NCBI RefSeq assembly: GCF_016743775.1
Contig: NZ_JAEQMY010000013.1
Span: 62,001-126,000 of the forward strand
DNA from: Microvirga aerilata
GTDB taxonomy: Bacteria > Pseudomonadota > Alphaproteobacteria > Rhizobiales > Beijerinckiaceae
DNA: 64,000 nt
Direction: 5' to 3'
This document shows, piece by piece, positions 1-64,000 of the stretch (position 1 is the first letter of the stretch; each line of letters begins with the position of its first letter). Made by a program: the position numbers and the translations under genes. The notes below the pieces were generated by a model, which worked only from the letters and a program-made list of their open reading frames with translations, did not search any database and was not told where the DNA came from.

Positions 1-573
1 TTCGGTCTTGCCCTGTCGACCGGACCGCTCTTTGCGGTCGTCTCGCGCTTGGTGCACCAGAAGGGGGTCGATCTCGCAATCTCGGCTGCGGAGACCATCG
101 TATCCCAGGGCGGACAGATTGCCGTCATCGGACAGGGGGAGCCGCGGTTCGAGGCCGAGTTGCAGTCACTGGCACAGCGCCATCCTGGATCCGTGGGCGT
201 GAAGATCGGCTACGACGAAGGAGATGCTCGCCGCATGTATGCAGGCAGTGATTTTCTGCTCATGCCCTCGCGCTTCGAGCCCTGCGGTCTCAGCCAGATG
301 TACGCGCAAAGGTTCGGCTCCCTGCCGATTGCTCACAAGACAGGCGGCCTTGCCGATACGATCGAGGATGGCGTCAACGGCTTCCTCTTCGGTGAGCCGT
401 CGCTGAACCGCTTCATGGATGCCATCAGAAGAGGACTGGATACGTTCCGTTCCAGTTCCCGGCTGACGACCATGCGACGCGCTGCGATGAACAGACCTCA
501 TGGGTGGGACAGGTCCGCTTCCCGATACCAGGAAGTGTACGATCGGGCCCGGCAGGCGGCCGCTGCTGCATAA
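1..573 (+). CDS. glgA: Glycogen synthase, C-terminal part (partial at window start)
   Basis: The frame is open from base 1 to the TAA at 571-573, giving about 190 residues of the C-terminal GT-B domain of an ADP-glucose glycogen synthase; the N-terminal part lies upstream of the window. Visible family motifs are VSRLVHQKG (the usual 'RLxxQKG' of GlgA), the GxGEPRFE segment, and the nucleotide-sugar loop around 'MPSRFEPCGLSQMYAQRFG', followed by 'HKTGGLADTIEDGVNGFLF'. These are diagnostic of GlgA (GT5). It would elongate alpha-1,4-glucan from ADP-glucose in the cytoplasm. It is followed by a strong hairpin, so it ends its transcription unit. Confidence 0.93.
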   Translation, partial: FGLALSTGPLFAVVSRLVHQKGVDLAISAAETIVSQGGQIAVIGQGEPRFEAELQSLAQRHPGSVGVKIGYDEGDARRMYAGSDFLLMPSRFEPCGLSQMYAQRFGSLPIAHKTGGLADTIEDGVNGFLFGEPSLNRFMDAIRRGLDTFRSSSRLTTMRRAAMNRPHGWDRSASRYQEVYDRARQAAAAA

Positions 574-602
574 GGGTACATCCGACAACTGCTAACGATA
601 TC

Positions 603-631
603 AAAAGGGCTGAACCGGGTTCAGCCCTTTT
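603..631 (+). terminator. Intrinsic terminator after glgA
   Basis: A perfect inverted repeat (AAAAGGGCTGAAC ... GTTCAGCCCTTTT) lies 30 bp after the glgA stop. The A-rich left arm and T-rich right arm would make it function in either direction, but only glgA reads into it. Confidence 0.85.
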
Positions 632-683
632 GCTTTGGCATGTTCGGCCGCACCGATAGAGTGTTGCGGCCTTATTCTTGAGC

Positions 684-706
684 CGGTGCCGCTTTTTGAG
701 GCACCG
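684..706. promoter_or_regulatory. Inverted repeat upstream of the sigma-54 promoter
   Basis: CGGTGCC (684-690) and GGCACCG (700-706) form a perfect 7-bp inverted repeat with a 9-bp spacer, centred about 85 bp upstream of the -24 element of the urt promoter. Position fits an enhancer for a sigma-54 activator. The arms are GGTGC..GCACC, the opposite order to the enteric NtrC consensus (GCACC..GGTGC), so assignment to NtrC is uncertain. Confidence 0.35.
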
Positions 707-778
707 CAGCTATGATCCTGTTCGTTCATCCGCATCCACGACTGCATGGAGGATCTGAATTCAGTCCAAGAGCATCGC

Positions 779-793
779 TGGCACGGTTCTTGC
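779..793 (+). promoter_or_regulatory. Sigma-54 (RpoN) -24/-12 promoter of the urt-ure operon
   Basis: The sequence TGGCACG-N4-TTGC matches the RpoN consensus exactly, with GG at 780-781 and GC at 792-793 at the required spacing. Transcription would start near 805, leaving a leader of about 40 bases that holds the Shine-Dalgarno GGGAGAGG before urtA at 844. It indicates that urea uptake and urease are induced under nitrogen limitation. Confidence 0.82.
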
Positions 794-843
794 CTAATGA
801 CCCGACGTTGCACCTGTAACAGGGCAGCCAAGGGAGAGGACCT

Positions 844-2133
844 ATGTCGATGTTGAAGATGACCCGCAGAAACCTGATGGCGCTGGCATCCGCCGCGCTG
901 GTTTCAGGCGCGATGGCTGGATCCGCGCAGGCTCAGGAAACGATCAAGGTTGGCGTTCTGCACTCTCTGTCCGGCACCATGGCGATCAGCGAGACCACGC
1001 TGAAGGATGTCATGCTGATGCTCATCGACGAGCAGAACAAGAAGGGCGGCTTGCTCGGCAAGAAGCTCGAGGCGGTTGTCGTCGATCCGGCTTCCAATTG
1101 GCCCCTTTTTGCCGAGAAGGCACGCGAGCTGATCGGTCAGCACAAGGTCTCCGCCGTGTTCGGCGCCTGGACCTCCGTGTCGCGCAAGTCCGTCCTGCCG
1201 GTGTTCAAGGAACTCAACAGCATCCTGTTCTACCCTGTGCAATATGAAGGCGAGGAAAGCGAGCGGAACGTGTTCTACACCGGCGCAGCGCCGAACCAGC
1301 AGGCTATTCCGGCTGTCGACTACCTCGCCAAGGAGGAGAAGGTCGAGCGGTGGGTGCTTGCCGGCACCGACTATGTCTATCCGCGCACGACCAACAAGAT
1401 TCTTGAGGCTTATCTGAAGTCCCAGGGCGTGAAGTCCGAAGACATCCTGATCAACTACACGCCGTTCGGCCATGCCGATTGGCAGACCATTGTTGCCGAC
1501 ATCAAGAAGTTCGGCTCCGCCGGCAAGAAAACGGCTGTCGTTTCCACCATCAATGGCGACGCGAACGTCCCCTTTTACAAGGAGCTCGCCAACCAGGGCG
1601 TGAAGGCGACGGAGATCCCGGTGGTGGCCTTCTCCGTGGGCGAGGAAGAACTCGCCGGCATCGACACGAAGCCTCTCGTCGGCCATCTGGCCGCTTGGAA
1701 CTACTTCCAGTCCGTCGAGACGCCTGACAACAAGGCCTTCATCGCCAAGTGGAAGGCCTTCACCAAGAACGAGAAGCGCGTCACCAACGATCCTATGGAA
1801 GCCCACGTCATCGGCTTCAACATGTGGGTGAAGGCGGTCGAGAAGGCCGGCACCACGGATCCCGACCAGGTGATCGACTTCATCGTCGGCATCGAGGTTC
1901 CGAACCTGACGGGCGGCGTTTCCAAGATGCTCCCCAATCACCACATCACGAAACCTGTTCTCATCGGCGAGATCAAGGAAGACGGTCAGTTCGATACGGT
2001 CTGGCAGACGGACGGTCTCGTTTCCGGTGAGGCCTGGTCCAAGTACCTCGAAGGCTCGAAGGACCTGATTGCCGACTGGAAGGACCTCAAGTGCGGCAAC
2101 TACAACACCGTCACGAAGAAGTGCGGCGCGTGA
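844..2133 (+). CDS. urtA: Urea ABC transporter, substrate-binding protein UrtA
   Basis: Periplasmic type I binding protein of the high-affinity urea importer UrtABCDE, 429 residues. The N-terminus has a twin-arginine-like signal (TRRNLMALAS followed by an Ala-rich stretch ending AQA), so export may be by Tat. The mature part begins ETIKVGVLHSLSGTMAISET, the classic start of urea/amide-binding Liv-type proteins. It is preceded by GGGAGAGG at good spacing and is the first gene after a sigma-54 promoter. A hairpin separates it from urtB, which would allow higher expression of the binding protein than of the permease. Confidence 0.95.
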   Translation: MSMLKMTRRNLMALASAALVSGAMAGSAQAQETIKVGVLHSLSGTMAISETTLKDVMLMLIDEQNKKGGLLGKKLEAVVVDPASNWPLFAEKARELIGQHKVSAVFGAWTSVSRKSVLPVFKELNSILFYPVQYEGEESERNVFYTGAAPNQQAIPAVDYLAKEEKVERWVLAGTDYVYPRTTNKILEAYLKSQGVKSEDILINYTPFGHADWQTIVADIKKFGSAGKKTAVVSTINGDANVPFYKELANQGVKATEIPVVAFSVGEEELAGIDTKPLVGHLAAWNYFQSVETPDNKAFIAKWKAFTKNEKRVTNDPMEAHVIGFNMWVKAVEKAGTTDPDQVIDFIVGIEVPNLTGGVSKMLPNHHITKPVLIGEIKEDGQFDTVWQTDGLVSGEAWSKYLEGSKDLIADWKDLKCGNYNTVTKKCGA

Positions 2134-2148
2134 TCGTCTGAACCTGAA

Positions 2149-2172
2149 GAGGGCGGCCTTGCCGCCGCCCTC
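2149..2172 (+). terminator. Hairpin between urtA and urtB (attenuator or mRNA stabiliser)
   Basis: GAGGGCGGC (2149-2157) pairs perfectly with GCCGCCCTC (2164-2172) across a 6-base loop. No U-tract follows, so partial termination or protection of the urtA transcript from 3' decay is more likely than full termination. Confidence 0.55.
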
Positions 2173-2199
2173 GACATCCCTCTGTTCGAAGTTCATTTG

Positions 2200-3789
2200 A
2201 TGACCAGCTTGCGCAGCATCCTGCAGGCCTTTGTCCTGCTGATCGGCATGGCATCCGCCGCCATGGCGGGGCCTTATGAAGATGCGCTGCCGAAGTTTGC
2301 AGCCGACAGCTATGCCGATACCGAGGCGGCTGTCAGCGGCGTTGCGGGCAGCGGGCACCCTCTTGCGTTGAATGTCGTCGAGGCGCTGCGTGACGGACGC
2401 CTTCTTGTCGCGGCAGGCCGGGTCTATCTCCGCGACGTTTCCGGCCGGCTCATCGATGCCGCGACCGGCGGTGCGGTGGAGCCTGCCGCCGGCCTCAAGC
2501 CCGTCCGGGTCAACAACCGTGTCCGCCGCGCGATCGAGGCCGCCCTCGGCGGCATGACCCTTCTCAGCCCCGATGCGGGAGCGCGCCTCGAGGCGGCTCG
2601 TGCCGTGTTCCGCTCCCGTGATGCGGCGGCGCTGCCTGTTCTCGAGAAGGCTATCGCGCAGGAGAGCGCCGTCGCCGTGCGGGATGCCCTCGAGGGTGCA
2701 CGCGCGGCCATTCTCCTCAGCAGGCCCGATGCATCCTCATCGGAGAGGCTGGCGGCGATCGAGACCCTGCACATCCGTGGCGATCAGGACGCATTGGCCC
2801 TGCTGACCACGTTGCCGCCCGGCGCGCCTTCCGACATCGCGGAGGCGGCCAGCAAGGCTGCAGACGGCATACGTACACGTCTTGCTCTGTGGAACGCAGT
2901 CCAGAACGTCTGGTACGGCTTGTCTCTGGGCTCGGTTCTGCTGCTTGCCGCCATTGGACTTGCCATCACCTTTGGCACGATGGGCGTCATCAACATGGCT
3001 CATGGCGAGATGGTTATGATCGGCGCCTATACGACGTTCCTGGTGCAGGAACTCATCCGCACCCATGCTCCTGGCCTGTTCGGAGCCTCGCTCTTCATTG
3101 CCCTGCCGCTCGCCTTCCTGGTCGCAGGCGCAATCGGCATTCTCATCGAGCGCACGGTCATCCGCTTCCTGTATGGGCGGCCTCTCGAGACCTTGCTTGC
3201 GACCTGGGGTCTGTCCCTCATTCTACAGCAGGGTGTGCGCACGATCTTCGGCCCTACGAACCGCGAGGTGGGAACGCCCGGCTGGATGAGCGGCGCTTTG
3301 GACGTCGCGGGCTTGAGCCTCACCTATAACCGCATCACCATCGTCGTCTTCGCCTTTCTGGTCTTCTCTGCCCTGCTTGGCGTGCTGCGGTATACGTCCC
3401 TTGGCCTCTATGTCCGCGCCGTTACACAAAACCGGCGCATGGCAGGCTCCATGGGCATTCGCACCAGCCGCATCGATGCACTGGCCTTCGGACTTGGGTC
3501 TGGTGTCGCCGGCATCGCAGGCGTCGCCCTCTCGCAGATCGACAATGTCAGCCCCAATCTCGGGCAGGGCTACATCATCGACAGCTTCATGGTGGTCGTG
3601 TTCGGCGGCGTCGGAAACCTCTGGGGCACGCTGGTGGGCGCCATGACGCTTGGCATCGCCAACAAACTGCTTGAACCCTATGCAGGCGCCGTTCTGGGCA
3701 AGATCCTGCTCCTCGTAGCGATCATCCTGTTCATTCAAAGACGTCCGCGCGGGCTCTTCGCGCTGAAAGGAAGAGCGGTCGAAGCATGA
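2200..3789 (+). CDS. urtB: Urea ABC transporter permease UrtB
   Basis: Inner-membrane permease, 529 residues from the ATG at 2200 (a TTG lies directly before it). It has a signal-like N-terminal helix, a periplasmic N-terminal region up to about residue 230 that is Ala-rich and helical, and then the LivH-like membrane domain starting near VWYGLSLGSVLLLAAIGLAI with the permease signature 'GVINMAHGEM'. The long N-terminal domain is typical of UrtB and distinguishes it from LivH. It ends in an ATGA overlap with urtC, implying translational coupling. Confidence 0.94.
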   Translation: MTSLRSILQAFVLLIGMASAAMAGPYEDALPKFAADSYADTEAAVSGVAGSGHPLALNVVEALRDGRLLVAAGRVYLRDVSGRLIDAATGGAVEPAAGLKPVRVNNRVRRAIEAALGGMTLLSPDAGARLEAARAVFRSRDAAALPVLEKAIAQESAVAVRDALEGARAAILLSRPDASSSERLAAIETLHIRGDQDALALLTTLPPGAPSDIAEAASKAADGIRTRLALWNAVQNVWYGLSLGSVLLLAAIGLAITFGTMGVINMAHGEMVMIGAYTTFLVQELIRTHAPGLFGASLFIALPLAFLVAGAIGILIERTVIRFLYGRPLETLLATWGLSLILQQGVRTIFGPTNREVGTPGWMSGALDVAGLSLTYNRITIVVFAFLVFSALLGVLRYTSLGLYVRAVTQNRRMAGSMGIRTSRIDALAFGLGSGVAGIAGVALSQIDNVSPNLGQGYIIDSFMVVVFGGVGNLWGTLVGAMTLGIANKLLEPYAGAVLGKILLLVAIILFIQRRPRGLFALKGRAVEA

Positions 3790-4922
3790 CGAACCAACCT
3801 CTGCTTGACCGGCAAAGCATCGTCGTTCTGGCGCTGCTCGCCGCCGTGGCCATCCTGGTGCCCGCCTTGAACATTCTTGCTGCGCCGGGCTCGGTGCTCC
3901 ACGTGTCCGATCATCTGGTGCCATTGTTCGGCAAGTACATCTGCTTTGCCCTGTTGGCGCTGTCGGTGGACCTGATCTGGGGCTTCTGCGGCATCCTTTC
4001 TCTCGGTCACGGAGCCTTCTTTGCGTTGGGGGGCTATGCCATGGGCATGTACCTCATGCGTCAGATCGGGCCGCGCGGCGTTTATTCCGACCCGGTCCTT
4101 CCGGACTTCATGGTGTTCCTGAACTGGAAGGAGCTGCCCTGGTTTTGGCACGGCTTCGACTGGCTCCCCCTTGCGGCTCTCATGGTGCTGCTCGTGCCTG
4201 GTGCTTTGGCGTTCATCTTCGGCTGGTTTGCTTTCCGCTCCCGGGTCACCGGCGTCTATCTTTCCATCATCACACAAGCCATGACCTTCGCGCTGATGCT
4301 GGCCTTCTTTCGCAACGATATGGGCTTTGGCGGCAACAACGGACTTACCGATTTCAAGGACATCCTGGGCTTCCCCCTTCAGGCTGCATCGACCCGGATC
4401 GGTCTCTTCGTTCTCTCTGTCGCGGCGCTTGCAGGCGGATATCTGCTCTGCCGCTGGGTGGTGAGCTCAAAATTCGGCAAGGTGCTGGTGGCGGTGCGCG
4501 ATGCCGAGAGCCGCACCCGGTTTCTCGGCTACCGCGTCGAGCACTACAAGCTGGCCGTCTTCACCCTCTCGGCCATGCTCGCCGGCGTGGCGGGTGCGCT
4601 CTACGTGCCGCAAGTCGGCATCATCAACCCGAGCGAGTTCGCGCCTGCCAACTCCATCGAAGTGGTGATCTGGGTTGCCGTTGGCGGTCGTGGAACCTTG
4701 GCCGGCGCCATACTCGGGGCGCTGGTGGTCAACGCCGGCAAGACATGGTTCACAGGTGTTCTGCCCGAGTTCTGGCTCTTTGCACTGGGCGGTCTCTTCG
4801 TCTTCGTCACGCTTCTCATGCCTCGCGGCATCCTCGGGGCTGCCAAGGATATCTGGGAGCGTTCAGGCCGGCGGCTTCGGCCAGCCCGCGTGCCTGAAGC
4901 CACTGCACAGGCGGCGGAGTAA
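3786..4922 (+). CDS. urtC: Urea ABC transporter permease UrtC
   Basis: LivM-type inner-membrane permease of 378 residues, second channel subunit of the urea importer. Motifs include 'DLIWGFCGILSLGHGAFFALGGYAMG' (split hydrophobic signature GxLSLGHGAFF) and the 'AVRDAESRTRFLGY' loop that contacts the ATPases. Start ATG overlaps the urtB stop by four bases; urtD begins three bases after its stop. Confidence 0.94.
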   Translation: MTNQPLLDRQSIVVLALLAAVAILVPALNILAAPGSVLHVSDHLVPLFGKYICFALLALSVDLIWGFCGILSLGHGAFFALGGYAMGMYLMRQIGPRGVYSDPVLPDFMVFLNWKELPWFWHGFDWLPLAALMVLLVPGALAFIFGWFAFRSRVTGVYLSIITQAMTFALMLAFFRNDMGFGGNNGLTDFKDILGFPLQAASTRIGLFVLSVAALAGGYLLCRWVVSSKFGKVLVAVRDAESRTRFLGYRVEHYKLAVFTLSAMLAGVAGALYVPQVGIINPSEFAPANSIEVVIWVAVGGRGTLAGAILGALVVNAGKTWFTGVLPEFWLFALGGLFVFVTLLMPRGILGAAKDIWERSGRRLRPARVPEATAQAAE

Positions 4923-4925
4923 GCC

Positions 4926-5678
4926 ATGACAGCACCTGTAACCCCAGCGCTGCTCTACCTCGACAACGTCTCCGTTTCGTTCGATGGATTTCGGGCGTTG
5001 AACGCCCTGTCGCTTGCCATAGACCATGCCGAGATGCGCGCCATCATCGGCCCGAACGGAGCCGGCAAGACCACGATGATGGACGTGATCACCGGCAAGA
5101 CGCGCCCCAACGAAGGGATCGCCCTGTTCGAAGGCTCGCATGATCTGACCGCCCTCGATGAGGCCGCCATCGCCGAACTCGGCATCGGGCGAAAATTCCA
5201 GACGCCGACCGTATTCGAGATGCATTCCGTCGAGGACAACCTGCTCCTGGCCTTGAAGGAGAAGCGCTCCCCCTTCGCAACCCTGCTTTCGCGGCGCACG
5301 GCGCAGGAGCGGGAGAGGGTCGACGCTCTTCTGGAGCGGGTGCGCCTCACGAGTTCCCGGCACCGAAAGGCCGGGGAGCTGTCTCACGGGCAAAAGCAGT
5401 GGCTGGAGATCGGAATGCTCTTGGCCCAGCAGCCCAAGCTCCTGCTCATCGACGAGCCGGCGGCAGGCATGACGGACCAGGAAACAGCCGATACGGCAGA
5501 TCTTCTCCGGGATATCGCCAGAACGCAGTCGGTTGTTGTGGTGGAGCATGACATGACCTTCGTGCGCGATCTCGGCGTGAAAGTGACATGCCTTCATGAG
5601 GGCTCGGTGCTCGCCGAGGGTTCCCTCGATGCTGTCAGCGCCAACGAGCGCGTGGTTGAGGTCTATCTGGGGCGATGA
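4926..5678 (+). CDS. urtD: Urea ABC transporter ATPase UrtD
   Basis: LivG-type ABC ATPase, 250 residues, powering urea import. Walker A GPNGAGKT lies at residues 42-49, the signature is LSHGQKQWLEIG (SHGQ instead of SGGQ, as usual in UrtD), and Walker B is LLLIDEPAAGM followed by VVVVEHDM with the switch His. Its stop overlaps the urtE start (ATGA). Confidence 0.94.
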   Translation: MTAPVTPALLYLDNVSVSFDGFRALNALSLAIDHAEMRAIIGPNGAGKTTMMDVITGKTRPNEGIALFEGSHDLTALDEAAIAELGIGRKFQTPTVFEMHSVEDNLLLALKEKRSPFATLLSRRTAQERERVDALLERVRLTSSRHRKAGELSHGQKQWLEIGMLLAQQPKLLLIDEPAAGMTDQETADTADLLRDIARTQSVVVVEHDMTFVRDLGVKVTCLHEGSVLAEGSLDAVSANERVVEVYLGR

Positions 5679-6376
5679 CGATGCTTTCGGTCGAAAACCT
5701 GTCTCTACACTACGGCGCGGCTCAGGCCCTGCGAGGTGTCTCCGTGGCCGCATTGACAGGCGAGGTCACATGCGTGCTCGGGCGGAACGGGGTCGGCAAG
5801 ACATCTCTTCTGCGGGCAGTTGCGGGACACAGGCCGATCTCCGGCGGCAGCATCCTGTTCGACGGCCAGGATATCGCACGGTTGAAACCCTTCGAGCGAG
5901 CAGCGCTCGGGATCGCCTATGTGCCTCAGGGGCGAGAGATCTTCCCGCTCCTGACCGTCCGGGAAAATCTGGAGACCGGGTTTGCACCTTTGAGGCGCGG
6001 CGAGCGAAGAATACCGGACGAGGTGTTCGAGCTTTTTCCAGTTCTGAAGTCCATGCTGGGGCGGCGCGGTGGTGATCTGTCGGGCGGGCAGCAGCAGCAG
6101 CTTGCCATCGGACGCGCCCTCGTGACGCGCCCGCGTCTTCTCGTGCTCGACGAGCCCACCGAGGGCATTCAGCCATCCATCATCAAGGATATTGGCCGAG
6201 CCATCGCTTACTTGCGTGAACGCAAGAGCATGGCGATCCTTCTGGTCGAGCAGTATTTCGACTTTGCGCGCGAACTGGCCGACCGGTTCGTGGTGATGGA
6301 GCGCGGCGAAATCGTACAGCACGGCAACCGCTCGGCGCTTGAGGGGGACGATGTACGTCAACGCTTGGCCCTTTGA
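5675..6376 (+). CDS. urtE: Urea ABC transporter ATPase UrtE
   Basis: LivF-type ABC ATPase, 233 residues, partner of UrtD. It shows Walker A GRNGVGKT, signature LSGGQQQQLAIGRAL, Walker B LLVLDEPTEGI and VEQYFDFA in place of the usual H-loop, the form seen in UrtE. The 3' end overlaps the 5' end of ureD by 26 bases, which ties the urea importer and urease accessory genes into one transcript. Confidence 0.94.
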   Translation: MTMLSVENLSLHYGAAQALRGVSVAALTGEVTCVLGRNGVGKTSLLRAVAGHRPISGGSILFDGQDIARLKPFERAALGIAYVPQGREIFPLLTVRENLETGFAPLRRGERRIPDEVFELFPVLKSMLGRRGGDLSGGQQQQLAIGRALVTRPRLLVLDEPTEGIQPSIIKDIGRAIAYLRERKSMAILLVEQYFDFARELADRFVVMERGEIVQHGNRSALEGDDVRQRLAL

Positions 6377-7205
6377 AGGCGTCCCCGGATCTATCGTTCC
6401 AGAGCGCCAGCGCGCCATCGGCCGCGTTGCCTTCAGCGCAGCGGGGTTGAACGGTCGCACCCGCCCGATGCGGATCGAAGAGAGCGGATCCATGAGGATC
6501 AGGCTCCCGAAAGGCGAGGGGCGGGGGCTGGACGGGGTCCTCGTCAACACGGCCGGAGGCATTGCCTGCGGTGATCGCTTTTCTGTGGAGATCGAGGCTC
6601 AGGCGGGCGCCTCCGTGACGGTTACGACACCTGCCGCCGAGAAGGTCTACCGCTCGGACGGGCCCGTGGCGGAGCTCTCCGTCGGGCTGGTCTTGGGTGC
6701 TGGAGCGAGGCTCGATTGGCTGCCGCAGGAGACGATCCTGTTCGATAGGGCGCGGCTCGCGCGGCGGCTGGATGCGTCCATGCCCGGGGATGCGAGCCTG
6801 ACCCTGTTCGAGGCCGTTGTGTTCGGACGCGAGGCCCGAAGCGAGCATATCACGCATGGCCTGTTCGAGGATCGCTGGCGCATCAGGCGCGGGCAGCGTC
6901 TCGTCTATGCGGACACGTTGCGTCTCGATGGCCCGATCGCAGATCTGCTGCAGAAGCCAAGCGTCGGAAAGGGGGCTCGCGCCCTCGCGACGATGATCCA
7001 TGTAGCGCCGGATGCCGAAGCGCGTCTCGAACCTGTGCGCGCGCATCTGCCATCCGGCAACGGCTGCGATGCTGCTGCAAGTGCCTGGAACGGGCTTCTG
7101 GCCGTGCGCTTCTGTGCCGAGACGATCGGCGCCTTGCGCGCTGCTGCCCTCCCGTTCCTCCTCGCCTTTCGCGGCGAACCCCTGCCTCGTGTCTGGCTCA
7201 GCTAG
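6351..7205 (+). CDS. ureD: Urease accessory protein UreD
   Basis: Scaffold protein (284 residues) that binds apo-urease and, with UreF and UreG, forms the nickel-insertion complex in the cytoplasm. Family features include the N-terminal 'RAIGRVAFSAAGLNGRT' segment, 'LVNTAGGIACGDRFSVEIEA' and 'TTPAAEKVYRSDG', all characteristic of UreD. The ATG at 6351 gives the usual length; an upstream TTG at 6339 is possible. The gene starts inside the end of urtE. Confidence 0.93.
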   Translation: MYVNAWPFEGVPGSIVPERQRAIGRVAFSAAGLNGRTRPMRIEESGSMRIRLPKGEGRGLDGVLVNTAGGIACGDRFSVEIEAQAGASVTVTTPAAEKVYRSDGPVAELSVGLVLGAGARLDWLPQETILFDRARLARRLDASMPGDASLTLFEAVVFGREARSEHITHGLFEDRWRIRRGQRLVYADTLRLDGPIADLLQKPSVGKGARALATMIHVAPDAEARLEPVRAHLPSGNGCDAAASAWNGLLAVRFCAETIGALRAAALPFLLAFRGEPLPRVWLS

Positions 7206-7214
7206 GGTCGAACC

Positions 7215-7835
7215 ATGCAACTCACACCACGTGAAAAAGACAAGCTCCTGATCTCCATGGCAGCCATGGTGGCGCGCCGGCGCCTGGAGCGCGGCGTAAA
7301 GCTCAACCACCCGGAGGCCATTGCGCTGATTATCGACACCGTGGTAGAGGGCGCGCGCGACGGGCGCTCCGTTGCCGAGCTGATGGAGGCAGGTGCCCAT
7401 GTGATCGGCGCCGATCAGGTGATGGAAGGCGTGGCCGAGATGATCCATGACGTGCAGGTGGAGGCCACCTTTCCAGACGGGACCAAGCTCGTCACCGTTC
7501 ATCATCCGATCCGCGGCGCCGCATCCAAGGATGTGCCGGGCGAGGTCATCGCTCAGGAGGGCGAGATCCTCTTCAACGAGGGCGCCGAGCGCACGGTCGT
7601 AACTGTCGCCAACACGGGCGACAGGCCCATTCAGGTCGGCAGCCATTACCACTTCTTCGAAACCAACCCGGCCCTTTCGTTCGACCGCGGAAAGGCACGC
7701 GGCATGCGCCTCGACATCGCTCCCGGAACGGCCGTGCGCTTCGAGCCCGGCTCCACCCGCGAGGTTGTCCTGGTGCCGTTGTCGGGCAAGCGCCAGGTTT
7801 ACGGTTTCCGCCAAGGCGTGATGGGAGCGCTCTGA
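7215..7835 (+). CDS. ureAB: Urease gamma-beta fusion subunit UreAB
   Basis: Single 206-residue polypeptide joining the two small urease subunits. Residues 1-100 are gamma (starts [12 protein letters not shown], ends near [18 protein letters not shown]); from about 105 ([17 protein letters not shown]) to the end is beta ([18 protein letters not shown]). In most bacteria these are separate ureA and ureB genes; fusion is known in Helicobacter and in some alphaproteobacteria. It assembles with UreC to the (gamma-beta alpha)3 enzyme. The TGA overlaps the ATG of ureC. Confidence 0.94.
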
Positions 7836-9562
7836 TGTCGAATGGAAGAAAGCCTGCCTCTCTCCCGCGCGCCGGCTACGCGGACATGTTCGGCCCGACC
7901 AAGGGGGATCGGATTCGCCTGGCCGATACGTCCCTCGTGATCGAGGTGGAGCGGGACTTCACCACCTATGGCGAAGAGGTGAAGTTCGGCGGCGGCAAGG
8001 TCATCCGTGACGGCATGGGACAAAGCCAGGCGACCCGGGCCGAGGGCGCCGTCGATACGGTCATCACCAACGCGGTGATCCTAGACCACTGGGGAGTCGT
8101 GAAGGCCGATATCGGCATCAAGGGCGGGCTGATCGCAGGCATCGGCAAGGCCGGCAACCCGGACGTGCAGCCGAATGTGGATATCATCATCGGCCCCGGC
8201 ACGGAGATCGTCGCCGGTGAGGGCAAGATCATCACCGCCGGCGGCTTCGACTCCCACATCCACTTCATCTGCCCGCAGCAGATCGAAGAGGCGCTCATGT
8301 CCGGCATCACCACGATGCTCGGCGGCGGGACGGGACCGGCCACCGGAACCTTCGCCACCACCTGCACGCCCGGCCCATGGCACATCGCCCGCATGATCGA
8401 GGCGGCGGATGCCTTTCCCATGAATCTGGCCTTCACCGGCAAGGGCAATGCCTCGAAACCAGGGGCTCTGGAGGAGATGATCCAGGCAGGAGCCTGCGCG
8501 CTCAAGCTCCATGAGGACTGGGGCACGACCCCTGCCGCCATCGACTGCTGCCTATCGGTAGCCGATGCCTACGACGTGCAGGTGATGATCCACACCGACA
8601 CGCTGAACGAGTCCGGTTTCGTGGAAGACACGATCGCCGCCTTCAAGGGCCGCACGATCCACGCCTTCCACACGGAAGGCGCCGGGGGCGGGCATGCTCC
8701 CGACATCATCAAGGTGGCAGGGCTTCCCAACGTGCTGCCATCCTCCACCAATCCGACGCGGCCCTACACGGTGAACACCATCGACGAGCATCTCGACATG
8801 CTCATGGTGTGCCACCATCTTTCGCCGTCGATCCCTGAAGATCTTGCCTTCGCCGAGAGCCGCATCCGCAAGGAGACCATAGCGGCGGAGGATATCCTGC
8901 ACGATATCGGCGCGCTCTCGATGATGTCCTCCGACAGCCAGGCCATGGGCCGCGTGGGAGAGGTCATCATCCGCACCTGGCAGACGGCGCACAAGATGAA
9001 GGTTCAGCGCGGTTCGCTGCCTGGCGAGACGGGAAACAACGACAACTTCCGCGCGCGCCGCTATATAGCAAAATACACCATCAACCCGGCCATCGCCCAT
9101 GGAGTCTCGAAGCACATCGGTTCGGTGGAGGCCGGAAAGCTCGCCGATCTTGTCGTCTGGACGCCGGCTTTCTTTGGCGTGAAGCCGGATCTCGTCATCA
9201 AGGGCGGGGCTATCGCTGCGGCCCTGATGGGCGATCCGAACGCTTCGATCCCCACGCCTCAACCTGTGCACTACCGGCCGATGTTCGGCGCCTACGGGCG
9301 GGCGCTGGCCGCCACCTCGCTCACATTCGTGTCGAAGGTGGCCGCTGAGAATGGGCTTGCGGCGCAGCTGGGGGTTCAGAAGCAACTCGTCGCGGTCGAG
9401 AACGTGCGCGGCGGCATCGGCAAGAGGGACATGGTCTTGAACGACGCGACACCTTTCATCGAGGTCGATCCCGAAACCTATGACGTTCGCGCCGACGGCG
9501 AACTGCTGGTTTGCGAACCGGCGAGGATCCTTCCCATGGCTCAACGCTACTTCCTGTTCTAG
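7835..9562 (+). CDS. ureC: Urease alpha (catalytic) subunit UreC
   Basis: Catalytic subunit, 575 residues, hydrolysing urea to ammonia and carbamate. All nickel-centre and catalytic residues are present: His141 and His143 (SHIHF), Lys223 for carbamylation (ALKLHEDWG), His252 (MIHTDT), His278 (HAFHTEG), Cys325-His326 in the mobile flap (MVCHHLSP) and Asp366 (SSDSQAMGR). Length and spacing match other bacterial UreC, so the enzyme should be active once nickel is loaded. Confidence 0.97.
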
Positions 9563-9563
9563 C

Positions 9564-10046
9564 ATGATCCGCGCCACATCCATCATCCGCCGCAATGCCG
9601 TCGAGCAGGACCGCATCGTCGACGTCATCACGCTCGATCATGGCGACCGCCACCGCCGCCGCATCATGCTCCATGCCGATGGCGGCACGGCCTTCCTGCT
9701 CGATCTCGACAGAGCCGATGTTCTGGAGGATGGCGACGCCATCCGGCTGGAAACCGGATGGCTCGTCGAGGTGAGGGCTGCCCCCGAGCGACTGGTCGAG
9801 ATCAGGACGGAGATGCCTCTCGACCTCCTGACCCTCGCCTGGCATATCGGCAACCGGCATGTTCCGGCCGAAATTACGCCTGGTGCGATCTACATCGCGT
9901 ACGATCACGTTCTGGTCGATATGCTTGAAGGATTGGGAGCCAAGGTTGCTGTCGTGGAGCGCCCGTTTCGTCCCGTGCGAGGCGCCTACCATCACCACGA
10001 GCATGGGGCTCATGCGGCGCATCATCATGGCCATGCCCATGGATGA
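9564..10046 (+). CDS. ureE: Urease accessory nickel metallochaperone UreE
   Basis: Nickel-binding chaperone of 160 residues starting at the ATG one base after the ureC stop. The N-terminal domain (IIRRNAVEQDRIVDVITLDHGDRHRRR) and the central 'LAWHIGNRHVPAEI' with the conserved metal-binding His are typical UreE. The C-terminus is a histidine-rich tail ([18 protein letters not shown]) for nickel storage. It delivers Ni(II) to UreG. The tail-coding end overlaps the start of ureF. Confidence 0.93.
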   Translation: MIRATSIIRRNAVEQDRIVDVITLDHGDRHRRRIMLHADGGTAFLLDLDRADVLEDGDAIRLETGWLVEVRAAPERLVEIRTEMPLDLLTLAWHIGNRHVPAEITPGAIYIAYDHVLVDMLEGLGAKVAVVERPFRPVRGAYHHHEHGAHAAHHHGHAHG

Positions 10047-10740
10047 GGCTTGGCCCAATGCGCCTGAACGGGCAGCGGAGACTTCGGTCCTGCCCCTGTT
10101 CGCTTGGCTCTCGTCTTCCTATCCTGTGGGCTGCTATGCCTATTCCCATACCCTCGAATGGGCCGTGGAGGCCGGCGACGTTTTCAACGAGGAAACGCTC
10201 GTCACCTGGCTGACCGATCTGTTGACCCTGGGAGTGGGGCGCAACGATGCCATTCTCCTGAGCCACGCCTATCGGGCCGTGGAAGCGGGGAACAGCACGG
10301 CCCTCGAGGCCACGAACGAGCTGGCTCTTGCGTTGTCGCCGTCTGCGGAACTCTATCTCGAAACAAGCCAGCAGGGGCGCAGCTTTCTCGACGCCACGCT
10401 CGCTGCTTGGCCTTCGCCGCGGCTCTTGTCCCTTGAAGGCGATGTTGCCTTTCCGGTCGCCATAGGCATGGCGGCGGCGGCGCATGCGATTTCGTTGCCG
10501 GTCACATCGGAAGCCTACCTGTTCGGGCTTGTGCAAACCCTGGTCTCCGCCGCTATCCGGCTTGCACCCATTGGGCAGACCACCGGCATTCGTGTGACGG
10601 CGTCTCTGGCCCGAACCGTGCAGCAGGTCGCACGGCAAGCCCTTGTTCTGTCGCTCGATGATATCGGCGGCTCGACCTTTCGAGCTGATCTCGGCTCGTT
10701 CCATCACGAAAACCAATACACGAGGCTTTTCCGATCATGA
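10039..10740 (+). CDS. ureF: Urease accessory protein UreF
   Basis: All-helical protein of about 233 residues that bridges UreD-urease and the UreG GTPase. The motif [29 protein letters not shown] is the UreF N-terminal signature; the C-terminal half carries the usual SxFRADLxSFxHE(N)QYTRLFRS ending. Start is chosen at 10039 (MDEAW); in-frame ATGs at 10027 and 10033 are equally possible because no clear Shine-Dalgarno separates them. Its stop overlaps the ureG start. Confidence 0.92.
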
Positions 10741-11360
10741 TCTCACATACGGGACCCCTCCGGGTCGGCATCGGCGGGCCGGTCGGCTCAGGCAAGACGG
10801 CACTGATGGAGGCGCTCTGCAAGACGTTCCGCGAGCGCTACGACATCTGCGCCATCACCAACGACATCTACACCAAGGAGGACGCACGTCTTCTGACGGT
10901 CGCCGGCGCGTTGCCGGTGGAGCGGATCATGGGGGTCGAGACCGGCGGATGCCCGCATACGGCGATCCGCGAGGACGCGTCCATCAACCTCGCGGCCATA
11001 GCCACCATGCGCAAGCGCTTTCCCGCGCTGGACATCGTGCTGGTGGAATCCGGCGGTGACAATCTGGCCGCAACCTTCTCGCCGGAACTCGCAGATCTGA
11101 CCATCTACGTCATCGACGTGGCCGGCGGCGAGAAAATCCCGCGCAAGGGCGGACCTGGCATCACCCGCTCGGATCTTCTCGTGGTGAACAAGATCGATCT
11201 CGCTCCCTATGTGGGCGCCGATCTCGGCATCATGGAAGCGGATACGAAGCGCATGCGCGGGCAACGCCCCTATGTATTCAGCAACATCCGCGATGGCGTC
11301 GGCGTGGATGCTGTCGCGAAATTCATCGAACAATCCGGCGGCCTAGCCGCTGCTGCGTAA
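10737..11360 (+). CDS. ureG: Urease accessory GTPase UreG
   Basis: SIMIBI-class GTPase, 207 residues, whose GTP hydrolysis drives nickel insertion into urease. P-loop GGPVGSGKT is at residues 13-21; other landmarks are '[12 protein letters not shown]', the nickel-binding Cys-Pro-His ([13 protein letters not shown]), '[19 protein letters not shown]' and the [10 protein letters not shown] guanine-specificity loop. Complete and canonical. Confidence 0.95.
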
Positions 11361-11371
11361 GGGGAGTCTTC

Positions 11372-11944
11372 ATGATGATCAGGCGTTCTATTTTTGCGGC
11401 CATCCTGCTTGCAGTCACGACACCCGCTCTCGCTCACGTAGGCGAGCATGCTGTTTCGGGCTTTTCCTCAGGTTTCCTGCATCCTTTCGGAGGGATCGAT
11501 CACACGCTGGCTATGCTGGCTGTCGGCCTCTTTGCCGCGTTGCTGAGCGGGCGGGCGCTATGGGCTTTACCGGTGAGCTTCATTGCCATGATGCTGATGG
11601 GTGGAGGGTTAGGCCTGCTCGAGGCTGAGCTTCCTGCCGTCGAGAGTGGCATCGCCGCCTCCGTCATCATCCTCGGCGTTGTTGTCGCCTTGGGCTGGCG
11701 GTGGCCGGTCAGCGCAGCAATGGTGCTCGTGGGTGCTTTCGCCGTATTCCATGGCTATGCCCACGGCGCCGAAATTCCGGCAGACGCTGATGGGGTCGCT
11801 TATGGGGCAGGCTTTTCTCTCGCGAGCATGACGCTTCATGGGGCCGGCATCGCGGCTGGCGTGGTCGCGCTGAATAGAACGATCGTCGTCCGTCTTGCCG
11901 GCGCCGGCATTGCAGCAACCGGGTTCATTCTCGCTTTAAGCTAG
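11372..11944 (+). CDS. ureJ: HupE/UreJ-family membrane protein
   Basis: A 190-residue integral membrane protein with a cleavable signal (ending in LAHVGEH), six hydrophobic segments and the family motif HxxxHPFxGxDHxLAM (seen as 'FLHPFGGIDHTLAMLAVG') plus HGYAHGAEIP. HupE and UreJ proteins are nickel permeases or outer-membrane-passage helpers; position 11 bp after ureG supports nickel supply to urease. Whether it takes up Ni(II) itself is inferred from family and context. Confidence 0.88.
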   Translation: MMIRRSIFAAILLAVTTPALAHVGEHAVSGFSSGFLHPFGGIDHTLAMLAVGLFAALLSGRALWALPVSFIAMMLMGGGLGLLEAELPAVESGIAASVIILGVVVALGWRWPVSAAMVLVGAFAVFHGYAHGAEIPADADGVAYGAGFSLASMTLHGAGIAAGVVALNRTIVVRLAGAGIAATGFILALS

Positions 11945-12083
11945 AGACTGGGATGCTCCTTGCTGTTCACCATCCGGGTGCTTCCGGTTCAAGCGCTCGG
12001 TCCGACGTCTTGGCGTATCGAACGAGACTCTTGTGAATGACTGTGCCGCAGTCGTTGCTGCGGCCTGCTAGACCTATCGAGAA

Positions 12084-12112
12084 GCCCTTGGCTGCACAAT
12101 GCAGCCAAGGGC
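12084..12112. terminator. Strong hairpin between convergent genes
   Basis: GCCCTTGGCTGCA (12084-12096) and TGCAGCCAAGGGC (12100-12112) make a perfect 13-bp stem with a 3-base loop, located between the end of ureJ and the end of the convergent Gly-rich gene. T-tracts are weak on both sides (TTCTCG on the minus strand). It likely terminates both transcripts. Confidence 0.75.
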
Positions 12113-12137
12113 CTTGAAGGTCAGCACCTATGTGGCT

Positions 12138-13166
12138 TTAGCGCTTTCCGCCGCTATTGCCGCCATTGCCGTTGCCGCCGCCATTGCCGCCGTTGCCGTT
12201 GCCGCCACCGTTGCCGCCGCCATTTCCGGCGGGGCCGTCCTGATCGCTGCCGTCGCCATTGTTGGATCCACCAGGGTTGGACGAGTCGTTGCCATCGGCG
12301 TCGTTGCCATGGCCGTTGTTGCCGCGACCACCGCCGTTGCCATTGCCATGCCCATTCCCGTGGCCGCCACCATTGCCTCCGCCGTTGCCGGCAGGACCAT
12401 CCGCGTCGCTGCCGTCACCGTTATTGGAGCCGCCAGGGTTGGAGGAATCGTTGCCATCGGGGTCGTTGCCATGGCCGTTGTTGCCATGGCCGCCACCGTT
12501 GCCATTACCATTGCCGTTGCCGACGCCGCCACCGTTACCGCCGCTGCCACCGGTGCCGCCGCCGCCGGTTCCGCCACCGGTGCCGCCGCCGGTTCCGCCA
12601 TTGCCTCCGCTTCCACCGGTGCCGCCGTTGCCTCCGCTTCCGCCGTTGCCGCCGCTGCCACCAGTTCCGCCGTTACCTCCGGTGCCGCCATCGCTGCCCG
12701 TTCCGCCGGTGCCACCTGTGGAGCCATCGCCGGTGGACCCACCGGTGCTGCCGCCGGTTCCGCCGGTGCTGCCGCCGGTTCCGCTGTCTGCAACGGCGCC
12801 GCCACGGCCGGGGCTTCCCGCACCGCCATTGACGTTTCCAGCGCCACCACGGCCCGGACCTGCCGTTCCAGGGCCGGCGATCGGACCGGAATTAATGGTG
12901 GGGCGGCCAGTGATCGAGCCGGTCACGGCGTCGCTCTGATCGCGATCGTTCAGGCGATCCATCCTGCGGAGAGCCTGAGGGCGGATAGCGCAGCGGCAGA
13001 CTTCCTGACCCTGAACCACCCGCAGGCGGCAGTTGTGATACATGGATGCGTCGGCAACTGCCGGCACACATTGTTGAGCCGACCGCATGACCTGAGCATA
13101 CGATGGGGTCGACAGAGCGAGGAACAAGGCTGCGCCAGACAAAGCGAGAGCGTGCGAACGCTTCAT
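12138..13166 (-). CDS. Secreted Gly/Asn/Asp-rich repeat protein
   Basis: Exported protein of 342 residues of unknown function. Residues 1-25 are a signal peptide (MKRSHALALSGAALFLAL...YAQ). A short cysteine-bearing module follows (four Cys, residues about 30-65, QQCVPA...MYHNCRL...EVCRCAI). The rest is low complexity: first Gly/Thr/Ser (GGTGGSTGGS), then Gly-Asn-His-Asp repeats (GNNGHGNDxDGNDSSNPGG). Start is the ATG at 13166 with AGGTGA eight bases upstream; a GTG at 13175 is less likely. Gly/Asp/Asn repeats suggest a surface, matrix or Ca2+-binding role but nothing proves it. A possible EcfG-type promoter lies upstream. Confidence 0.8.
   Translation of the reverse strand: MKRSHALALSGAALFLALSTPSYAQVMRSAQQCVPAVADASMYHNCRLRVVQGQEVCRCAIRPQALRRMDRLNDRDQSDAVTGSITGRPTINSGPIAGPGTAGPGRGGAGNVNGGAGSPGRGGAVADSGTGGSTGGTGGSTGGSTGDGSTGGTGGTGSDGGTGGNGGTGGSGGNGGSGGNGGTGGSGGNGGTGGGTGGGTGGGGTGGSGGNGGGVGNGNGNGNGGGHGNNGHGNDPDGNDSSNPGGSNNGDGSDADGPAGNGGGNGGGHGNGHGNGNGGGRGNNGHGNDADGNDSSNPGGSNNGDGSDQDGPAGNGGGNGGGNGNGGNGGGNGNGGNSGGKR
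12201..12485 (-). repeat. Two 123-bp direct repeats inside the Gly-rich gene
   Basis: 12201-12323 and 12363-12485 encode two nearly identical 41-residue units (GNNGHGND-D/P-DGNDSSNPGGSNNGDGSD ... GNGGGNGGG), offset by 162 bp (54 codons). The flanking simple GGT/GGC/AAT-codon repeats are of the same type, so the gene has grown by in-frame duplication. Confidence 0.8.
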
Positions 13167-13232
13167 GATGTTCACCTACATAAGAGCCAATTCTGATGAG
13201 AAGCCGCGTCGAGGCGACTTGCTTGGCTAGAA

Positions 13233-13257
13233 GACGCATGTGTAGGAATAACGTTCC
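13233..13257 (-). promoter_or_regulatory. Possible EcfG-type (general stress) promoter of the Gly-rich gene
   Basis: Read on the minus strand: GGAAC, 16-bp spacer, CGTCTTC. The alphaproteobacterial EcfG consensus is GGAAC-N16/17-CGTT. Transcription would start about 60 bases before the ATG at 13166. The same GGAAC-N17-CGTCTTC arrangement occurs before the BON-LysM gene at 58939. Confidence 0.45.
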
Positions 13258-13540
13258 GGTATATAGGTAAAAAACTCTTCTGTTGAGAATGGGAACTTTG
13301 TTGAGGCTTTTGCTATGCAATGGCCAAGCTAATGCTCAAGTTATTATATATAGTTGAACAAGCCGGGGCATAGACTTCACTACAGAGGGTGAGCCGGCAG
13401 AACTACTTCAGATTACTGTCTTACGCCCGGTGGCTGGATGTGTCTGTCCAAGCTGCACGGCTAAGGGCCGTAGGAATATTGGCACGCGGCACTGCGCCGG
13501 AGCTTTTATCGGGAGGTGCGGGTCTCTCGCGGAAAATGTC
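13258..13540. other. Intergenic, relatively AT-rich, no gene seen
   Basis: The stretch between the Gly-rich gene promoter and the end of selO holds no convincing coding frame. 13270-13400 is clearly more AT-rich than the rest of the window (for example TTATTATATATAG near 13340). I see no strong terminator for selO here. Confidence 0.5.
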
Positions 13541-14965
13541 TTACCGCTCCACTCCATAAGCCTCTGCCATGAGGCGGATATCCGCCAGCTTCCCCAAGAG
13601 AGCCGACCAATCATCGCTGCCCGCGATGGGAGCCCAGAGCGCCTCTACTTCCTCGATCAGCATTGTGCAGGGCTCCGTACGGGAGAAGTAGGGGTGATCC
13701 AGACGCATCTGGGGTGCCGCCGCAAAATCCTCGAGACAGGCGCGGACCGGCTCGAATGCCGCTTGGGCGTACAGGCCCGCCGAGGGGCTTTGCCCGGCCC
13801 GTTCGAGGCTTGCAAGGCCGCCATACCAGTCGAAGAAGGTCTGCTCGAAGGGCGCTTTGGTTTCATGCAGGAAAGTCCATAAAGCCTTTGCCAAGGCACC
13901 ATCCTGCTCAAAGCCCCTCGATTGGAGCCCAAGACGGCGGAGAATTGCGCCTGCGAATTCCCGGTGAAGCGCAGGCTCGAAGGCGGCGAGCGCCTGCTCC
14001 AGGCTGCTCTGCTCGGCGAGGGGCAGAAGACATTCCGCCAAGCGGAACAGGTTCCACAGGAGCGTATCTGGCTGACGCCCAAAGGCATAAAGCCCTGTCT
14101 CGTCGAAATAGGCTGCCGTGAAGGCCGGATCGTAAACGGGCAGGAAGCGCCACGGGCCGTAATCGAAGCTCTCGCCCGTGACGTTGATGTTGTCGGTGTT
14201 GAGGACGCCGTGCACGAAGCCTGCCGTCATCCATTGCGCGCCCATGCGGGCGACGCGCCGGCAGACTTCCTCAAGGAATGCCGCCGCGCGTGCGGCCTCG
14301 TCCTCACGCCAGGCCTCCGGCATATAGGTTCGAATCGTATAATCGAGCAGCTTACGGATGTTGTCCTTGTCATCGAGATACAGAAGACGCTGAAAAGTGC
14401 CGATGCGGATGTGGGAGTGGCTGAGGCGAACCAGGACCGATGAGCGCGTGGGGGAGGGCTCATCGCCCCTGTCGAGCTCCTCGCCCGTTTCGATCAGGCT
14501 GAAGGTTTTGGACGTTTCGACACCGAGAGCCTCAAGCATCTCGGTGGCGAGGATCTCCCGCATGCCGCCCTTCAGCGTCAGACGCCCGTCGGCCCGACGG
14601 GACCATGGTGTTTGCCCGCTGCCCTTGGTGCCGAGATCGAGAAGCCTGCCGTCCTCGACGTCCTGGAGCTGCGCAAAGAGGAAGCCTCGGCCATCGCCCA
14701 AATGCGGGTTGTAGGTTCGGAACTGATGTCCGTGGTAGCGCAGGGCAAGCGGTTGCTCGAAGCTCCCGGCAAGGGGCGTGAACCGGCCGAAATGCTCGAT
14801 CCATTCCTCATCCGTCAGAGAGCCAAGGCCAACTCTTTCGGCCCAGTAATGGTTGCGGTAGCGCAGGATGTGCTCCGGGAACTTCGCCGGTTGAACGGCA
14901 TCGTAGAAATCCGGTCCGAGTTCCTGGTGACGGGTCGCGGCACGATAGGCGGTGGAATAGGGCAT
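13541..14965 (-). CDS. selO: SelO-family protein adenylyltransferase (YdiU)
   Basis: Pseudokinase-fold AMPylase of about 474 residues that in other bacteria transfers AMP to Ser/Thr/Tyr of redox proteins. Recognised by 'YHGHQFRTYNPHLGDGRGFLFAQL', 'LGTKGSGQTPWSR', 'GGMREILATEMLEALGV' and the active-site segment 'GFVHGVLNTDNINVTGESFDYGPW', with the SelO metal-binding Asn and Asp. The ATG at 14965 (MPYSTAYRAATRH) is preferred because the additional 21 residues from the ATG at 15028 do not look like the family and have no ribosome site. It stands alone on the minus strand. Confidence 0.9.
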   Translation of the reverse strand: MPYSTAYRAATRHQELGPDFYDAVQPAKFPEHILRYRNHYWAERVGLGSLTDEEWIEHFGRFTPLAGSFEQPLALRYHGHQFRTYNPHLGDGRGFLFAQLQDVEDGRLLDLGTKGSGQTPWSRRADGRLTLKGGMREILATEMLEALGVETSKTFSLIETGEELDRGDEPSPTRSSVLVRLSHSHIRIGTFQRLLYLDDKDNIRKLLDYTIRTYMPEAWREDEAARAAAFLEEVCRRVARMGAQWMTAGFVHGVLNTDNINVTGESFDYGPWRFLPVYDPAFTAAYFDETGLYAFGRQPDTLLWNLFRLAECLLPLAEQSSLEQALAAFEPALHREFAGAILRRLGLQSRGFEQDGALAKALWTFLHETKAPFEQTFFDWYGGLASLERAGQSPSAGLYAQAAFEPVRACLEDFAAAPQMRLDHPYFSRTEPCTMLIEEVEALWAPIAGSDDWSALLGKLADIRLMAEAYGVER

Positions 14966-15311
14966 CGAACAAATCCCGTGGCTCCCATGTTCAATTCCAG
15001 GGAGGCTGAAATGTTCAGACACAGGCATGGCGCTGATCGGAGGCGACCGGCCTTGAACCGAACGAAGTTGATTTCAAGGCATATGAATATACAACGTTTC
15101 GGCAGCGGGTGAGCCGGGCTGCCGGAAGGCTTCTTCCAAAAATAATTTGTGGCCAAGGTCCTGTGGAAAAACTCTGATATTTCCTGGCGTTCTCATTCGT
15201 TGTTCAAGCGCGCCGCCTTGGTCGATCAGTCAATCTAGTGCTTTCGTCTATTGGCTCCCGCGCAAACCTCTCTTAAGGTTTCGTGGAGCGAAGCAGACGA
15301 AGGATGGATTC
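14966..15311. other. Intergenic, no gene recognised
   Basis: Region between the divergent selO and the small membrane-protein gene. It must hold promoters for both; no repeat or strong hairpin is evident. If selO starts at 15028 the gap shrinks accordingly. Confidence 0.45.
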
Positions 15312-15512
15312 ATGACATCGAAGGATTTGCTGAGTCTTTGCGGCCGAATTAGCCTCGTCATGGCCGCCTTTGCCTTCATCGCCGGAATTGTTGCCGGCCC
15401 TCTCCTGCAAAAGGTCTGGTTTTCCACGCTCACCGTCACCGAGCATGGCCCTGGACATGCTCCGCTTCCGCCAAGCCCCTCGGGTGGTCTGCAAGCGGAT
15501 AAGCAGAGCTAA
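15312..15512 (+). CDS. Small single-pass membrane protein, unknown
   Basis: 66-residue protein beginning MTSKDLLSLCGR, with one hydrophobic helix (about residues 12-34, ISLVMAAFAFIAGIVAGPLL) and a short Pro-rich hydrophilic tail (PGHAPLPPSPSGG). AAGGATGG lies at the right distance before the ATG. The longer open frame starting at 15147 is probably not translated. No family recognised; function unknown. Confidence 0.6.
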   Translation: MTSKDLLSLCGRISLVMAAFAFIAGIVAGPLLQKVWFSTLTVTEHGPGHAPLPPSPSGGLQADKQS

Positions 15513-15592
15513 CAACTTATTTAAGATCTCCGCGTCATATCGGACCATCGCCGAAGCAAGCAGGAATTCAGCTTCTTTTCGGAAAGTGCGCG

Positions 15593-15967
15593 ATGAGCAA
15601 CGACAACATTTTAAGGGAAGAAATCCGTTACTCCCTCGGTTTCGTCCGCAGCCTGATCCATAACTATTCAGGCCTGTATTCAGGCGAGAACCTCGCTGGC
15701 GATGTTCTGCGCTATTGCGACGAGATCGTGAAGCCGGAGGAACCCAACGCCCGGTTGGAGGAGGCAAGACGCCTCGTGGAGGAACGCTGCAGGCGGCTTG
15801 CGCAGGCAGCGGACCGCTTCGCCGATCGGGACCCCGCCGCGATTGCAGCATCGCGGGTCAAAGCAGACGCCGCAATCGATATGCTCCAGGATGCCGTCTT
15901 CGAATGGCGCAGGTCCCGCAGGCCTATGTCATCCTCCGGACGAATGCTGCGCAGGAAGAGCCTTTGA
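15593..15967 (+). CDS. Small helical protein, unknown
   Basis: 124 residues beginning MSNDNILREEIRYSLG, predicted mostly alpha-helical and charged (EEARRLVEERCRRLAQAADRF), soluble, with a basic C-terminus (RRSRRPM...RRKSL). No known domain recognised. It lies 80 bp after the small membrane-protein gene on the same strand and may be co-transcribed. Reality of the gene is supported by composition and clean frame only. Confidence 0.6.
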   Translation: MSNDNILREEIRYSLGFVRSLIHNYSGLYSGENLAGDVLRYCDEIVKPEEPNARLEEARRLVEERCRRLAQAADRFADRDPAAIAASRVKADAAIDMLQDAVFEWRRSRRPMSSSGRMLRRKSL

Positions 15968-15997
15968 GGCTAACGCGGCCCTACAACCCGAGAAGCC

Positions 15998-17395
15998 TCA
16001 CAAGCGCTTCGGCTTAGTCGAGGAGGTCGCGGGCACGTCGACCATCTGCGGCTCGGGTGCAGGGTCGCTCTTCGGCAGGTCGAGCCCATAAACGTCGTCG
16101 CGAAAATGCACCGTGCCGTCCGCCGTGGCATATCCGGTCAGATAGATCCAAGCGACGGGCACAGGCCGGTCAAGACGGATGTCCTGACGGGTCGTGCTGG
16201 CGATGGCGGCGTCGATTCCCGCTCGCGTCCAGGCGCCCGACTGCCCTTTCGTTCCACGGAGCAGCCATTCCGCGAAGTCGCCGACATCGGCGACCCGCAC
16301 ACAGCCTGAGGAATGGAAGCGTGCGTCCTGAGCGAACAGCTGTTTCTTGGGCGTGTCGTGCATGTAGACCGCATGCTTGTTCGGCATGTCGATGCGGATC
16401 TGTCCAAGCGAGTTGATCGCGCCGGGGTCCTGGCGCAGGGTGTAGTTGACGGCGCTTTGGGTCGACCAGTCCAGCGTCTTGGGATCCACCTCCTGACCTT
16501 TGGCGTCCAAGATCCGAATCTTCATCTTCTCCAGATAAGCCGGATCCTTCCGCACGTGAGGGATGATGTCCTTCTTGATCAGCGAGACCGGAACGGTCCA
16601 TGTCGGGTTGAGATTGACGGCCGTCACACGGGTTTCGACGGCAGGAGAGGGACGGTCCGCCTTGCCTGCGACCGCAACATAGCGTCGGGCCACTTGTCCG
16701 GCTTCGACCGCTTCGACGGCCGCGGACGGGATGTTCACGACGACGTAGCGCTCCCCGAAGGAGAATGTGGAGCCTGCCAGCCGCTGAGCCGAGGCGGTGA
16801 GCTGGCGGTGGCGCGTGAGTGCGGGAGTATTAAGCGCCTCCAGGGTTCTCGCACGCACGGCGCCGGACTCCGGCAAGCCATGGCGGGCTTGAAATCGCTT
16901 TACTGCCGCTGCCAACTCCGGGTCGAACGCTGCGCTTGCACTGGAGGTTGGGGGAAGGTCGCCTTCCATGGCGAGGCGCTGCCGAAGGCTCGTGACGAGG
17001 GGTCCCTTGTCGCCGGCCTTCAGGATTGTCCCTGCCGGCAAGGTCGGCCACCCTCCCGCTTCGGCAATGCGCTTGTACGTCCACGCCGCACGCATCGTGT
17101 TGATGAAGGTTCCTGCGTCGAGCGTTGGGCGAGGGTCCTGCGAGATGGCAACAGCAGGCGCCGCAGCAGGGGCAGGAGCAGTCTGCTCAGGACCTTTGAG
17201 CGTGGACGGGGTCGTCACTTTCTGTGGCAGGGCGGGTCCTGCGGCGGATGACGGCTGAACGCTTGCCGATGCCGGCGCCAAACCGCCCGGGGCGGCAATT
17301 CCAGGAGCCGCAAGGGCTCCCGACACGCCACTTGGAGCGGAGCACGAGAGGAGAGCCAAACAGAAGCAGATGCGCGATACATTCCCATAGGTCAT
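15998..17395 (-). CDS. Murein L,D-transpeptidase (YcbB-like) with peptidoglycan-binding domain
   Basis: Exported 465-residue cell-wall enzyme. The N-terminal hydrophobic segment ends LLSC, a possible lipobox, so it may be a lipoprotein. A Pro/Ala-rich linker runs to about residue 95, then a PG-binding domain (GPLVTSLRQRLAMEGDL ... FQARHGLPESG), then the YkuD catalytic domain with 'YMHDTPKKQLF' and HSSGCVRV; Cys365 is the nucleophile. Such enzymes form 3-3 cross-links or attach proteins to peptidoglycan. Start ATG at 17395 has no clear ribosome site. It diverges from the mfd-like gene. Confidence 0.9.
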   Translation of the reverse strand: MTYGNVSRICFCLALLSCSAPSGVSGALAAPGIAAPGGLAPASASVQPSSAAGPALPQKVTTPSTLKGPEQTAPAPAAAPAVAISQDPRPTLDAGTFINTMRAAWTYKRIAEAGGWPTLPAGTILKAGDKGPLVTSLRQRLAMEGDLPPTSSASAAFDPELAAAVKRFQARHGLPESGAVRARTLEALNTPALTRHRQLTASAQRLAGSTFSFGERYVVVNIPSAAVEAVEAGQVARRYVAVAGKADRPSPAVETRVTAVNLNPTWTVPVSLIKKDIIPHVRKDPAYLEKMKIRILDAKGQEVDPKTLDWSTQSAVNYTLRQDPGAINSLGQIRIDMPNKHAVYMHDTPKKQLFAQDARFHSSGCVRVADVGDFAEWLLRGTKGQSGAWTRAGIDAAIASTTRQDIRLDRPVPVAWIYLTGYATADGTVHFRDDVYGLDLPKSDPAPEPQMVDVPATSSTKPKRL

Positions 17396-17521
17396 GCCTG
17401 AACTATGGGGGATCTTGGTTTACAAAGTGCTTCACGGCGGCAGCGCGCGATAAAAGGCCTGCAACTGGCAGCCCGGCCGGGCGTTGTATCCCGTTCAAAG
17501 CCTCCATCATACGAGTTCCCC

Positions 17522-20500
17522 ATGCATGCCGCGCCCGCCCCCTCTCAGGATATCCGGCGGATCGATCTGACCTTGCCGGAATCCCTGGGGCTCCATGCCA
17601 TCCGCCTGCTTGAACGGATCGGGGAGGCTGGACCGGGCGGGATGATCTACGTGGCAGAAGGGGAACGCCGGGCCGAGCAGCTGGCAGAGGCGTTGAGGGG
17701 GCTGGCTCCCGATCTGGAGATCTATCTCCTGCCCCCCTGGGATTGTCTTCCCTATGACAGCGCGCCTCCCTCCCGCGAGGCGATGGGTCGCCGCATGTCC
17801 GTTCTCCGGCGCATGACCGAGCCGAGCGAGGCTCCACGCCTGCTCATCGCGAGCGCTGCCGCCATCGTCCAGCGCGTGCCCCCGCGGGACATCTGGCAGG
17901 TGGCCTCCTATGACCTCAAGGCAGGTGAGCCTTTCTCGCAAGAGGCGCTCGAGGATTATCTAGACCGCGCGGGCTACATCCTGGACGAGCGAGTGGATGA
18001 GCCGGGCGAGGCGGCTATCCGGGGGCAGGTGATCGATCTCTTTCCTGCAAATAGCCTCCTGCCTTACCGAGCCGAGCATGATGGGCAGTCCATCGTGGCG
18101 ATCCGCTCCTACGACCCGGTGTCGCAACGGACCGAGGAGGAGGTAGACAGCCTAGTGCTGGAGCCTGCATCGGAGATCTTCCTCAAGGACGCCGCGGACA
18201 ACACCGAGCCGGTTGAACGATCCGATGGGATGGAGCACCGCCTGCCTGATTACTATTCAGCCCTCGAAACGGTGTTCGATTACTGGCCCGGTGCTGCGGT
18301 GGTGGTTGAGGCAGGAGCCGAGGAGAGGCGCCAGCTGGTTCTGGAGCAGATTGCAGATGCGCATGAAAGCCGCACCAAGCTGCGCGTGGAAGGAACTGTC
18401 AGAGGAACTGCCGTTTCCCCAGAGCGGCTTTTCATCGAAGATGACGAATGGACAAGCCGTCTGTCCGAGCGTCGCCTGATCTTCATCCATGCTGCTTCTG
18501 CGGAGGACGCAAAGAACAGTGCCGTGCCGCGATTCGTCACCGCCTCAAGGCCGGCCCGCGCCCTTATGGACTTTGTTCAGCATCAGCAGCAGGAAGGCCG
18601 AAAGATCGTACTTGTCGCGGCGGCCAAAGCGGACCTGAGCAGGTTGAGGCGCAGGGTTCAATCCTTGGAGGCGGATCCCGAGCGCGCGGGCAGCTGGAGC
18701 GATGTTCTCGATGGACCGCCAAAAGGCTGGTTTGCGCTGCAAGCCGATATCAAGAGCGGCTTCATCGATGAACGCGGTGGCATTGCCGTCGTCACGGCAG
18801 GTGATGTTCTGGGTAGCCGCGCAAGCAGCGGCCCGGAACAGGAGGTCAGTTCCGCTGCCCTCCAATTGACTGATACGCGCTTCCAAATCGGAGATGCCGT
18901 GATCCACATGGATCATGGCATCGGCTCTCTGGACGGAATCGAGACGATAACGGCAGGTGATGCAGGTACAGGCGATACGATCAGGCTCGGCTACGCGGGC
19001 GATGCCGTACTGATGATCCCGGCAACGGAGATGGAGCGCGTTTGGCGGTATGGCGCAATGTCCGAATCCATTACGCTGGACAAGCTGAAGAGCGATGCAT
19101 GGTCCTCCCGTCGTGAAAAGATCGAAGCCGAGATCCAGGAAACAGCCGAGCGCCTGTCCGAACTGGTGAAGGTTCGAAAGGCGATAAGGCTGGAGCCGCT
19201 TGTTCCGCCGCGCCGCGAGTACGAGCGCTTCGCTGCACGCTTTCCTTTTTCCGAGACCCCTGATCAGGTGCGCGCCATCGAGGATGTTCTGCAGGATCTC
19301 TCGTCGGAGCATCCCATGGACCGCCTCGTTTGCGGCGATGTTGGCTTCGGCAAGACGGAGGTGGCCTTGCGCGCTGCCGCAGCCGTGGCGCTGGCAGGCA
19401 AGCAGGTGGCTATCATTGCTCCCACGACGGTTCTGGCGCGCCAGCATGTGCGAAGCTTCCAGAGGCGATTTGCCGGGCTTGGAATCGAGATCGGCCATCT
19501 CTCCCGCCTCGTGAAGCCCGTTGAGGCGAGAGCGGTCAAGAAGGGGCTTGCGGATGGCTCTGTCCGAATCGTGATCGGCACCCATGCCTTGGCGGCCAAA
19601 GGCGTGACTTTCAAAGACCTCGGCCTTGTGGTGATCGATGAGGAGCAGCGTTTTGGGACCGCCCACAAGGCGAGGCTCAGGGAGCTGGCCTCAGGAGGTC
19701 ACGTTCTGACGCTGACCGCAACGCCGATCCCGCGCACGATGCAAGCTGCATTGGTGGGCTTGCAGGAATTGAGCATCATCGCGACGCCGCCGGCCCGCCG
19801 GCAGCCGATCCGCACCTTTCTCACGCCTTTCGATCCCGCAACGGTTCGGGAGGCCCTCATGCGCGAGCGCCGCCGCCGCGGGCAAAGTTTCGTGGTCTGC
19901 TCCAGGGTTGAAGACATTCAGCCCACACGCGAGCAGTTGGCAAAGCTCGTGCCGGAACTCGTGGTCTTCGTCGCCCATGGACAGATGCCTCCCGCCGAGG
20001 CCGACGATGCGATGGTCCGCTTTGCCGATGGCGAAGGTGATGTTCTTCTCGCCACCAACATCATCGAGAGCGGCCTGGATGTGCCTCGCGCCAACACCAT
20101 GCTGGTGTGGCGGGCGGACCGGTTCGGGTTGTCGCAATTGCATCAGTTGCGCGGACGTGTCGGACGGGGGCGCATCCGCGGCACCGCCTATCTGCTGACG
20201 GAGCCTGGCCAGGCGTTGCCCAAGGCAACAGAGAAGCGCCTGCGTACTCTTGAGGCCCTCGACCGGCTCGGGGCCGGTTTCGCGATCAGCGCACGGGATC
20301 TCGACCAGCGTGGGGCAGGGGCGATCCTCGGCGAGGAGCAGACCGGGCATGTCAAGCTGATCGGAACGGAGCTCTATCAGCACATGCTGAAGCGCGCATT
20401 GCACGGTGAGCCTCTCGACGATGACTGGACGCCCGATCTCAACATCGGCGTGACAGGCATGATCCCGGAGACTTATGTGAATGAGCCCGAAATACGGATC

Positions 20501-20857
20501 GATCTTTATGCCCGCCTTGCCCGCTTCGATCAATCGGAGACGACCGACGATCTTGAGGCTGAAATCGAAGATCGGTTCGGTCCCATGCCGGAGCCGGTGC
20601 GCCATCTCCTTCGCCTGACGGAGTTGAAGCAAGCCTGCCGGCGCGCCGGTATTGCGCGCATCGATGCAGGCCCTCAGGCGATTGCCTTGACCTTCCGGCC
20701 TGGAGCTTCGGAAGAGCTTTCCCTGCAGCAAATGATCGAAACGTCCGACGGCGCACTACGCTGGAGTGGCGAGCGTCTCATTTTCGCGGTCTCGGAGGAA
20801 GAAGCGGAGATGCGTCAAAAGCGCATCAGCGAACTGCTGAACCGTCTCCAAGCATAA
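17522..20857 (+). CDS. mfd: Mfd-like transcription-repair coupling helicase
   Basis: 1111-residue multi-domain SF2 protein. Order: UvrB-like N-terminal part (about 1-350), an RNA-polymerase interaction-like domain near 475-550 ('FQIGDAVIHMDHGIGSLDGIE'), then the RecG-type translocase with Walker A GDVGFGKTEVA, Walker B VVIDEEQRFG, TATPIPRTM and 'RGRVGRGRIRGTAYLL', and a C-terminal TRCF domain ('GVTGMIPETYVNEPEIRIDLYARLA'). The ATG at 17522 is chosen over upstream GTG/ATG codons because the family begins there. It would displace stalled RNA polymerase and recruit UvrA. Domain sequences are rather divergent, so it may be a second Mfd paralogue. Confidence 0.82.
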   Translation: MHAAPAPSQDIRRIDLTLPESLGLHAIRLLERIGEAGPGGMIYVAEGERRAEQLAEALRGLAPDLEIYLLPPWDCLPYDSAPPSREAMGRRMSVLRRMTEPSEAPRLLIASAAAIVQRVPPRDIWQVASYDLKAGEPFSQEALEDYLDRAGYILDERVDEPGEAAIRGQVIDLFPANSLLPYRAEHDGQSIVAIRSYDPVSQRTEEEVDSLVLEPASEIFLKDAADNTEPVERSDGMEHRLPDYYSALETVFDYWPGAAVVVEAGAEERRQLVLEQIADAHESRTKLRVEGTVRGTAVSPERLFIEDDEWTSRLSERRLIFIHAASAEDAKNSAVPRFVTASRPARALMDFVQHQQQEGRKIVLVAAAKADLSRLRRRVQSLEADPERAGSWSDVLDGPPKGWFALQADIKSGFIDERGGIAVVTAGDVLGSRASSGPEQEVSSAALQLTDTRFQIGDAVIHMDHGIGSLDGIETITAGDAGTGDTIRLGYAGDAVLMIPATEMERVWRYGAMSESITLDKLKSDAWSSRREKIEAEIQETAERLSELVKVRKAIRLEPLVPPRREYERFAARFPFSETPDQVRAIEDVLQDLSSEHPMDRLVCGDVGFGKTEVALRAAAAVALAGKQVAIIAPTTVLARQHVRSFQRRFAGLGIEIGHLSRLVKPVEARAVKKGLADGSVRIVIGTHALAAKGVTFKDLGLVVIDEEQRFGTAHKARLRELASGGHVLTLTATPIPRTMQAALVGLQELSIIATPPARRQPIRTFLTPFDPATVREALMRERRRRGQSFVVCSRVEDIQPTREQLAKLVPELVVFVAHGQMPPAEADDAMVRFADGEGDVLLATNIIESGLDVPRANTMLVWRADRFGLSQLHQLRGRVGRGRIRGTAYLLTEPGQALPKATEKRLRTLEALDRLGAGFAISARDLDQRGAGAILGEEQTGHVKLIGTELYQHMLKRALHGEPLDDDWTPDLNIGVTGMIPETYVNEPEIRIDLYARLARFDQSETTDDLEAEIEDRFGPMPEPVRHLLRLTELKQACRRAGIARIDAGPQAIALTFRPGASEELSLQQMIETSDGALRWSGERLIFAVSEEEAEMRQKRISELLNRLQA

Positions 20858-20956
20858 GGGGTGTCAATCTGCCAGGATCCGCTTGAGGCCGGTCCGCCGT
20901 GAACGTATTCGGCTCACAGGACTTAATGTTGAAACCATCCTGACGATGAGGAGCCT

Positions 20957-21184
20957 ATGACGTCCGAGGAAATCAAGGAGTTGAATGCAGCGCGCGAGAG
21001 CCTTGTGAAGCGACGCAGGGAAATGGCGCGGCAAATTTCCGAAGCCCCGCTTCCTTCCATCGAGATGGCGGAGGAGCTCACAAAAATCCTTGTTGCTGTC
21101 GAGGCTTTGGATAGGGCCCTCAATGAAGCGGGCCACCCCTATATGAGCCAGGGCGTCGTCGATCAGCTCAGGGCCGACAGCTGA
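20957..21184 (+). CDS. Small hydrophilic protein, unknown
   Basis: 75 residues (MTSEEIKELNAARESLVKRR ...), rich in Glu, Lys, Arg and Ala, predicted as two helices that could form a coiled coil. GATGAGGAGCC precedes the ATG. It follows the mfd-like gene by 100 bp on the same strand. No family recognised. Confidence 0.6.
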   Translation: MTSEEIKELNAARESLVKRRREMARQISEAPLPSIEMAEELTKILVAVEALDRALNEAGHPYMSQGVVDQLRADS

Positions 21185-21187
21185 TCC

Positions 21188-21745
21188 TCAGAGCTTGATC
21201 CTTCCCACGAGATCGAAACCTGCCCCTGATTTCGGCCTGAGCACAAGCATTTCGCCCTCGCCGGGGAAAACGCCGGTGAGGGCTGTGATGTTGACCTGGT
21301 GTGTGACAAGCACAAGGACGCCGCTGGAGCGCCAGTTCTCGATGATCTGGCGCACAGCCCGTGTTTGCGCCTCTTCCTGATCACGCCCCGAGAAGAACGA
21401 ATCCAGGGGAGGTGACGGTTCCGTCCGATCACCGAACGCCAAGCGCGCGGTTTCCAGGGCGCGGCACCAGCGGCTTGAGAGCACCCGCTCAACGGGGATC
21501 TGCCGGCTCCTGAACCGCTCTCCTATGGCTCTAGCCTGCTGCCGGCCTTCTGCCGAGAGGTTGCGTTGCGTCGTGCAATCCTCAAGTCGAAAGTTTGCCG
21601 GATCTCCCGTGCCAGGTGCCCGGGCATGGCGAAACAGCGCAACCGCGCCGCCCTGACGGAGGGACTGCCAAGCTTCGTCCGAGGCCCGCACAGGGCCCGC
21701 CCAGAGCATTGCTGCCACCAGCAGGAGAGCCAGAATTCCGGGCAT
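21188..21745 (-). CDS. Exported histidine phosphatase family protein
   Basis: 185 residues with a signal peptide (MPGILALLLVAAMLWAGPVRA) and a phosphoglycerate-mutase-like fold. The catalytic motif is LFRHARAPG (RHA rather than the classic RHG), supported by 'SSRWCRALETARLAF' and 'VLVTHQVNITALTG' with the second His. Periplasmic members of this branch are phosphatases of unknown substrate (AIS/SixA-like). It is convergent with the small gene ending at 21184, only 3 bp apart. Confidence 0.85.
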   Translation of the reverse strand: MPGILALLLVAAMLWAGPVRASDEAWQSLRQGGAVALFRHARAPGTGDPANFRLEDCTTQRNLSAEGRQQARAIGERFRSRQIPVERVLSSRWCRALETARLAFGDRTEPSPPLDSFFSGRDQEEAQTRAVRQIIENWRSSGVLVLVTHQVNITALTGVFPGEGEMLVLRPKSGAGFDLVGRIKL

Positions 21746-21831
21746 CGTCCATCCTCCACGCTAAACAGCCAAGCTGCCTCATTATAGGCTTAAAGTCCCG
21801 CTCTAAAGGCAGGCAAGAAGAATACACCGCT

Positions 21832-21849
21832 GAACCAGGTTCATGGTTC
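21832..21849. promoter_or_regulatory. Palindrome in the divergent region 21746-21886
   Basis: GAACCA-GGTTCA-TGGTTC: perfect 6-bp arms with a 6-bp spacer, and the inner GAACCAGGTTC is itself palindromic. It sits between the phosphatase and the cysteine-peptidase genes, where an operator could serve both. No regulator is suggested by sequence. Confidence 0.3.
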
Positions 21850-21886
21850 CGACAGAGTTTAAAAGACTCGCACCAGGGGCACTTCG

Positions 21887-22429
21887 ATGACTTCGATGAC
21901 GCGGAAGTCGGCGGCAATCATGCTCGCCGGTATTGCAGGACTTTACGCTGGCGCCGCATTGGCGAAGCCGAGCCGTCAGGTTTCTTTGACATCAGAGCGG
22001 ATGGCGCAGCTGCAGCAGGTGAACAGCCATGTGAACAGCACGGTGCGGGAGGTCTCCGATCTGGAGCAGTATGGCCGCGAGGATGTGTGGGCACTACCCA
22101 CCAGCGGCAAGGGTGACTGCGAGGACTTCGCGCTGCTCAAGCGCAAGATGCTGATCGAGCGGGGCTGGCCGGCTTCTTCGCTTTCGATCACCGTCGGAGC
22201 CACGTCACAAGGTGAAGCTCATGCAGTGCTCACGGTATCGACCTCCCAAGGTCAATATGTGCTCGACAACCTGACTTCCGCGATTCTGAGCCCTGCCCAG
22301 ACCGGCCACGTGTTCCATGCAAGGCAGGCAGGCCGCGGCTGGATCACAGCTTCCGGCGAGAGGACAGCCGAGCCCGTCGCCGATCTGCCCGTCGCCAGGT
22401 TCGCCCGCGTGGCCCACACCTCCCCGTAG
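21887..22429 (+). CDS. Transglutaminase-like cysteine peptidase (C93, BTLCP)
   Basis: 180-residue exported protein with a signal peptide (AAIMLAGIAGLYAGAALA). The Cys-His-Asp triad of the family is seen in GDCEDFALLKR, GEAHAVLTV and VLDNLTS. Relatives include LapG, which cleaves the adhesin LapA, but most alphaproteobacterial members have unknown targets, and no adhesin, LapD or diguanylate cyclase is adjacent. Start at ATG 21887; the next ATG (four codons on) could also serve. Confidence 0.86.
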   Translation: MTSMTRKSAAIMLAGIAGLYAGAALAKPSRQVSLTSERMAQLQQVNSHVNSTVREVSDLEQYGREDVWALPTSGKGDCEDFALLKRKMLIERGWPASSLSITVGATSQGEAHAVLTVSTSQGQYVLDNLTSAILSPAQTGHVFHARQAGRGWITASGERTAEPVADLPVARFARVAHTSP

Positions 22430-22443
22430 ATCCTGCGGAGGGG

Positions 22444-23265
22444 CTATGCCTCGGCGGCCAGCTCAACGAGGGTATCCACGAGTGGATCGGATGGGTCGGC
22501 GAGGCCTGCGATGACATCGAAGTGATGCGCTTGTGGAACCTCGTGGTATCGGGTTGCCACTCCAGCCTTGCCCCATTGCTCCACAATGGCGCGCGATTGG
22601 CGCAGGAACTCGCTGCTTTCTGCTCCGCCGACGACGGCAACGAGGCGGCCGTTTTCAGGTGGCTTCCACGCAAGCGGACTTAAGCGCCGGGCCTCCTCGA
22701 CCGTGAGCCCGAGAGCCTTGTTGATCGAGGTGGAGACAAGCGGGGGCAGGTCGAACAGGCCTGAGATCGGCATGGCGGTCCGGATGGGTCTCGGCAGACT
22801 GTCCGGCTGCGCCATCAGGCAGGCAGCCAGATGTCCACCCGCCGAATGGCCTGTGGCCACGAGCGGACGCCCGGACCGCTGCATGACAAAGTCGGCCGCA
22901 CGCGCGACATCGGATACGATGTTCGCGAGCGTGACGGCCGGAGCCAAGTTGTAGCTTGGAACCGCAACTGTGAGTCCCCGCTCGTTGGCGCCGCGCGCCA
23001 GATGGCTGAACGACGATTTGTCCAGGGCCTGCCAGTAGCCGCCGTGAACGAACATCACAATCGGCCCGCCGATGTCGCCGCCCTGCGGATAGAAGAAGTC
23101 GAGCCGATGGCGTTCGCCCGGTCCATAAGGCAGATCCAAATCGCAGCGCGCCGTCTCGCGGTAGGCACCTGCATCCCGCTGGGAGCCGGAAATATGAACG
23201 GCATGATCCGGTACACGCGCTCGGTTGTTATACTCCGCCTCGAAGTTCGGTTCTTCGGCTTCCAT
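22444..23265 (-). CDS. Alpha/beta hydrolase, arylformamidase (KynB)-like
   Basis: 273-residue alpha/beta hydrolase of the kynurenine formamidase-like branch: N-terminal 'EAEYNNRARVPDH', oxyanion motif HGGYW, nucleophile elbow GHSAGG, and late His in 'QAHHFDVIAGL'. Family members hydrolyse N-formylkynurenine or related aryl amides/esters. It lies 14 bp after the left livF on the same strand, so it is the last gene of the livKHMGF operon beside an anthranilate-CoA pathway; cleavage of a precursor that yields an aminobenzoate is a reasonable inference. ATG at 23265 preferred over GTG at 23268. Confidence 0.82.
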   Translation of the reverse strand: MEAEEPNFEAEYNNRARVPDHAVHISGSQRDAGAYRETARCDLDLPYGPGERHRLDFFYPQGGDIGGPIVMFVHGGYWQALDKSSFSHLARGANERGLTVAVPSYNLAPAVTLANIVSDVARAADFVMQRSGRPLVATGHSAGGHLAACLMAQPDSLPRPIRTAMPISGLFDLPPLVSTSINKALGLTVEEARRLSPLAWKPPENGRLVAVVGGAESSEFLRQSRAIVEQWGKAGVATRYHEVPQAHHFDVIAGLADPSDPLVDTLVELAAEA

Positions 23266-23279
23266 CACTTCAGCCCCTG

Positions 23280-23978
23280 TTAAACGTGCAGATACCGCTC
23301 CTTCAGACTGGAATCGGTCATGAGTTCTGCGCTCGTGCCCGTCCAGACCGAACGGCCCTTTTCGATGATCACGTGTCGGTCGGCAAAACTCGCCAGGGCG
23401 CTGACGTTCTTGTCGATCACAAGGATCGATTGGCGCTCACCCTTCAGTCTTTTCAAGCATGTCCAGATTTCTGCACGGATGAGGGGGGCCAGTCCCTCGG
23501 TTGCTTCGTCGAGGATGAGCAGCCTCGGGTTCGTCATGAGGGCGCGTCCGATTGCCAGCATCTGTTGCTCGCCGCCTGAGAGCTGCGTACCGAGATTGCT
23601 TCTGCGCTCCTTCAGGCGCGGAAACAGATCGTAGACGGCGTCCAGCGTCCACCGGCGTGAGCCCGTGCGGGCCGACGCTGTTGCGACGAGGTTTTCTTCT
23701 ACCGTCAGGGTCGGGAAGATCTGCCGGCCTTCCGGTACGAGGCCGATGCCGGTCTGCGCGATGCGATACGGCGCAAGCCCCGTGACGGCGGCTCCATTGA
23801 AGCGCACTTCGCCGCCGCGCGGCCGCAGCAGGCCCATGATGGAGCGCACAGTGGTGGTTTTTCCCATGCCGTTGCGGCCGAGCAACGTCACCACCTCACC
23901 GGCAGAAACCTCAAGGGAAATGTCGAACAGAACCTGGGCAGCGCCGTAGGAGGCTTGGAGGTGGCGGACGGACAGCAT
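23280..23978 (-). CDS. livF: Branched-chain-type ABC transporter ATPase (LivF), left importer
   Basis: 232 residues. Walker A LGRNGMGKTT, signature LSGGEQQMLAIGRAL, Walker B LLILDEATEGLAP (Ala instead of Pro after Glu). The usual H-loop reads ILVIDKNVSAL, so the switch His is replaced by Lys/Asn, a feature of some LivF-type subunits for aromatic substrates. It overlaps livG by one base and is the fifth gene of a divergent operon running from 28007. Confidence 0.9.
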   Translation of the reverse strand: MLSVRHLQASYGAAQVLFDISLEVSAGEVVTLLGRNGMGKTTTVRSIMGLLRPRGGEVRFNGAAVTGLAPYRIAQTGIGLVPEGRQIFPTLTVEENLVATASARTGSRRWTLDAVYDLFPRLKERRSNLGTQLSGGEQQMLAIGRALMTNPRLLILDEATEGLAPLIRAEIWTCLKRLKGERQSILVIDKNVSALASFADRHVIIEKGRSVWTGTSAELMTDSSLKERYLHV

Positions 23979-24733
23979 CAGACCAGCTCCTCCTCGCCCA
24001 GATAGGCGGCGCGGACCTCCGGATTGGTTCTGACCCGCTCCGGCGTATCGGTCGCGATCACGCGGCCATAGACGAGCACCGAAACACGGTCGGCAAGGGA
24101 AAAGACGGCGTCCATATCATGTTCGATGAGCACGATGGTGAGGCGGCTCTTCAAGCGCCTTAAGGTTTCCACCACCCGCTGGGACTCGTCGTGGCCGGTA
24201 CCCGCCAAAGGCTCGTCGAGCAGAAGCAGTTTCGGCTCGGTCGCAAGGCCGATGGCCAGCTCCAGCTGCCGCTTCTCGCCGTGAGACAAAAGGCCTGCCG
24301 GAACGTAAGCGCGGGGACTGAGGCCAACCAGATCCAGGCATTCCATGGCCGGCCCGTTCAGGGCCTTCTCCTGGGCGGCATTGCCGAGGAAGCGGAAGCT
24401 CGAGCCGGAGCGTGCCTGGACCGCGAGCGCGACATTCTCAAGGGCGGAGAAGCCGGGAAGGATGGACGTGATCTGGAATGATCGGGCAAGCCCGCGCCTG
24501 ACCCGTCGCGGCATTGGCAGCCGCGTGATGTCCTCGCCCCCGAACAGGACTTGGCCCGAGTCCGGGGGCAGCGTCCCTGAGATCTGATGGATGAGGGTCG
24601 TCTTGCCTGCTCCGTTGGGGCCAATGATGGCATGCAGCTCGCCGGGCTCGACGGACAGGCTCACATCGTCCGTGACAACGAGGGCGCCGTAGGCTTTCCG
24701 CACATGGCGGAGTTCGAGAAGGGGCTCAGCCAT
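23978..24733 (-). CDS. livG: Branched-chain-type ABC transporter ATPase (LivG), left importer
   Basis: 251 residues from ATG 24733 (MAEPLLELRHVRKAYG), which overlaps the livM stop by 8 bases; earlier in-frame starts lie inside livM. Walker A GPNGAGKT, signature LSHGEKRQLELAIGL, Walker B LLLLDEPLAGTG and VLIEHDMDAVF with the switch His. It energises the left importer with livF. Confidence 0.9.
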   Translation of the reverse strand: MAEPLLELRHVRKAYGALVVTDDVSLSVEPGELHAIIGPNGAGKTTLIHQISGTLPPDSGQVLFGGEDITRLPMPRRVRRGLARSFQITSILPGFSALENVALAVQARSGSSFRFLGNAAQEKALNGPAMECLDLVGLSPRAYVPAGLLSHGEKRQLELAIGLATEPKLLLLDEPLAGTGHDESQRVVETLRRLKSRLTIVLIEHDMDAVFSLADRVSVLVYGRVIATDTPERVRTNPEVRAAYLGEEELV

Positions 24734-25757
24734 GATGAGGCCTCCGCAGCAGGCCCATGATCCCGCCTCTGACGAAGAGCACCACAAGGATCAGAAGGGG
24801 GCCGAACACCATCTTCCAGTTCTCTGCAAGGTGGGATCGAGTCTCCTCGCTCAGGAAGAAGCCTGCCGCGTGCAGGATTTCCGGCAGGAATTCCTCCAGA
24901 AGCAGGAAGGCGGCCGCTCCGATAATCGCGCCGTGGAGGGAGCCCAAACCGCCGAGCACGACCATGAAGATCAGCTCGCCCGAGCGCTGCCATGTCATGA
25001 AGGCGGGGCTCACGAACTCCGCCTGATTTGCGAGCAGGCACCCCGCAAGGCCAGCCATCATGCCGCTGATCACATAGGCGACAAGCTGAAAGCGGAAGGG
25101 CTGAAAGCCCACGGCTTCCATGCGGGTGGTGTTCTCCCGCGTGCCGCGCAGAACGCGCCCGAAGCGGGAGGCCACGAGGGCTCGCGAGAATGCGTAGGTG
25201 CCGAGGAGGCAGAACAGGCAGACCCAATAGAAGGCGAAATCGTTCTCGAGGATCCCTGACCCGGCAACGAGGCTGCGGGACGATAGGGTCATGCCGTCGT
25301 CGCCGCCATAGGGCGCAAGCGAGGTGGCGAGGAAGTACAGCATCTGCCCGAAAGCAAGCGTGATCATGATAAAATAAACGCCCTTCGTCCGCAGGGATAT
25401 CGCACCTGTGGCGAGCGCGAAAACCGCCGACCCGGCAAGGGCCACGGGGATCTGGATGAGCGCATCCTCGATGCCGTGGCTCGCCAGAATGCCGACCGCG
25501 TAACCCCCAAGGCCCAGAAAGGCCGCGTGGCCGAAGCTGACGAGGGCGCCGTAGCCGAGGATCAGATCAAGCGCCATGGCGGCGATGCCGAAGATCATCA
25601 CCCGCGTGAGGAGGGACAGAACATAGCCCTCCGCGCCGGAGGACGTAGCCAGGAGAGGTGCTGCCGCAAAGGCTGCGAAGAGGACGATGGGGATCAGCTC
25701 AAGGCGCGTGGTGAGCGAGGGCGCGGGAGCGGACGGCGTTTCGGCGAGTTCGGTCAT
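24726..25757 (-). CDS. livM: Branched-chain-type ABC transporter permease (LivM), left importer
   Basis: 343 residues, about nine membrane helices. Typical LivM features: 'LDLILGYGALVSFGHAAFLGLGGYAVG' and the cytoplasmic loop RFGRVLRGTRENTTRMEAVGF. It is followed by overlapping ATPase genes and preceded by livH with 9 bp between them. Confidence 0.9.
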   Translation of the reverse strand: MTELAETPSAPAPSLTTRLELIPIVLFAAFAAAPLLATSSGAEGYVLSLLTRVMIFGIAAMALDLILGYGALVSFGHAAFLGLGGYAVGILASHGIEDALIQIPVALAGSAVFALATGAISLRTKGVYFIMITLAFGQMLYFLATSLAPYGGDDGMTLSSRSLVAGSGILENDFAFYWVCLFCLLGTYAFSRALVASRFGRVLRGTRENTTRMEAVGFQPFRFQLVAYVISGMMAGLAGCLLANQAEFVSPAFMTWQRSGELIFMVVLGGLGSLHGAIIGAAAFLLLEEFLPEILHAAGFFLSEETRSHLAENWKMVFGPLLILVVLFVRGGIMGLLRRPHHG

Positions 25758-25766
25758 GGCCGCGCC

Positions 25767-26687
25767 CTAACGTTTCACGGGAAACAAGCCGGAAGGCCGG
25801 AAGAACAGAACCGCAGCCATGAAGATATAGATCAGCATGGGGGCAATGGCCCGGCCGGTCTGGCTTGCGGCCGCGGGGTCGAGAATGAGACGCAGCAGGT
25901 TGGGCGCAAAGGAGCGGCCGACCGTATCCACCAGTCCGATCAGGAGCGCCGCCAGGAAGGCGCCGCGAATGGAGCCGATGCCGCCGATGACGATGACCAC
26001 GAAGGCGAGAATGAGGATGTTGTCACCCATACCGGGCTCGACCGACAGGATCGGCGCCACCATCGCGCCGGCAAAGCCCGCGAGCATGGCGCCGAAGCCG
26101 AACACCACCATGAACAGCCGCTGGATGTTGACGCCGAGCGCCGACACCATCGCGGCATTGCTGGCACCGGCCCGCACCAGCATGCCGACGCGGGTGTGGC
26201 TGACGAGAACATAGAGCAGGCCAGCGACCGCCAAGCCGGCCGCGATGATAGCCAGCCTGTAGACCGGGTAGAGCAGGCCGGTTGCGATCTCGACGGAGCC
26301 CGAGAAAATCTCGGGCACGGGCACGCTCAAGGGAGCGGCGCCCCACACGAACCTGACGCCCTGGTTCAGGAACAGGATGATGCCGAAGGTGGCGAGCACC
26401 TGGTCGAGGTGATCCCGGTCGTAGAGGTGCCGAAAGATCAGAAGCTCCAGAAGGAGGCCGAAAGCCAGCGCCGTGGGAAGGGCAAGGAGAAGGGCCCAGC
26501 CGAAACTTCCGGTCCAGGCGCTGAAAGCCGCCACCAGATAGGCGCCGACCATGTACTGAACGCCGTGAGCCAGGTTGATGAAATCCATCACCCCGAACAC
26601 CAGGGTCAGGCCTGCTGCGATCAAGAAGAGGATGAGCCCGAATTGAAGGCCGTTCAGGGCCTGGACGAAGAGCAGGGTCGCATTCAT
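25767..26687 (-). CDS. livH: Branched-chain-type ABC transporter permease (LivH), left importer
   Basis: 306 residues from ATG 26687 (MNATLLFVQALNGLQFG); a GTG two codons upstream is possible. Signature 'LVFGVMDFINLAHGVQYMVGAY' is the LivH consensus, and the sequence ends FFRPSGLFPVKR as in related permeases. It is separated from livK by 141 bp containing a hairpin. Confidence 0.9.
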   Translation of the reverse strand: MNATLLFVQALNGLQFGLILFLIAAGLTLVFGVMDFINLAHGVQYMVGAYLVAAFSAWTGSFGWALLLALPTALAFGLLLELLIFRHLYDRDHLDQVLATFGIILFLNQGVRFVWGAAPLSVPVPEIFSGSVEIATGLLYPVYRLAIIAAGLAVAGLLYVLVSHTRVGMLVRAGASNAAMVSALGVNIQRLFMVVFGFGAMLAGFAGAMVAPILSVEPGMGDNILILAFVVIVIGGIGSIRGAFLAALLIGLVDTVGRSFAPNLLRLILDPAAASQTGRAIAPMLIYIFMAAVLFFRPSGLFPVKR

Positions 26688-26775
26688 GGGCACGTCACTG
26701 GCAGCACGCCTGCATTGATCGAGCCTCCGCTCGGCGCCCTCCGGACGAGAGCGTAGTCGTCAATCGGTTGGATGA

Positions 26776-26816
26776 GGCTCAGTCTGTCACCGGCCGAGCG
26801 TGAGACAGACCGAGCC
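26776..26816 (-). terminator. Hairpin between left livK and livH
   Basis: GGCTC-A-GTCTGTC (26776-26788) pairs with GACAGAC-C-GAGCC (26804-26816) with a single A-C mismatch and a 15-base loop. No U-tract on the minus strand. Like the hairpins after urtA and oppA, it probably tunes binding-protein versus permease levels. Confidence 0.5.
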
Positions 26817-26828
26817 ACGCGAACAGGC

Positions 26829-28007
26829 TTAGTTCGTTGCCGTGCATTCCTTGGCATAGGCATCCGTGTAGTCGTCGAACACCTTTTCGGCGATCTCCGT
26901 CTGGAGCTTGCCGTCGGAACGCTTGGCGGCCTTTACCAGGTAGAAGTCCTGGACCGGGAAGCCGTTTGCACCGAACTTGAAGTCGCCGCGCAGGGACTTG
27001 AACTCGGCCTTCTTGATTGCAGCCCGCACAGCTTCCTTGTCATCGGTCTTTCCGCCGGTTGCCTTGAGGGCGGCGTCGATCAGCAGGGCCGCATCATAGG
27101 CATGCATGGCGTAGGATGCCGGAACCGCATTGTAGGCGGCCTCGTAGGCTGCAACGAACTTCTTGTTCTCCGGGGTATCCATGTTGGGCGCCCAGTTCGA
27201 TCCGCTGAGCATGCCGATGGCCGCGTCCTGCTGCGCGGGCAGGTTCGTCTCGTCTACCGTAAAGGCGGAGAGGAATGGGATGCGATCGGCAAGGCCTGCC
27301 GCGCGATATTGCTTGACCAGGTTCACGCCCATGCCGCCCGGCATGAAGGTGAACATCGCATCCGGCTGCATGGAGGCGATCTTGGCGAGCTCGGACTGGA
27401 AGTCGAGCGTGTTCAAGGGAGTGTAGGACTCCTCCACGATCTCGCCCTTGTAGTGGCGCTTGAAGCCGGCGAGCGCATCCTTGCCGGCCTGATAGTTCGG
27501 CGCGAGCAGATAGACTTTCTTGTAGCCGCGATCCTGCGCCACCTTGCCGAGAACCTCATGGTTCTGGTCGTTCTGGTAGGAGGTTGCGAAGAAATAGGGA
27601 TTGCAGCTCTTGCCGGCGAGGTTGGAGGGGCCGGCGTTCACGCTGATGTAGAAGGTCTTCGCATCGACGATCGGCTTGTGGGTGGCGACCGCCACGTTCG
27701 AGAAGATCGGCCCGACGACGAAGTCGACCTTGTCGCGCTCCAGGAGGCCCTTGACCTTGGTCACAGCCACATCCGGTTTCAGTTCGTCATCGACGACGAT
27801 CACCTCGACGTCGCGTCCACCGAGCTTGCCGCCGAGATCCTTGACGGCGAGCTGAAAGCCGTCCCGGGCATGCTGGCCGAGCACGGCCGAGGGGCCGGAA
27901 AGGGTCAGGAGCAGGCCGACCTTCAGCTTCTCCTGCGCCAGGGCTGGCGCCGCAGCCAGGCCAAAGGCCGCCGCAAGGCCGAGGGTTTTGATCGTTGCAT
28001 TCATCAT
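26829..28007 (-). CDS. livK: ABC transporter substrate-binding protein (LivK-like), left importer
   Basis: 392 residues with a cleavable signal (ATIKTLGLAAAFGLAAAPALAQ) and a type I periplasmic binding fold beginning EKLKVGLLLTLSGPSAVLG. GGGAGACC precedes ATGATG at 28007. Members in this branch bind amino acids, amides or aromatic acids; the divergent aryl-CoA ligase suggests an aromatic substrate such as an aminobenzoate, but the pocket cannot be read from sequence. First gene of livKHMGF-hydrolase. Confidence 0.88.
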   Translation of the reverse strand: MMNATIKTLGLAAAFGLAAAPALAQEKLKVGLLLTLSGPSAVLGQHARDGFQLAVKDLGGKLGGRDVEVIVVDDELKPDVAVTKVKGLLERDKVDFVVGPIFSNVAVATHKPIVDAKTFYISVNAGPSNLAGKSCNPYFFATSYQNDQNHEVLGKVAQDRGYKKVYLLAPNYQAGKDALAGFKRHYKGEIVEESYTPLNTLDFQSELAKIASMQPDAMFTFMPGGMGVNLVKQYRAAGLADRIPFLSAFTVDETNLPAQQDAAIGMLSGSNWAPNMDTPENKKFVAAYEAAYNAVPASYAMHAYDAALLIDAALKATGGKTDDKEAVRAAIKKAEFKSLRGDFKFGANGFPVQDFYLVKAAKRSDGKLQTEIAEKVFDDYTDAYAKECTATN

Positions 28008-28185
28008 GGTCTCCCGAGTGGCTGTTCCCTGCGCACTTTGCCGTGCTGCGTGATTGTTCCTGGCGGGACTTGAGGCGCCTCGCCGGGAAAGGCGGCATAC
28101 TCTGCCGCAAAAAAATTCTGCCGAATACTCCCTTTGTTGGAGCTTGCCCGGCGGCGTCCCCAATCTTTGGGATTGCCAAGGATTG

Positions 28186-28205
28186 TTTTAAGATTAAAAT
28201 ATTTT
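28186..28205. promoter_or_regulatory. Putative MarR operator 1 (livK / CoA-ligase divergent region)
   Basis: TTTTAA-GA-TTAAAA (28186-28199) is a perfect 6-bp inverted repeat, followed by TATTTTC. A near-identical element, with the same following bases, occurs at 30027 before the monooxygenase gene. The element lies in the 327-bp divergent region 28008-28334, which carries no gene. A MarR protein is encoded in the same cluster (33214). Confidence 0.65.
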
Positions 28206-28334
28206 CCAGGTTCTTCAAGCGGAATGTTTCGCAGGGGAAAACAGGCGGAACGACAGGCGCGTGACCGGCGAAATCCAGGCCGGGATGCACGACGCGGAGT
28301 TCTTTTGCTGAACCAAAGAACAGAGGAGCGGACG

Positions 28335-29996
28335 ATGGCGGACACGGCTCATGTGGATAGCTTCGCAAGGGATAACCTGCCGCCCCAGGATCAATGGCCG
28401 GCTTTCCTGTTCACGCGCCCGGAGCTGCAGTATCCCGAACGCCTCAACTGCGCCGTGGCGTTTCTCGACCGGTGGGTTGATGAGGGAAGGGGCGATGAGC
28501 CCTGCCTGATCAGCCCGGCCGAGACGCTCACCTACCGCGAGCTCCAGGATCGCGTGAATCGAATCTGCAATGTGCTGGTTCACAAGCTTGGTTTCGTGCC
28601 CGGCAATCGCGTTCTTCTGCGCTCCGCCAACAATCCCATGATGGTGGCCGCTTACCTGGCGGTGCTGAAGGCCGGCGGCGTGGTCGTCGCCACCATGCCT
28701 CTGCTGCGTGCCAGGGAAATCGCGTATCCCCTGACGAAGGCAAAGATCACGATTGCGCTTTGCGATCACCGTCTGGCCGAGGAACTGGAGCGCGCGAAGG
28801 CAATAGCGCCGGATCTGCGGCATGTGGTGTACTGGGGATCGGGCAAGCCCAACAGTCTGGAGGCACTGATCGCCGAAGCCTCGCCGGAATTCGCAGCCGT
28901 CGACACGGCGGCAGACGATGTCTGCCTCATCGGCTTTACCTCGGGCACGACAGGCGAGCCGAAAGGCACCATGCATTTTCACCGTGACATGCTGGCGATC
29001 TGCGATGCCTATGCGGGGAATGTGCTGCGGCCCGAGGCGAGCGATCGCTTCATCGGCTCGCCGCCCCTGGCCTTCACCTTCGGCCTCGGCGGGATCGTGC
29101 TGTTTCCCATGAGGGTCGGCGCCTCAACCGTTCTGCTGGAGAAGGCCGGCCCCGACGATCTTCTGCCGGCGATCATGCAGTACAAGGCCACGGTCTGCTT
29201 CACGGCGCCGACGGCCTACAGGGCGATGCTGGCGAAGCTCGACGGTTACGACATCTCGAGCTTGCGCAAATGCGTCTCGGCCGGCGAGCCCCTGCCGAAG
29301 GGCACATTCGAGGCTTGGAAGGCCGCCACGAACATCAAGCTCATGGATGGCATCGGCGCAACCGAGATGCTGCACATCTTCATCGCCGCACGGGAGGACG
29401 AGATCCGGCCCGGTGCCACGGGCAAGCCCGTTCCGGGTTATGAGGCGCGGGTGGTGGACGATGAGGGGCGGACCCTGCCTCCCGGCAGCATCGGCCGCTT
29501 GGCGGTCCGCGGGCCGACCGGGTGCCGCTACCTGGCCGATGAGCGGCAGCGCAAATATGTGGAAGATGGCTGGAATATCACCGGTGATACCTACCTCATG
29601 GATGAGGAAGGATATTTCTGGTACCAGGCCCGCTCCGACGACATGATCATCTCCTCGGGCTACAACATCGCCGGCCCCGAGGTGGAGGCGGCGCTCCTGA
29701 CCCACCCGGCCGTCGCGGAATGCGGGGTGGTCGGGGCTCCCGACGACGAACGGGGCGCGGTCGTCAAGGCCTATGTGGTCCTGCGCCCGGGCCATGAGCC
29801 GGGCACGGAGCTGACGAAGGCTCTTCAGGACCATGTGAAGGCGGAGATCGCTCCCTATAAATATCCGCGCATCATCGAATATGCCGATGCCCTGCCGCGC
29901 ACCCAGACCGGCAAGCTCCAGCGGTTTGCGCTGCGCCGCATCGCCCAGGAGGAGCGGAGCCAAGCGGGCGCGGCCGGGGTCCGGGAGGCGGTTTGA
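28335..29996 (+). CDS. Aryl-CoA ligase (2-aminobenzoate/benzoate-CoA ligase family)
   Basis: 553-residue adenylate-forming enzyme that would activate an aromatic acid to its CoA thioester with ATP. Motifs: P-loop FTSGTTGEPKGTMH, 'LMDGIGATEMLHIF', hinge 'ARSDDMIISSGYNIAGPEVE' and the C-terminal catalytic Lys in RTQTGKLQR. The GATEMLHIF segment and overall architecture match benzoate/2-aminobenzoate-CoA ligases. AGAGGAGCG precedes the ATG. The following gene strongly favours 2-aminobenzoate (or salicylate) over benzoate as substrate. Regulated from the shared operator at 28186. Confidence 0.88.
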   Translation: MADTAHVDSFARDNLPPQDQWPAFLFTRPELQYPERLNCAVAFLDRWVDEGRGDEPCLISPAETLTYRELQDRVNRICNVLVHKLGFVPGNRVLLRSANNPMMVAAYLAVLKAGGVVVATMPLLRAREIAYPLTKAKITIALCDHRLAEELERAKAIAPDLRHVVYWGSGKPNSLEALIAEASPEFAAVDTAADDVCLIGFTSGTTGEPKGTMHFHRDMLAICDAYAGNVLRPEASDRFIGSPPLAFTFGLGGIVLFPMRVGASTVLLEKAGPDDLLPAIMQYKATVCFTAPTAYRAMLAKLDGYDISSLRKCVSAGEPLPKGTFEAWKAATNIKLMDGIGATEMLHIFIAAREDEIRPGATGKPVPGYEARVVDDEGRTLPPGSIGRLAVRGPTGCRYLADERQRKYVEDGWNITGDTYLMDEEGYFWYQARSDDMIISSGYNIAGPEVEAALLTHPAVAECGVVGAPDDERGAVVKAYVVLRPGHEPGTELTKALQDHVKAEIAPYKYPRIIEYADALPRTQTGKLQRFALRRIAQEERSQAGAAGVREAV

Positions 29997-30026
29997 CCGC
30001 GGTCGTACGGCTTGAACAAAAATTAC

Positions 30027-30045
30027 TTTAAGCTTAAAATATATT
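30027..30045. promoter_or_regulatory. Putative MarR operator 2 (before the monooxygenase gene)
   Basis: TTTAAGCTTAAA (30027-30038) is a perfect palindrome and is followed by ATATATTC. Aligned with the element at 28186 it reads TTTAAG-A/C-TTAAAATAT-T/A-TTC, one difference in the palindrome and one in the flank. It lies 31 bp after the ligase stop and about 50 bp before the next start, so the second half of the cluster has its own regulated promoter. Confidence 0.65.
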
Positions 30046-30088
30046 CATCCAGCCTCTCAGGGAGGCAGGCCTCTCAGGTAAGGTAGTC

Positions 30089-32443
30089 ATGAAAACGGCG
30101 ATCATCGGCGGCGGCCCTGCGGGACTCTATTTCGCGATCCTGCTGAAGAAGCTCAGGCCCGAATCGGACATCACGGTCTATGAGCGCAACCGCGCCGACG
30201 ACACGTTCGGCTTCGGTGTCGTGTTCTCCGATGCGACCCTGGACAATTTCGAGAAATACGACCTCCCGAGCTATCAGCGGATCACGCGCGAGTTCGCCTA
30301 TTGGGACGACATCGCGATCCATTTCAGGGGAACGGAGCACCGGATCGGCGGCAACGGATTCTGCGGCTGCTCGCGCCGGACGCTGCTCATGATTCTCCAG
30401 GACCGGGCGGAGGAACTCGGCGTCCGGCTGCGCTACGACGTCGATGTGGACGACGAGAGCCTGTTTGCCGATGCCGACCTCGTGGTCGTGGCCGACGGCA
30501 TCAACAGCCGCTTCCGGGACCGCTATGCGGAGCACTTCCAGCCGGAGGTGGATCTGCGCCCCAACAAGTTCGCCTGGATGGGTTCCACCAAGCCGCTCGA
30601 CGCCTTCACGTTCATCTTCCAGGAAACCGAGTGGGGGCCGTTCATCGCCCATGCCTACCAGTATGAGGCGAACCGCTCCACCTGGGTGTTCGAGACGGAT
30701 CCGGAAACCTTCGAGCGGGCGGGGCTGAACCACAAGAGCGAGGCCGAGTCGGCAGCGCTCATGGAGGGGATCTTCGGCTGGTTCCTCGGCGGGCATCGCA
30801 TCCTCACCAACCGCTCGATCTGGCGCAACTTCCCGATGATCCGGAGCAAGCGCTGGGTGATGGGCAACAAGGTGCTCCTGGGCGACGCCAAGGCCTCGGC
30901 GCATTTCTCCATCGGCTCCGGCACGAAGCTCGCCATGGAGGATGCCATCGCGCTCTACGAGGCCATCCGCCGCGATGGGACGGTCGAGGGCGCGTTGTCC
31001 CTCTACGAGACCGGACGGCGCGAGGAGGTGGAGAAGACCCAGCATGCGGCGGACGTGTCGCTCGTGTGGTTCGAGCACGTGGCCCGCTTCTGGGACTTCG
31101 ACCCGGTGCAGTTCGCCTTCGGCGTCATGACCCGCGCCAAGGCCATCACGTACGACAACCTGCGCCTGCGCGCGCCCGACTTCGTGGCTGCGGTGGACCG
31201 CACCTTCGCCCGTCAGGTGAGACAGCAGGGGTTCGACGTCTCAGTCGAGATCCCGAGCGCGCCCATGTTCCAGCCCTTCCGCCTGCGGGAAATGGAGATC
31301 GCCAATCGGGTCGTGGTGTCGCCGATGGACATGTACTCGGCCAAGGACGGGGTGCCGAACGATTTCCATCTCGTCCATTACGGCGCGCGCGCCACCGGCG
31401 GAGCCGGGCTGGTTTTCACCGAGATGACATGCGTGTCGCCGGAGGCCCGCATCACCCTGGGCTGCACCGGCCTGTGGAACGACGAGCAGGAGGCCGCCTG
31501 GAAGCGGATCGTCAGTTTCATTCATGCCAATTCGGGCTCGAAGTTCTGCCTGCAGCTCGGCCATTCCGGCCGAAAGGGCGCCACCAAGCTGATGTGGGAG
31601 GGCATCGACCGGCCCCTGGAGGAGGGCGCCTGGGACATCTGCTCCGCCTCGCCCATCCCGTACTTCCCCGACAGCAAGGTTCCGCGCGAGGCAACGCGCG
31701 AGGATATGGAGCTGATCAAGGCGCAGTTCGTCGATGCGGCCAAGCGCGGCGAGCGCGCCGGCTTCGACATGCTCGAACTGCACTGCGCCCACGGCTACCT
31801 GCTTGCGAGCTTCATTTCCCCGCTCACGAACCGGCGCACGGACCAGTATGGCGGCTCGCTTGAGAACCGGCTGCGGTTTCCGCTGGAGGTGTTTGACGCC
31901 ATGCGCGAGGCCTGGCCCGCGCACAAGCCCATGTCGGTGCGCATCTCCGCGACCGACTGGGCCGAAGGCGGCATCACCGGCGAAGAGGCGGTGGAGATCG
32001 CGCGCGCCTTTGCGGAGCACGGGGTCGATCTCGTCGACGTGTCGACCGGGCAGACCGTGCGGGAGGCGCGGCCGATCTACGGGCGCATGTTCCAGACGCC
32101 GTTCTCGGACCAGGTGCGCAACGAAGCGCGGGTCGCCACCATGTGCGTCGGAAACATCACGGCGGCCGATCAGGTGAACACGATCCTTGCCGCGGGCCGT
32201 GCCGATCTCGTGGCGCTCGGACGCCCGCATCTGGTCGATCCGTTCTTCACCATGAAGGCCGCGGCCTGGTATGGGGCGAAGGATATTCACTGCCCGCCGC
32301 AATATCTCGCCGGCAAGGACCAGATCTTCCGCAACGCGGTGCGCGACCGGCAGGATCTCGAAGACCTCAAGGTGAAGGCCAAGCCCAAGACCCGGGCCGA
32401 GCTGAAGATGGAGGCCGGCGAGAAGCCTCTCGCGGCGGAATGA
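30089..32443 (+). CDS. Bifunctional anthraniloyl-CoA monooxygenase/reductase (salicylyl-CoA 5-hydroxylase type)
   Basis: 784-residue two-domain flavoenzyme. Residues 1-385 are a class A FAD monooxygenase (GGGPAG at 7-12, '[25 protein letters not shown]' FAD loop). From about 390 ([20 protein letters not shown]) to 760 is an old-yellow-enzyme NADH:flavin oxidoreductase with '[10 protein letters not shown]', '[19 protein letters not shown]' and '[12 protein letters not shown]'. This architecture is specific to 2-aminobenzoyl-CoA monooxygenase/reductase of the Azoarcus route and to salicylyl-CoA 5-hydroxylase. It hydroxylates and then reduces the ring of the CoA ester. AGGTAAGGT precedes the start. 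Confidence 0.92.
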
Positions 32444-32444
32444 C

Positions 32445-33212
32445 ATGACCATGACAACTCTCAAGGGGCGGCACGCGCTGGTCACGGGCGGCGGCCGGGG
32501 CATCGGGCGGGCCGTCGCGGCGCGTCTGGTAGAGGCGGGCGCGACCGTCACGGTCCTCGGGCGCAGTCCTGCAAGCCTGGAACAGGCCATCGTGGAGGGT
32601 GACGCCCATGCGGCCGCCGTGGCCGACGTCACGGATCATCGTGCCGTGCAGGCGGCCGTTCAGGAGGCTGTCGGCCGGTATGGGCCTATCGACCTGATGG
32701 TTGCCAATGCGGGAGCCGCCGCCTCGGCGCCCTTCATGAAATCCGGGCCCGAGGTCTTCCGGCAGATGCTGGACGTGAATCTCCTCGGCGTCACCAACAT
32801 GGCGCAGGCCGTGCTGGGCTCCATGACGGAGCGGGGGTTCGGACGCATCGTCGCCGTGGCCTCGACCGCAGGGCTCAAGGGCTATCCCTATGTGAGCGCC
32901 TATTGCGCCGCCAAGCATGCGGTCATCGGCTTCACGCGCGCCCTGGCCCTGGAGACGGCAAAGACCGGCGTCACCGTCAATGCGGTCTGCCCGGGTTTCA
33001 CGGATACCGACCTTGTGGCAGAGAGCCTCGAACGGATCATGGCCAAGACGGGCCGAACGCGCGACGAGGCGCTGGGCGAACTCGTGAAGCACAACCCGCA
33101 GGGACGGCTCATCGACCCGTCGGAGATTGCGGACGCGGTGCTCTGGCTCTGTGGCGAGGGAGCGCGCTCGGTGACGGGCCAGGCCATCGTGGTGGCCGGT
33201 GGAGAAATTTAG
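32445..33212 (+). CDS. SDR-family dehydrogenase (3-hydroxyacyl-CoA dehydrogenase-like)
   Basis: 255-residue short-chain dehydrogenase beginning one base after the monooxygenase stop. Rossmann motif TGGGRGIG, NAG in 'MVANAGAAASAPF', catalytic Ser in AVASTAGLKG and YCAAK (Tyr-x-x-x-Lys). Probably oxidises a hydroxyacyl-CoA intermediate of the alicyclic ring degradation. Its 3' end runs up to the MarR gene. Confidence 0.88.
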   Translation: MTMTTLKGRHALVTGGGRGIGRAVAARLVEAGATVTVLGRSPASLEQAIVEGDAHAAAVADVTDHRAVQAAVQEAVGRYGPIDLMVANAGAAASAPFMKSGPEVFRQMLDVNLLGVTNMAQAVLGSMTERGFGRIVAVASTAGLKGYPYVSAYCAAKHAVIGFTRALALETAKTGVTVNAVCPGFTDTDLVAESLERIMAKTGRTRDEALGELVKHNPQGRLIDPSEIADAVLWLCGEGARSVTGQAIVVAGGEI

Positions 33213-33213
33213 G

Positions 33214-33723
33214 ATGGACGACCAGAGCATTCCGCTCGACGCCGAGACGAAGGCCGTCGAGATGCCGGAGGATCACCGGGAGGAGCTGCGCCTCTGGCTG
33301 CGGCTTCTCACCTGCTCCACCCTGATCGAAGGGGAGGTGCGCCGCCGCCTGCGGGAGCGCTTCGACGTCACGCTGCCCCGGTTCGACCTGATGGCCCAGC
33401 TCGACAAGGCCCCGGAGGGCATGACCCTGTCGGACCTGTCCAAGCGCATGATGGTGTCGAACGGCAATCTCACCGGGCTCGTCGACCGTCTCGTCACCTC
33501 CGGCCATGTGGACCGCTCCGTGTCGCCCCTGGACCGGCGGGCGATGGTGATCAGGCTGACGGAGAGCGGCCGCGCCGAGTTTCGCGCCATCGCGGCGGAG
33601 CATGAGCTCTGGATCGCCGACCTGTTCAGCGATCTCACGAGCAAGGACCGGGCCGACCTCATGCGCCTTCTCGGCAAGACCAAGCTTTCGGCACGCAACA
33701 CCATCATGGGAGAAGGCCAGTGA
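33214..33723 (+). CDS. MarR-family transcriptional regulator
   Basis: 169-residue winged-helix regulator; helix-turn-helix around '[30 protein letters not shown]' and wing '[20 protein letters not shown]'. Start ATG 33214 has GGAG nine bases upstream; a GTG at 33199 would overlap the SDR gene. It sits inside the catabolic operon, so it is probably autoregulated, and MarR proteins in aryl-CoA pathways usually release DNA on binding the CoA thioester. Candidate sites are the palindromes at 28186 and 30027. Confidence 0.92.
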
Positions 33724-34556
33724 GGCAGTTCGCCAATTCCGTCACGCTGCCGCTGCAGGGCTATGAGCCGCAGCACTTCCGTCTGTCGGTGGAGGGGCCT
33801 GTTGCGACGGTGACCCTCAATCGCCCGGAGAAGAAGAACCCGCTCACCTTCGAAAGCTACCGCGAGCTGACGGACTTCTTCCACGCCTGCGCCAAGGACG
33901 ACGCCGTCAAGGCCATCGTCATCGTGGGCGCCGGGGGCAACTTCTCGTCGGGCGGCGACGTGTTCGAGATCATCGGCCCCCTGGTGGAGATGGACACGAA
34001 GGGCCTGACCGCCTTCACCCGCATGACGGGCGAGCTGGTGAAGGCCATGCGGGCCGCGCCGCAGCCGATCGTGGCCGCCGTCGAAGGCATCTGCGCGGGC
34101 GCGGGCGCCATCATCGCCATGGCGTCCGACATCCGCCTTGCGGCACCCGGCGCCAAGGTGGCGTTCCTGTTCAACAAGGTCGGCCTGGCGGGCTGCGATA
34201 TGGGCGCCTGCGCCATTCTCCCGCGCATCATCGGCCAGGGCCGCGCCTCGGAGCTGCTCTACACCGGACGCTTCATGAGCGCCGAGGAGGGCGAGCGATG
34301 GGGCTTCTTCAGCCGCCTCGTCGGAGCCGGCGAGCTGCTGGCGGAAGCCGGAACCCTGGCGCAGGCGATCGGCACCGGACCCACCTATGCCAACACCATG
34401 ACGAAGCGCATGCTCGCGATGGAATGGGCCATGTCGGTCGAGGAGGCCATCGAGGCCGAGGCCGTGGCGCAGGCCCTGTGCATGACCACGGAGGATTTCG
34501 CCCGGGCCTACCGGGCATTCGCGGCCAAAGAGAAGCCGGTATTCCAGGGAGATTGA
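33720..34556 (+). CDS. Crotonase-family (enoyl-CoA hydratase/isomerase) protein, atypical active site
   Basis: 278 residues starting at GTG 33720, overlapping the MarR stop (GTGA). Crotonase fold with oxyanion-hole segments '[14 protein letters not shown]' and '[19 protein letters not shown]'. By alignment to rat enoyl-CoA hydratase, the two catalytic glutamates (144 and 164) are replaced (Ile131 and a hydrophobic residue near 150), while Asp160 is present in '[13 protein letters not shown]'. It is therefore unlikely to be a plain hydratase; a role in ring hydration or hydrolytic cleavage in this pathway is inferred. Confidence 0.88.
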
Positions 34557-34557
34557 C

Positions 34558-35754
34558 GTGATCGACGCGAGTTTCCTCTCCTGGCCCTTCTTCGAGGAAA
34601 GGCACCGGCAGTTCGCCCATGGTCTGCGTGAATGGGCGGCCTCGTCGGTCAAGCCCCTCGTCGATCATCACGACGTGGATGAATCCTGCCGCCGCCTCGT
34701 GCGGTCCTTGGGAGAAGGCGGGTGGCTCAAGGCCGTGGTGCCGCAGGCCTATGGCGGCCTCACGTCGGCCTTCGACGTGCGCACCCTGTGCCTTGCGCGC
34801 GAGACGCTGGCTTTCCAGGACGGGTTGGCGGATTTCGCCTTCGCCATGCAGGGCCTCGGCACGGGGCCGATCACCCTGTTCGGGTCCGACGCGATGAAGG
34901 CGCAGTATCTGCCGCCAGTCGCGCGCGGCGAAGCCATCGCGGCCTTCGCGCTCTCCGAGCCGGAGGCGGGTTCGGACGTTGCCGCCATGAGCACCACGGC
35001 GGTGCCGGACGGGCCGGACCACGTGAGAATCGACGGGGTGAAGACCTGGATCTCCAATGGCGGGATCGCGGATCACTACGTGGTGTTCGCGCGCTCGGGC
35101 GAAGCCCCCGGCGCGAAGGGATTGTCGGCCTATGTGGTGGATGCCGAAACGCCGGGCCTGAGCGTTGAGAACCGCATCGACGTGATCGCGCCTCATCCGC
35201 TTGCAACCTTGCGCTTCGAGGGCTGCCGCGTGCCGCTGGCACAGCGCATCGGCGGGCCGGGGGAGGGATTCAAGGTTGCCATGGCGACCCTCGACGTCTT
35301 TCGCTCGACCGTGGGGGCAGCCGCGCTCGGCCTTGCCCGGCGCGCACTCTCGGAGGCCTTGCGGCATGCATCCTCACGCAAGCTCTTCGGAGCGCCCCTT
35401 GGCGAGCTGCAGATGACGCAGGCCGCCTTGGCCGACATGGCAACCGGCGTGGACAGCTCCGCGCTCCTCGTCTATCGCGCCGCCTGGACCAAGGATCAGG
35501 GCGCGGCGCGGGTGACCCGTGAGGCCGCCATGGCCAAGATGAATGCGACGGAATCCGCCCAAGGGGTGATCGACAAGGCTGTGCAGATCTTCGGGGGACT
35601 TGGCGTCACCAAGGGCGTGAAGGTCGAGGAGCTCTATCGAGAGATCCGGGCCCTGCGCATCTATGAGGGAGCCACCGAGGTCCAGAAGATCGTGATCGCG
35701 CGCGAACTCCTGAAGATGCACGAGGCCCGTCAGCGAACGGAGGAACAGCAATGA
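34558..35754 (+). CDS. Acyl-CoA dehydrogenase
   Basis: 398-residue FAD enzyme, GTG start one base after the preceding stop. Features: '[19 protein letters not shown]', '[19 protein letters not shown]', '[22 protein letters not shown]' and the catalytic-base region '[20 protein letters not shown]' with Glu in the usual EGATE position. It would dehydrogenate a saturated ring- or chain-acyl-CoA in the lower part of the pathway. Its stop overlaps the next ATG. Confidence 0.91.
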
Positions 35755-36194
35755 CAGCCGCTCTAGGGGGCACGCCCATGCCCGGTCTCGACGACGGGCC
35801 TGAAGTGCTCAATCCGAAGCATTGGCCCGTCCCCAAGGGCTATGCCAACGGCATGATGGGCGAGGGCAGGGTTCTTGTCACCGGCGGGATCGTCGGCTGG
35901 GATGAGACGGGCGCTTTCGCCGACGGCTTCGTGGCGCAGGCCCGCCAGGTTCTCGAGAACATTCGGGCCATTCTGGCGGAGGGGGGAGCCGAGCCCCGGC
36001 ACCTCGTGCGCCTGACCTGGTACGTGGTCGATATCGAGGAGTACTTGGCCAATCTGCGCGAGTTGGGCCGCGCCTACCGGGAGGTGTTCGGCACCCATTA
36101 TCCGGCGATGGCGCTCGTTCAGGTGGTGCGCCTCGTGGAGAAGGCCGCCCGGCTCGAGATCGAGGCGACTGCCATCGTTCCAGCCGCGCGGTAG
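35751..36194 (+). CDS. RidA/YjgF/UK114-family protein lacking the catalytic Arg
   Basis: 147-residue Rid-superfamily protein, last gene of the catabolic operon. The family core is clear ([41 protein letters not shown]). RidA imine deaminases have Arg105 in a 'PAR' motif; here it reads YPAMALVQV with Met120, so this is a Rid4-7-type member and may not be an imine deaminase. Its context suggests a role on an enamine/imine or acyl intermediate of aminobenzoate breakdown. Confidence 0.88.
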
Positions 36195-36204
36195 AGGCAT
36201 CTCC

Positions 36205-36672
36205 TCAAACACCGATCTCGACGATTTCGGCGGTGGTCTGCCCGACAGGCACCACATCGCCGACCTCCTTGCCCATGAGGGCCTGCGCCAGGGGCGAGAC
36301 GTAGGACAGGCTGCCCTTGGCCGGATCGGCCTCGTCCTCGCCGACGATCCGGTAGGATTGCCGGCGTCCGTCCTCGCGCTCGAAGGTCACGCGGGCACCG
36401 AAGCGCACATGGGCCGTGTCCGTGGGCGGCGGCACGACCTCCGCCGAGACCCGGCGGGCGGACCAGTAGCGCAGGTCGCGGGAAAGGCGCGCCACCTCGG
36501 CCTTGTCGCCTGCGGCCTGGGCGTCGGTCAGGCGCTGCTGCAGGGTCTCGATGGCCGCGTCCATCTGGGCGAGGCCCTCGGGCGTGACGAGATGGTGCGG
36601 GCTGATCGCCCGGTCGGGCAGGTCTTCGAAGGCCTCTCCGCCTTCGGCTTCGCGAACAAAGGCACGGCTCAT
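36205..36672 (-). CDS. GreA/GreB-family transcription elongation factor
   Basis: 155 residues: an N-terminal coiled-coil ('LVTPEGLAQMDAAIETLQQRLTDAQ ...') and a C-terminal FKBP-like domain ending 'YVSPLAQALMGKEVGDVVPV', typical of Gre factors. Members rescue backtracked RNA polymerase by stimulating transcript cleavage, though shorter relatives may only bind polymerase. The tip of the coiled coil has an Asp/Glu pair near 'GDKAEVARL'. Convergent with the Rid gene. Confidence 0.85.
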   Translation of the reverse strand: MSRAFVREAEGGEAFEDLPDRAISPHHLVTPEGLAQMDAAIETLQQRLTDAQAAGDKAEVARLSRDLRYWSARRVSAEVVPPPTDTAHVRFGARVTFEREDGRRQSYRIVGEDEADPAKGSLSYVSPLAQALMGKEVGDVVPVGQTTAEIVEIGV

Positions 36673-36735
36673 TGACGCTTCCTCCGCTCTTCAGGAGGAA
36701 ACGAACGGCAATCGGCTAAGTTTCCCGCGGCGTCC

Positions 36736-37854
36736 CTATTGCCTGGCTTGCCGCAGGCGGCCGACGATGCCGCCCGGAAAGGCATAGACGCTGATGATGA
36801 ACAGGGCGCCGAGCCAGAGGAGCCAGCGGTCCGGATGGATCAGGTTGGGAAGAAGCGGGATCCCGGCCAGCGCCGCGCTTCCGGCGCCCATCAGCACCTG
36901 GAGATAGCTTTGCGCGAGGACGAAGAGGGCCGCGCCGATCACGGCCCCGTACATGGTGCCCATGCCGCCAATCACCACCATGAGCAGGATGTCGATCATG
37001 ATCGAGAAGGACAGCGTCGTGTCCGGCCCGTTGTAGCGCAGCCAGAGCGCCATGAGGGCGCCGGCGATGGTGGCGGCGAGCGCCGAGATCACGGAGGCGG
37101 CCGTGCGGTAGGCCACCACCCGGTAGCCCAAGGCCTCGGCCCTGAACTCGTTCTCGCGGATCGCCTGCAGGACGCGCCCAAAGGGCGAGTTCACGATGCG
37201 CAGCAGCCCTAAGAAGACGAGCAGCGAGACGAAGAAGACCAGATAATAGGCCAGCAGGCGGCCGTTGACGGCGGTGCCGAAAACCGGCTCGGACAGGAGC
37301 CGGAAGGCCGGGCGAAGCGCCTGCGGCAGCTGGAACGACAGCCCGTCCTCGCCGCCCGTGACGTTTGACAGCTGCGAGGCCAGAACGGCCGCGGCGGACG
37401 CCACCGCAAGGGTGATCATGGAAAAGAAGATCGCCCGAACCCTCAAGGACAGGAGCCCGATGGCAACGGCCAGAAAGGCCGACAGCGCCAGGGCCGCCGC
37501 CAATCCGATCAGCACCGAGCCCCAGGTCGCTCCCAGGCGCTCGAGGGCGATGGCGATGCCGTAGCCGCCGATGCCGAAGAACATGGTGTGGGCAAAGGAC
37601 ACGATGCCCGAATAGCCGAGCAGCAGGTCGTAGCTCGCCACCAGGACGATGAACACGCAGATCTTCGCCGCCGTGCTCACCGGCTGGCTGCCGGAGAACA
37701 GGAACGGCGTGGCGGCCAGCAGCAGCAGGATCCCGAGCAGGATGACCGTGAGGGCCTTGGAGCGCGGCAGATCCGAGGACAGCACCCGGCTCATGATCCC
37801 GCCACGGCGGCGGGTCTCGTCGAAGGGAAGGGCGAGGGCAGGGGATGAGCTCAT
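36736..37854 (-). CDS. livM: Branched-chain-type ABC transporter permease (LivM), right importer
   Basis: 372 residues from the ATG at 37854 (MSSSPALALPFDETRRR), overlapping the upstream livH stop. LivM features: 'YDLLLGYSGIVSFAHTMFFGIGGYG' and the loop FGRVLQAIRENEFRAEALGYR. A much longer open frame continues upstream but reads livH out of frame. Last gene of the right importer operon. Confidence 0.9.
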   Translation of the reverse strand: MSSSPALALPFDETRRRGGIMSRVLSSDLPRSKALTVILLGILLLLAATPFLFSGSQPVSTAAKICVFIVLVASYDLLLGYSGIVSFAHTMFFGIGGYGIAIALERLGATWGSVLIGLAAALALSAFLAVAIGLLSLRVRAIFFSMITLAVASAAAVLASQLSNVTGGEDGLSFQLPQALRPAFRLLSEPVFGTAVNGRLLAYYLVFFVSLLVFLGLLRIVNSPFGRVLQAIRENEFRAEALGYRVVAYRTAASVISALAATIAGALMALWLRYNGPDTTLSFSIMIDILLMVVIGGMGTMYGAVIGAALFVLAQSYLQVLMGAGSAALAGIPLLPNLIHPDRWLLWLGALFIISVYAFPGGIVGRLRQARQ

Positions 37855-38873
37855 CGACGGGCTACCGGAAAGAGGCCTTGGGGACGCCAGATCAGCACGA
37901 GGGCCATGACGAGGATGTTGGAGATCAGCGCCAGCTTGGGCTCGATGAAGCCCACATAGTTGGCGACAAGCGCCACCAGGATGGAGCCGACGAAGCAGCC
38001 GCCGACCGAGCCGAGGCCGCCGATGATGATCACGATGAACACCAGCACCATCACCTCCATGCCCATGCCGGCGGTGAGCGTCTGGCGGTAGAAGGCCCAC
38101 ATGACGCCCCCTAGGCCCGCAAGCGCGGAGCCCGCCACGAACACGCTGACGAAGAGGCGGCGGATGCGGTAGCCCAGCGCCTCGACCATCTCCGGGTTCT
38201 CGACGCCGGCCCGGATCAGGAGGCCGATCCGGGTGCGGTTGAGCAGGAGCTGCATGCCGATGAACACCACGAGCCCGATGGCGACGGCGACCACGCGGTA
38301 GCGCTCCATGACGATGTCGCCGAGCACGAAGGCGCCGCGCAGGGATTGCGGCAGCGGGATCGGGATGGGCGAGGCGCCCCAAATGGCGTGGATCGCCTGC
38401 TCGGCCACGATCAGGCCGCCCATGGTGACCAGGATCTGCTTCAGGTGGCTGCCATAGACCGGGCGCACGATCACCCGCTCGAACACCGCGCCCACCACCC
38501 CCGTGACCGCCATGGCGGCCAGGATGCACAGCGCCAGCAGGGCCAGGTTCAGCCCAAGGGAATCCGCCTGCGCCCAGCCGGACAGGGGACCGAGGACGAT
38601 GAGGGTGGCGTAGGCTCCGAGCGAGATGAACACCCCATGCCCGAAGTTGATGATGTCCATCAGGCCGAACACCAGGGTGAGCCCCGAGGCCATGAGAAAA
38701 ATCATCATGCCCATGGCAAGGCCCGCCACGGTGAGCGTGACCCAGGTCGAGGGGCTGCCGACGAAGGGCAGCGTCAGCAGGCCAAGGGCCGGGATCAGCA
38801 GAAGGGGGAGCCAATCGGTTTTCGCACGCGGCAGTTCGTCCGGCGCGGTGGATGGGGCAGCCATGTCACTCAT
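37851..38873 (-). CDS. livH: Branched-chain-type ABC transporter permease (LivH), right importer
   Basis: 340 residues from ATG 38873 (MSDMAAPSTAPDELPR), whose start overlaps the livF stop by four bases. Signature 'LVFGLMDIINFGHGVFISLGAY', loop 'NPEMVEALGYRIRRLF' and C-terminus LIWRPQGLFPVARR. The N-terminal extension of about 30 residues before the first helix is hydrophilic. Confidence 0.9.
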   Translation of the reverse strand: MSDMAAPSTAPDELPRAKTDWLPLLLIPALGLLTLPFVGSPSTWVTLTVAGLAMGMMIFLMASGLTLVFGLMDIINFGHGVFISLGAYATLIVLGPLSGWAQADSLGLNLALLALCILAAMAVTGVVGAVFERVIVRPVYGSHLKQILVTMGGLIVAEQAIHAIWGASPIPIPLPQSLRGAFVLGDIVMERYRVVAVAIGLVVFIGMQLLLNRTRIGLLIRAGVENPEMVEALGYRIRRLFVSVFVAGSALAGLGGVMWAFYRQTLTAGMGMEVMVLVFIVIIIGGLGSVGGCFVGSILVALVANYVGFIEPKLALISNILVMALVLIWRPQGLFPVARR

Positions 38874-39595
38874 TGGTGGGCATCCAGGGAGAGGCCGAGC
38901 AGGCGCTGTTGCAGGGTCTTGTCCGCCACCAGTTCGCTCATGCGGCCTGAATGCACGATGCGTCCGTCGTCCATGACCGCGACGTTGTCGCCGAGCGCCG
39001 AGGCGGCATGGAAGTTCTGCTCCACCAGCAGGATCGTCTCGCCCGCGGCCTTCAGCGCCTTGAAGGCCTCGATCATGCTGCGCACCATCACGGGCGCGAG
39101 GCCCTTGGTGGGCTCGTCGATGAGCAGGAGGCGGCGCGGTTCGGAGATGGCGCGCGCAATGGCGAGCATCTGCTTCTGCCCGCCCGAGAGATTGCCGGCC
39201 GGCAGGTTCCAGAAGCGCTTCAGAGCCGGGAAGAGCCCCAGCATCCAATCGAGCCGGGCCTTGTCCACCGGGCCGCTGCGGGCGGCGAGCACGATGTTCT
39301 CGCGCACGGTCAGATCCGTGAAGATGCCCATGGCCTCCGGCACATAGGCGATGCCGGAGCGCGCGATGTCGGGCGTGGAAGCCGCCGTGATGTCGCGGCC
39401 GTCGAAGCGGATCTGGCCGGAGGAGGCCTGCCACAGGCCCATGATGGTGCGCAGCGTCGTGGTCTTGCCGGCCCCGTTGCGGCCGAGCAGCACGGTCAGC
39501 TCGCCCTGGGGAATCGCAAGATCGACGCCGTGGAGGATGTGATAAGGGCCGATATGCGTGTGCACGTCGCGCAAGTGCAGGAGGGGCTCAGTCAC
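38870..39595 (-). CDS. livF: Branched-chain-type ABC transporter ATPase (LivF), right importer
   Basis: 241 residues. Walker A LGRNGAGKTT, signature LSGGQKQMLAIARAI, Walker B LLLIDEPTKGLAP, and VEQNFHAA at the H-loop. It starts within the last codons of livG (8-bp overlap). Confidence 0.9.
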   Translation of the reverse strand: MTEPLLHLRDVHTHIGPYHILHGVDLAIPQGELTVLLGRNGAGKTTTLRTIMGLWQASSGQIRFDGRDITAASTPDIARSGIAYVPEAMGIFTDLTVRENIVLAARSGPVDKARLDWMLGLFPALKRFWNLPAGNLSGGQKQMLAIARAISEPRRLLLIDEPTKGLAPVMVRSMIEAFKALKAAGETILLVEQNFHAASALGDNVAVMDDGRIVHSGRMSELVADKTLQQRLLGLSLDAHQ

Positions 39596-40367
39596 GGGTG
39601 ACCTCCACGCCCAGATAGGCTTCCTGCACCACAGGCGAGGCGATGACCGCGGCGGACTCGCCGTCGGCCACGAGGGTGCCGTTGTGCAGCACGATGATCC
39701 GGTCGGACAGCGAGCGCACCACGTCCATCTTGTGCTCCACGAGAAGCACGGTGGCGTCGCTACGCTGCTTGATGTCGTGAATGAGCTCGAGCACCGTCGG
39801 CACCTCGTCGACGCTCATGCCGGCGGTGGGCTCGTCGAACATGAAGACCTTGGGCTCCATGGCGATGAGAAGCGCCACTTCGAGCTTGCGCTGGTCGCCG
39901 TGCGAGAGGGCTTTGGGCGCCACATGGCGCTTGTCCGCAAGGCGCACGCGCTCCAGCACGGATTCCGCCTTCTCGATCAGGTCCCGGCGGGTGTTCCACA
40001 CCCGGGAGAGCGACCAGCCCGCATCGGCCCGGCTTTGAACGGCGAGGCGCACATTCTCCAGGGCGGTCAGCTGCGGGAAGAGATTGGTGAGCTGGAAGGC
40101 GCGACCGAGGCCGCGCCGGGTCCGGGCGGAGGGGGCGAGGCCCGTGATGTCCTCGCCCTCGACGATCACCTGCCCGGACGAGGCGCGCAGCTGCCCGGAG
40201 ATGAGATTGAAATAGGTGGTTTTGCCGGCGCCGTTCGGGCCGACGATCGCCGTGAGCGTGCCGGGAGTGAACCGGCACGACACGTCATTGACCGCCACAT
40301 GGCCGCCGAAACGAATGGTAAGCCCGCGCGTTTCAAGCGCGGGCGTTGTCGTTGCCAAGGATGTCAC
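39588..40367 (-). CDS. livG: Branched-chain-type ABC transporter ATPase (LivG), right importer
   Basis: 259 residues. Walker A GPNGAGKT, signature ALSHGDQRKLEVALLI, Walker B VFMFDEPTAGMS, VEHKMDVV with the switch His. The gene lies 8 bp after the binding-protein gene. In the right importer the order is K-G-F-H-M, unlike K-H-M-G-F on the left, so the two systems are not a simple recent duplication. Confidence 0.9.
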   Translation of the reverse strand: MTSLATTTPALETRGLTIRFGGHVAVNDVSCRFTPGTLTAIVGPNGAGKTTYFNLISGQLRASSGQVIVEGEDITGLAPSARTRRGLGRAFQLTNLFPQLTALENVRLAVQSRADAGWSLSRVWNTRRDLIEKAESVLERVRLADKRHVAPKALSHGDQRKLEVALLIAMEPKVFMFDEPTAGMSVDEVPTVLELIHDIKQRSDATVLLVEHKMDVVRSLSDRIIVLHNGTLVADGESAAVIASPVVQEAYLGVEVTRD

Positions 40368-40375
40368 AGGTCTGC

Positions 40376-41566
40376 TTAACGCTTGTTGCGAACCGGGATC
40401 GGCATCTTGTCGGCCGGGATGGTGGCAACGAGATCGAGCAGGTCGTTCGCATCCTTGCCGCTGGCCTTGACCTTGAAGTGATACATCTCCTGCAGGGCCT
40501 GGTGATCCTCCTTGCGGAAGGTCATGGGGCCTTTCGGCGTCTCGAAAGTCATGCCTTCCATGGCGGCGATCAGCTTCTCGGTGTCCGTGCCTCCGGCTTT
40601 CTGGATCGCCGTGACGGCGGCGGACGCCGCAGCGAAGCCGCCTGCGGTGAAGAAGTCCGGCGGTGCGTTGAAGCGCTTCTGGTGCTCGGCGACGAACCAG
40701 TCGTTCATCGGGTTCTTCGGGAAGGCATAGTAGTAGTACACGGCGCCTTCCATGCCGGGATAGTTCTTGTAGATCTGCATGGCCGGCAGGATGTTGCCGC
40801 CGGGCGCGATCTCGATGCCGAAGCGCTCGGGCTTCAGGTCTGCGATCTTCGGCAGCGGATGCTGGCCGGCCCAGATGATGTTGATGATCTTCTTGCCCGG
40901 CTTGTCCTTGAGCGCGTCGAAGATGCGCTGGGCGGAGGCGGTGAAGTCCGTGGCGTTCTGCGGAGCGTATTCCTCGAACACCACCTTCGCATTCGGGCGG
41001 ATCTGGGCGAGCGCGCTCTTGAGGGCCCCCACGCCGTCACGGCCGAAGGCATAGTCCTGCGCCAGCGTCGCGATGGAAACATCGCCGCTCGCCGGAATGG
41101 CCGCTGCTGCGCCATAGGCGTCCTGCGTCGAGTTGCGGGCGGTGCGGAAGATGAAGCGGTTCCACTTGTCTCCGGTGATCGCGTCGGCCACCGCCGGCTC
41201 CACGATCAGAACCTTCTCGTTTTCTTCGGCCACCGGCAGCATGGCGAGCGCCGCAGCCGAGGAGGAGGTGCCGACGGCGAGGTCCACCTTGTCGTCGTTG
41301 TAGGCCTGCTCCAGCAGCGTCTTGGCCAGATCCGCCTTGAGCTGGTCGTCCTTCACGATCACGCTGATCTTGCGGCCGCTCACCGCCATGGTGCCCTTGG
41401 TGACGTATTCCAGGCCCATCATGAAGCCGGTTTCGGTCTGCTTGGCGTAAGCCTCGAGCGGCCCGGTCTTGCCGGCGATCAGAGCGATCTTGATGTCTTG
41501 CGCAAAGGCCGCGGAGGCAAAGAAAATTCCTGCCGTAGCGGCAGCGATTTTGAGCTTCAGGCGCAT
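40376..41566 (-). CDS. livK: ABC transporter substrate-binding protein (LivK-like), right importer
   Basis: 396 residues, signal peptide MRLKLKIAAATAGIFFASAAFA, mature part starts QDIKIALIAGKTGPLEAYAK. This is the aromatic/amide-type branch of Liv-binding proteins ('YYYYAFPKNPMNDWFVAEHQKRF'). GGGGAG precedes the ATG. It heads the right importer operon, which ends beside the aryl-CoA operon; an aromatic substrate is inferred from location only. Confidence 0.88.
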   Translation of the reverse strand: MRLKLKIAAATAGIFFASAAFAQDIKIALIAGKTGPLEAYAKQTETGFMMGLEYVTKGTMAVSGRKISVIVKDDQLKADLAKTLLEQAYNDDKVDLAVGTSSSAAALAMLPVAEENEKVLIVEPAVADAITGDKWNRFIFRTARNSTQDAYGAAAAIPASGDVSIATLAQDYAFGRDGVGALKSALAQIRPNAKVVFEEYAPQNATDFTASAQRIFDALKDKPGKKIINIIWAGQHPLPKIADLKPERFGIEIAPGGNILPAMQIYKNYPGMEGAVYYYYAFPKNPMNDWFVAEHQKRFNAPPDFFTAGGFAAASAAVTAIQKAGGTDTEKLIAAMEGMTFETPKGPMTFRKEDHQALQEMYHFKVKASGKDANDLLDLVATIPADKMPIPVRNKR

Positions 41567-41672
41567 CGAACTCCCCGTGTTTTATTGCGCCATTGACGGC
41601 TTCGCAGTGCAGCATGTCAAGCGCGACTCACGGACCATCCCTCGTCAAAAAGAATGAGCCTGCCGAGGCCGC

Positions 41673-42608
41673 CTATGCCTCCGGCAGGACGGGCTTCTCG
41701 ATGTCCTTAGCCTCGCGCCCGCGGCGCGCGGCCTCGCGCTCCAGGAGCAGGAGAGCCAGCCCCGCGCCGCAGATGACGGCGGCGCCCACGAGCGTCCAGA
41801 ACCCGACGACATCGCCGAACGCCAGATAGCCCAGCACGATGGCCCACACGATCAGGGTGTACTGGTACGGCGCCACCACGGAGGCGGGAGCAAGCTTCAG
41901 GGAGCGGTTGACGCATACATGCGCCACCATGGACACGATGCCGAGCAGGAAGAGGCCCGCCAGGTCGAGCGGCCCGGGCGTGACCCAGGCCAGCGGTGCG
42001 GCAACGAGGCCGAAGATCAGCGCGCCGAGGATCTGGCCGAGGACCAGCGTGGCATCGTGCGTCTCCCGCAGCTTGCGGGTGGTGATCATGAGCAGCGAGT
42101 AGAAGAGGCTGCCCGCCAGCGCGATGAGGGCCGGTAGGGACAGGGTGGCGGTCGACGGGCGCAGGGCGATCAGGACGCCCACGAAGCCGAGGCCGATGGC
42201 GATGATGCGAGGCTTGTCGATCTTCTCGCCGAGCCAGAAGGCCGCGAAGGCCGCCACATAGATCGGGCCGGCGAGGTAATAGGTCATCACATCCGCCAGC
42301 GGCAGATAGGTGACGGCCCAGTAGAAGCAGGCGACCTCCAGCGTCGAAAGGACGATCCGCACCGCATGAAGCCCCGGCTGGGGCGGAATCGCGAAGGGCA
42401 CCTTCTGCCGGCGCATGAGGGGCAGGAGCACGGCGAGCGCCGAGACGCTGCGCAGGAGCAGAACCTGCCCGACGGAATAGGTGGCCACAAGCCACTTTCC
42501 CATGACGTCGTTCATGGCAAACATAAAGACGCCGAGCAGCATCAGGCCGATGCCGACAAGCGCGCCTGAGCGCACTTTCTGCGCGGAGGACGATGCAGGA
42601 TCACTCAT
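41673..42608 (-). CDS. DMT-superfamily (EamA) transporter
   Basis: 311-residue inner-membrane protein with ten predicted helices in two EamA repeats, from ATG 42608 (MSDPASSSAQKVRSG). Each half carries the EamA pattern (for example 'YLAGPIYVAAFAAFWLGEKID' and 'YTLIVWAIVLGYLAFGDV'). Such proteins usually export metabolites or amino acids; the substrate is unknown. It is divergent from the thioesterase gene. Confidence 0.87.
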   Translation of the reverse strand: MSDPASSSAQKVRSGALVGIGLMLLGVFMFAMNDVMGKWLVATYSVGQVLLLRSVSALAVLLPLMRRQKVPFAIPPQPGLHAVRIVLSTLEVACFYWAVTYLPLADVMTYYLAGPIYVAAFAAFWLGEKIDKPRIIAIGLGFVGVLIALRPSTATLSLPALIALAGSLFYSLLMITTRKLRETHDATLVLGQILGALIFGLVAAPLAWVTPGPLDLAGLFLLGIVSMVAHVCVNRSLKLAPASVVAPYQYTLIVWAIVLGYLAFGDVVGFWTLVGAAVICGAGLALLLLEREAARRGREAKDIEKPVLPEA

Positions 42609-42690
42609 GGGCGGGATCAATGAGGGAAAACGGTCTTGATTCCAAGGCTTTTCAGGGCTGACTTGGCTGAAACGCATCCGAGGAACCACC

Positions 42691-43146
42691 ATGAGCGGAC
42701 CCGCCCCGAAGAATCCCGACTACGCGACACGAGTGCAGGCGAGCTTTGCGCGCCAGGGATTGATGACGACGCTGGGGGCATCCCTGATTCGCGTTTCTCC
42801 GGGTCAGGTGGAGATCTCGCTGCCCACCTCTGCGGCCGTGTCGCAGCAGCACGGCTTCGTGCATGCGGGGGCGCTGGCCAGCATTGCCGATTCCGCTGCC
42901 GGCTATGCGGCCCTGACCCTGATGCCGCCCGACGCCGGGGTCCTGACCACCGAGTTCAAGATCAACCTTCTGGCGCCCGGCATCGGCGAGCGCATCGTGG
43001 CACGGGGCAAGGTCGTCAAGGCGGGAAGGACGCTCACCCTTGCACAAACCGACGTGTTCGCCATTCATGAGGGGCAGGAGAAGCACATCGCCCTGCTGAC
43101 CGCCACTCTCATGACCGTGCAGGGACGCGGCGGTGTGAGTGATTAG
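42691..43146 (+). CDS. PaaI-family hotdog-fold thioesterase
   Basis: 151 residues with the PaaI-type hotdog signature 'QHGFVHAGALASIADSAAGYAA' (HGG-like motif HAGA and catalytic Asp/Glu region) and 'LTTEFKINLLAPGIGERIVARGKV'. It hydrolyses acyl- or aryl-CoA esters and could rescue CoA from dead-end aromatic thioesters made by the nearby pathway; that link is inference. GAGGAACC precedes the start. Confidence 0.88.
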   Translation: MSGPAPKNPDYATRVQASFARQGLMTTLGASLIRVSPGQVEISLPTSAAVSQQHGFVHAGALASIADSAAGYAALTLMPPDAGVLTTEFKINLLAPGIGERIVARGKVVKAGRTLTLAQTDVFAIHEGQEKHIALLTATLMTVQGRGGVSD

Positions 43147-43161
43147 AGGCACACGCCGCGC

Positions 43162-43365
43162 TGCCATCCCCGGCGAGCGTCAGCGAGAGTAAGGGGATCC
43201 ATGCGCCGAGCGTGTGGGTGTGGATTCCCTTCCCCTCCAGCGGCTCTGCCGCTTCCGGCCGGGAATGACAGAGAGGTCAGCGCCACAAGATTAGCGCTCC
43301 GGTGTCATCCCCGGCGAGCCGCAGGCGAGGGAAGGGGATCCGCTCACGCGCCGAGCGCCATGGAT
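43162..43365. repeat. Dispersed-repeat-like hairpin element, two copies
   Basis: CATCCCCGGCGAGC ... AAGGGGATCC occurs at 43164-43200 and again at 43306-43341, followed both times by CGCCGAGCG and TGGATT. Between them GGATTCCCTTCCCCTCC ... GGCCGGGAATGACA (about 43222-43270) is the inverted half, so the block can fold into long stems. It resembles the short REP/BIME-like intergenic elements common in Methylobacteriaceae genomes. No gene lies in 43147-43406. Confidence 0.6.
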
Positions 43366-43406
43366 TTTCTTCTCCGGACGGGAGCGACCCCGCACGATCC
43401 GATGCC

Positions 43407-44321
43407 TCAAAACGTCTTGGCGCCGTTCACCGGCAGCATGATCGAATACAGGGATGTGGTGGCGCAGATATAAAGCCGGTTGCGCTTCGGCCCGCCGAAC
43501 ACCACGTTGGCGACCCCTTCGGGCACCAGGATCTTGCCGATCAGGGTGCCGTCGCTGTGGTAGCAGTGGACCCCGTCTCCGGCGCTGGTCCAGATCCGAC
43601 CCTCCTCGTCGAGCCTGAACCCGTCGAACAGGCCATGGGTGCAGGTGGCGAACACCTCCCCGCCGGACAGATCGCCGGTTTCATTGACATCGAAAACGCG
43701 AATATGGCGCGGTCCGTCCTTCACATGGGTAGCGCCGGTATCGGCCACATAAAGACGCGTTTCGTCGGGCGAAAAGGCGAGCCCGTTCGGTCGCACGAAA
43801 TCGTCGGCGGCGATGCGGATCTCGCCTGTCTGGGGATCGATGCGGTAGACATGGCAGCCGCCGATCTCGCTGTCCGCCTTGTGCCCCTCGTAGTCGGAAT
43901 CGATCCCGTAGGCGGGGTCCGTGAACCAGATCGACCCGTCGGATCGTACCACCACGTCGTTGGGGCTGTTGAGGCGCTTGCCCTGGTAGCGGCTGGCGAG
44001 CACCGTGACGGTGCCGTCATGCTCGGTGCGGGTCACGCGGCGGTTGCCGTGCTCGCAGGTGACGAGGCGGCCCTGCCGGTCCACCGTGTTGCCGTTGGAA
44101 AAGCCTGCCGGATGGCGAAAGACGCTGACGGCGTTCGACGTCTCGTCGAAGCGCATCATGCGGTCGTTCGGGATGTCGCTCCAGACCAAGTAGCGCCCGG
44201 CCGGGAAATAGGCCGGTCCTTCCGCCCAGCGGCACCCTTCCGTCAGCTTTTCCAGGCGGGCCGATCCAACGAACAGGCGCTGGAAGCGCTCATCGAGAAC
44301 AACGGCAACATCCCTGAACAT
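43407..44321 (-). CDS. SMP-30/gluconolactonase-family protein
   Basis: 304-residue six-bladed beta-propeller lactonase. Metal-site residues of the family are recognisable: Glu in 'CRWAEGPAYFPAG', Asn in 'NSPNDVVVRSDGSIWFTDPAYGI' and Asp in 'PNGLAFSPDETRLYVADTG'. It would hydrolyse a sugar or other lactone to the acid; the substrate is unknown. It lies 20 bp upstream of the Usp gene's end on the same strand, so the two may be co-transcribed. Confidence 0.88.
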   Translation of the reverse strand: MFRDVAVVLDERFQRLFVGSARLEKLTEGCRWAEGPAYFPAGRYLVWSDIPNDRMMRFDETSNAVSVFRHPAGFSNGNTVDRQGRLVTCEHGNRRVTRTEHDGTVTVLASRYQGKRLNSPNDVVVRSDGSIWFTDPAYGIDSDYEGHKADSEIGGCHVYRIDPQTGEIRIAADDFVRPNGLAFSPDETRLYVADTGATHVKDGPRHIRVFDVNETGDLSGGEVFATCTHGLFDGFRLDEEGRIWTSAGDGVHCYHSDGTLIGKILVPEGVANVVFGGPKRNRLYICATTSLYSIMLPVNGAKTF

Positions 44322-44340
44322 GATGGGTCGGTGCTCCCGG

Positions 44341-45177
44341 TCAGTGAGCCATCAGAACGGGCATGGTCGTGTTGCTCAGGATATGGCTTGTGGCGCCCCC
44401 GAAGAACATCTGCCTCAGGCGGCTCTGGGTGTAGGCCCCCTTCACCAGCAGGTCGCAGCCGAGAGCGGCGGCCTCCTTGAGAATCGTCTCTCCAGGCCGG
44501 TTGGAGGGGTCGGGCGCGGTGATCGCCTCTGCCGACAGGTCGTGCATCCGCAAGGAGCGGGCGAGCTCCGATCCGGACGGTCCGGGAACGCCCCAGTCGT
44601 CGAGCTCGAGTACCACGATGCGGCGCGCCTTCCTGAGAAGGGGCATCGATCCCAGCACCGCGCGGGCCGTTTCCGTGCTCCGGTTCCAGGCAATCACCAC
44701 GGTCTCGCCAAGGGTGCGGGGCGCGGTGGTGGGAGCGATCAGAACGGGGCGGCCGGTTTCGAACAGGGCCGCCTCGACGGTGGAGAGGCGCGTCTGGCCG
44801 TTCGATCCATCGGGCCGTCCAACCACCACGAGATCGAACACCCGCCCGTAGGCCCCCAGGAAAGCGTCCTCCATCAGGCCGTCCTGCCGCCAGCCGGAGC
44901 TCAGCCCGGTCACGCCCGCGGTGGAGCGCGAAACCTGCTTCATGGTCATGAAGGCCTCGAAGCGCTCGCGGCAGGCGCGGGCCATCTCGATGCGGTTTTC
45001 CGGAGTGATGGGGGACGGAACCCCGATGGCGATATCCACCGGGAGAACCACCGGATAATCGGGGGTGATCGCAATCCCCTCGATATAGCTGTCGAACACC
45101 CGGCCGAGCTGGAGGGCGGCCTCCAGCTGAGGCTCCACGACGCCGTGATCTTCAATCGGGACAAGAATGCTTTTCAT
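44341..45177 (-). CDS. Tandem universal stress protein (UspA, two domains)
   Basis: 278 residues with two Usp domains (MKSILVPIEDHG start, and a second ending 'KGAYTQSRLRQMFFGGATSHILSNTTMPVLM'). The second domain has a G-x-x-S-type nucleotide loop (GGATSHIL). Start ATG 45177 follows GAGGATTATT poorly spaced; upstream in-frame codons would translate a tandem repeat and are rejected. ATP-binding stress protein of unspecific role. Confidence 0.87.
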   Translation of the reverse strand: MKSILVPIEDHGVVEPQLEAALQLGRVFDSYIEGIAITPDYPVVLPVDIAIGVPSPITPENRIEMARACRERFEAFMTMKQVSRSTAGVTGLSSGWRQDGLMEDAFLGAYGRVFDLVVVGRPDGSNGQTRLSTVEAALFETGRPVLIAPTTAPRTLGETVVIAWNRSTETARAVLGSMPLLRKARRIVVLELDDWGVPGPSGSELARSLRMHDLSAEAITAPDPSNRPGETILKEAAALGCDLLVKGAYTQSRLRQMFFGGATSHILSNTTMPVLMAH

Positions 45178-45214
45178 GAGGATTATTGTCGCGCTTAATC
45201 GCCCCGTCGGCAAG

Positions 45215-45268
45215 TCTATCCGAAAGTTCACTTCTATCCGAAAGTTCACTTCCATCCGAGAGTTCACC
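45215..45268. repeat. Three 18-bp tandem repeats between divergent genes
   Basis: TCTATCCGAAAGTTCACT is repeated at 45215-45232 and 45233-45250 identically, and at 45251-45268 with three changes. The array sits 38 bp upstream of the usp start and about 85 bp upstream of the YdcF-type gene, in the shared promoter region. Confidence 0.9.
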
Positions 45269-45353
45269 TGTTCGGGCAAGCCTCCGGTGGATTGACATGC
45301 GATTGTCGCCCGCTTCAGCTTGAATGCCCGGGCAACTGATGGAGACGTTCGAT

Positions 45354-46406
45354 ATGCGGAAGATCGCGATTGTTGGCGCAGCCGCCGCGCTGGCCTTGTG
45401 TGCGCCCTTTACGGCCAGCGCCTTCGACCCGGGCAACACGGGCCGGATCAAGACGCTCGTCGATACCGGCATGCAGTATTACTGGTCGGGCGGTGACGTG
45501 AAAAAGGCGGAAGCGGAGGTGTTCAAGGGAATCACCCTGCACGGCCGCTACGACGTGGTCGAAAAGGCGTTCGCCGAGGCATCGTCCCTGGCGCCGGAGC
45601 GCCTGGACTTCCGGTTCGCCGTCGCCTCGTCCCAGATCCTCCAGAAGAACCTCGCCGGCGCCCGCGCCACCTATGAGGACATTCTGGCAAAGCACCCGGC
45701 CTCCTTCGACGCGCAGGCCTGGCTCGCCGCCTTGGCCCGCATCGAGGGCCGGACGGACGAGGCGTCGTTGGCCGATCAGGCTCTCGCCGGCCTCGACCGG
45801 GGGCGGGCGGAGGCCTATCGCCAGCGCTTTGCCCGGGCGGAGGCCATCATGGCGGAGCGCCCCAACACGGAGGTGCCGACGGTTCCCGGCCGGGTGATGA
45901 TCGTCACCCTGGGCTATGCGCTTGCCAAGGACGGCACCGCCGAAAAGCCGCTCCTCGACCGCCTCGACGTGGCGCTTAAAGCGGCCAATGCCAACCCGAC
46001 GGCCCGGATCATGGTCACCGGCGGGCAGCCTCAGGCCGGCGTCACCGAGGGCGACGTGATGACCAAGTGGCTGGTCGAACGCGGCATCGACCGGGACCGC
46101 ATCCTGATCGAGGACAAGTCGAAGGACACGGTGGGCAACGTGCTGAACGTGGCCAATCTCCTGAAGCGCCACACCGCCGATGCGGTCATCCTGGTGACGA
46201 GCTCCAGCCATATGCGGCGGGCCCGCACGCTGCTCGAGGATGCCTTCCGGCAATACGACCTCTCCGCGCCCATCCTGCCGGTGGTTGCCCTGGATGCGCC
46301 CTCGCTGGAGGAAGCCGTGAAGGTCTCCAAGGACGAGAGGATGGTGGTCTACCGCGACCTCATGCGCGTCTCGGGGCTCTGGGCCTATCCGGGACTTCAG
46401 CAGTAG
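45354..46406 (+). CDS. YdcF/DUF218-family exported protein with N-terminal helical repeats
   Basis: 350 residues from ATG 45354, with GGAGAC upstream and a signal peptide (MRKIAIVGAAAALALCAPFTASA). Residues about 25-175 are helical, TPR-like ('LDFRFAVASSQILQKNLAGARATYEDIL'). The C-terminal half is the DUF218 domain: 'ARIMVTGGQPQAGVTEGDVMTKWLVERG', 'IEDKSKDTVGN' and 'AVILVTSSSHMRRARTLLE'. DUF218 proteins act in envelope sugar or vancomycin-related processes (SanA, YdcF); exact role unknown. A TTGACA at 45292 could be a -35 element. Confidence 0.86.
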   Translation: MRKIAIVGAAAALALCAPFTASAFDPGNTGRIKTLVDTGMQYYWSGGDVKKAEAEVFKGITLHGRYDVVEKAFAEASSLAPERLDFRFAVASSQILQKNLAGARATYEDILAKHPASFDAQAWLAALARIEGRTDEASLADQALAGLDRGRAEAYRQRFARAEAIMAERPNTEVPTVPGRVMIVTLGYALAKDGTAEKPLLDRLDVALKAANANPTARIMVTGGQPQAGVTEGDVMTKWLVERGIDRDRILIEDKSKDTVGNVLNVANLLKRHTADAVILVTSSSHMRRARTLLEDAFRQYDLSAPILPVVALDAPSLEEAVKVSKDERMVVYRDLMRVSGLWAYPGLQQ

Positions 46407-46418
46407 CGCGGCTTCGCT

Positions 46419-47246
46419 TCATGCAACCGTGAAGTCTCCCGGTTTCCAGGAGACTTCCGGATATTGCGGGTCCATCGCTTCAAGCGTTCCCTTGACGATG
46501 GCGGCGATGGCCGCGTTGCGAACCCATTTCCGGTCCGCCGGGACGACGTGCCAGGGCGCCCACTCGGTCGAGCAGCGGTTGAGCATCGTCTCATAAGCTT
46601 CCTGGTAGTCGTCCCAGTGCTCCCTGTCGTCGAGATCGCCCGGGTTGAATTTCCAGTTCTTCGTGGGATCGTCGAGGCGGGCCTGAAGGCGCTCCTTCTG
46701 CTCATCCTTAGAGATGTGCAGCATGAACTTGAGGATGGTCGTGCCGTTCTCAACCAACATCTTTTCGAAGGCGTTGATCTGCTCGTAGCGCTGCTCGATG
46801 GCCGCTTCCGGCGCGAATTTCCGCACCTTGCCGATCAGAACGTCCTCGTAATGGGAGCGGTTGAAGATGCCGATCGTGCCGCGCCGGGGGCAGGCGGCAT
46901 GAACGCGCCAGAGGTAATCGTGCTCCAGCTCCAGTTTCGTGGGCGGCCCGAATGCGTGGACCGAGACGCCCAAGGGGCCCGTCGCGTTGAACACGCTGCG
47001 AATCGTGCCGTCCTTGCCCGAGGTGTCCGTGCCTTGGAGAATCACGAGGAGCGCCCGGGATCCTTCCGCATAAAGACGGTCCTGGAGGGCGTCGATATCC
47101 TTGGCGATGGCCGCCGTCTCCGCTTTTGTCTGCTCCTGGTCGCCGAAGAGGGATTTGTCGCGTGGATCGCGGTCCCGAAGCCTCGCCTTCTCCCCGGGCC
47201 TGACCTGAAGCTTGTCGATCAAAGCCTGCGCCTGCTCCGTCATCAT
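46419..47246 (-). CDS. ppk2: Polyphosphate kinase 2 family protein
   Basis: 275 residues from ATG 47246 (GGGAGG upstream). Walker A GTDTSGKDGT at 72-81, the PPK2 'ACPRRGTIGIFNRSHYEDVL' segment with the lid arginines, and 'KDEQKERLQARLDDPTKNWKF'. Enzymes of this class transfer phosphate between polyphosphate and nucleoside di- or monophosphates. The exact class (AMP- or ADP-preferring) cannot be stated from sequence by eye. Convergent with the YdcF-type gene. Confidence 0.9.
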   Translation of the reverse strand: MMTEQAQALIDKLQVRPGEKARLRDRDPRDKSLFGDQEQTKAETAAIAKDIDALQDRLYAEGSRALLVILQGTDTSGKDGTIRSVFNATGPLGVSVHAFGPPTKLELEHDYLWRVHAACPRRGTIGIFNRSHYEDVLIGKVRKFAPEAAIEQRYEQINAFEKMLVENGTTILKFMLHISKDEQKERLQARLDDPTKNWKFNPGDLDDREHWDDYQEAYETMLNRCSTEWAPWHVVPADRKWVRNAAIAAIVKGTLEAMDPQYPEVSWKPGDFTVA

Positions 47247-47386
47247 CTCCGGCCTCCCTGTTCGTCTCAGAACGATAGGGCGGGCCGGCATGAAAGGAAG
47301 GTTGGGATGGTTGCCGGTAGCCCCTTTACGGTTTGTCGGAAGGCTCTTACCAACGATGGTCCGTCAAAAGTCGAAAGGCGATAACG

Positions 47387-48022
47387 ATGCTCGCGCTCTA
47401 CTACTTCCCCGGCAACGCCAGCCTTCTGCCGCACATGATGCTGCGGGAAATCGGTCAGGAGTTCGAGCTGCGCCTCGTAGACCGGGGGCAGAACGCCCAG
47501 AGGAGCGCCGAGTACCTGAAGCTCAACCCCAACGGACGCATTCCGGTGCTGGTCGACGGCGATCTCGTTCTGTTCGAGACCGCCGCCATCGCGCTGCATC
47601 TGGCCGACAAATTCCCGCAGGCCGGCCTTGCCCCGGCCGTCGGCACAGCGGAGCGGGCCGAGTTCTACAAGTGGATGATCCACCTCACGAACACCCCGCA
47701 GGCGGAATATCGCGCCTGGTTCTATCCCCATGAGCACGTCGCCGACGAGGCCGCGGCACCGGCTGTCAAGCAGGCGGCCGGGGAGCGCCTCAACCGCATG
47801 TTCGACGTGATCTCCAAACAGCTCGGCGACAGGACATGGCTTCTGGGCAGCCGCTTTTCCGCGGCCGATCTCCTGCTGTTCATGCTGATCCGCTGGGGCA
47901 GGGGCATGCCGCGCCCGCCGCGCAGCATCCCGAACCTGAATGCCTTGGCCGAGCGGGTGCTGGCGCGTCCCGCCGTGCAGGCGGCGCTCGACGCGGAAGG
48001 ACTCAAGGCCCCCATCTTCTGA
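47387..48022 (+). CDS. Glutathione S-transferase family protein
   Basis: 211 residues from ATG 47387 (MLALYYFPGNASLLPHMMLRE). Thioredoxin-like N-domain with 'LNPNGRIPVLVDGDLVLFETAAIALHLADKFP' (cis-Pro and the ES/ET glutathione contact), and all-helical C-domain with 'RFSAADLLLFMLIRW'. The catalytic residue is likely the Ser/Asn of the N-terminal loop. General detoxification role; substrate unknown. Confidence 0.87.
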   Translation: MLALYYFPGNASLLPHMMLREIGQEFELRLVDRGQNAQRSAEYLKLNPNGRIPVLVDGDLVLFETAAIALHLADKFPQAGLAPAVGTAERAEFYKWMIHLTNTPQAEYRAWFYPHEHVADEAAAPAVKQAAGERLNRMFDVISKQLGDRTWLLGSRFSAADLLLFMLIRWGRGMPRPPRSIPNLNALAERVLARPAVQAALDAEGLKAPIF

Positions 48023-48025
48023 AGC

Positions 48026-49600
48026 CTACCGCTTGCGTGCCGGCTTCTTCGAAGTCCCGCGCTCGGGGAGCACCTGATCGACGTTTCCAATCCCCGTCCA
48101 AGGATCCTGCTTGAGCGTGCTGAGACGCTTGCTCAGGTTTTCTACGGTAAAGCCGTTCGGCTTGATGCTGTTTGACAACTCCTCCCACGCCAAGGGCGTC
48201 GCCACCGGCGCGCCGGGTCTGGAGCGGGTCGAGTAGGGCGCGACGGCTGACGCCTCCCGGTTGTTGCGCAGGTAATCGATGAAGATCCGCCCCTCGCGCT
48301 CCTGCTTGACGGAGGTGGTCGTGTAGCGCTCCGGCTCGTCCCCCGCCATGGCCTCGGCGATCTCCCGGGTGAAGGAGAGCGCGTCCTTCCATGGCGCTTT
48401 CGGCTTCAAGGGCACGACAACATGCAGGCCCTTGCCGCCTGTGGTCTTCACGAAGCTTTCCAGCCCCATCGCCTTCAGGCGCTCGCGAGCGGCCAGCGCT
48501 CCCTCAACGACGCGCGGCCACTCCACCCCTTCGCCGGGGTCGAAATCGAAGATGAGGCGGTCGGGACGTTCCAGATCGGCCAGGGTCGCGCCCCAGACAT
48601 GCATTTCCAGAACGCCGGCCTGCACGAGGGCGACGACGCCCCGGATGTCGCGGACGGACAGGACCTCCTGCTCGCCTTCGCCGTCGCTCACCATGCTGCG
48701 GTGGATGAGATCGCTCATGCCGGCCCAGGAATGGCGCTGGATGAAGCATTTCTTCAGCGCCCCTCCAGGGCAGCGCATCAGGGTCAGCGGGCGGTTGACC
48801 AGATGCGGCAGAAGCCAGTCGGCAATGCCGGCATAGAACGCGGCCAGCTCCTGCTTGGTGACGCCCTGATCCTCCCACAGCACGCGCTCCGGATGGGTGA
48901 GGGGCACGCCCGCCACTGCGATCCCGCTGGCTTTCTTGTCCTTGGCGGCTGAGGACGGTTGAGCCGGGCTTTTCGTCTTCGCAGGCGCGGCCTGCTTGGC
49001 CGGGCTCTTCTTGGCCGGGCTCTTGCCGGCACGACCCGGTGCAATCTCCTCCAGGGACCGGCCGGTCTTCACCGAGAGGGGCGCTTCTTCAAGAATATCG
49101 GGGGCGTCCTCAGAGCGCGCAAAACCATCCTCGGCCTTGATCAGCAGCCAGGATTCCTGGCGCTCACGCGGGCGCTTCGCCATGCGGACCAGATGCCAGG
49201 TGCCCTGCAGCTTCTCGCCGTTCAGGCGAAAGGTGAGGCGTCCTTTCTCATACCCCTCGTTAGGGTCGCCTTCCGGTTCCCAGGTTCCGCGATCCCAGAG
49301 CAGGACCGTGCCGCCGCCATACTGACCTTCGGGAATGGACCCTTCGAAATCCCCGTAGTCGAGCGGGTGATCCTCCACATGGACCGCAAGGCGCTTCTCG
49401 CCCTTGACGAGGCTCGGGCCCTTCGACACCGCCCAGCTCTTCAGGACGCCGTCGAGCTCGAGCCGGAAATCATAGTGCAGCCGCGAGGCGTCGTGCTTCT
49501 GGACGACGAAGGACGATCCCTGCCGCCGGGCCGCATTGCCCGCCGGCTCGGAGGTTTTGGTGAAGTCGCGCTTGGCGCGATAGGCTGCGAGCTTTGCCAT
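48026..49600 (-). CDS. ligD: LigD-type protein without ligase domain (phosphoesterase + polymerase)
   Basis: 524 residues. Residues 1-165 are the LigD 3'-phosphoesterase module (HDASRLHYDFRLE with His36, His42 and Asp44; His78 in VEDHPLDYGDFEG). A Lys/Ala/Pro-rich linker (about 190-230) leads directly to the primase-polymerase domain (LTHPERVLWEDQGVTKQELAAFY, metal-binding FDFDPGEG, 'VKTTGGKGLHVVVPL', DYLRNN). The central ATP-dependent ligase module of full LigD (800+ residues) is absent, with no frame disruption. Acts in Ku-dependent non-homologous end joining, so a separate ligase would be required. Confidence 0.9.
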   Translation of the reverse strand: MAKLAAYRAKRDFTKTSEPAGNAARRQGSSFVVQKHDASRLHYDFRLELDGVLKSWAVSKGPSLVKGEKRLAVHVEDHPLDYGDFEGSIPEGQYGGGTVLLWDRGTWEPEGDPNEGYEKGRLTFRLNGEKLQGTWHLVRMAKRPRERQESWLLIKAEDGFARSEDAPDILEEAPLSVKTGRSLEEIAPGRAGKSPAKKSPAKQAAPAKTKSPAQPSSAAKDKKASGIAVAGVPLTHPERVLWEDQGVTKQELAAFYAGIADWLLPHLVNRPLTLMRCPGGALKKCFIQRHSWAGMSDLIHRSMVSDGEGEQEVLSVRDIRGVVALVQAGVLEMHVWGATLADLERPDRLIFDFDPGEGVEWPRVVEGALAARERLKAMGLESFVKTTGGKGLHVVVPLKPKAPWKDALSFTREIAEAMAGDEPERYTTTSVKQEREGRIFIDYLRNNREASAVAPYSTRSRPGAPVATPLAWEELSNSIKPNGFTVENLSKRLSTLKQDPWTGIGNVDQVLPERGTSKKPARKR

Positions 49601-49622
49601 GGCGCGGAGTCAAATCCGCGCC
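49601..49622. terminator. Hairpin between the opp operon end and ligD
   Basis: GGCGCGGA (49601-49608) pairs perfectly with TCCGCGCC (49615-49622) over a 6-base loop; no T-tract. It lies directly upstream of the ligD start and 20 bp after the ABC-ATPase stop, so it could terminate the opp operon or structure the ligD leader. Confidence 0.4.
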
Positions 49623-49641
49623 CGGCAGTCTGGTTCCAAGC

Positions 49642-51276
49642 CTATCCGGCGAGGGGCTCGGTCCTCGGCTCGACGATGCCGCGCTCGGTCAGGAAGGCGG
49701 CGGCGATCAGATCGCGGGTATATTCCTCCCGCGGATTGTCGAAGATCTGTTCGGCGTTGCCGCGCTCCACCACCTTGCCGCTCTTCATCACCATGATCTC
49801 GTCCGAGAGGGCGCGTACCACCGCAAGGTCGTGGCTGATGAACACGTAGGCCAATCCGTGGGCCTTCTGGAGGTCACGCAGCAGTTCCACCACTTCCTTC
49901 TGGACCGAACGGTCGAGAGCCGAGGTCGGCTCGTCGAGAACGACGAGCTTCGGATGCAGGATGATCGCGCGGGCAATGGCGATGCGCTGGCGCTGCCCGC
50001 CCGAGAATTCGTGCGGGAAGCGGTTGCGCCAGGCCGGATCCAGCCGCACCTCCTCGAAGGCCTGGGCGGCGCGCCGGTCCCGCTCCTTGCGGGAGATGCC
50101 CGGCTCGTGAACGAGAAGCCCCTCCGTCACGATCTCGCCCGCCGTCATGCGGGGCGAGAGCGAGCCGAAAGGATCCTGGAACACAAGCTGAAGGTGGCGC
50201 CTCAAGGGACGCATGCCGCCCCGGTCGAGGGGCATGAGATTGCGATCTTCGAAGCGCACGAGACCGGAGGCCGGCTGCAGCCGCAGGATGGCGCGGCCCA
50301 GCGTCGACTTGCCGGAGCCGGACTCGCCCACGACACCCACCGTCTCCCCGGCGCGCACGGTCAGGCTCACGTCGTCGACGGCGCGAAGCACATGGGTGGT
50401 CTTGCCGAAGAAGCTTTTTTCCAGGCTGAACTGAACCCCGATGTTCTTGGCCTCGAGCACCACCGGGGCATTGGCCGCAACAGGCTCCTTGCGCCCGGTC
50501 GGCTCGGCGTCGATCAGCATCTGCGTATAGGGATGCTTCGGGGCCGCGAAGAGATCCTCCGTGCGGCCGCTTTCGACGACCTCGCCGCGCTTCATCACGT
50601 AAGTGCGGTCGGCGAAGCGGCGCACGACGCCGAGGTCGTGGGTGATGAACACGATGGACATGCCGAGGCGCTTCTGGAGATCCGCCAGCAGCTCCAGGAT
50701 GCGGGCCTGCACCGTCACGTCGAGCGCCGTCGTCGGCTCGTCGGCGATGAGCACGTCCGGGTTGTTGGCGAGCGCCATGGCGATCATCACGCGCTGGCGC
50801 TGGCCGCCTGACATCTCATGCGGATAGGCATCGATGCGGCGGGCCGGATCCGGGATGCGAACCAGCTCCAGAAGCTCGATGGCGCGCTTGCGCGCCGCGC
50901 TTTTGCTCAAGCCGCCATGGGTGGTCAGCGGTAAGGCGAGCTGGTCGCCGATCCGGTAGAGCGGATCCAGCGAGGTCATGGGCTCCTGGAAGATCATGGT
51001 GAGCTTGGAGCCGCGATAGCGGTTGAGCGTGCCGGGCGAGAGGCCGACCAGCTCCTCGCCCCTGTACTTGACCGAGCCCTCGGCCCAGCCGTTCGAGGCG
51101 AGCAGGCCCATCACGGACATCATGGTCTGGCTTTTGCCCGACCCGGACTCGCCCACGATGGCAACGGTCTCACCCGGATTGATATCGAGATCGATGCCCT
51201 TTACCGCGTGAAGAATGCCGTCGCCGGTGCGGAAACGGACATCGAGGTTTCGGACCGAGAGAACAGGTTCGGCCAT
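49642..51276 (-). CDS. oppDF: Oligopeptide ABC transporter, fused ATPase OppD-OppF
   Basis: 544 residues from ATG 51276, carrying two complete ABC domains. First half (OppD): [46 protein letters not shown]. Second half (OppF): [49 protein letters not shown]. Each also has the C-terminal oligopeptide-type extension (for example [13 protein letters not shown]). In enteric bacteria these are two genes. The stop of oppC is one base before its ATG. Confidence 0.92.
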
Positions 51277-51277
51277 G

Positions 51278-52420
51278 TCAGCGGTCCTTCGGATCGAGAG
51301 CATCGCGCAGGCCGTCGCCGATGAAGTTCAGGCAGAACAGGATGGCGACGAGCGTGAGGGAGGGATAGAGCAGCATCCAGGTGGCGCCCTGGATGTTCTT
51401 GGCGCCCTCGGAAATCAGGACGCCGAGGCTGGTGTTGGGCTCCTGGACACCCAGTCCGAGGAAGGACAGGAAGCTCTCCAGCAGGATCACCTTCGGCACC
51501 AGAAGCGTCATGTAGACCACCACCGGCCCGAGGGTGTTGGGGATCACGTGGCGGCGGATGATGCCCTTCGTCTCGACGCCCAGAGCCTCGGCGGCCTGCA
51601 CGTATTCCTGCCGCTTGATGGACAAAGTCTGGCCCCGGACGATGCGGGCCATGTCGAGCCATTCGACGGCGCCGACAGCGATGAACATCAGCACGAAGTT
51701 GCGGCCGAAGAACACCACCAGCATGATCACGAAGAAGATGAAGGGCAGCGAGTAGAGGATGTCGACGATGCGCATCATCACCAGGTCGACCCGCCCGCCG
51801 AGATAGCCGGATGTGGCGCCGTAGATCACGCCGATGAGGATCGCCACGAAAGTTGCCAGCAGCCCGATGGCGAGCGAAACCTGGCCCGCCATCATGGTGC
51901 GGGTCAGGAGATCGCGCCCGTTGGTATCCGTGCCGAAAAGGAAGTACTGCCGCTTGAGCGGCACATCGACGACGAGGCGCCGGCCCTCCTCCTGCCGCTC
52001 GACCACCCGTGCGGGGCCGAAGAGGTCGGAGCGCTCGAAATAGGCCAGCAACCGCTCGTCGATCGGGCGGGTGCTGGAGCTTACGAGGTTCATATGAACC
52101 ACGTCGCCGTCGACGGCGACGTTCTCGGTCTTGGCCCGGACGCGAGCCCCGATGCGTTCGATCTGCGGCTCGATCTGGTCGGCCTTCGGATAGGCCTCGA
52201 GGCTCGCCGGAACCTTCACGTAATCCGGGTAGACCCGGTCGAAGGGATGGCCCGTGAGAAAGGGTCCGAAAATGCAGGCAAGCGCGATGAACGCCAGCAC
52301 GATAATGCTGGTGAGCGAGGCCCGGTTGCGGATGAGACGCCCGCGGGCCTCGGCCCAGAGGGAGCGTCCGGTGATGGGACCCGTCATGGTCTCGACGGGA
52401 AGTACGGCGCCTTCAGCCAT
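51278..52420 (-). CDS. oppC: Oligopeptide ABC transporter permease OppC
   Basis: 380 residues from ATG 52420. The permease core matches enteric OppC closely (GRSLWAEARGRLIRNRAS start; 'FGTDTNGRDLLTRTM'; 'EWLDMARIVRGQTLSIKRQEYVQAAEALG' EAA loop; end 'GDGLRDALDPKDR'). It is about 80 residues longer than enteric OppC because of an extra periplasmic insert after the first helix ('IEPQIERIGARVRAKTENVAVDGDV...'). Longer frames upstream are out of phase with oppB and rejected. Confidence 0.92.
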   Translation of the reverse strand: MAEGAVLPVETMTGPITGRSLWAEARGRLIRNRASLTSIIVLAFIALACIFGPFLTGHPFDRVYPDYVKVPASLEAYPKADQIEPQIERIGARVRAKTENVAVDGDVVHMNLVSSSTRPIDERLLAYFERSDLFGPARVVERQEEGRRLVVDVPLKRQYFLFGTDTNGRDLLTRTMMAGQVSLAIGLLATFVAILIGVIYGATSGYLGGRVDLVMMRIVDILYSLPFIFFVIMLVVFFGRNFVLMFIAVGAVEWLDMARIVRGQTLSIKRQEYVQAAEALGVETKGIIRRHVIPNTLGPVVVYMTLLVPKVILLESFLSFLGLGVQEPNTSLGVLISEGAKNIQGATWMLLYPSLTLVAILFCLNFIGDGLRDALDPKDR

Positions 52421-52428
52421 GGGAGGCC

Positions 52429-53349
52429 TCACTCGTAGCGAATGCGCGGATCGATAAGGGCGTAAAGGATATCGACCACGAGGTTGAAGAGCAGAACGAA
52501 GACGGCCACCACGACGACCGTGCCCATGACGAGGGTGTAGTCGCGGTTGAGGGCGCCCTCGACGAAGTAGCGTCCGATGCCCGGCAGGCCGAAGATGGTT
52601 TCCACCACCACCGAGCCGGTGAGCAGCGCCGCTGCCGCAGGGCCGAGATAGGACACCACGGGCAGGGCCGCGCCGCGCAGGGCATGGGCCAGGACCACCC
52701 GCGTCGGCAGGCCCAGCGAGCGAAGGGTCCGGATGTGGTTCGAGCGCAGGTTCTCGATCATGGCCGCACGGGTCATGCGGGCCACGACCGCAATCTGCGG
52801 CAGGGCCAGGACGATTACCGGGAGAATGAGATTGCGCAGGTTGCCGTTCGCCCAGCCGGCCACGGGCAGCCAGGCCAGGGCCAAGCCGAAGACGATCTGG
52901 AGGATCGGCGCCACGACGAAGTTGGGAATGGTCAGGCCAAGCGCGCCCATGCCGGTGACCATGTAGTCGATGGTGCTGTTCTGGCGCAGCGCGGCGATCG
53001 CCCCCAGGGTGCCGCCGACGATGATGGCGAAGGACAGGGCCAGGGCTCCCAGGGTCATGGAGATCGGCAGTCCACGGGCAAACAGCTCGGCAACCGAGAA
53101 GTCGCGCAGGATGAAGGAGGGGCCGAAATCGCCCCGCATGACCGCGGCCAGATAAAGCCAGTATTGCTCGATCAGCGGCTTGTCGAGCTGGTAGATGCGA
53201 TTGAGGTTTTCCATCACCTTGGCCTCGAGCGGCCTTTCCAGATCGAACGGTCCGCCTGGAGCGAGCCGGATCAGGAAGAACGAGATCGTGATGATGATGA
53301 ACAGCGTGGGGATCGCCGAAAGGAAGCGGCGGGAGATGAAGGAGAGCAT
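52429..53349 (-). CDS. oppB: Oligopeptide ABC transporter permease OppB
   Basis: 306 residues, AGGAGCTTCCT before the ATG. Strong OppB features: 'LSFISRRFLSAIPTLFIIITISFFLIRLAPGGPF', 'FGPSFILRDFSVAELFARGLPIS', 'RTLRSLGLPTRVVLAHALRGA' (EAA loop) and the end 'NLVVDILYALIDPRIRYE'. Complete and canonical. Confidence 0.93.
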   Translation of the reverse strand: MLSFISRRFLSAIPTLFIIITISFFLIRLAPGGPFDLERPLEAKVMENLNRIYQLDKPLIEQYWLYLAAVMRGDFGPSFILRDFSVAELFARGLPISMTLGALALSFAIIVGGTLGAIAALRQNSTIDYMVTGMGALGLTIPNFVVAPILQIVFGLALAWLPVAGWANGNLRNLILPVIVLALPQIAVVARMTRAAMIENLRSNHIRTLRSLGLPTRVVLAHALRGAALPVVSYLGPAAAALLTGSVVVETIFGLPGIGRYFVEGALNRDYTLVMGTVVVVAVFVLLFNLVVDILYALIDPRIRYE

Positions 53350-53388
53350 AGGAAGCTCCTCCTGCTACAGCATAACAGAAATACAATA

Positions 53389-53413
53389 GGGCGGCCTGAC
53401 CAGCAGACCGCCC
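53389..53413 (-). terminator. Hairpin between oppA and oppB
   Basis: GGGCGG-C-CTG (53389-53398) pairs with CAG-A-CCGCCC (53404-53413) with one mismatch and a 5-base loop. On the minus strand it is followed by a T-containing stretch (TATTGTATTTC), so partial termination after oppA is likely. Confidence 0.6.
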
Positions 53414-53431
53414 CCTTTGGGTACATTATTT

Positions 53432-55018
53432 TTACTGGACCTTCGAGAGCAGGCGCGTCGGGTAGATGCCGCGCGTGTTGTGCTCGAAGCCCTTGATCTT
53501 CGGCGAGATCAGGTGGCTCTTGCCGTAGTACATGATCGGGATCCAGGGCATGTCCCTCATGAGGATGGCCTCGGCCTTCCGCATGATGTCGGCGCGCTTC
53601 TTCAGATCCATTTCGGATGCCGCCTGATCGAGCAGCTTGTCGAACTCGGGATTGTTGTACTTGCCGGAGTTGAAGCCCTTGTTGTCGCTCTTGAGCAGGA
53701 ACAGGAAGTTGCTCGGGTCATTGACGTCGGCGATCCAGCCGTAGCGGGCCACGTCGAAGTCGCCGCCATCACGCAGGTGGGCAAAGTGGGTCTTGCCGTC
53801 CGTGTTGATGAAGGAGGTCTCGATGCCGATCTGCTTCCACTGGTCGGCGATGGCGATGACCGTGTTGCGGTTGTTGTCCGTCGTGTTGTAGCGGACCTCG
53901 ACCTTCAGCGGCTTGCCCGGGCCGAAACCGGCCTCCTGGAGAAGCTTCTTGGCTTTCTCCTCGCGGTCGATCGGCGACGCGTCCTTGTAGTCCATGTAGG
54001 CCGGCTCGCCGTAGTTGCCCACGCCCGGAGGCATGAAGGAGTAGCCCGGCAGCATGGTCTGGCCCCAGATCTGGTCGGCGACGAACTCGCGATCCATGGC
54101 CATGGAAAGGGCCTGGCGCACGCGCACGTCGTTGAACGGAGCCTTGGAGGAGTTCACGATGAAGTACCAGGTGCCCGACCAGGGGCCGACCTGGACCTGA
54201 TCCTTGAAGCGCTCCTTGAGGGACTTCATCTGATCGGCCGGAACGTCGTCGGTCGTGTCGAGCTCGCCCGCCTCGTAGCGGCGCACCATCGCGGCGAAGT
54301 CCGAGGTCGGGAAGTAGTTCACCGTCTCGATCTGGACGTTCTTGGCATCGCGGTAGTTCTCGTTCTTGACGAGCTTGATGTGGGAGTTCGGCACGAACTC
54401 GGCGAGCTTGTAGGCGCCGTTCGTGACCATGTTGCCCGGCTTCACGAAGTCCTTGCCGAACTTCTCGACCGAGCCCTTGTGCACCGGCAGGCTGGTCTGG
54501 TGGGTCAGCAGCTCGATGAAGTAGGGGGTCGGCTGCTCAAGCGTGATCTCGACGGTCTTCGGATCCACGGCCTTGACGCCGAGCTCTTCCAGCTTCGCCT
54601 GACCCTTGTTGATCTTCTCGGCGTTCTTGATGGGATAGAGAATGTTGGCGTATTTCGCGCCCGTCGCCGGATCCATGATGCGGCGGTAGGAATAAACGAA
54701 GTCCTCGGCCGTGACGGGATCGCCGTTCGACCATTTCAGGCCATTACGAAGGGTAAAGCGATAGGTCTTGCCGTCGTCGCTGATTTCCCACTTCTCGGCT
54801 TGGCCGGGCGTTGCCTTCGCCTTCATGTCATAGGCGACAAGGCCCTCGAGCATGTCCTGCAGGATGTGGAATTCCTGGACGGTCGAAGTCTTGTGGGTGT
54901 CGAGCGTCTCGGGCTCGCCGGAATTGGCGCGGTTGTAGACGACTTCGGCCGACGCGGCGCCCATGAGGGCGGCCGTGGCGACGGCGGCGAGAGCCGTGCG
55001 TTTGATCCATGATGACAT
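53432..55018 (-). CDS. oppA: Oligopeptide ABC transporter substrate-binding protein OppA
   Basis: 528 residues with signal peptide (MSSWIKRTALAAVATAALMG..ASA) and a family 5 solute-binding fold: 'NSGEPETLDTHKTSTVQEFHILQDMLEGL', 'GLKWSNGDPVTAEDFVYSYRRIMDP', and 'PFNDVRVRQALSMAMDRE'. This is OppA/MppA-like. First gene of oppA-B-C-DF; a 169-bp leader region separates it from the DUF336 gene and contains the small inverted repeat TTGTT-GTGCA-AACAA (55099-55113). Confidence 0.93.
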   Translation of the reverse strand: MSSWIKRTALAAVATAALMGAASAEVVYNRANSGEPETLDTHKTSTVQEFHILQDMLEGLVAYDMKAKATPGQAEKWEISDDGKTYRFTLRNGLKWSNGDPVTAEDFVYSYRRIMDPATGAKYANILYPIKNAEKINKGQAKLEELGVKAVDPKTVEITLEQPTPYFIELLTHQTSLPVHKGSVEKFGKDFVKPGNMVTNGAYKLAEFVPNSHIKLVKNENYRDAKNVQIETVNYFPTSDFAAMVRRYEAGELDTTDDVPADQMKSLKERFKDQVQVGPWSGTWYFIVNSSKAPFNDVRVRQALSMAMDREFVADQIWGQTMLPGYSFMPPGVGNYGEPAYMDYKDASPIDREEKAKKLLQEAGFGPGKPLKVEVRYNTTDNNRNTVIAIADQWKQIGIETSFINTDGKTHFAHLRDGGDFDVARYGWIADVNDPSNFLFLLKSDNKGFNSGKYNNPEFDKLLDQAASEMDLKKRADIMRKAEAILMRDMPWIPIMYYGKSHLISPKIKGFEHNTRGIYPTRLLSKVQ

Positions 55019-55187
55019 CGGACGCGTTCCCTTTCTGATTTTATTCGGAGTCTTTTAATGTCTCGGTCAGCGCCGGTAGGGCAGCGACCTTGCCCTATTT
55101 GTTGTGCAAACAACTGTTCATGTCCAGTACTATCCATACGATGGACTGAAACTTTATTCTGTATGGCTTCCAAAGGTGTGGAAGGGG

Positions 55188-55622
55188 CTATGCGCCGGCG
55201 TCGAAAACCAGCCCGGCCGCCTCGATTCCCGCCGCTGCGGCGATCTCGTCGTTGTCCGACGTGTCGCCCGAGACGCCCACGGCGCCCAGGATCCCGCCCT
55301 GCGCATCCTTGATCAGGACGCCGCCCGGCACGGGAACGAGCTGTCCGCCGACCGCATGGGTGGCGGCCGCGACGAAGTAGGGACGGTCGGTCGCCATCTT
55401 GTGGAGCGCGCGGGAGCCGACGCCCAGGGCGAGGGCGCCATAAGCCTTGCCCATGGCGATCTCCGCCCGCTTGAGGCTCGTCCCATCCTCCGAGAGGAGA
55501 GCCTTGAGAGCGCCGCGCGCGTCATAGACCACAACGGAAAGAGGCTTGAAGGACTTCTCCCGGGCGGATTTCAGGGTTGCGGCGGCAATGGTCTGGGCGG
55601 TTTCAAGGGTGAGTTCGGGCAC
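55188..55622 (-). CDS. GlcG/HbpS-family (DUF336) protein
   Basis: 144 residues with GTG start at 55622, preceded by AGGAGG at seven bases. The DUF336 core is clear ('PLSVVVYDARGALKALLSEDG', 'KAYGALALG', 'PGGVLIKDAQGGILGAVGVSGDTSDNDE'). Relatives include GlcG of glycolate operons and haem-binding HbpS; a general function is not established. It follows puuD closely on the same strand and so may belong to the purine block. Confidence 0.87.
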   Translation of the reverse strand: MPELTLETAQTIAAATLKSAREKSFKPLSVVVYDARGALKALLSEDGTSLKRAEIAMGKAYGALALGVGSRALHKMATDRPYFVAAATHAVGGQLVPVPGGVLIKDAQGGILGAVGVSGDTSDNDEIAAAAGIEAAGLVFDAGA

Positions 55623-55674
55623 TGGGAGTCCTCCTCTGACGTCGTGTTCTCGTGCAGCAGCGCACGTCGATCGG

Positions 55675-55715
55675 CGGGTGCACGTTTCTTAACGGGTGCA
55701 CGTTCTTAACGGGTG
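55675..55715. repeat. Short tandem duplication at the end of puuD
   Basis: CGGGTGCACGTTTCTTAA (55675-55692), CGGGTGCACGTTCTTAA (55693-55709) and a third partial copy CGGGTGA (55710-55716). The puuD stop codon lies inside the second copy, so the duplication has produced a second in-context copy of the gene end. Confidence 0.85.
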
Positions 55716-56932
55716 ACGGTATCCTGGGACGCCAGCCATGTCGCCACGGCCTTGCGCTCCTCCAGGGTCATCTCGGTGATGTTGTTGGGCGGCATGGCAT
55801 GGGTGAGCACGCTCTGGATCCGGATGAGTTCCGCATGGCGGGCGATCTCCTCCGGCGTGTCGAGGCGCACGCCCTTGGGGGCGATGGGGATGCCCTCCCA
55901 GACGGGCTCCGCCGCATGGCACATGGAGCAGCGGGACTGGATGGCGAGCACGGCCTCGTCGAAGGAGGCCGTGACGGCTGCGGGCGTTCTGTCCGTTGCG
56001 GCGTCGGCCAGATTGGCGTTGCCGGGTTTGCCGATGATCGACAGCCAGATCGCAAGGGCGATGGAGGCCGCGGCCACACCCCAGGTCCACCAGGGCGAGC
56101 CCTTGCCGGCATGCTGGGAGTTGAAGAAATGCCGGATGATCGCACCCGCGATCACGATCAGCCCGACGATCCCCACCGAATAATGCGACGACCATGCCAG
56201 GGGGTAGTGGTTCGAGAGCATCAGGAAGATGACTGGCAGGGTGAGATAGTTGTTGTGCGTGGAGCGCAGCTTGGCTTCCTTGCCGAGCCGGGGATTGGGC
56301 GAGCGGCCGGCCAGGAGCTCGGCCACCACCTTCTTCTGGTTCGGGATGATTACGAAGAACACGCTGGCCGACATCCAGGTGGCGATCATCGCGCCGGTAT
56401 GCAGGAAGGCCGCGCGGCCGTTGAAAACCTGGGTGAAGGCATATGCCGCAAGGAGGATGTAGCCGAAGAGCACGACGCCGAGCGCAAGGCCGTTCTTGCC
56501 GAGCGGCGAGCGGCACAGGCCCTCGTAGACGAGCCAGCTCACCAGGATGCCGCCGATGCCGATGGCGGGCGCCTGCCACAACGCGAGCGGGCGCACCGCC
56601 GGGTCGATGGTGTAGAGATCCGCGTGGAGATAATAGACCCAGACGATCAGGAAGAAGCCGCTGATCCAGGTGGAATAGCTCTCCCACTTGAACCAGGTCA
56701 GCTCCTTCGGCAGCTCGGGCGGCGCAACCAGGTATTTGCGCATGTTGTAGAACCCGCCGCCATGCACCTGCCAGGCCTCGCCGCCGACACCTTCCGGCAG
56801 GCCTTCCCGCTTTTTCAGGCTGAGATCGAGATGGATGAAGTAGAAGGACGAGCCGATCCAGGCGATCGCCGTGATCACATGGATCCAGCGAATGATCTGG
56901 CTGATCCATTCGGAAATTTGCGGGTCGATCAT
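55706..56932 (-). CDS. puuD: Urate hydroxylase PuuD (membrane protein with cytochrome c domain)
   Basis: 408 residues from ATG 56932 (AAGGGG upstream). Residues 1-320 contain eight or so membrane helices of the PuuD/urate oxidase N-terminal family ('RWIHVITAIAWIGSSFYFIHLDLSL', 'EAWQVHGGGFYNMRKYLVAP'). The C-terminus is a periplasmic cytochrome c with haem motif CSMCH and distal 'THAMPPNNITEMT'. It oxidises urate to 5-hydroxyisourate with electrons passed to the haem, replacing soluble uricase. The next two genes on the opposite strand encode the following steps. Confidence 0.92.
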   Translation of the reverse strand: MIDPQISEWISQIIRWIHVITAIAWIGSSFYFIHLDLSLKKREGLPEGVGGEAWQVHGGGFYNMRKYLVAPPELPKELTWFKWESYSTWISGFFLIVWVYYLHADLYTIDPAVRPLALWQAPAIGIGGILVSWLVYEGLCRSPLGKNGLALGVVLFGYILLAAYAFTQVFNGRAAFLHTGAMIATWMSASVFFVIIPNQKKVVAELLAGRSPNPRLGKEAKLRSTHNNYLTLPVIFLMLSNHYPLAWSSHYSVGIVGLIVIAGAIIRHFFNSQHAGKGSPWWTWGVAAASIALAIWLSIIGKPGNANLADAATDRTPAAVTASFDEAVLAIQSRCSMCHAAEPVWEGIPIAPKGVRLDTPEEIARHAELIRIQSVLTHAMPPNNITEMTLEERKAVATWLASQDTVTR

Positions 56933-56991
56933 TGAGCCCCTTGAAGGATGAAGCAAGCGATAGCCTAAGGCGGCCATACTGTTTGCGAAAG

Positions 56992-57010
56992 GCCTCGACC
57001 GAGGCTTTTT
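56992..57010 (+). terminator. Short hairpin with T5 in the puuD/hiuH divergent region
   Basis: GCCTC (56992-56996), 4-base loop, GAGGC (57001-57005) then TTTTT. It resembles a small intrinsic terminator on the plus strand, 128 bp before hiuH, where it could only act as an attenuator of hiuH transcription or block antisense readthrough. Confidence 0.3.
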
Positions 57011-57137
57011 CAACAGGAACCCTGTCCCGGAAAACCGGCATTTGCGCAACTAGACGAAGGGATGCCGCTTGACGCCGGAACGCAAGCCCGAAAGATGCAC
57101 GTGCCGACAAGAGACAGTTTTCAACCCGCGAGGTTTC

Positions 57138-57491
57138 ATGGGCCGCCTGTCCACCCACGTTCTGGATACCGCCAACGGCAAGCCCGCGCGCGGTGTTGCC
57201 ATCGAGCTGTTCGCCATCGAAGGCGATCGGCGGCGCTCGGTGCTGCGCACCGCCACCAATGCCGATGGGCGCACGGACGCGCCCTTGATGGCCGGCGATG
57301 CCTTCCGCACCGGAACCTATGAACTCGTCTTCGAAGTCGGGTCGTACTTCAAGGGACTTGGAGCGGCGATGGCCGATCCGCCTTTCCTGGATCTGGTGCC
57401 GATCCGCTTTTCCATCGCCGAGCCCGACGGGCATTATCATGTTCCGCTACTCGTCTCCCCCTGGAGCTACTCCACCTATCGAGGAAGCTGA
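57138..57491 (+). CDS. hiuH: 5-Hydroxyisourate hydrolase (HiuH, transthyretin-like)
   Basis: 117 residues from ATG 57138 ([20 protein letters not shown]). Catalytic residues of the family are present: His7 (THVLD), the Arg in the FAIEGDRRR segment, '[19 protein letters not shown]' with its His and the C-terminal YRGS tetrapeptide that defines HIUases. It converts 5-hydroxyisourate to OHCU. It is followed two bases later by the PuuE-UraD gene. Confidence 0.94.
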
Positions 57492-57493
57492 CC

Positions 57494-58936
57494 TTGCCCC
57501 AGAGCTCCTATCCCCGCGACCTCGTCGGCTACGGACGCAATCCGCCTCATGCGCGCTGGCCGAACGGGGCGCGGATCTGCGTCCAGTTCGTGATCAACTA
57601 CGAGGAGGGCGGCGAGAACAACATCCTCCATGGGGACCGCGCGTCTGAAGCGTTCCTGTCGGAGATCGTGGGCGCTCAGGCATGGCCCGGCCAGCGGCAC
57701 ATGAGCATGGAGTCGATCTACGAATACGGCTCCCGTGCCGGGTTCTGGCGCCTGTGGCGGATGTTCACCGAGCGCAGGATGCCTGTCACCGTCTATGGCG
57801 TCGCCACCGCCCTCATGCGCAACCCGGAAGCGGTCGCCGCCATGAAGGAGGCGGATTGGGAGATCGCAAGCCACGGCCTCAAATGGATCGACTACCGGGA
57901 TTTCTCCTCCGAGGAGGAGAGGGCTCATCTGAAGGAGGCGATCCGCATCCACACCGAGGTGACGGGTGCAAGGCCGCTGGGCTGGTACACGGGCCGCACC
58001 TCGGAGCACACCAACCGCCTGGTGGCGGAGGAGGGCGGCTTCCTCTACAGCGCCGATTCCTATGCGGACGAGCTGCCCTATTGGGAGCAGCACGGCAAGC
58101 ATCACCAGCTGATCGTGCCCTACACGCTCGACGCCAACGACATGCGCTTTGCGACCCCGCAGGGCTTCAACGCCGGCGACCAGTTCTTCGCCTACCTGAA
58201 GGATTCGTTCGACACGCTTTACGCGGAAGGCGAGACTGCGCCGAAGATGCTGTCGGTGGGGCTCCACTGCCGCCTCGTGGGCCGTCCGGGCCGTGCTGCG
58301 GCATTGGCCCGCTTCCTGGACTACGTGGCGTCCCACGAGGATGTCTGGGTGGTGCGGCGAGTCGACATCGCGCGGCACTGGATCCGGCAGCACCGTCCGG
58401 CAGGGCTGAAGCCCAGCACCATGAGCCGGATGCTTTTCGTGGAACTCTTCGGCGACATCTTCGAGCATTCGCCCTGGATCGCCGAGCGGGCGTTCGAGGC
58501 CGGTCTCACCACGGGGCAGGATACGGCCGAGGGGCTCCATGCCGCCCTGGTCCATGTGCTCTCGGGGGCAAGCCACGGGCAGAAGCTGGCGCTCATCAAT
58601 GCCCATCCCGATCTTGCCGGGCGCCTGAAGCTTGCCGATCTCACGGACGATTCACGCAACGAGCAATCCTCCGCCGGCCTCGACAGTCTCACCGAGGAGG
58701 AGCGGGACCGCTTCCTCGCCCTCAACGATCTCTACAAGGAGAAATTCGGCTTTCCCTTCATCCTGGCCGTCAAGGGACGAACCAAGGACGAGATCCTGGC
58801 GGCCTTCGAGGAACGGCTGGAGCATGACCCGGAACAGGAATTCGCCACGGCCATCGTCCAGATCGAGCTGATCGCCCTGCTCAGGCTCAAGGACCGCCTG
58901 CCGTCCCTGACGGATGTGTTTTCTGGTCTGGCTTAA
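57494..58936 (+). CDS. puuE-uraD: Bifunctional allantoinase PuuE / OHCU decarboxylase UraD fusion
   Basis: 480 residues with a TTG start at 57494 (GAGGAAGC seven bases upstream). Residues 1-305 are the polysaccharide-deacetylase-like, metal-independent allantoinase PuuE ('YPRDLVGYGRNPPHARWPNGARICVQFV', 'NYEEGGENNILHGD'). From about 315 the UraD domain follows, with catalytic His in 'NAHPDLAGR', the Glu in SRNEQSSAGLD and 'LYKEKFGFPFI'. Together the two parts convert OHCU to allantoin and then to allantoate. UraD acts before PuuE although it is C-terminal. Confidence 0.93.
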   Translation: MPQSSYPRDLVGYGRNPPHARWPNGARICVQFVINYEEGGENNILHGDRASEAFLSEIVGAQAWPGQRHMSMESIYEYGSRAGFWRLWRMFTERRMPVTVYGVATALMRNPEAVAAMKEADWEIASHGLKWIDYRDFSSEEERAHLKEAIRIHTEVTGARPLGWYTGRTSEHTNRLVAEEGGFLYSADSYADELPYWEQHGKHHQLIVPYTLDANDMRFATPQGFNAGDQFFAYLKDSFDTLYAEGETAPKMLSVGLHCRLVGRPGRAAALARFLDYVASHEDVWVVRRVDIARHWIRQHRPAGLKPSTMSRMLFVELFGDIFEHSPWIAERAFEAGLTTGQDTAEGLHAALVHVLSGASHGQKLALINAHPDLAGRLKLADLTDDSRNEQSSAGLDSLTEEERDRFLALNDLYKEKFGFPFILAVKGRTKDEILAAFEERLEHDPEQEFATAIVQIELIALLRLKDRLPSLTDVFSGLA

Positions 58937-58938
58937 GC

Positions 58939-58967
58939 GGAACCGTTCAGGGCAACCGCGCGTCTTC
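58939..58967 (+). promoter_or_regulatory. Possible EcfG-type promoter of the BON-LysM gene
   Basis: GGAAC (58939-58943), 17-bp spacer, CGTCTTC (58961-58967). It starts three bases after the puuE-uraD stop and 70 bp before the GTG start at 59016. BON-LysM genes are frequent general-stress targets in alphaproteobacteria. Confidence 0.5.
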
Positions 58968-59015
58968 GTCTCGGCTTGGCCGCTTGTCGACCGGCCGTCA
59001 GAAGAGGAGAAAAAC

Positions 59016-59462
59016 GTGGGTTTGTTCAAATTTATCAAGGATGCCGGCGCCAAGATCTTCGGCGGAAGCGCCGCTGCCGCCACTCCGGAAAAGCTGCAGC
59101 AGGAGGTTCAGGGTCACGGTTTCGATGCGAGCAAGCTCGGGATCAAGGTTGAGGGCGATCAGGTGAAGCTGTCGGGTGAGGCCGTCAGCCAGGAGGAGGC
59201 CGAGAAGATCATCCTCTCCCTTGGCAACACCTATGGGGTGGCCGAGGTCGATACCTCCGACCTCCAGATCCAGCAGCCTTCCGCTCCCTCGACCATGTAC
59301 ACGGTCCAGAAGGGCGACACCCTCTGGGAGATCGCCGAAAAGCACTACGGCAAGGGCAAGGGCGCGAAGTACACGGAAATCGTAAAAGCCAATTCGCCGC
59401 CGGTGAAGGATCCGGACATGATCCAGCCGGGCTGGGTTTTGCGCATCCCGCCCCTTTCGTAA
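59016..59462 (+). CDS. BON-LysM protein (YgaU/Kbp-like)
   Basis: 148 residues with GTG start at 59016, preceded by AGAGGAG. Residues about 10-85 form a BON domain ('GFDASKLGIKVEGDQVKLSGEA') and 95-148 a LysM domain ('YTVQKGDTLWEIAEKHYGKG', 'PGWVLRIPPLS'). There is no signal peptide, as in E. coli YgaU (Kbp), a cytoplasmic potassium-binding protein. A stress-linked function is inferred from the family and the upstream promoter. Confidence 0.9.
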   Translation: MGLFKFIKDAGAKIFGGSAAAATPEKLQQEVQGHGFDASKLGIKVEGDQVKLSGEAVSQEEAEKIILSLGNTYGVAEVDTSDLQIQQPSAPSTMYTVQKGDTLWEIAEKHYGKGKGAKYTEIVKANSPPVKDPDMIQPGWVLRIPPLS

Positions 59463-59530
59463 GACCCGGTCCGATTGCGTTCCTCCCTGCCAAGCCGGTA
59501 TGAAGCAGGGATCGCAGGGAGGAATCTTTC

Positions 59531-59848
59531 ATGAGCGAAGCAGTGCCCGTCATCGATCTCGACCGTGAGGCCGTCAAGCAGGGGCTTCGTGAGGCCTCGT
59601 TCGTTCTGGTCGACGTGCGCGAACCCCATGAGTTTGCCGCAGGCCACATCCCGGGAGCCGTGTCGCATCCGCTCTCGTCCTTCGATCCCTCGGCTCTGCC
59701 GGAGGGCAAGCGAATCGTCTTTTCCTGTGCGGCGGGGGTCCGATCCGTTCGGGCCATCGAGGCCGCGCAGGCCTCCGGCCGCGACATCCGCGAGCACTAC
59801 AAGGGCGGATTCAAGGATTGGGCTGCGGCGGGCGAGCCTGTCGAGTAA
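59531..59848 (+). CDS. Single-domain rhodanese
   Basis: 105 residues, GGAGGAATCTTTC before the ATG. Rhodanese core with 'LVDVREPHEFAAGHIPGAVSHPLSSF' and catalytic loop CAAGVRS (active-site Cys). Transfers sulfane sulfur; physiological acceptor unknown. Soluble, no signal peptide. Confidence 0.9.
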   Translation: MSEAVPVIDLDREAVKQGLREASFVLVDVREPHEFAAGHIPGAVSHPLSSFDPSALPEGKRIVFSCAAGVRSVRAIEAAQASGRDIREHYKGGFKDWAAAGEPVE

Positions 59849-59984
59849 GCCGCCGGCAGCCGCAGATCACATAGATGTGTTCTAAAGTAGAGTGCTCAAG
59901 CTTGCGCAGATATGCGCTAATGCCAGCCTGCCGGCGGTGGTTCGCGAGGGATGCCATCGGTCGTGCCTATGAGGGAAGACATAA

Positions 59985-60422
59985 ATGAAGCGTACTCTTT
60001 TCGTTGCCGGCCTTCTGGCGCTCGGCGCAACTGCAGCCATCTCCCAGAGCGATGTCGTTACACAGCGTCAGGCTCTGATGAAGGAGATGGGCGCGCAGAC
60101 CCGGCCCATCGGCGCCATGATGCGTGGCCAGGAGGCGTTCGACCTCGCAAAGGTTCAAGCCAGCCTCAAGGTTCTTGCGGAAAACCCCAAGAAGTTCGTG
60201 ACCCTGTTCCCGGAGAGCTCGAAGAACGCCGAGAAGACCGAGGCGTTGCCGTCCATCTGGGAGAACAAGGCCAAGTTCGAGTCCTATGGGATGAAGGCGA
60301 GCCAGGATGCCCAGACGGCCATGACCACCATCAAGGATGAGGCCTCCTTCAAGACGGAGATGCCGAAGGTGCTTCAGAACTGCGGCACCTGCCACAACGA
60401 GTTCCGGAAGAAGAGCTCGTAA
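59985..60422 (+). CDS. Cytochrome c' (class II, c-556-like)
   Basis: 145 residues, signal peptide MKRTLFVAGLLALGATAAISQ, four-helix-bundle sequence, and a C-terminal haem motif CGTCHNEFRKK as in class II cytochromes (c'/c-556). The family binds NO or carries electrons. It precedes a diheme cytochrome gene but is separated from it by a terminator. Confidence 0.9.
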   Translation: MKRTLFVAGLLALGATAAISQSDVVTQRQALMKEMGAQTRPIGAMMRGQEAFDLAKVQASLKVLAENPKKFVTLFPESSKNAEKTEALPSIWENKAKFESYGMKASQDAQTAMTTIKDEASFKTEMPKVLQNCGTCHNEFRKKSS

Positions 60423-60442
60423 GGTTTTCGAACGTCACGATG

Positions 60443-60471
60443 GGCGGCCTTTGGGCCGCCCGTTTCATTTC
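60443..60471 (+). terminator. Intrinsic terminator after the cytochrome c' gene
   Basis: GGGCGGCC (60443-60450), loop TTTG, GGCCGCCC (60455-60462), then GTTTCATTT. It ends the cytochrome c' transcript with possible readthrough into the next gene, whose ribosome site AAGGAGG lies just downstream. Confidence 0.75.
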
Positions 60472-60482
60472 AAGGAGGATCG

Positions 60483-61415
60483 ATGCGTAAAGCGCTCGTC
60501 GGGCTGATTGCTCTGGCTGTTTTCGGTGTGCTCGGTTTCCTGGCTCTCACATCGCCTTCGGCCTATCGCGTCATCCGGGCAGAGGCGCCGGCTCCCAGCG
60601 GCAATAGAAGCCCCGACCTGGAGAACGGCCGCATCATGTTCTATGCGGGAGGCTGCACCTCCTGCCATGCCACCCCGAACCAGGACGACAAGCTGCGGCT
60701 GGGCGGCGGCTATGCCTTGAAATCCCCCTTCGGCACCTTCCACGTGCCGAACATCTCGCCCCACAAGCAGGACGGCATCGGCGGCTGGAGCACGGCCGAT
60801 TTCATCCGCGCCATGCATGAGGGCACGTCCCCGGACGGACGTCACTATTATCCGGCCTTTCCCTACACGTCCTATCAGAGGATGAGCGCCGACGACCTGT
60901 CGGACCTGTTCGCGTTCATGCAGACGCTCGCCCCCGTCGAGGGCCGCGCGCCCGGCCATGAGCTGCCGTTCCCCTTCAACATCCGCCGCGGCGTCGGCCT
61001 CTGGAAGCTCGCCTTCCTGGACGGGCAGACCTTCAAGCCCGATCCGTCCAAGTCCGCCAGCTGGAATCGAGGCGCCTATCTGGTGAACGGGCCCGGCCAT
61101 TGCGCCGAATGCCACAGCGAGCGCAACGTGGCAGGCGCCATCGTCGACGACCGCCGCTTCGCAGGCGGGCCCGATCCGGAGGGCAGGGGCGTCGTTCCCA
61201 ACATCACCCCGCACCAGACCGGCATCGGCGGCTGGGCGCCTGAGGAACTGGCGACGCTGCTCAAGACCGGCGAGACGCCGTTGTTCGATACGGTCGGTGG
61301 GCCGATGGGGGATGTGGTGCGCAACACCGCGCAACTGCCTGATGCCGACCGTCAGGCCATGGCGGAGTACCTGCTCTCGCTGCCGCCGAGGCCCGGCTTC
61401 AAAGGACCGGAATAA
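60483..61415 (+). CDS. Diheme c-type cytochrome (membrane-anchored or periplasmic)
   Basis: 310 residues with an N-terminal hydrophobic anchor (LVGLIALAVFGVLGFLALTS) and two haem motifs, CTSCH in 'YAGGCTSCHATPN' and CAECH in 'GPGHCAECHSERN', each with a downstream Met region. It resembles the cytochrome subunits of membrane flavoprotein or alcohol/gluconate dehydrogenases. No dehydrogenase is adjacent, so its partner is unknown; PuuD is one candidate donor (inference). AAGGAGGATCG precedes the start. Confidence 0.88.
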   Translation: MRKALVGLIALAVFGVLGFLALTSPSAYRVIRAEAPAPSGNRSPDLENGRIMFYAGGCTSCHATPNQDDKLRLGGGYALKSPFGTFHVPNISPHKQDGIGGWSTADFIRAMHEGTSPDGRHYYPAFPYTSYQRMSADDLSDLFAFMQTLAPVEGRAPGHELPFPFNIRRGVGLWKLAFLDGQTFKPDPSKSASWNRGAYLVNGPGHCAECHSERNVAGAIVDDRRFAGGPDPEGRGVVPNITPHQTGIGGWAPEELATLLKTGETPLFDTVGGPMGDVVRNTAQLPDADRQAMAEYLLSLPPRPGFKGPE

Positions 61416-61420
61416 GGGTG

Positions 61421-61440
61421 GCCTGCCTTTTCGGGCAGGC
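61421..61440. terminator. Bidirectional hairpin between convergent genes
   Basis: GCCTGCC (61421-61427) pairs with GGCAGGC (61434-61440), 6-base loop TTTTCG. Located between the diheme cytochrome and the XRE-cupin regulator. Confidence 0.7.
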
Positions 61441-62058
61441 TCAGTCCATCACGGCGGCCTTGAGGATGCAGACCATGGTGGCGCGGCCCAGCGCATTGCC
61501 GACGCAGCGCACGGAATGGGGCCGGTCGCAGCGGTAGCGCAGGCTTTCGCCGGCCTTGGCCTGCTGCACGACGCCGCCGACCTCCACCTCGAACTCCCCC
61601 TCCAGGACGGACAGGCATTCGACGGAGCCGCGCTGGTGGCTGTCGGAGTCGAGCACGCCGCCGGGCTCCGACTGCACGTCGTACCATTGCAGCCACTCGA
61701 TGGTCTTGAGCCAGCCGATGATCGCCAGGCGCATCTTGCCGTCCTCGGAGACGAGGATCGGTGTATCGGCCTTCGAGGACTTTTCGATGAAGGGCTCTTC
61801 GTCGCCCGATGCCAGGACGCGCTCGATGGATACGTCCAGGGCCTGGCTCAGCCGCCAGATGGTGGCGAGCGTCGGATTGGTCTCGTTGCGCTCGATCTGG
61901 CTGATGATCGATTTCGCCACGCCCGACTGCTCGGCAAGCTCCGACAGGGACAGGTTGTAGGCCTTGCGCAGCCGCTGGATGGTCTTGCCCATGTTGCCGG
62001 ACAGAACCTGCGCGCCTGTTTCCAGGTCCCGGCTCCGCTCTTTGCCTTCAACGCCCAT
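61441..62058 (-). CDS. XRE-family regulator with C-terminal cupin domain
   Basis: 205 residues from ATG 62058 (MGVEGKERSRDLE). HTH_3 domain near residues 25-80 ('IQRLRKAYNLSLSELAEQSGVAKSIISQIERNETNP') and a cupin from about 125 ('GVLDSDSHQRGSVECLSVLEGEFEVEVGG'). Such regulators (SutR/PuuR-like architecture) usually control adjacent transport or amine/amino-acid genes. It likely controls itself and the EamA transporter transcribed towards it. Confidence 0.92.
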   Translation of the reverse strand: MGVEGKERSRDLETGAQVLSGNMGKTIQRLRKAYNLSLSELAEQSGVAKSIISQIERNETNPTLATIWRLSQALDVSIERVLASGDEEPFIEKSSKADTPILVSEDGKMRLAIIGWLKTIEWLQWYDVQSEPGGVLDSDSHQRGSVECLSVLEGEFEVEVGGVVQQAKAGESLRYRCDRPHSVRCVGNALGRATMVCILKAAVMD

Positions 62059-62081
62059 CAGCTGCCTCTGTCCTGAAAAAC

Positions 62082-62091
62082 CGAACGTTCG
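62082..62091. promoter_or_regulatory. Palindrome before the XRE-cupin gene, possible autoregulatory operator
   Basis: CGAACGTTCG is a perfect 10-bp palindrome, extended by flanking AAC and TTC, 24 bp upstream of the start codon at 62058. Confidence 0.4.
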
Positions 62092-62180
62092 TTCCTCAAA
62101 GCGGTTGTGGGGTAATCGGCCGGACCGGTCAAGCGCCGGAGAGGTCGCGGGCTTCCTTTTCCGCTCAGTCTCGGCCCTGC

Positions 62181-63155
62181 CTAGACTCCTGGCCGCTGGG
62201 GAGAAGCCTGGAACTCCTTGGTGCGCAGAAGGCCGATCCGGTGCTCGCGCCAGACGATGAACAGGCCCGTCGCGGTGACGATGCTGGCTCCGGTCAGCAT
62301 GGTAAGGGTCGGCAGGTCGCCGAAGACGAACCATCCGAACAGGAGCGCCCAGATCATGGTGGTGTACTCGAAGGGCGCGATCACCGAGGTATCCGCATAG
62401 CGATAGGATTGCGTGACCAGGATCTGCCCGACCCCGCCCAGGAAGCCGACCACGATGAACAGGGCGAGATCCGGCGCATCCGGCATGCGCCAGCCGAACG
62501 GGATGGTGAAGAGCGAGAGGGCCGACGCGAGGATGAAGAAGTAGAAGACGATGGCGCCCGTCTTTTCGGTCGCGGTGAGGCGGCGCACCTGGATCATGGC
62601 GCCTGCGGAGCAGAAGGCTCCCGCCAGGGCGCAGATGGCTCCGAGCGTCGGCCCCGCGCCCAGCCCTCCGGCAAAGGTCTCAACCTTCAGGTAGGGCGAG
62701 AGCATGATCAGAACGCCCACGAACCCCACGGCCACCGCGGTCCAGCGATAGGCGCGCACCGTCTCGTTGAGGAGAAGGGCCGCCAGGATCACGACGATGA
62801 GCGGAGAGGCATAGCCGATGGCGATTGCTTCATGGAGGGGCAGGTAGGTGAGGGCCGCAAAGCCGAGATACATGCCGCTCGTGCCGATGAAGCCGCGCTT
62901 GAAGTGGCCGACGACGTTCTTGGTTCGCACGGCGTTGATGAGGTCCCCCTGCCACTTGAGCCAGACGAGAAGCGGCAACAGGGCAAAAGCCGAGCGGAAG
63001 AAGACGATCTCTCCGACAGGGTAGCGGGCGGTGAGCGTCTTGAGGGTTGCCGACATCATCGTAAAGACGAGAGCGGACAGAACTTTGAGGGAGATCCCCA
63101 GGAGAGGTTTCACTGTTGGCGTGTTTTTCGGCGGTCGAGTTGCTCGTGAAGGCAT
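62181..63155 (-). CDS. DMT-superfamily (EamA) transporter
   Basis: 324 residues from ATG 63155 (MPSRATRPPKNTPTVK); a GTG four codons upstream is possible. Ten predicted helices in two EamA repeats, each with the proline-containing family motif ('YLPLHEAIAIGYASPLIVVILAALLLNE', 'YRYADTSVIAPFEYTTMIWALLFGWFVFGD'). Substrate unknown. It lies 122 bp upstream of the XRE-cupin gene on the same strand. Confidence 0.88.
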   Translation of the reverse strand: MPSRATRPPKNTPTVKPLLGISLKVLSALVFTMMSATLKTLTARYPVGEIVFFRSAFALLPLLVWLKWQGDLINAVRTKNVVGHFKRGFIGTSGMYLGFAALTYLPLHEAIAIGYASPLIVVILAALLLNETVRAYRWTAVAVGFVGVLIMLSPYLKVETFAGGLGAGPTLGAICALAGAFCSAGAMIQVRRLTATEKTGAIVFYFFILASALSLFTIPFGWRMPDAPDLALFIVVGFLGGVGQILVTQSYRYADTSVIAPFEYTTMIWALLFGWFVFGDLPTLTMLTGASIVTATGLFIVWREHRIGLLRTKEFQASPQRPGV

Positions 63156-63227
63156 GCAACCAACCACGGAGAGGCCGCCGCGTGAAGACCCAAACAGTCC
63201 CGCAGGCCCTGCACCGGGTGCATGGGC

Positions 63228-63485
63228 TCAGGACCGGGCGGCCCGCGAGCTTTTGATGCGCGAGCGTATGTAGCCAAGCGCAGTCAGCACCAGCCATGCA
63301 GTCTGTGTAACGAAAGAGGCTAAATTGAAATCGTACAGCAAGGAATAAAGAATAAGCAGTGCGCCGAGCGCATTGAGAAGCGCGTAGCGGCTATCCTCTA
63401 CTTTCAGAATGGCCAATTGCAACAGCCCGTATGCCGACAGATAGGCTGCAACTCCGATCAGCCCTATGAGATCAGGTACGTTCAT
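63228..63485 (-). CDS. Small membrane protein (CBU_0592-like family)
   Basis: 85 residues from ATG 63485, with GAGGAGC upstream. Three hydrophobic helices ('LIGLIGVAAYLSAYGLLQLAIL', 'NALGALLILYSLLYDFNLASF', 'TAWLVLTALGYI') and a basic C-terminus. It resembles the family of small membrane proteins typified by Coxiella CBU_0592, of unknown function. It stands alone, divergent from the phosphoesterase gene. Confidence 0.75.
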   Translation of the reverse strand: MNVPDLIGLIGVAAYLSAYGLLQLAILKVEDSRYALLNALGALLILYSLLYDFNLASFVTQTAWLVLTALGYIRSRIKSSRAARS

Positions 63486-63712
63486 CAATGCTCCTCGCCA
63501 GATCCGAAAAAGGGCCTTTACGGCAATTCGATCCGCCTTGGAATGAACTTTCTGCCTGACCCGCGCCTGTCGCGAACTGAGGATCCGGCATCAGTCCAGC
63601 CGATTTGAGGTCGGATGATCGGTGGAGCGTCACAAATCTGCAGGAGAACCGTCACGGAGGCGAGATGCGAATCCTGTTTGTCTGAAGCCGGCAAGCTCGT
63701 TGAGGAGGTCGC

Positions 63713-64000
63713 ATGGCTCAGGAAGTCAACGCTGTCCGCGTCCGTACGCTGTTCCTGTCGGATCTCCACCTTGGAACCAAGGGGTGCCAGGCCGGCACCC
63801 TGCTGGAATTCCTCAAGGCCTACGATGCGGACACCATCTACCTCGTGGGCGACATCGTCGACGGATGGCGCCTGAAGTCGGGCTGGTACTGGCCGCAATC
63901 CCACAACGACGTGGTCCAGAAGCTCATGCGCAAGGTCCGCAAAGGCGCGCGGCTCGTTTATATCCCGGGCAATCACGACGAGTTCCTGCGCGATTACATC
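63713..64000 (+). CDS. LpxH-like metallophosphoesterase, N-terminal part (partial at window end)
   Basis: The open frame starts at ATG 63713 (TGAGGAGG upstream) and runs off the window after 96 codons. Calcineurin-like motifs are clear: FLSDLHLGTKG, 'VGDIVDGWRLKSG' and PGNHDEFLRDY, which provide the two-metal site. This spacing is that of UDP-2,3-diacylglucosamine diphosphatase (LpxH/LpxI replacement) and related phosphoesterases often found beside glycosyltransferases. The substrate cannot be settled from the partial sequence. Confidence 0.87.
   Translation, partial: MAQEVNAVRVRTLFLSDLHLGTKGCQAGTLLEFLKAYDADTIYLVGDIVDGWRLKSGWYWPQSHNDVVQKLMRKVRKGARLVYIPGNHDEFLRDYI

Follow-up and report, generated by a model that had tools for sequence, protein, structure and literature searches.

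A gene cluster in Microvirga aerilata probably encodes the lower half, together with one enzyme of the upper half, of a tryptophan/kynurenine route that ends in the aerobic 2-aminobenzoyl-CoA pathway. The window analyzed is a 64-kb stretch of contig NZ_JAEQMY010000013.1. The reading is based on gene content, order, conservation, co-occurrence, protein family, and predicted fold, from which all substrates, the importer cargo, and the regulator sites were inferred. KynA, encoded elsewhere in the genome on contig C66, would make N-formylkynurenine from tryptophan, and an alpha/beta hydrolase of the window (HYD) would split this into kynurenine and formate. A divergent kynureninase encoded beside kynA, KynU2, would convert kynurenine to anthranilate and alanine. 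The ligase of the window would then form anthraniloyl-CoA, whose breakdown would fall to a two-domain flavoprotein (ABMR), dehydrogenases, a hydratase, and a RidA-type protein. The pathway is already known, and the enzyme mix and layout found here are an unusual variant of it.

Gene layout and the shared palindrome

The order livK-H-M-G-F followed by the hydrolase gene occupies the minus strand and is divergent from the CoA ligase and ABMR cluster on the plus strand. The liv-type ABC importer set is complete, with two permeases, two ATPases, and one binding protein. Every gene listed is an open frame at the position given.

22444..23265/23268, minus strand: alpha/beta hydrolase (HYD), proposed N-formylkynurenine formamidase; Abhydrolase_3 / BD-FAE
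23280..23978, minus strand: livF-type ATPase; ABC_tran
23978..24733, minus strand: livG-type ATPase; ABC_tran and BCA_ABC_TP_C
24726..25757, minus strand: livM-type permease; BPD_transp_2
25767..26693, minus strand: livH-type permease; BPD_transp_2
26829..28007, minus strand: livK-type periplasmic binding protein; Peripla_BP_6
28182..28206, no strand: palindromic operator-like site common to both divergent operons; core TTTTAAGATTAAAA, 28186-28199
28335..29996, plus strand: 2-aminobenzoate (anthranilate)-CoA ligase; benzoate-CoA ligase family over cut-off
30022..30046, no strand: second operator-like palindrome, between ligase and ABMR; matrix score 40.7
30089..32443, plus strand: 2-aminobenzoyl-CoA monooxygenase/reductase (ABMR), two-domain flavoprotein; FAD_binding_3 and Oxidored_FMN
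32445..33212, plus strand: short-chain dehydrogenase; adh_short
33199..33723, plus strand: MarR-type regulator; MarR
33720..34556, plus strand: enoyl-CoA hydratase; NF006107 over cut-off
34558..35754, plus strand: acyl-CoA dehydrogenase; acyl-CoA dehydrogenase models, below their cut-offs
35751..36194, plus strand: RidA-type enamine/imine deaminase; Rid family models, below their cut-offs

The gap between livF and the hydrolase gene is 14 bp with the ATG start of the latter (23265) and 11 bp with an upstream GTG (23268). The presumed livG start is an internal ATG, the frame being open to 24787. These frames and coordinates confirmed the layout described in an earlier sequence-only reading, namely a liv operon with a hydrolase gene at 14 bp and a divergent ligase.

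The best solved match of the ligase was an anthranilate-CoA ligase (4wv3, 360 bits), followed by a benzoate-CoA ligase (276 bits), and the best solved relatives of LivK were 4evq, 4zpj, 4ey3, and 4evs. ABMR scored over the cut-off of NF006101 and bears the NCBI name 'bifunctional salicylyl-CoA 5-hydroxylase/oxidoreductase'. Going by that name it may act on salicylyl-CoA, but the ligase match and the link to kynurenine genes favor an aminobenzoate instead. The gene set of an abm pathway, comprising a CoA ligase, a two-domain FAD monooxygenase/OYE protein, and beta-oxidation-type genes, stands in one cluster with a presumed substrate. The aerobic 2-aminobenzoyl-CoA (abm) pathway of Azoarcus evansii, as covered in two reviews (PMC4539516, PMC8388817), likewise groups genes for a ligase, a two-domain monooxygenase/reductase, and beta-oxidation-type enzymes. 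Relative to that system, likened here by way of the reviews, the Microvirga locus adds the liv importer, the formamidase-like hydrolase, and RidA.

A palindrome block was present in all 13 aligned livK/ligase gaps, the window's among them, and a weight matrix was built from these 13. The palindrome at 28182-28206, itself part of the training set, scored 43.8, and that at 30022-30046 scored 40.7 in the ligase/ABMR gap, which was absent from the training. Opposite-strand readings of the two scored 26.2 and 35.4; the best score anywhere else in the 64 kb was -6.7. The ligase/ABMR gap also carried a copy in all three other same-genus cluster loci scanned (L213, L214, and L228). The operator earlier proposed as common to the liv operon and the ligase and monooxygenase genes is thus real as a conserved sequence. 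The MarR-type regulator is the candidate binder of the palindromes, and a repressor acting on both would probably switch the two divergent operons together. With the same matrix no palindrome was found before kynA in the M. aerilata genome (best score 2.3), and one of ten same-genus kynA loci scanned (L223) had a weak match (7.9) just upstream of kynA.

The hydrolase and the tryptophan-side genes

N-formylkynurenine formamidase is the most likely function of HYD, and it is the relatives of the protein that point to it. The protein has the HGGXW oxyanion motif, the GxSxG nucleophile, and the catalytic His of alpha/beta-hydrolase kynurenine formamidases, and in an alignment of 36 sequences HGGYW, G140, S142, A143-G145 (AGG), and H249 were invariant. 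The predicted model (pLDDT 96) matched a putative thioesterase (2pbl, Z 37.8) and a lipase (9n8r, Z 36.3) best among solved folds; kynurenine formamidase ranked third (4e15, 4e14, and 4e11, Z 30.3-30.7), followed by esterases at Z 25.9 or less. Among solved enzymes with this activity, that of the fly comes nearest to HYD. HYD shares HGGYW, GxSxG, the His, and the overall fold with the animal and yeast enzymes but is bacterial and only 24-26% identical to that of the fly. Its family also resembles kynurenine formamidase in pathway context, as members stand beside kynA and kynU. Fold rank and neighboring genes together support the earlier formamidase-like call, and kynurenine, then given as an example, is the likely source.

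The bacterial formamidase is described, in one paper (PMC4243253), as the zinc enzyme KynB, unrelated to the alpha/beta-hydrolase type. The zinc formamidase model TIGR03035 had no match in the M. aerilata genome at E<=0.001, which ruled out KynB as its formamidase. The genome carries kynA (tryptophan dioxygenase) and kynU2 as a pair on contig C66. The kynureninase model TIGR01814 found nothing there at E<=0.001 and nothing in any of 48 same-genus genomes at E<=1e-20. The seeming absence of a kynureninase, which had at first spoken against a kynurenine role, was dropped because the gene after kynA carries KYNU_C (44.1 bits, cut-off 27). KynU2 scored 19.5 bits against TIGR01814, under its cut-off of 246.4, and the kynureninase structure 1qz9 was its best solved match by sequence. 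In comparisons with its model (pLDDT 77), 1qz9 headed the list with Z 33.5, a value shared by cysteine desulfurases; by Foldseek E-value the desulfurases lead and 1qz9 is eighth. Since the two kinds of enzyme tie, the fold alone decides nothing, and it is by sequence that KynU2 is a putative divergent kynureninase.

Conservation in the genus and distribution in the order

The layout is not due to chance, as the same order recurs in Microvirga arvi over the whole of its available locus, which extends to the short-chain dehydrogenase, and in 10 of the 12 loci of the genus that were studied closely; in five of these ten the hydrolase is a distant family member. Across 48 same-genus genomes, the set with HYD (E<=1e-20) and the set with ABMR are identical, at 42 genomes. 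Among these 42, a HYD-family gene lies 6.7-7.2 kb from ABMR on the opposite strand in 38 and on another contig in two, and 40 have both a HYD-family gene and kynA over cut-off. The remaining two (G201 and G215) lack both a HYD close to ABMR and a kynA over cut-off. This co-occurrence of HYD and kynA gave a Fisher p of 0.0012, a statistic that ignores kinship. The kynA of G215 is a divergent relative; G201 has kept liv and ABMR on a contig that carries no hydrolase, and neither kynA nor kynU2 is present in it. Two further genomes (G225 and G233) have kynA-kynU2 and no hydrolase at E<=1e-20. In five of 40 same-genus genomes the gene after livF is a distant HYD-family member, 33-38% identical, and the slot has therefore been kept. 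The neighborhood search in related genomes suggested earlier thus found the layout again, by position in 38 of the 42 ABMR genomes. As the sequence-only reading had supposed, no description of exactly this layout was found in a literature search covering few subscription papers; the layout recurs within the genus.

One same-genus genome, G219, joins the two loci: livK-H-M-G-F-HYD-kynA-kynU2 lie on one strand, divergent from the whole CoA cluster. Its hydrolase is 71% identical to that of the window, and 72 bp separate the HYD and kynA matches. That an orthologue directly precedes kynA bears out the earlier grouping of the hydrolase with aminobenzoate activation, although kynA adjoins HYD in only 1 of 35 close orthologues. 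Each of the 43 same-genus genomes carrying kynU2 has it as the gene immediately after kynA, in the same orientation.

In a sample of 199 genomes of the order, 38 counted as kynA genomes (at least 322 bits); eight with only weaker or split kynA-like matches (E<=0.001) stand outside this count. Counts of family members per genome in this sample are lower bounds. At least 16 of the 38 have a HYD-family member within 10 kb of kynA, against about 0.24 expected by chance for evenly spread genes in 5-Mb genomes. KynB was over cut-off in 9 of the 199. Among the matches listed, none of the seven kynA genomes that also have KynB has a family member this close to kynA, nor do 15 of the 31 without KynB; the 15 include M. 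aerilata, whose own hydrolase falls outside the table of members near kynA. A family member occurs in at least 37 of the 38 kynA genomes versus at least 67 of the remaining 161, so the family is wider than the pathway. Eleven order genomes carry a family member no more than 20 kb from ABMR, and two of them (G117 and G071) have no kynA match among the matches listed; G116 has KynB plus a family member in its liv-ABMR cluster.

Members beside kynA occur in Alphaproteobacteria and Deinococcus. Three of 296 named plasmid records with a match were read. That of Deinococcus radiodurans carries kynU-kynA-hydrolase, and those of Aminobacter and Ensifer carry liv-kynA-ligase facing a hydrolase, with the importer, the ligase, and the hydrolase all within some 9 kb, as in the Microvirga locus, and kynA among them. 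In these two the hydrolase is divergent from ligase-kynA-liv and belongs to another clade than HYD, whereas the Microvirga gene is the last of the liv operon; the stretches displayed carry no annotated ABMR. Among the 12 plasmid records matching kynU2, two were read, and one of those two had no annotation.

A hydrolase tree, from which five rows were left out by length and two as duplicates, placed HYD outside a 39-row clade (SH-aLRT 100), mostly of Alphaproteobacteria, that holds most kyn-linked members. Two later trees, which additionally left out 20 loci of far branches, agreed, and membership of HYD in that clade was rejected by all three. Of 44 rows around HYD in the first tree, 40 stand in other settings, e.g. 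beside hopanoid or thiamine genes. Since HYD lies outside the main kyn-linked clade, recruitment of formamidases from this family probably happened repeatedly.

Taken further, the genus may have a non-standard pair of enzymes, namely a divergent kynureninase and, within the operon of an aromatic importer, a serine formamidase of the animal type; separate branches of a single hydrolase family would have taken on the formamidase role repeatedly. Importer, formamidase, and CoA pathway might then form one unit scavenging kynurenine, N-formylkynurenine, and anthranilate from plants and soil; we put this forward tentatively, at less than even odds. If true, it would give a function to bacterial proteins labeled merely 'alpha/beta hydrolase', as in the three plasmid records above, or lipase, and zinc KynB would not be the rule, given its occurrence in so few genomes and the hydrolases near kynA.

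Importer cargo and other roles for the hydrolase

The importer most likely takes up an aromatic of the route, be it anthranilate, kynurenine, or both. The sequence-only reading had it import a masked precursor (N-formylkynurenine, N-formylanthranilate, anthranilamide, or an anthranilate ester) from which the hydrolase would free the aminobenzoate on arrival. Such import is not specifically supported, because the genome can make N-formylkynurenine itself through kynA-kynU2 on C66. Hydrolase and importer genes do adjoin in a number of distinct branches of the hydrolase tree (the genus itself and loci L055, L058, L065, L073, L111, L148, and L152; a 717-residue frame in L111, apparently a hydrolase-binding protein fusion, was a false long frame). 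However, among the 14 ABMR loci of the order sample that carry four or more liv genes, nine had no such hydrolase in the stretch fetched, and within the genus the hydrolase tracks kynA rather than the importer, as in G201. We regard precursor import as unlikely. In at least five of the nine genomes with hydrolase-less liv-ABMR loci, the contig that carries ABMR also has a hydrolase, at a distance of 30-34 kb.

The nearest solved relatives, labeled putative thioesterase (2pbl) and lipase (9n8r), would suit a CoA-pathway enzyme with esterase or thioesterase activity, for example one that removes stalled CoA esters or splits esters of anthranilate, and kynurenine formamidases are described in PMC5171882 as resembling carboxylesterases, some with esterase activity. 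This role is very unlikely, as it leaves unexplained the family members beside kynA, their absence there from all seven KynB genomes among the matches listed, and the kynA neighbor in G219. A passenger role, in which HYD would simply travel with the importer genes and have nothing to do with the pathway, accords with the unrelated settings of most close relatives outside the genus. We consider it highly improbable, since a family member has been kept in 40 of 42 ABMR genomes, kynA along with it, and five same-genus genomes have a distant member at the same spot.

In Arthrobacter Rue61a, an N-acetylanthranilate amidase feeds the anthraniloyl-CoA route. Like the proposed formamidase, it has the alpha/beta-hydrolase fold, acting as an amidase on a derivative of anthranilate in an organism that makes anthraniloyl-CoA (PMC3534580), and unlike HYD it belongs to a quinaldine pathway; the likeness is one of description rather than sequence.

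Gene order and a conserved palindrome

The 6.83-Mb draft genome whose contig C44 holds the window (here G000) carries the cluster on both strands.

Minus strand: livK-H-M-G-F, then the alpha/beta hydrolase (22444-23268)
Plus strand: CoA ligase (LIG), two-domain 2-aminobenzoyl-CoA monooxygenase/reductase (ABMR), short-chain dehydrogenase (SDR), MarR regulator, enoyl-CoA hydratase (ECH), acyl-CoA dehydrogenase (ACD), RidA protein (RID)

The placement of importer and hydrolase genes opposite the ligase and monooxygenase genes had been proposed by the sequence-only reading and was borne out; the order of the cluster is also found in Microvirga arvi, the nearest named locus, where gene order is identical to the end of that locus and the proteins are 77-96% identical. 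The incompletely covered literature that was searched (including PMC4243253, PMC5341072, PMC3534580, PMC4539516, PMC8388817, and PMC5171882) yielded no description of the arrangement. The best solved relative of the ligase is anthranilate-CoA ligase. Those of the binding protein LivK are 4evq, 4zpj, 4ey3, and 4evs, several of which we take to bind benzoate-type acids. After the RidA gene come a GreA/GreB-type gene (36205-36672) and then another ABC importer of the liv type, which has a separate binding protein (36736-41566, minus strand).

A near-palindromic block was found in all 13 aligned livK/ligase gaps, the window's own counted, and a weight matrix was built from these 13 blocks. The training site at 28182-28206, in the livK/ligase gap, scored 43.8, and the putative operator earlier suggested to be common to the importer operon and the ligase thus stands as a conserved sequence. 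A site at 30022-30046, in a gap outside the training set, scored 40.7; with the opposite-strand readings of both palindromes (26.2 and 35.4) set aside, the next best score in the 64 kb was -6.7. The ligase/ABMR gap held a second copy in all three other same-genus cluster loci scanned. The MarR protein is a candidate binder of both palindromes.

Family and genomic neighborhood of the hydrolase

The hydrolase matched the Pfam families Abhydrolase_3 and BD-FAE and, under the cut-off, the NCBIfam hormone-sensitive-lipase family. Its best solved relatives by sequence were 2pbl, 9n8r, and fly kynurenine formamidase, which were also nearest to its predicted model (pLDDT 96); kynurenine formamidase gave Z scores of 30.3-30.7, and the next esterases at most 25.9. 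The HGGYW motif, the serine motif, and the histidine were invariant in an alignment of 36 sequences. Hydrolysis of N-formylkynurenine is the most likely function of the window hydrolase.

Among 48 genomes of the same genus, the hydrolase and ABMR occurred in an identical set of 42, the tryptophan dioxygenase gene kynA exceeded the cut-off in 42, and the kynureninase-like gene kynU2 was present in 43, the additional genome (G215) having a divergent kynA-like gene. Forty of the 42 ABMR genomes had kynA over the cut-off and a hydrolase-family gene; in 38 this gene was on the strand opposite ABMR, at a distance of 6.7-7.2 kb, and in G232 and G234 it was on a separate contig. G201 and G215 had neither kynA over the cut-off nor a hydrolase near ABMR; the sole hydrolase of G201 is on another contig, and that of G215 is 45 kb away. 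The p value for co-occurrence of hydrolase and kynA (0.0012) is only a guide, since these genomes are related. Five of the 40 had a distant family member, 33-38% identical, in the same slot behind livF, at the end of the liv operon (loci L214-L217 and L242). Two observations within the genus count against the formamidase reading: only one of 35 close orthologues is directly linked to kynA (in G219, the hydrolase is followed directly by kynA and kynU2), and G225 and G233 carry kynA-kynU2 without a window-type hydrolase.

In the order sample of 199 genomes, a family member (E ≤ 1e-20) was found in 104, among the matches listed, and ABMR (E ≤ 1e-120) in 61, both counts including G000. Among the matches listed, 11 of the 60 non-window ABMR genomes had a family member no more than 20 kb from ABMR versus about 0.8 expected, and 16 of the 38 kynA genomes (at least 322 bits) had one no more than 10 kb from kynA versus about 0.24 expected, with 5-Mb genomes and even spread assumed. 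Nine of the 11 carry kynA (at least 389 bits). In the other two, G117 and G071, no match to kynA was found, which counts against the formamidase reading. The zinc kynurenine formamidase KynB (TIGR03035) was over the cut-off in seven of the 38, none of which had a family member as close as 10 kb to kynA among the matches listed; on the same basis 15 of the 38, G000 included, had neither. Anywhere in the genome, a family member was listed for 37 of the 38 versus 67 of the 161 others. This wide distribution in genomes without kynA was counted against the formamidase reading, as was G116, which has KynB plus a family member by liv-ABMR. Of 296 named plasmid records with a match, three were examined, and kynA was near the hydrolase in all three: kynU-kynA-hydrolase overlap in a Deinococcus radiodurans plasmid, and the hydrolase faces liv-kynA-ligase in Ensifer and Aminobacter plasmids.

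The 60 order ABMR loci, some of which end at contig ends, were compared at 40% identity or more (LIG in 44, SDR 51, MarR 51, ECH 47, ACD 43, RID 48). At least four liv genes were present in 14, five of these with a hydrolase within the stretch. Five of the nine liv-ABMR genomes lacking a nearby hydrolase (G041, G081, G146, G173, and G195) have a family member on the ABMR contig at a distance of 30-34 kb, and all five have KynB. Because the importer also stands beside ABMR where no hydrolase is near, its cargo is most likely anthranilate or kynurenine; the position of the hydrolase among the importer genes is consistent with a pathway in which the lower half is switched as a unit. At loci L113, L114, and L115, a lone livK-like gene (71-73% identical) is close to ABMR; the 19.5 kb examined there held neither a permease nor an ATPase match.

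Tree position of the hydrolase

Three hydrolase trees were built by short searches with SH-aLRT support only. In all three, the window hydrolase and its genus fell outside a well-supported kyn-linked clade (39 rows in two trees, 41 in the third), which counts against its being a formamidase. Among its 44 neighboring rows in the first tree, 40 were in other settings, such as hopanoid or thiamine-salvage genes. Members linked to kynA were found in at least three distinct branches, namely the large clade, a Deinococcus/Mycobacterium branch, and the window's genus, and other ABMR-, ligase-, or liv-linked members lay elsewhere (L111, L046, L076, L145, and the L118/L148/L152 branch). From this scatter, formamidase activity would be either old in the family or recruited several times.

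Members of the window-hydrolase group at L180, L188, L201, and L203 are transcribed divergently from a thiM-type gene, recognized by its Hydroxyethylthiazole kinase domain in L180 and by clustering in the others, with a TRAP binding protein near; neighboring genes in L188, L201, and L203 are, by motif, presumably thiE/thiD. Such a relative is possibly a thiamine-salvage deformylase. Members at L173, L176, L178, and L187 adjoin squalene/phytoene-synthase (hopanoid-type) genes, called by Pfam in L178 and by clustering in the others.

The putative divergent kynureninase gene kynU2

The kynureninase model TIGR01814 had no match in the same-genus genomes at E ≤ 1e-20, and kynU2 directly follows kynA on the same strand in all 43 that carry it.

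G000, contig C66, 6554-7744 (locus L192): kynU2, immediately downstream of kynA; not recognized by TIGR01814

The protein has Aminotran_5 and KYNU_C domains; among solved structures, kynureninase 1qz9 is the closest to it in sequence. By context and domain content, kynU2 is a divergent kynureninase of predicted activity. It was found in seven of the 199 order genomes, adjoining kynA or a divergent kynA-like gene in each, and TIGR01814 was over the cut-off in none of the seven; weak matches occurred in G098 (48.5 bits) and G089 (18.4 bits), the latter on kynU2 itself. The divergent kynA-like protein, 30-33% identical to kynA references, precedes kynU2 at L133/L237, L234, L235, L236, L238, and L239. 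A homologue (36% identical) on a Streptomyces plasmid, annotated as kynureninase, follows tryptophan dioxygenase, and in G101 the kynA-kynU2 pair lies within a liv-ligase-ABMR cluster.
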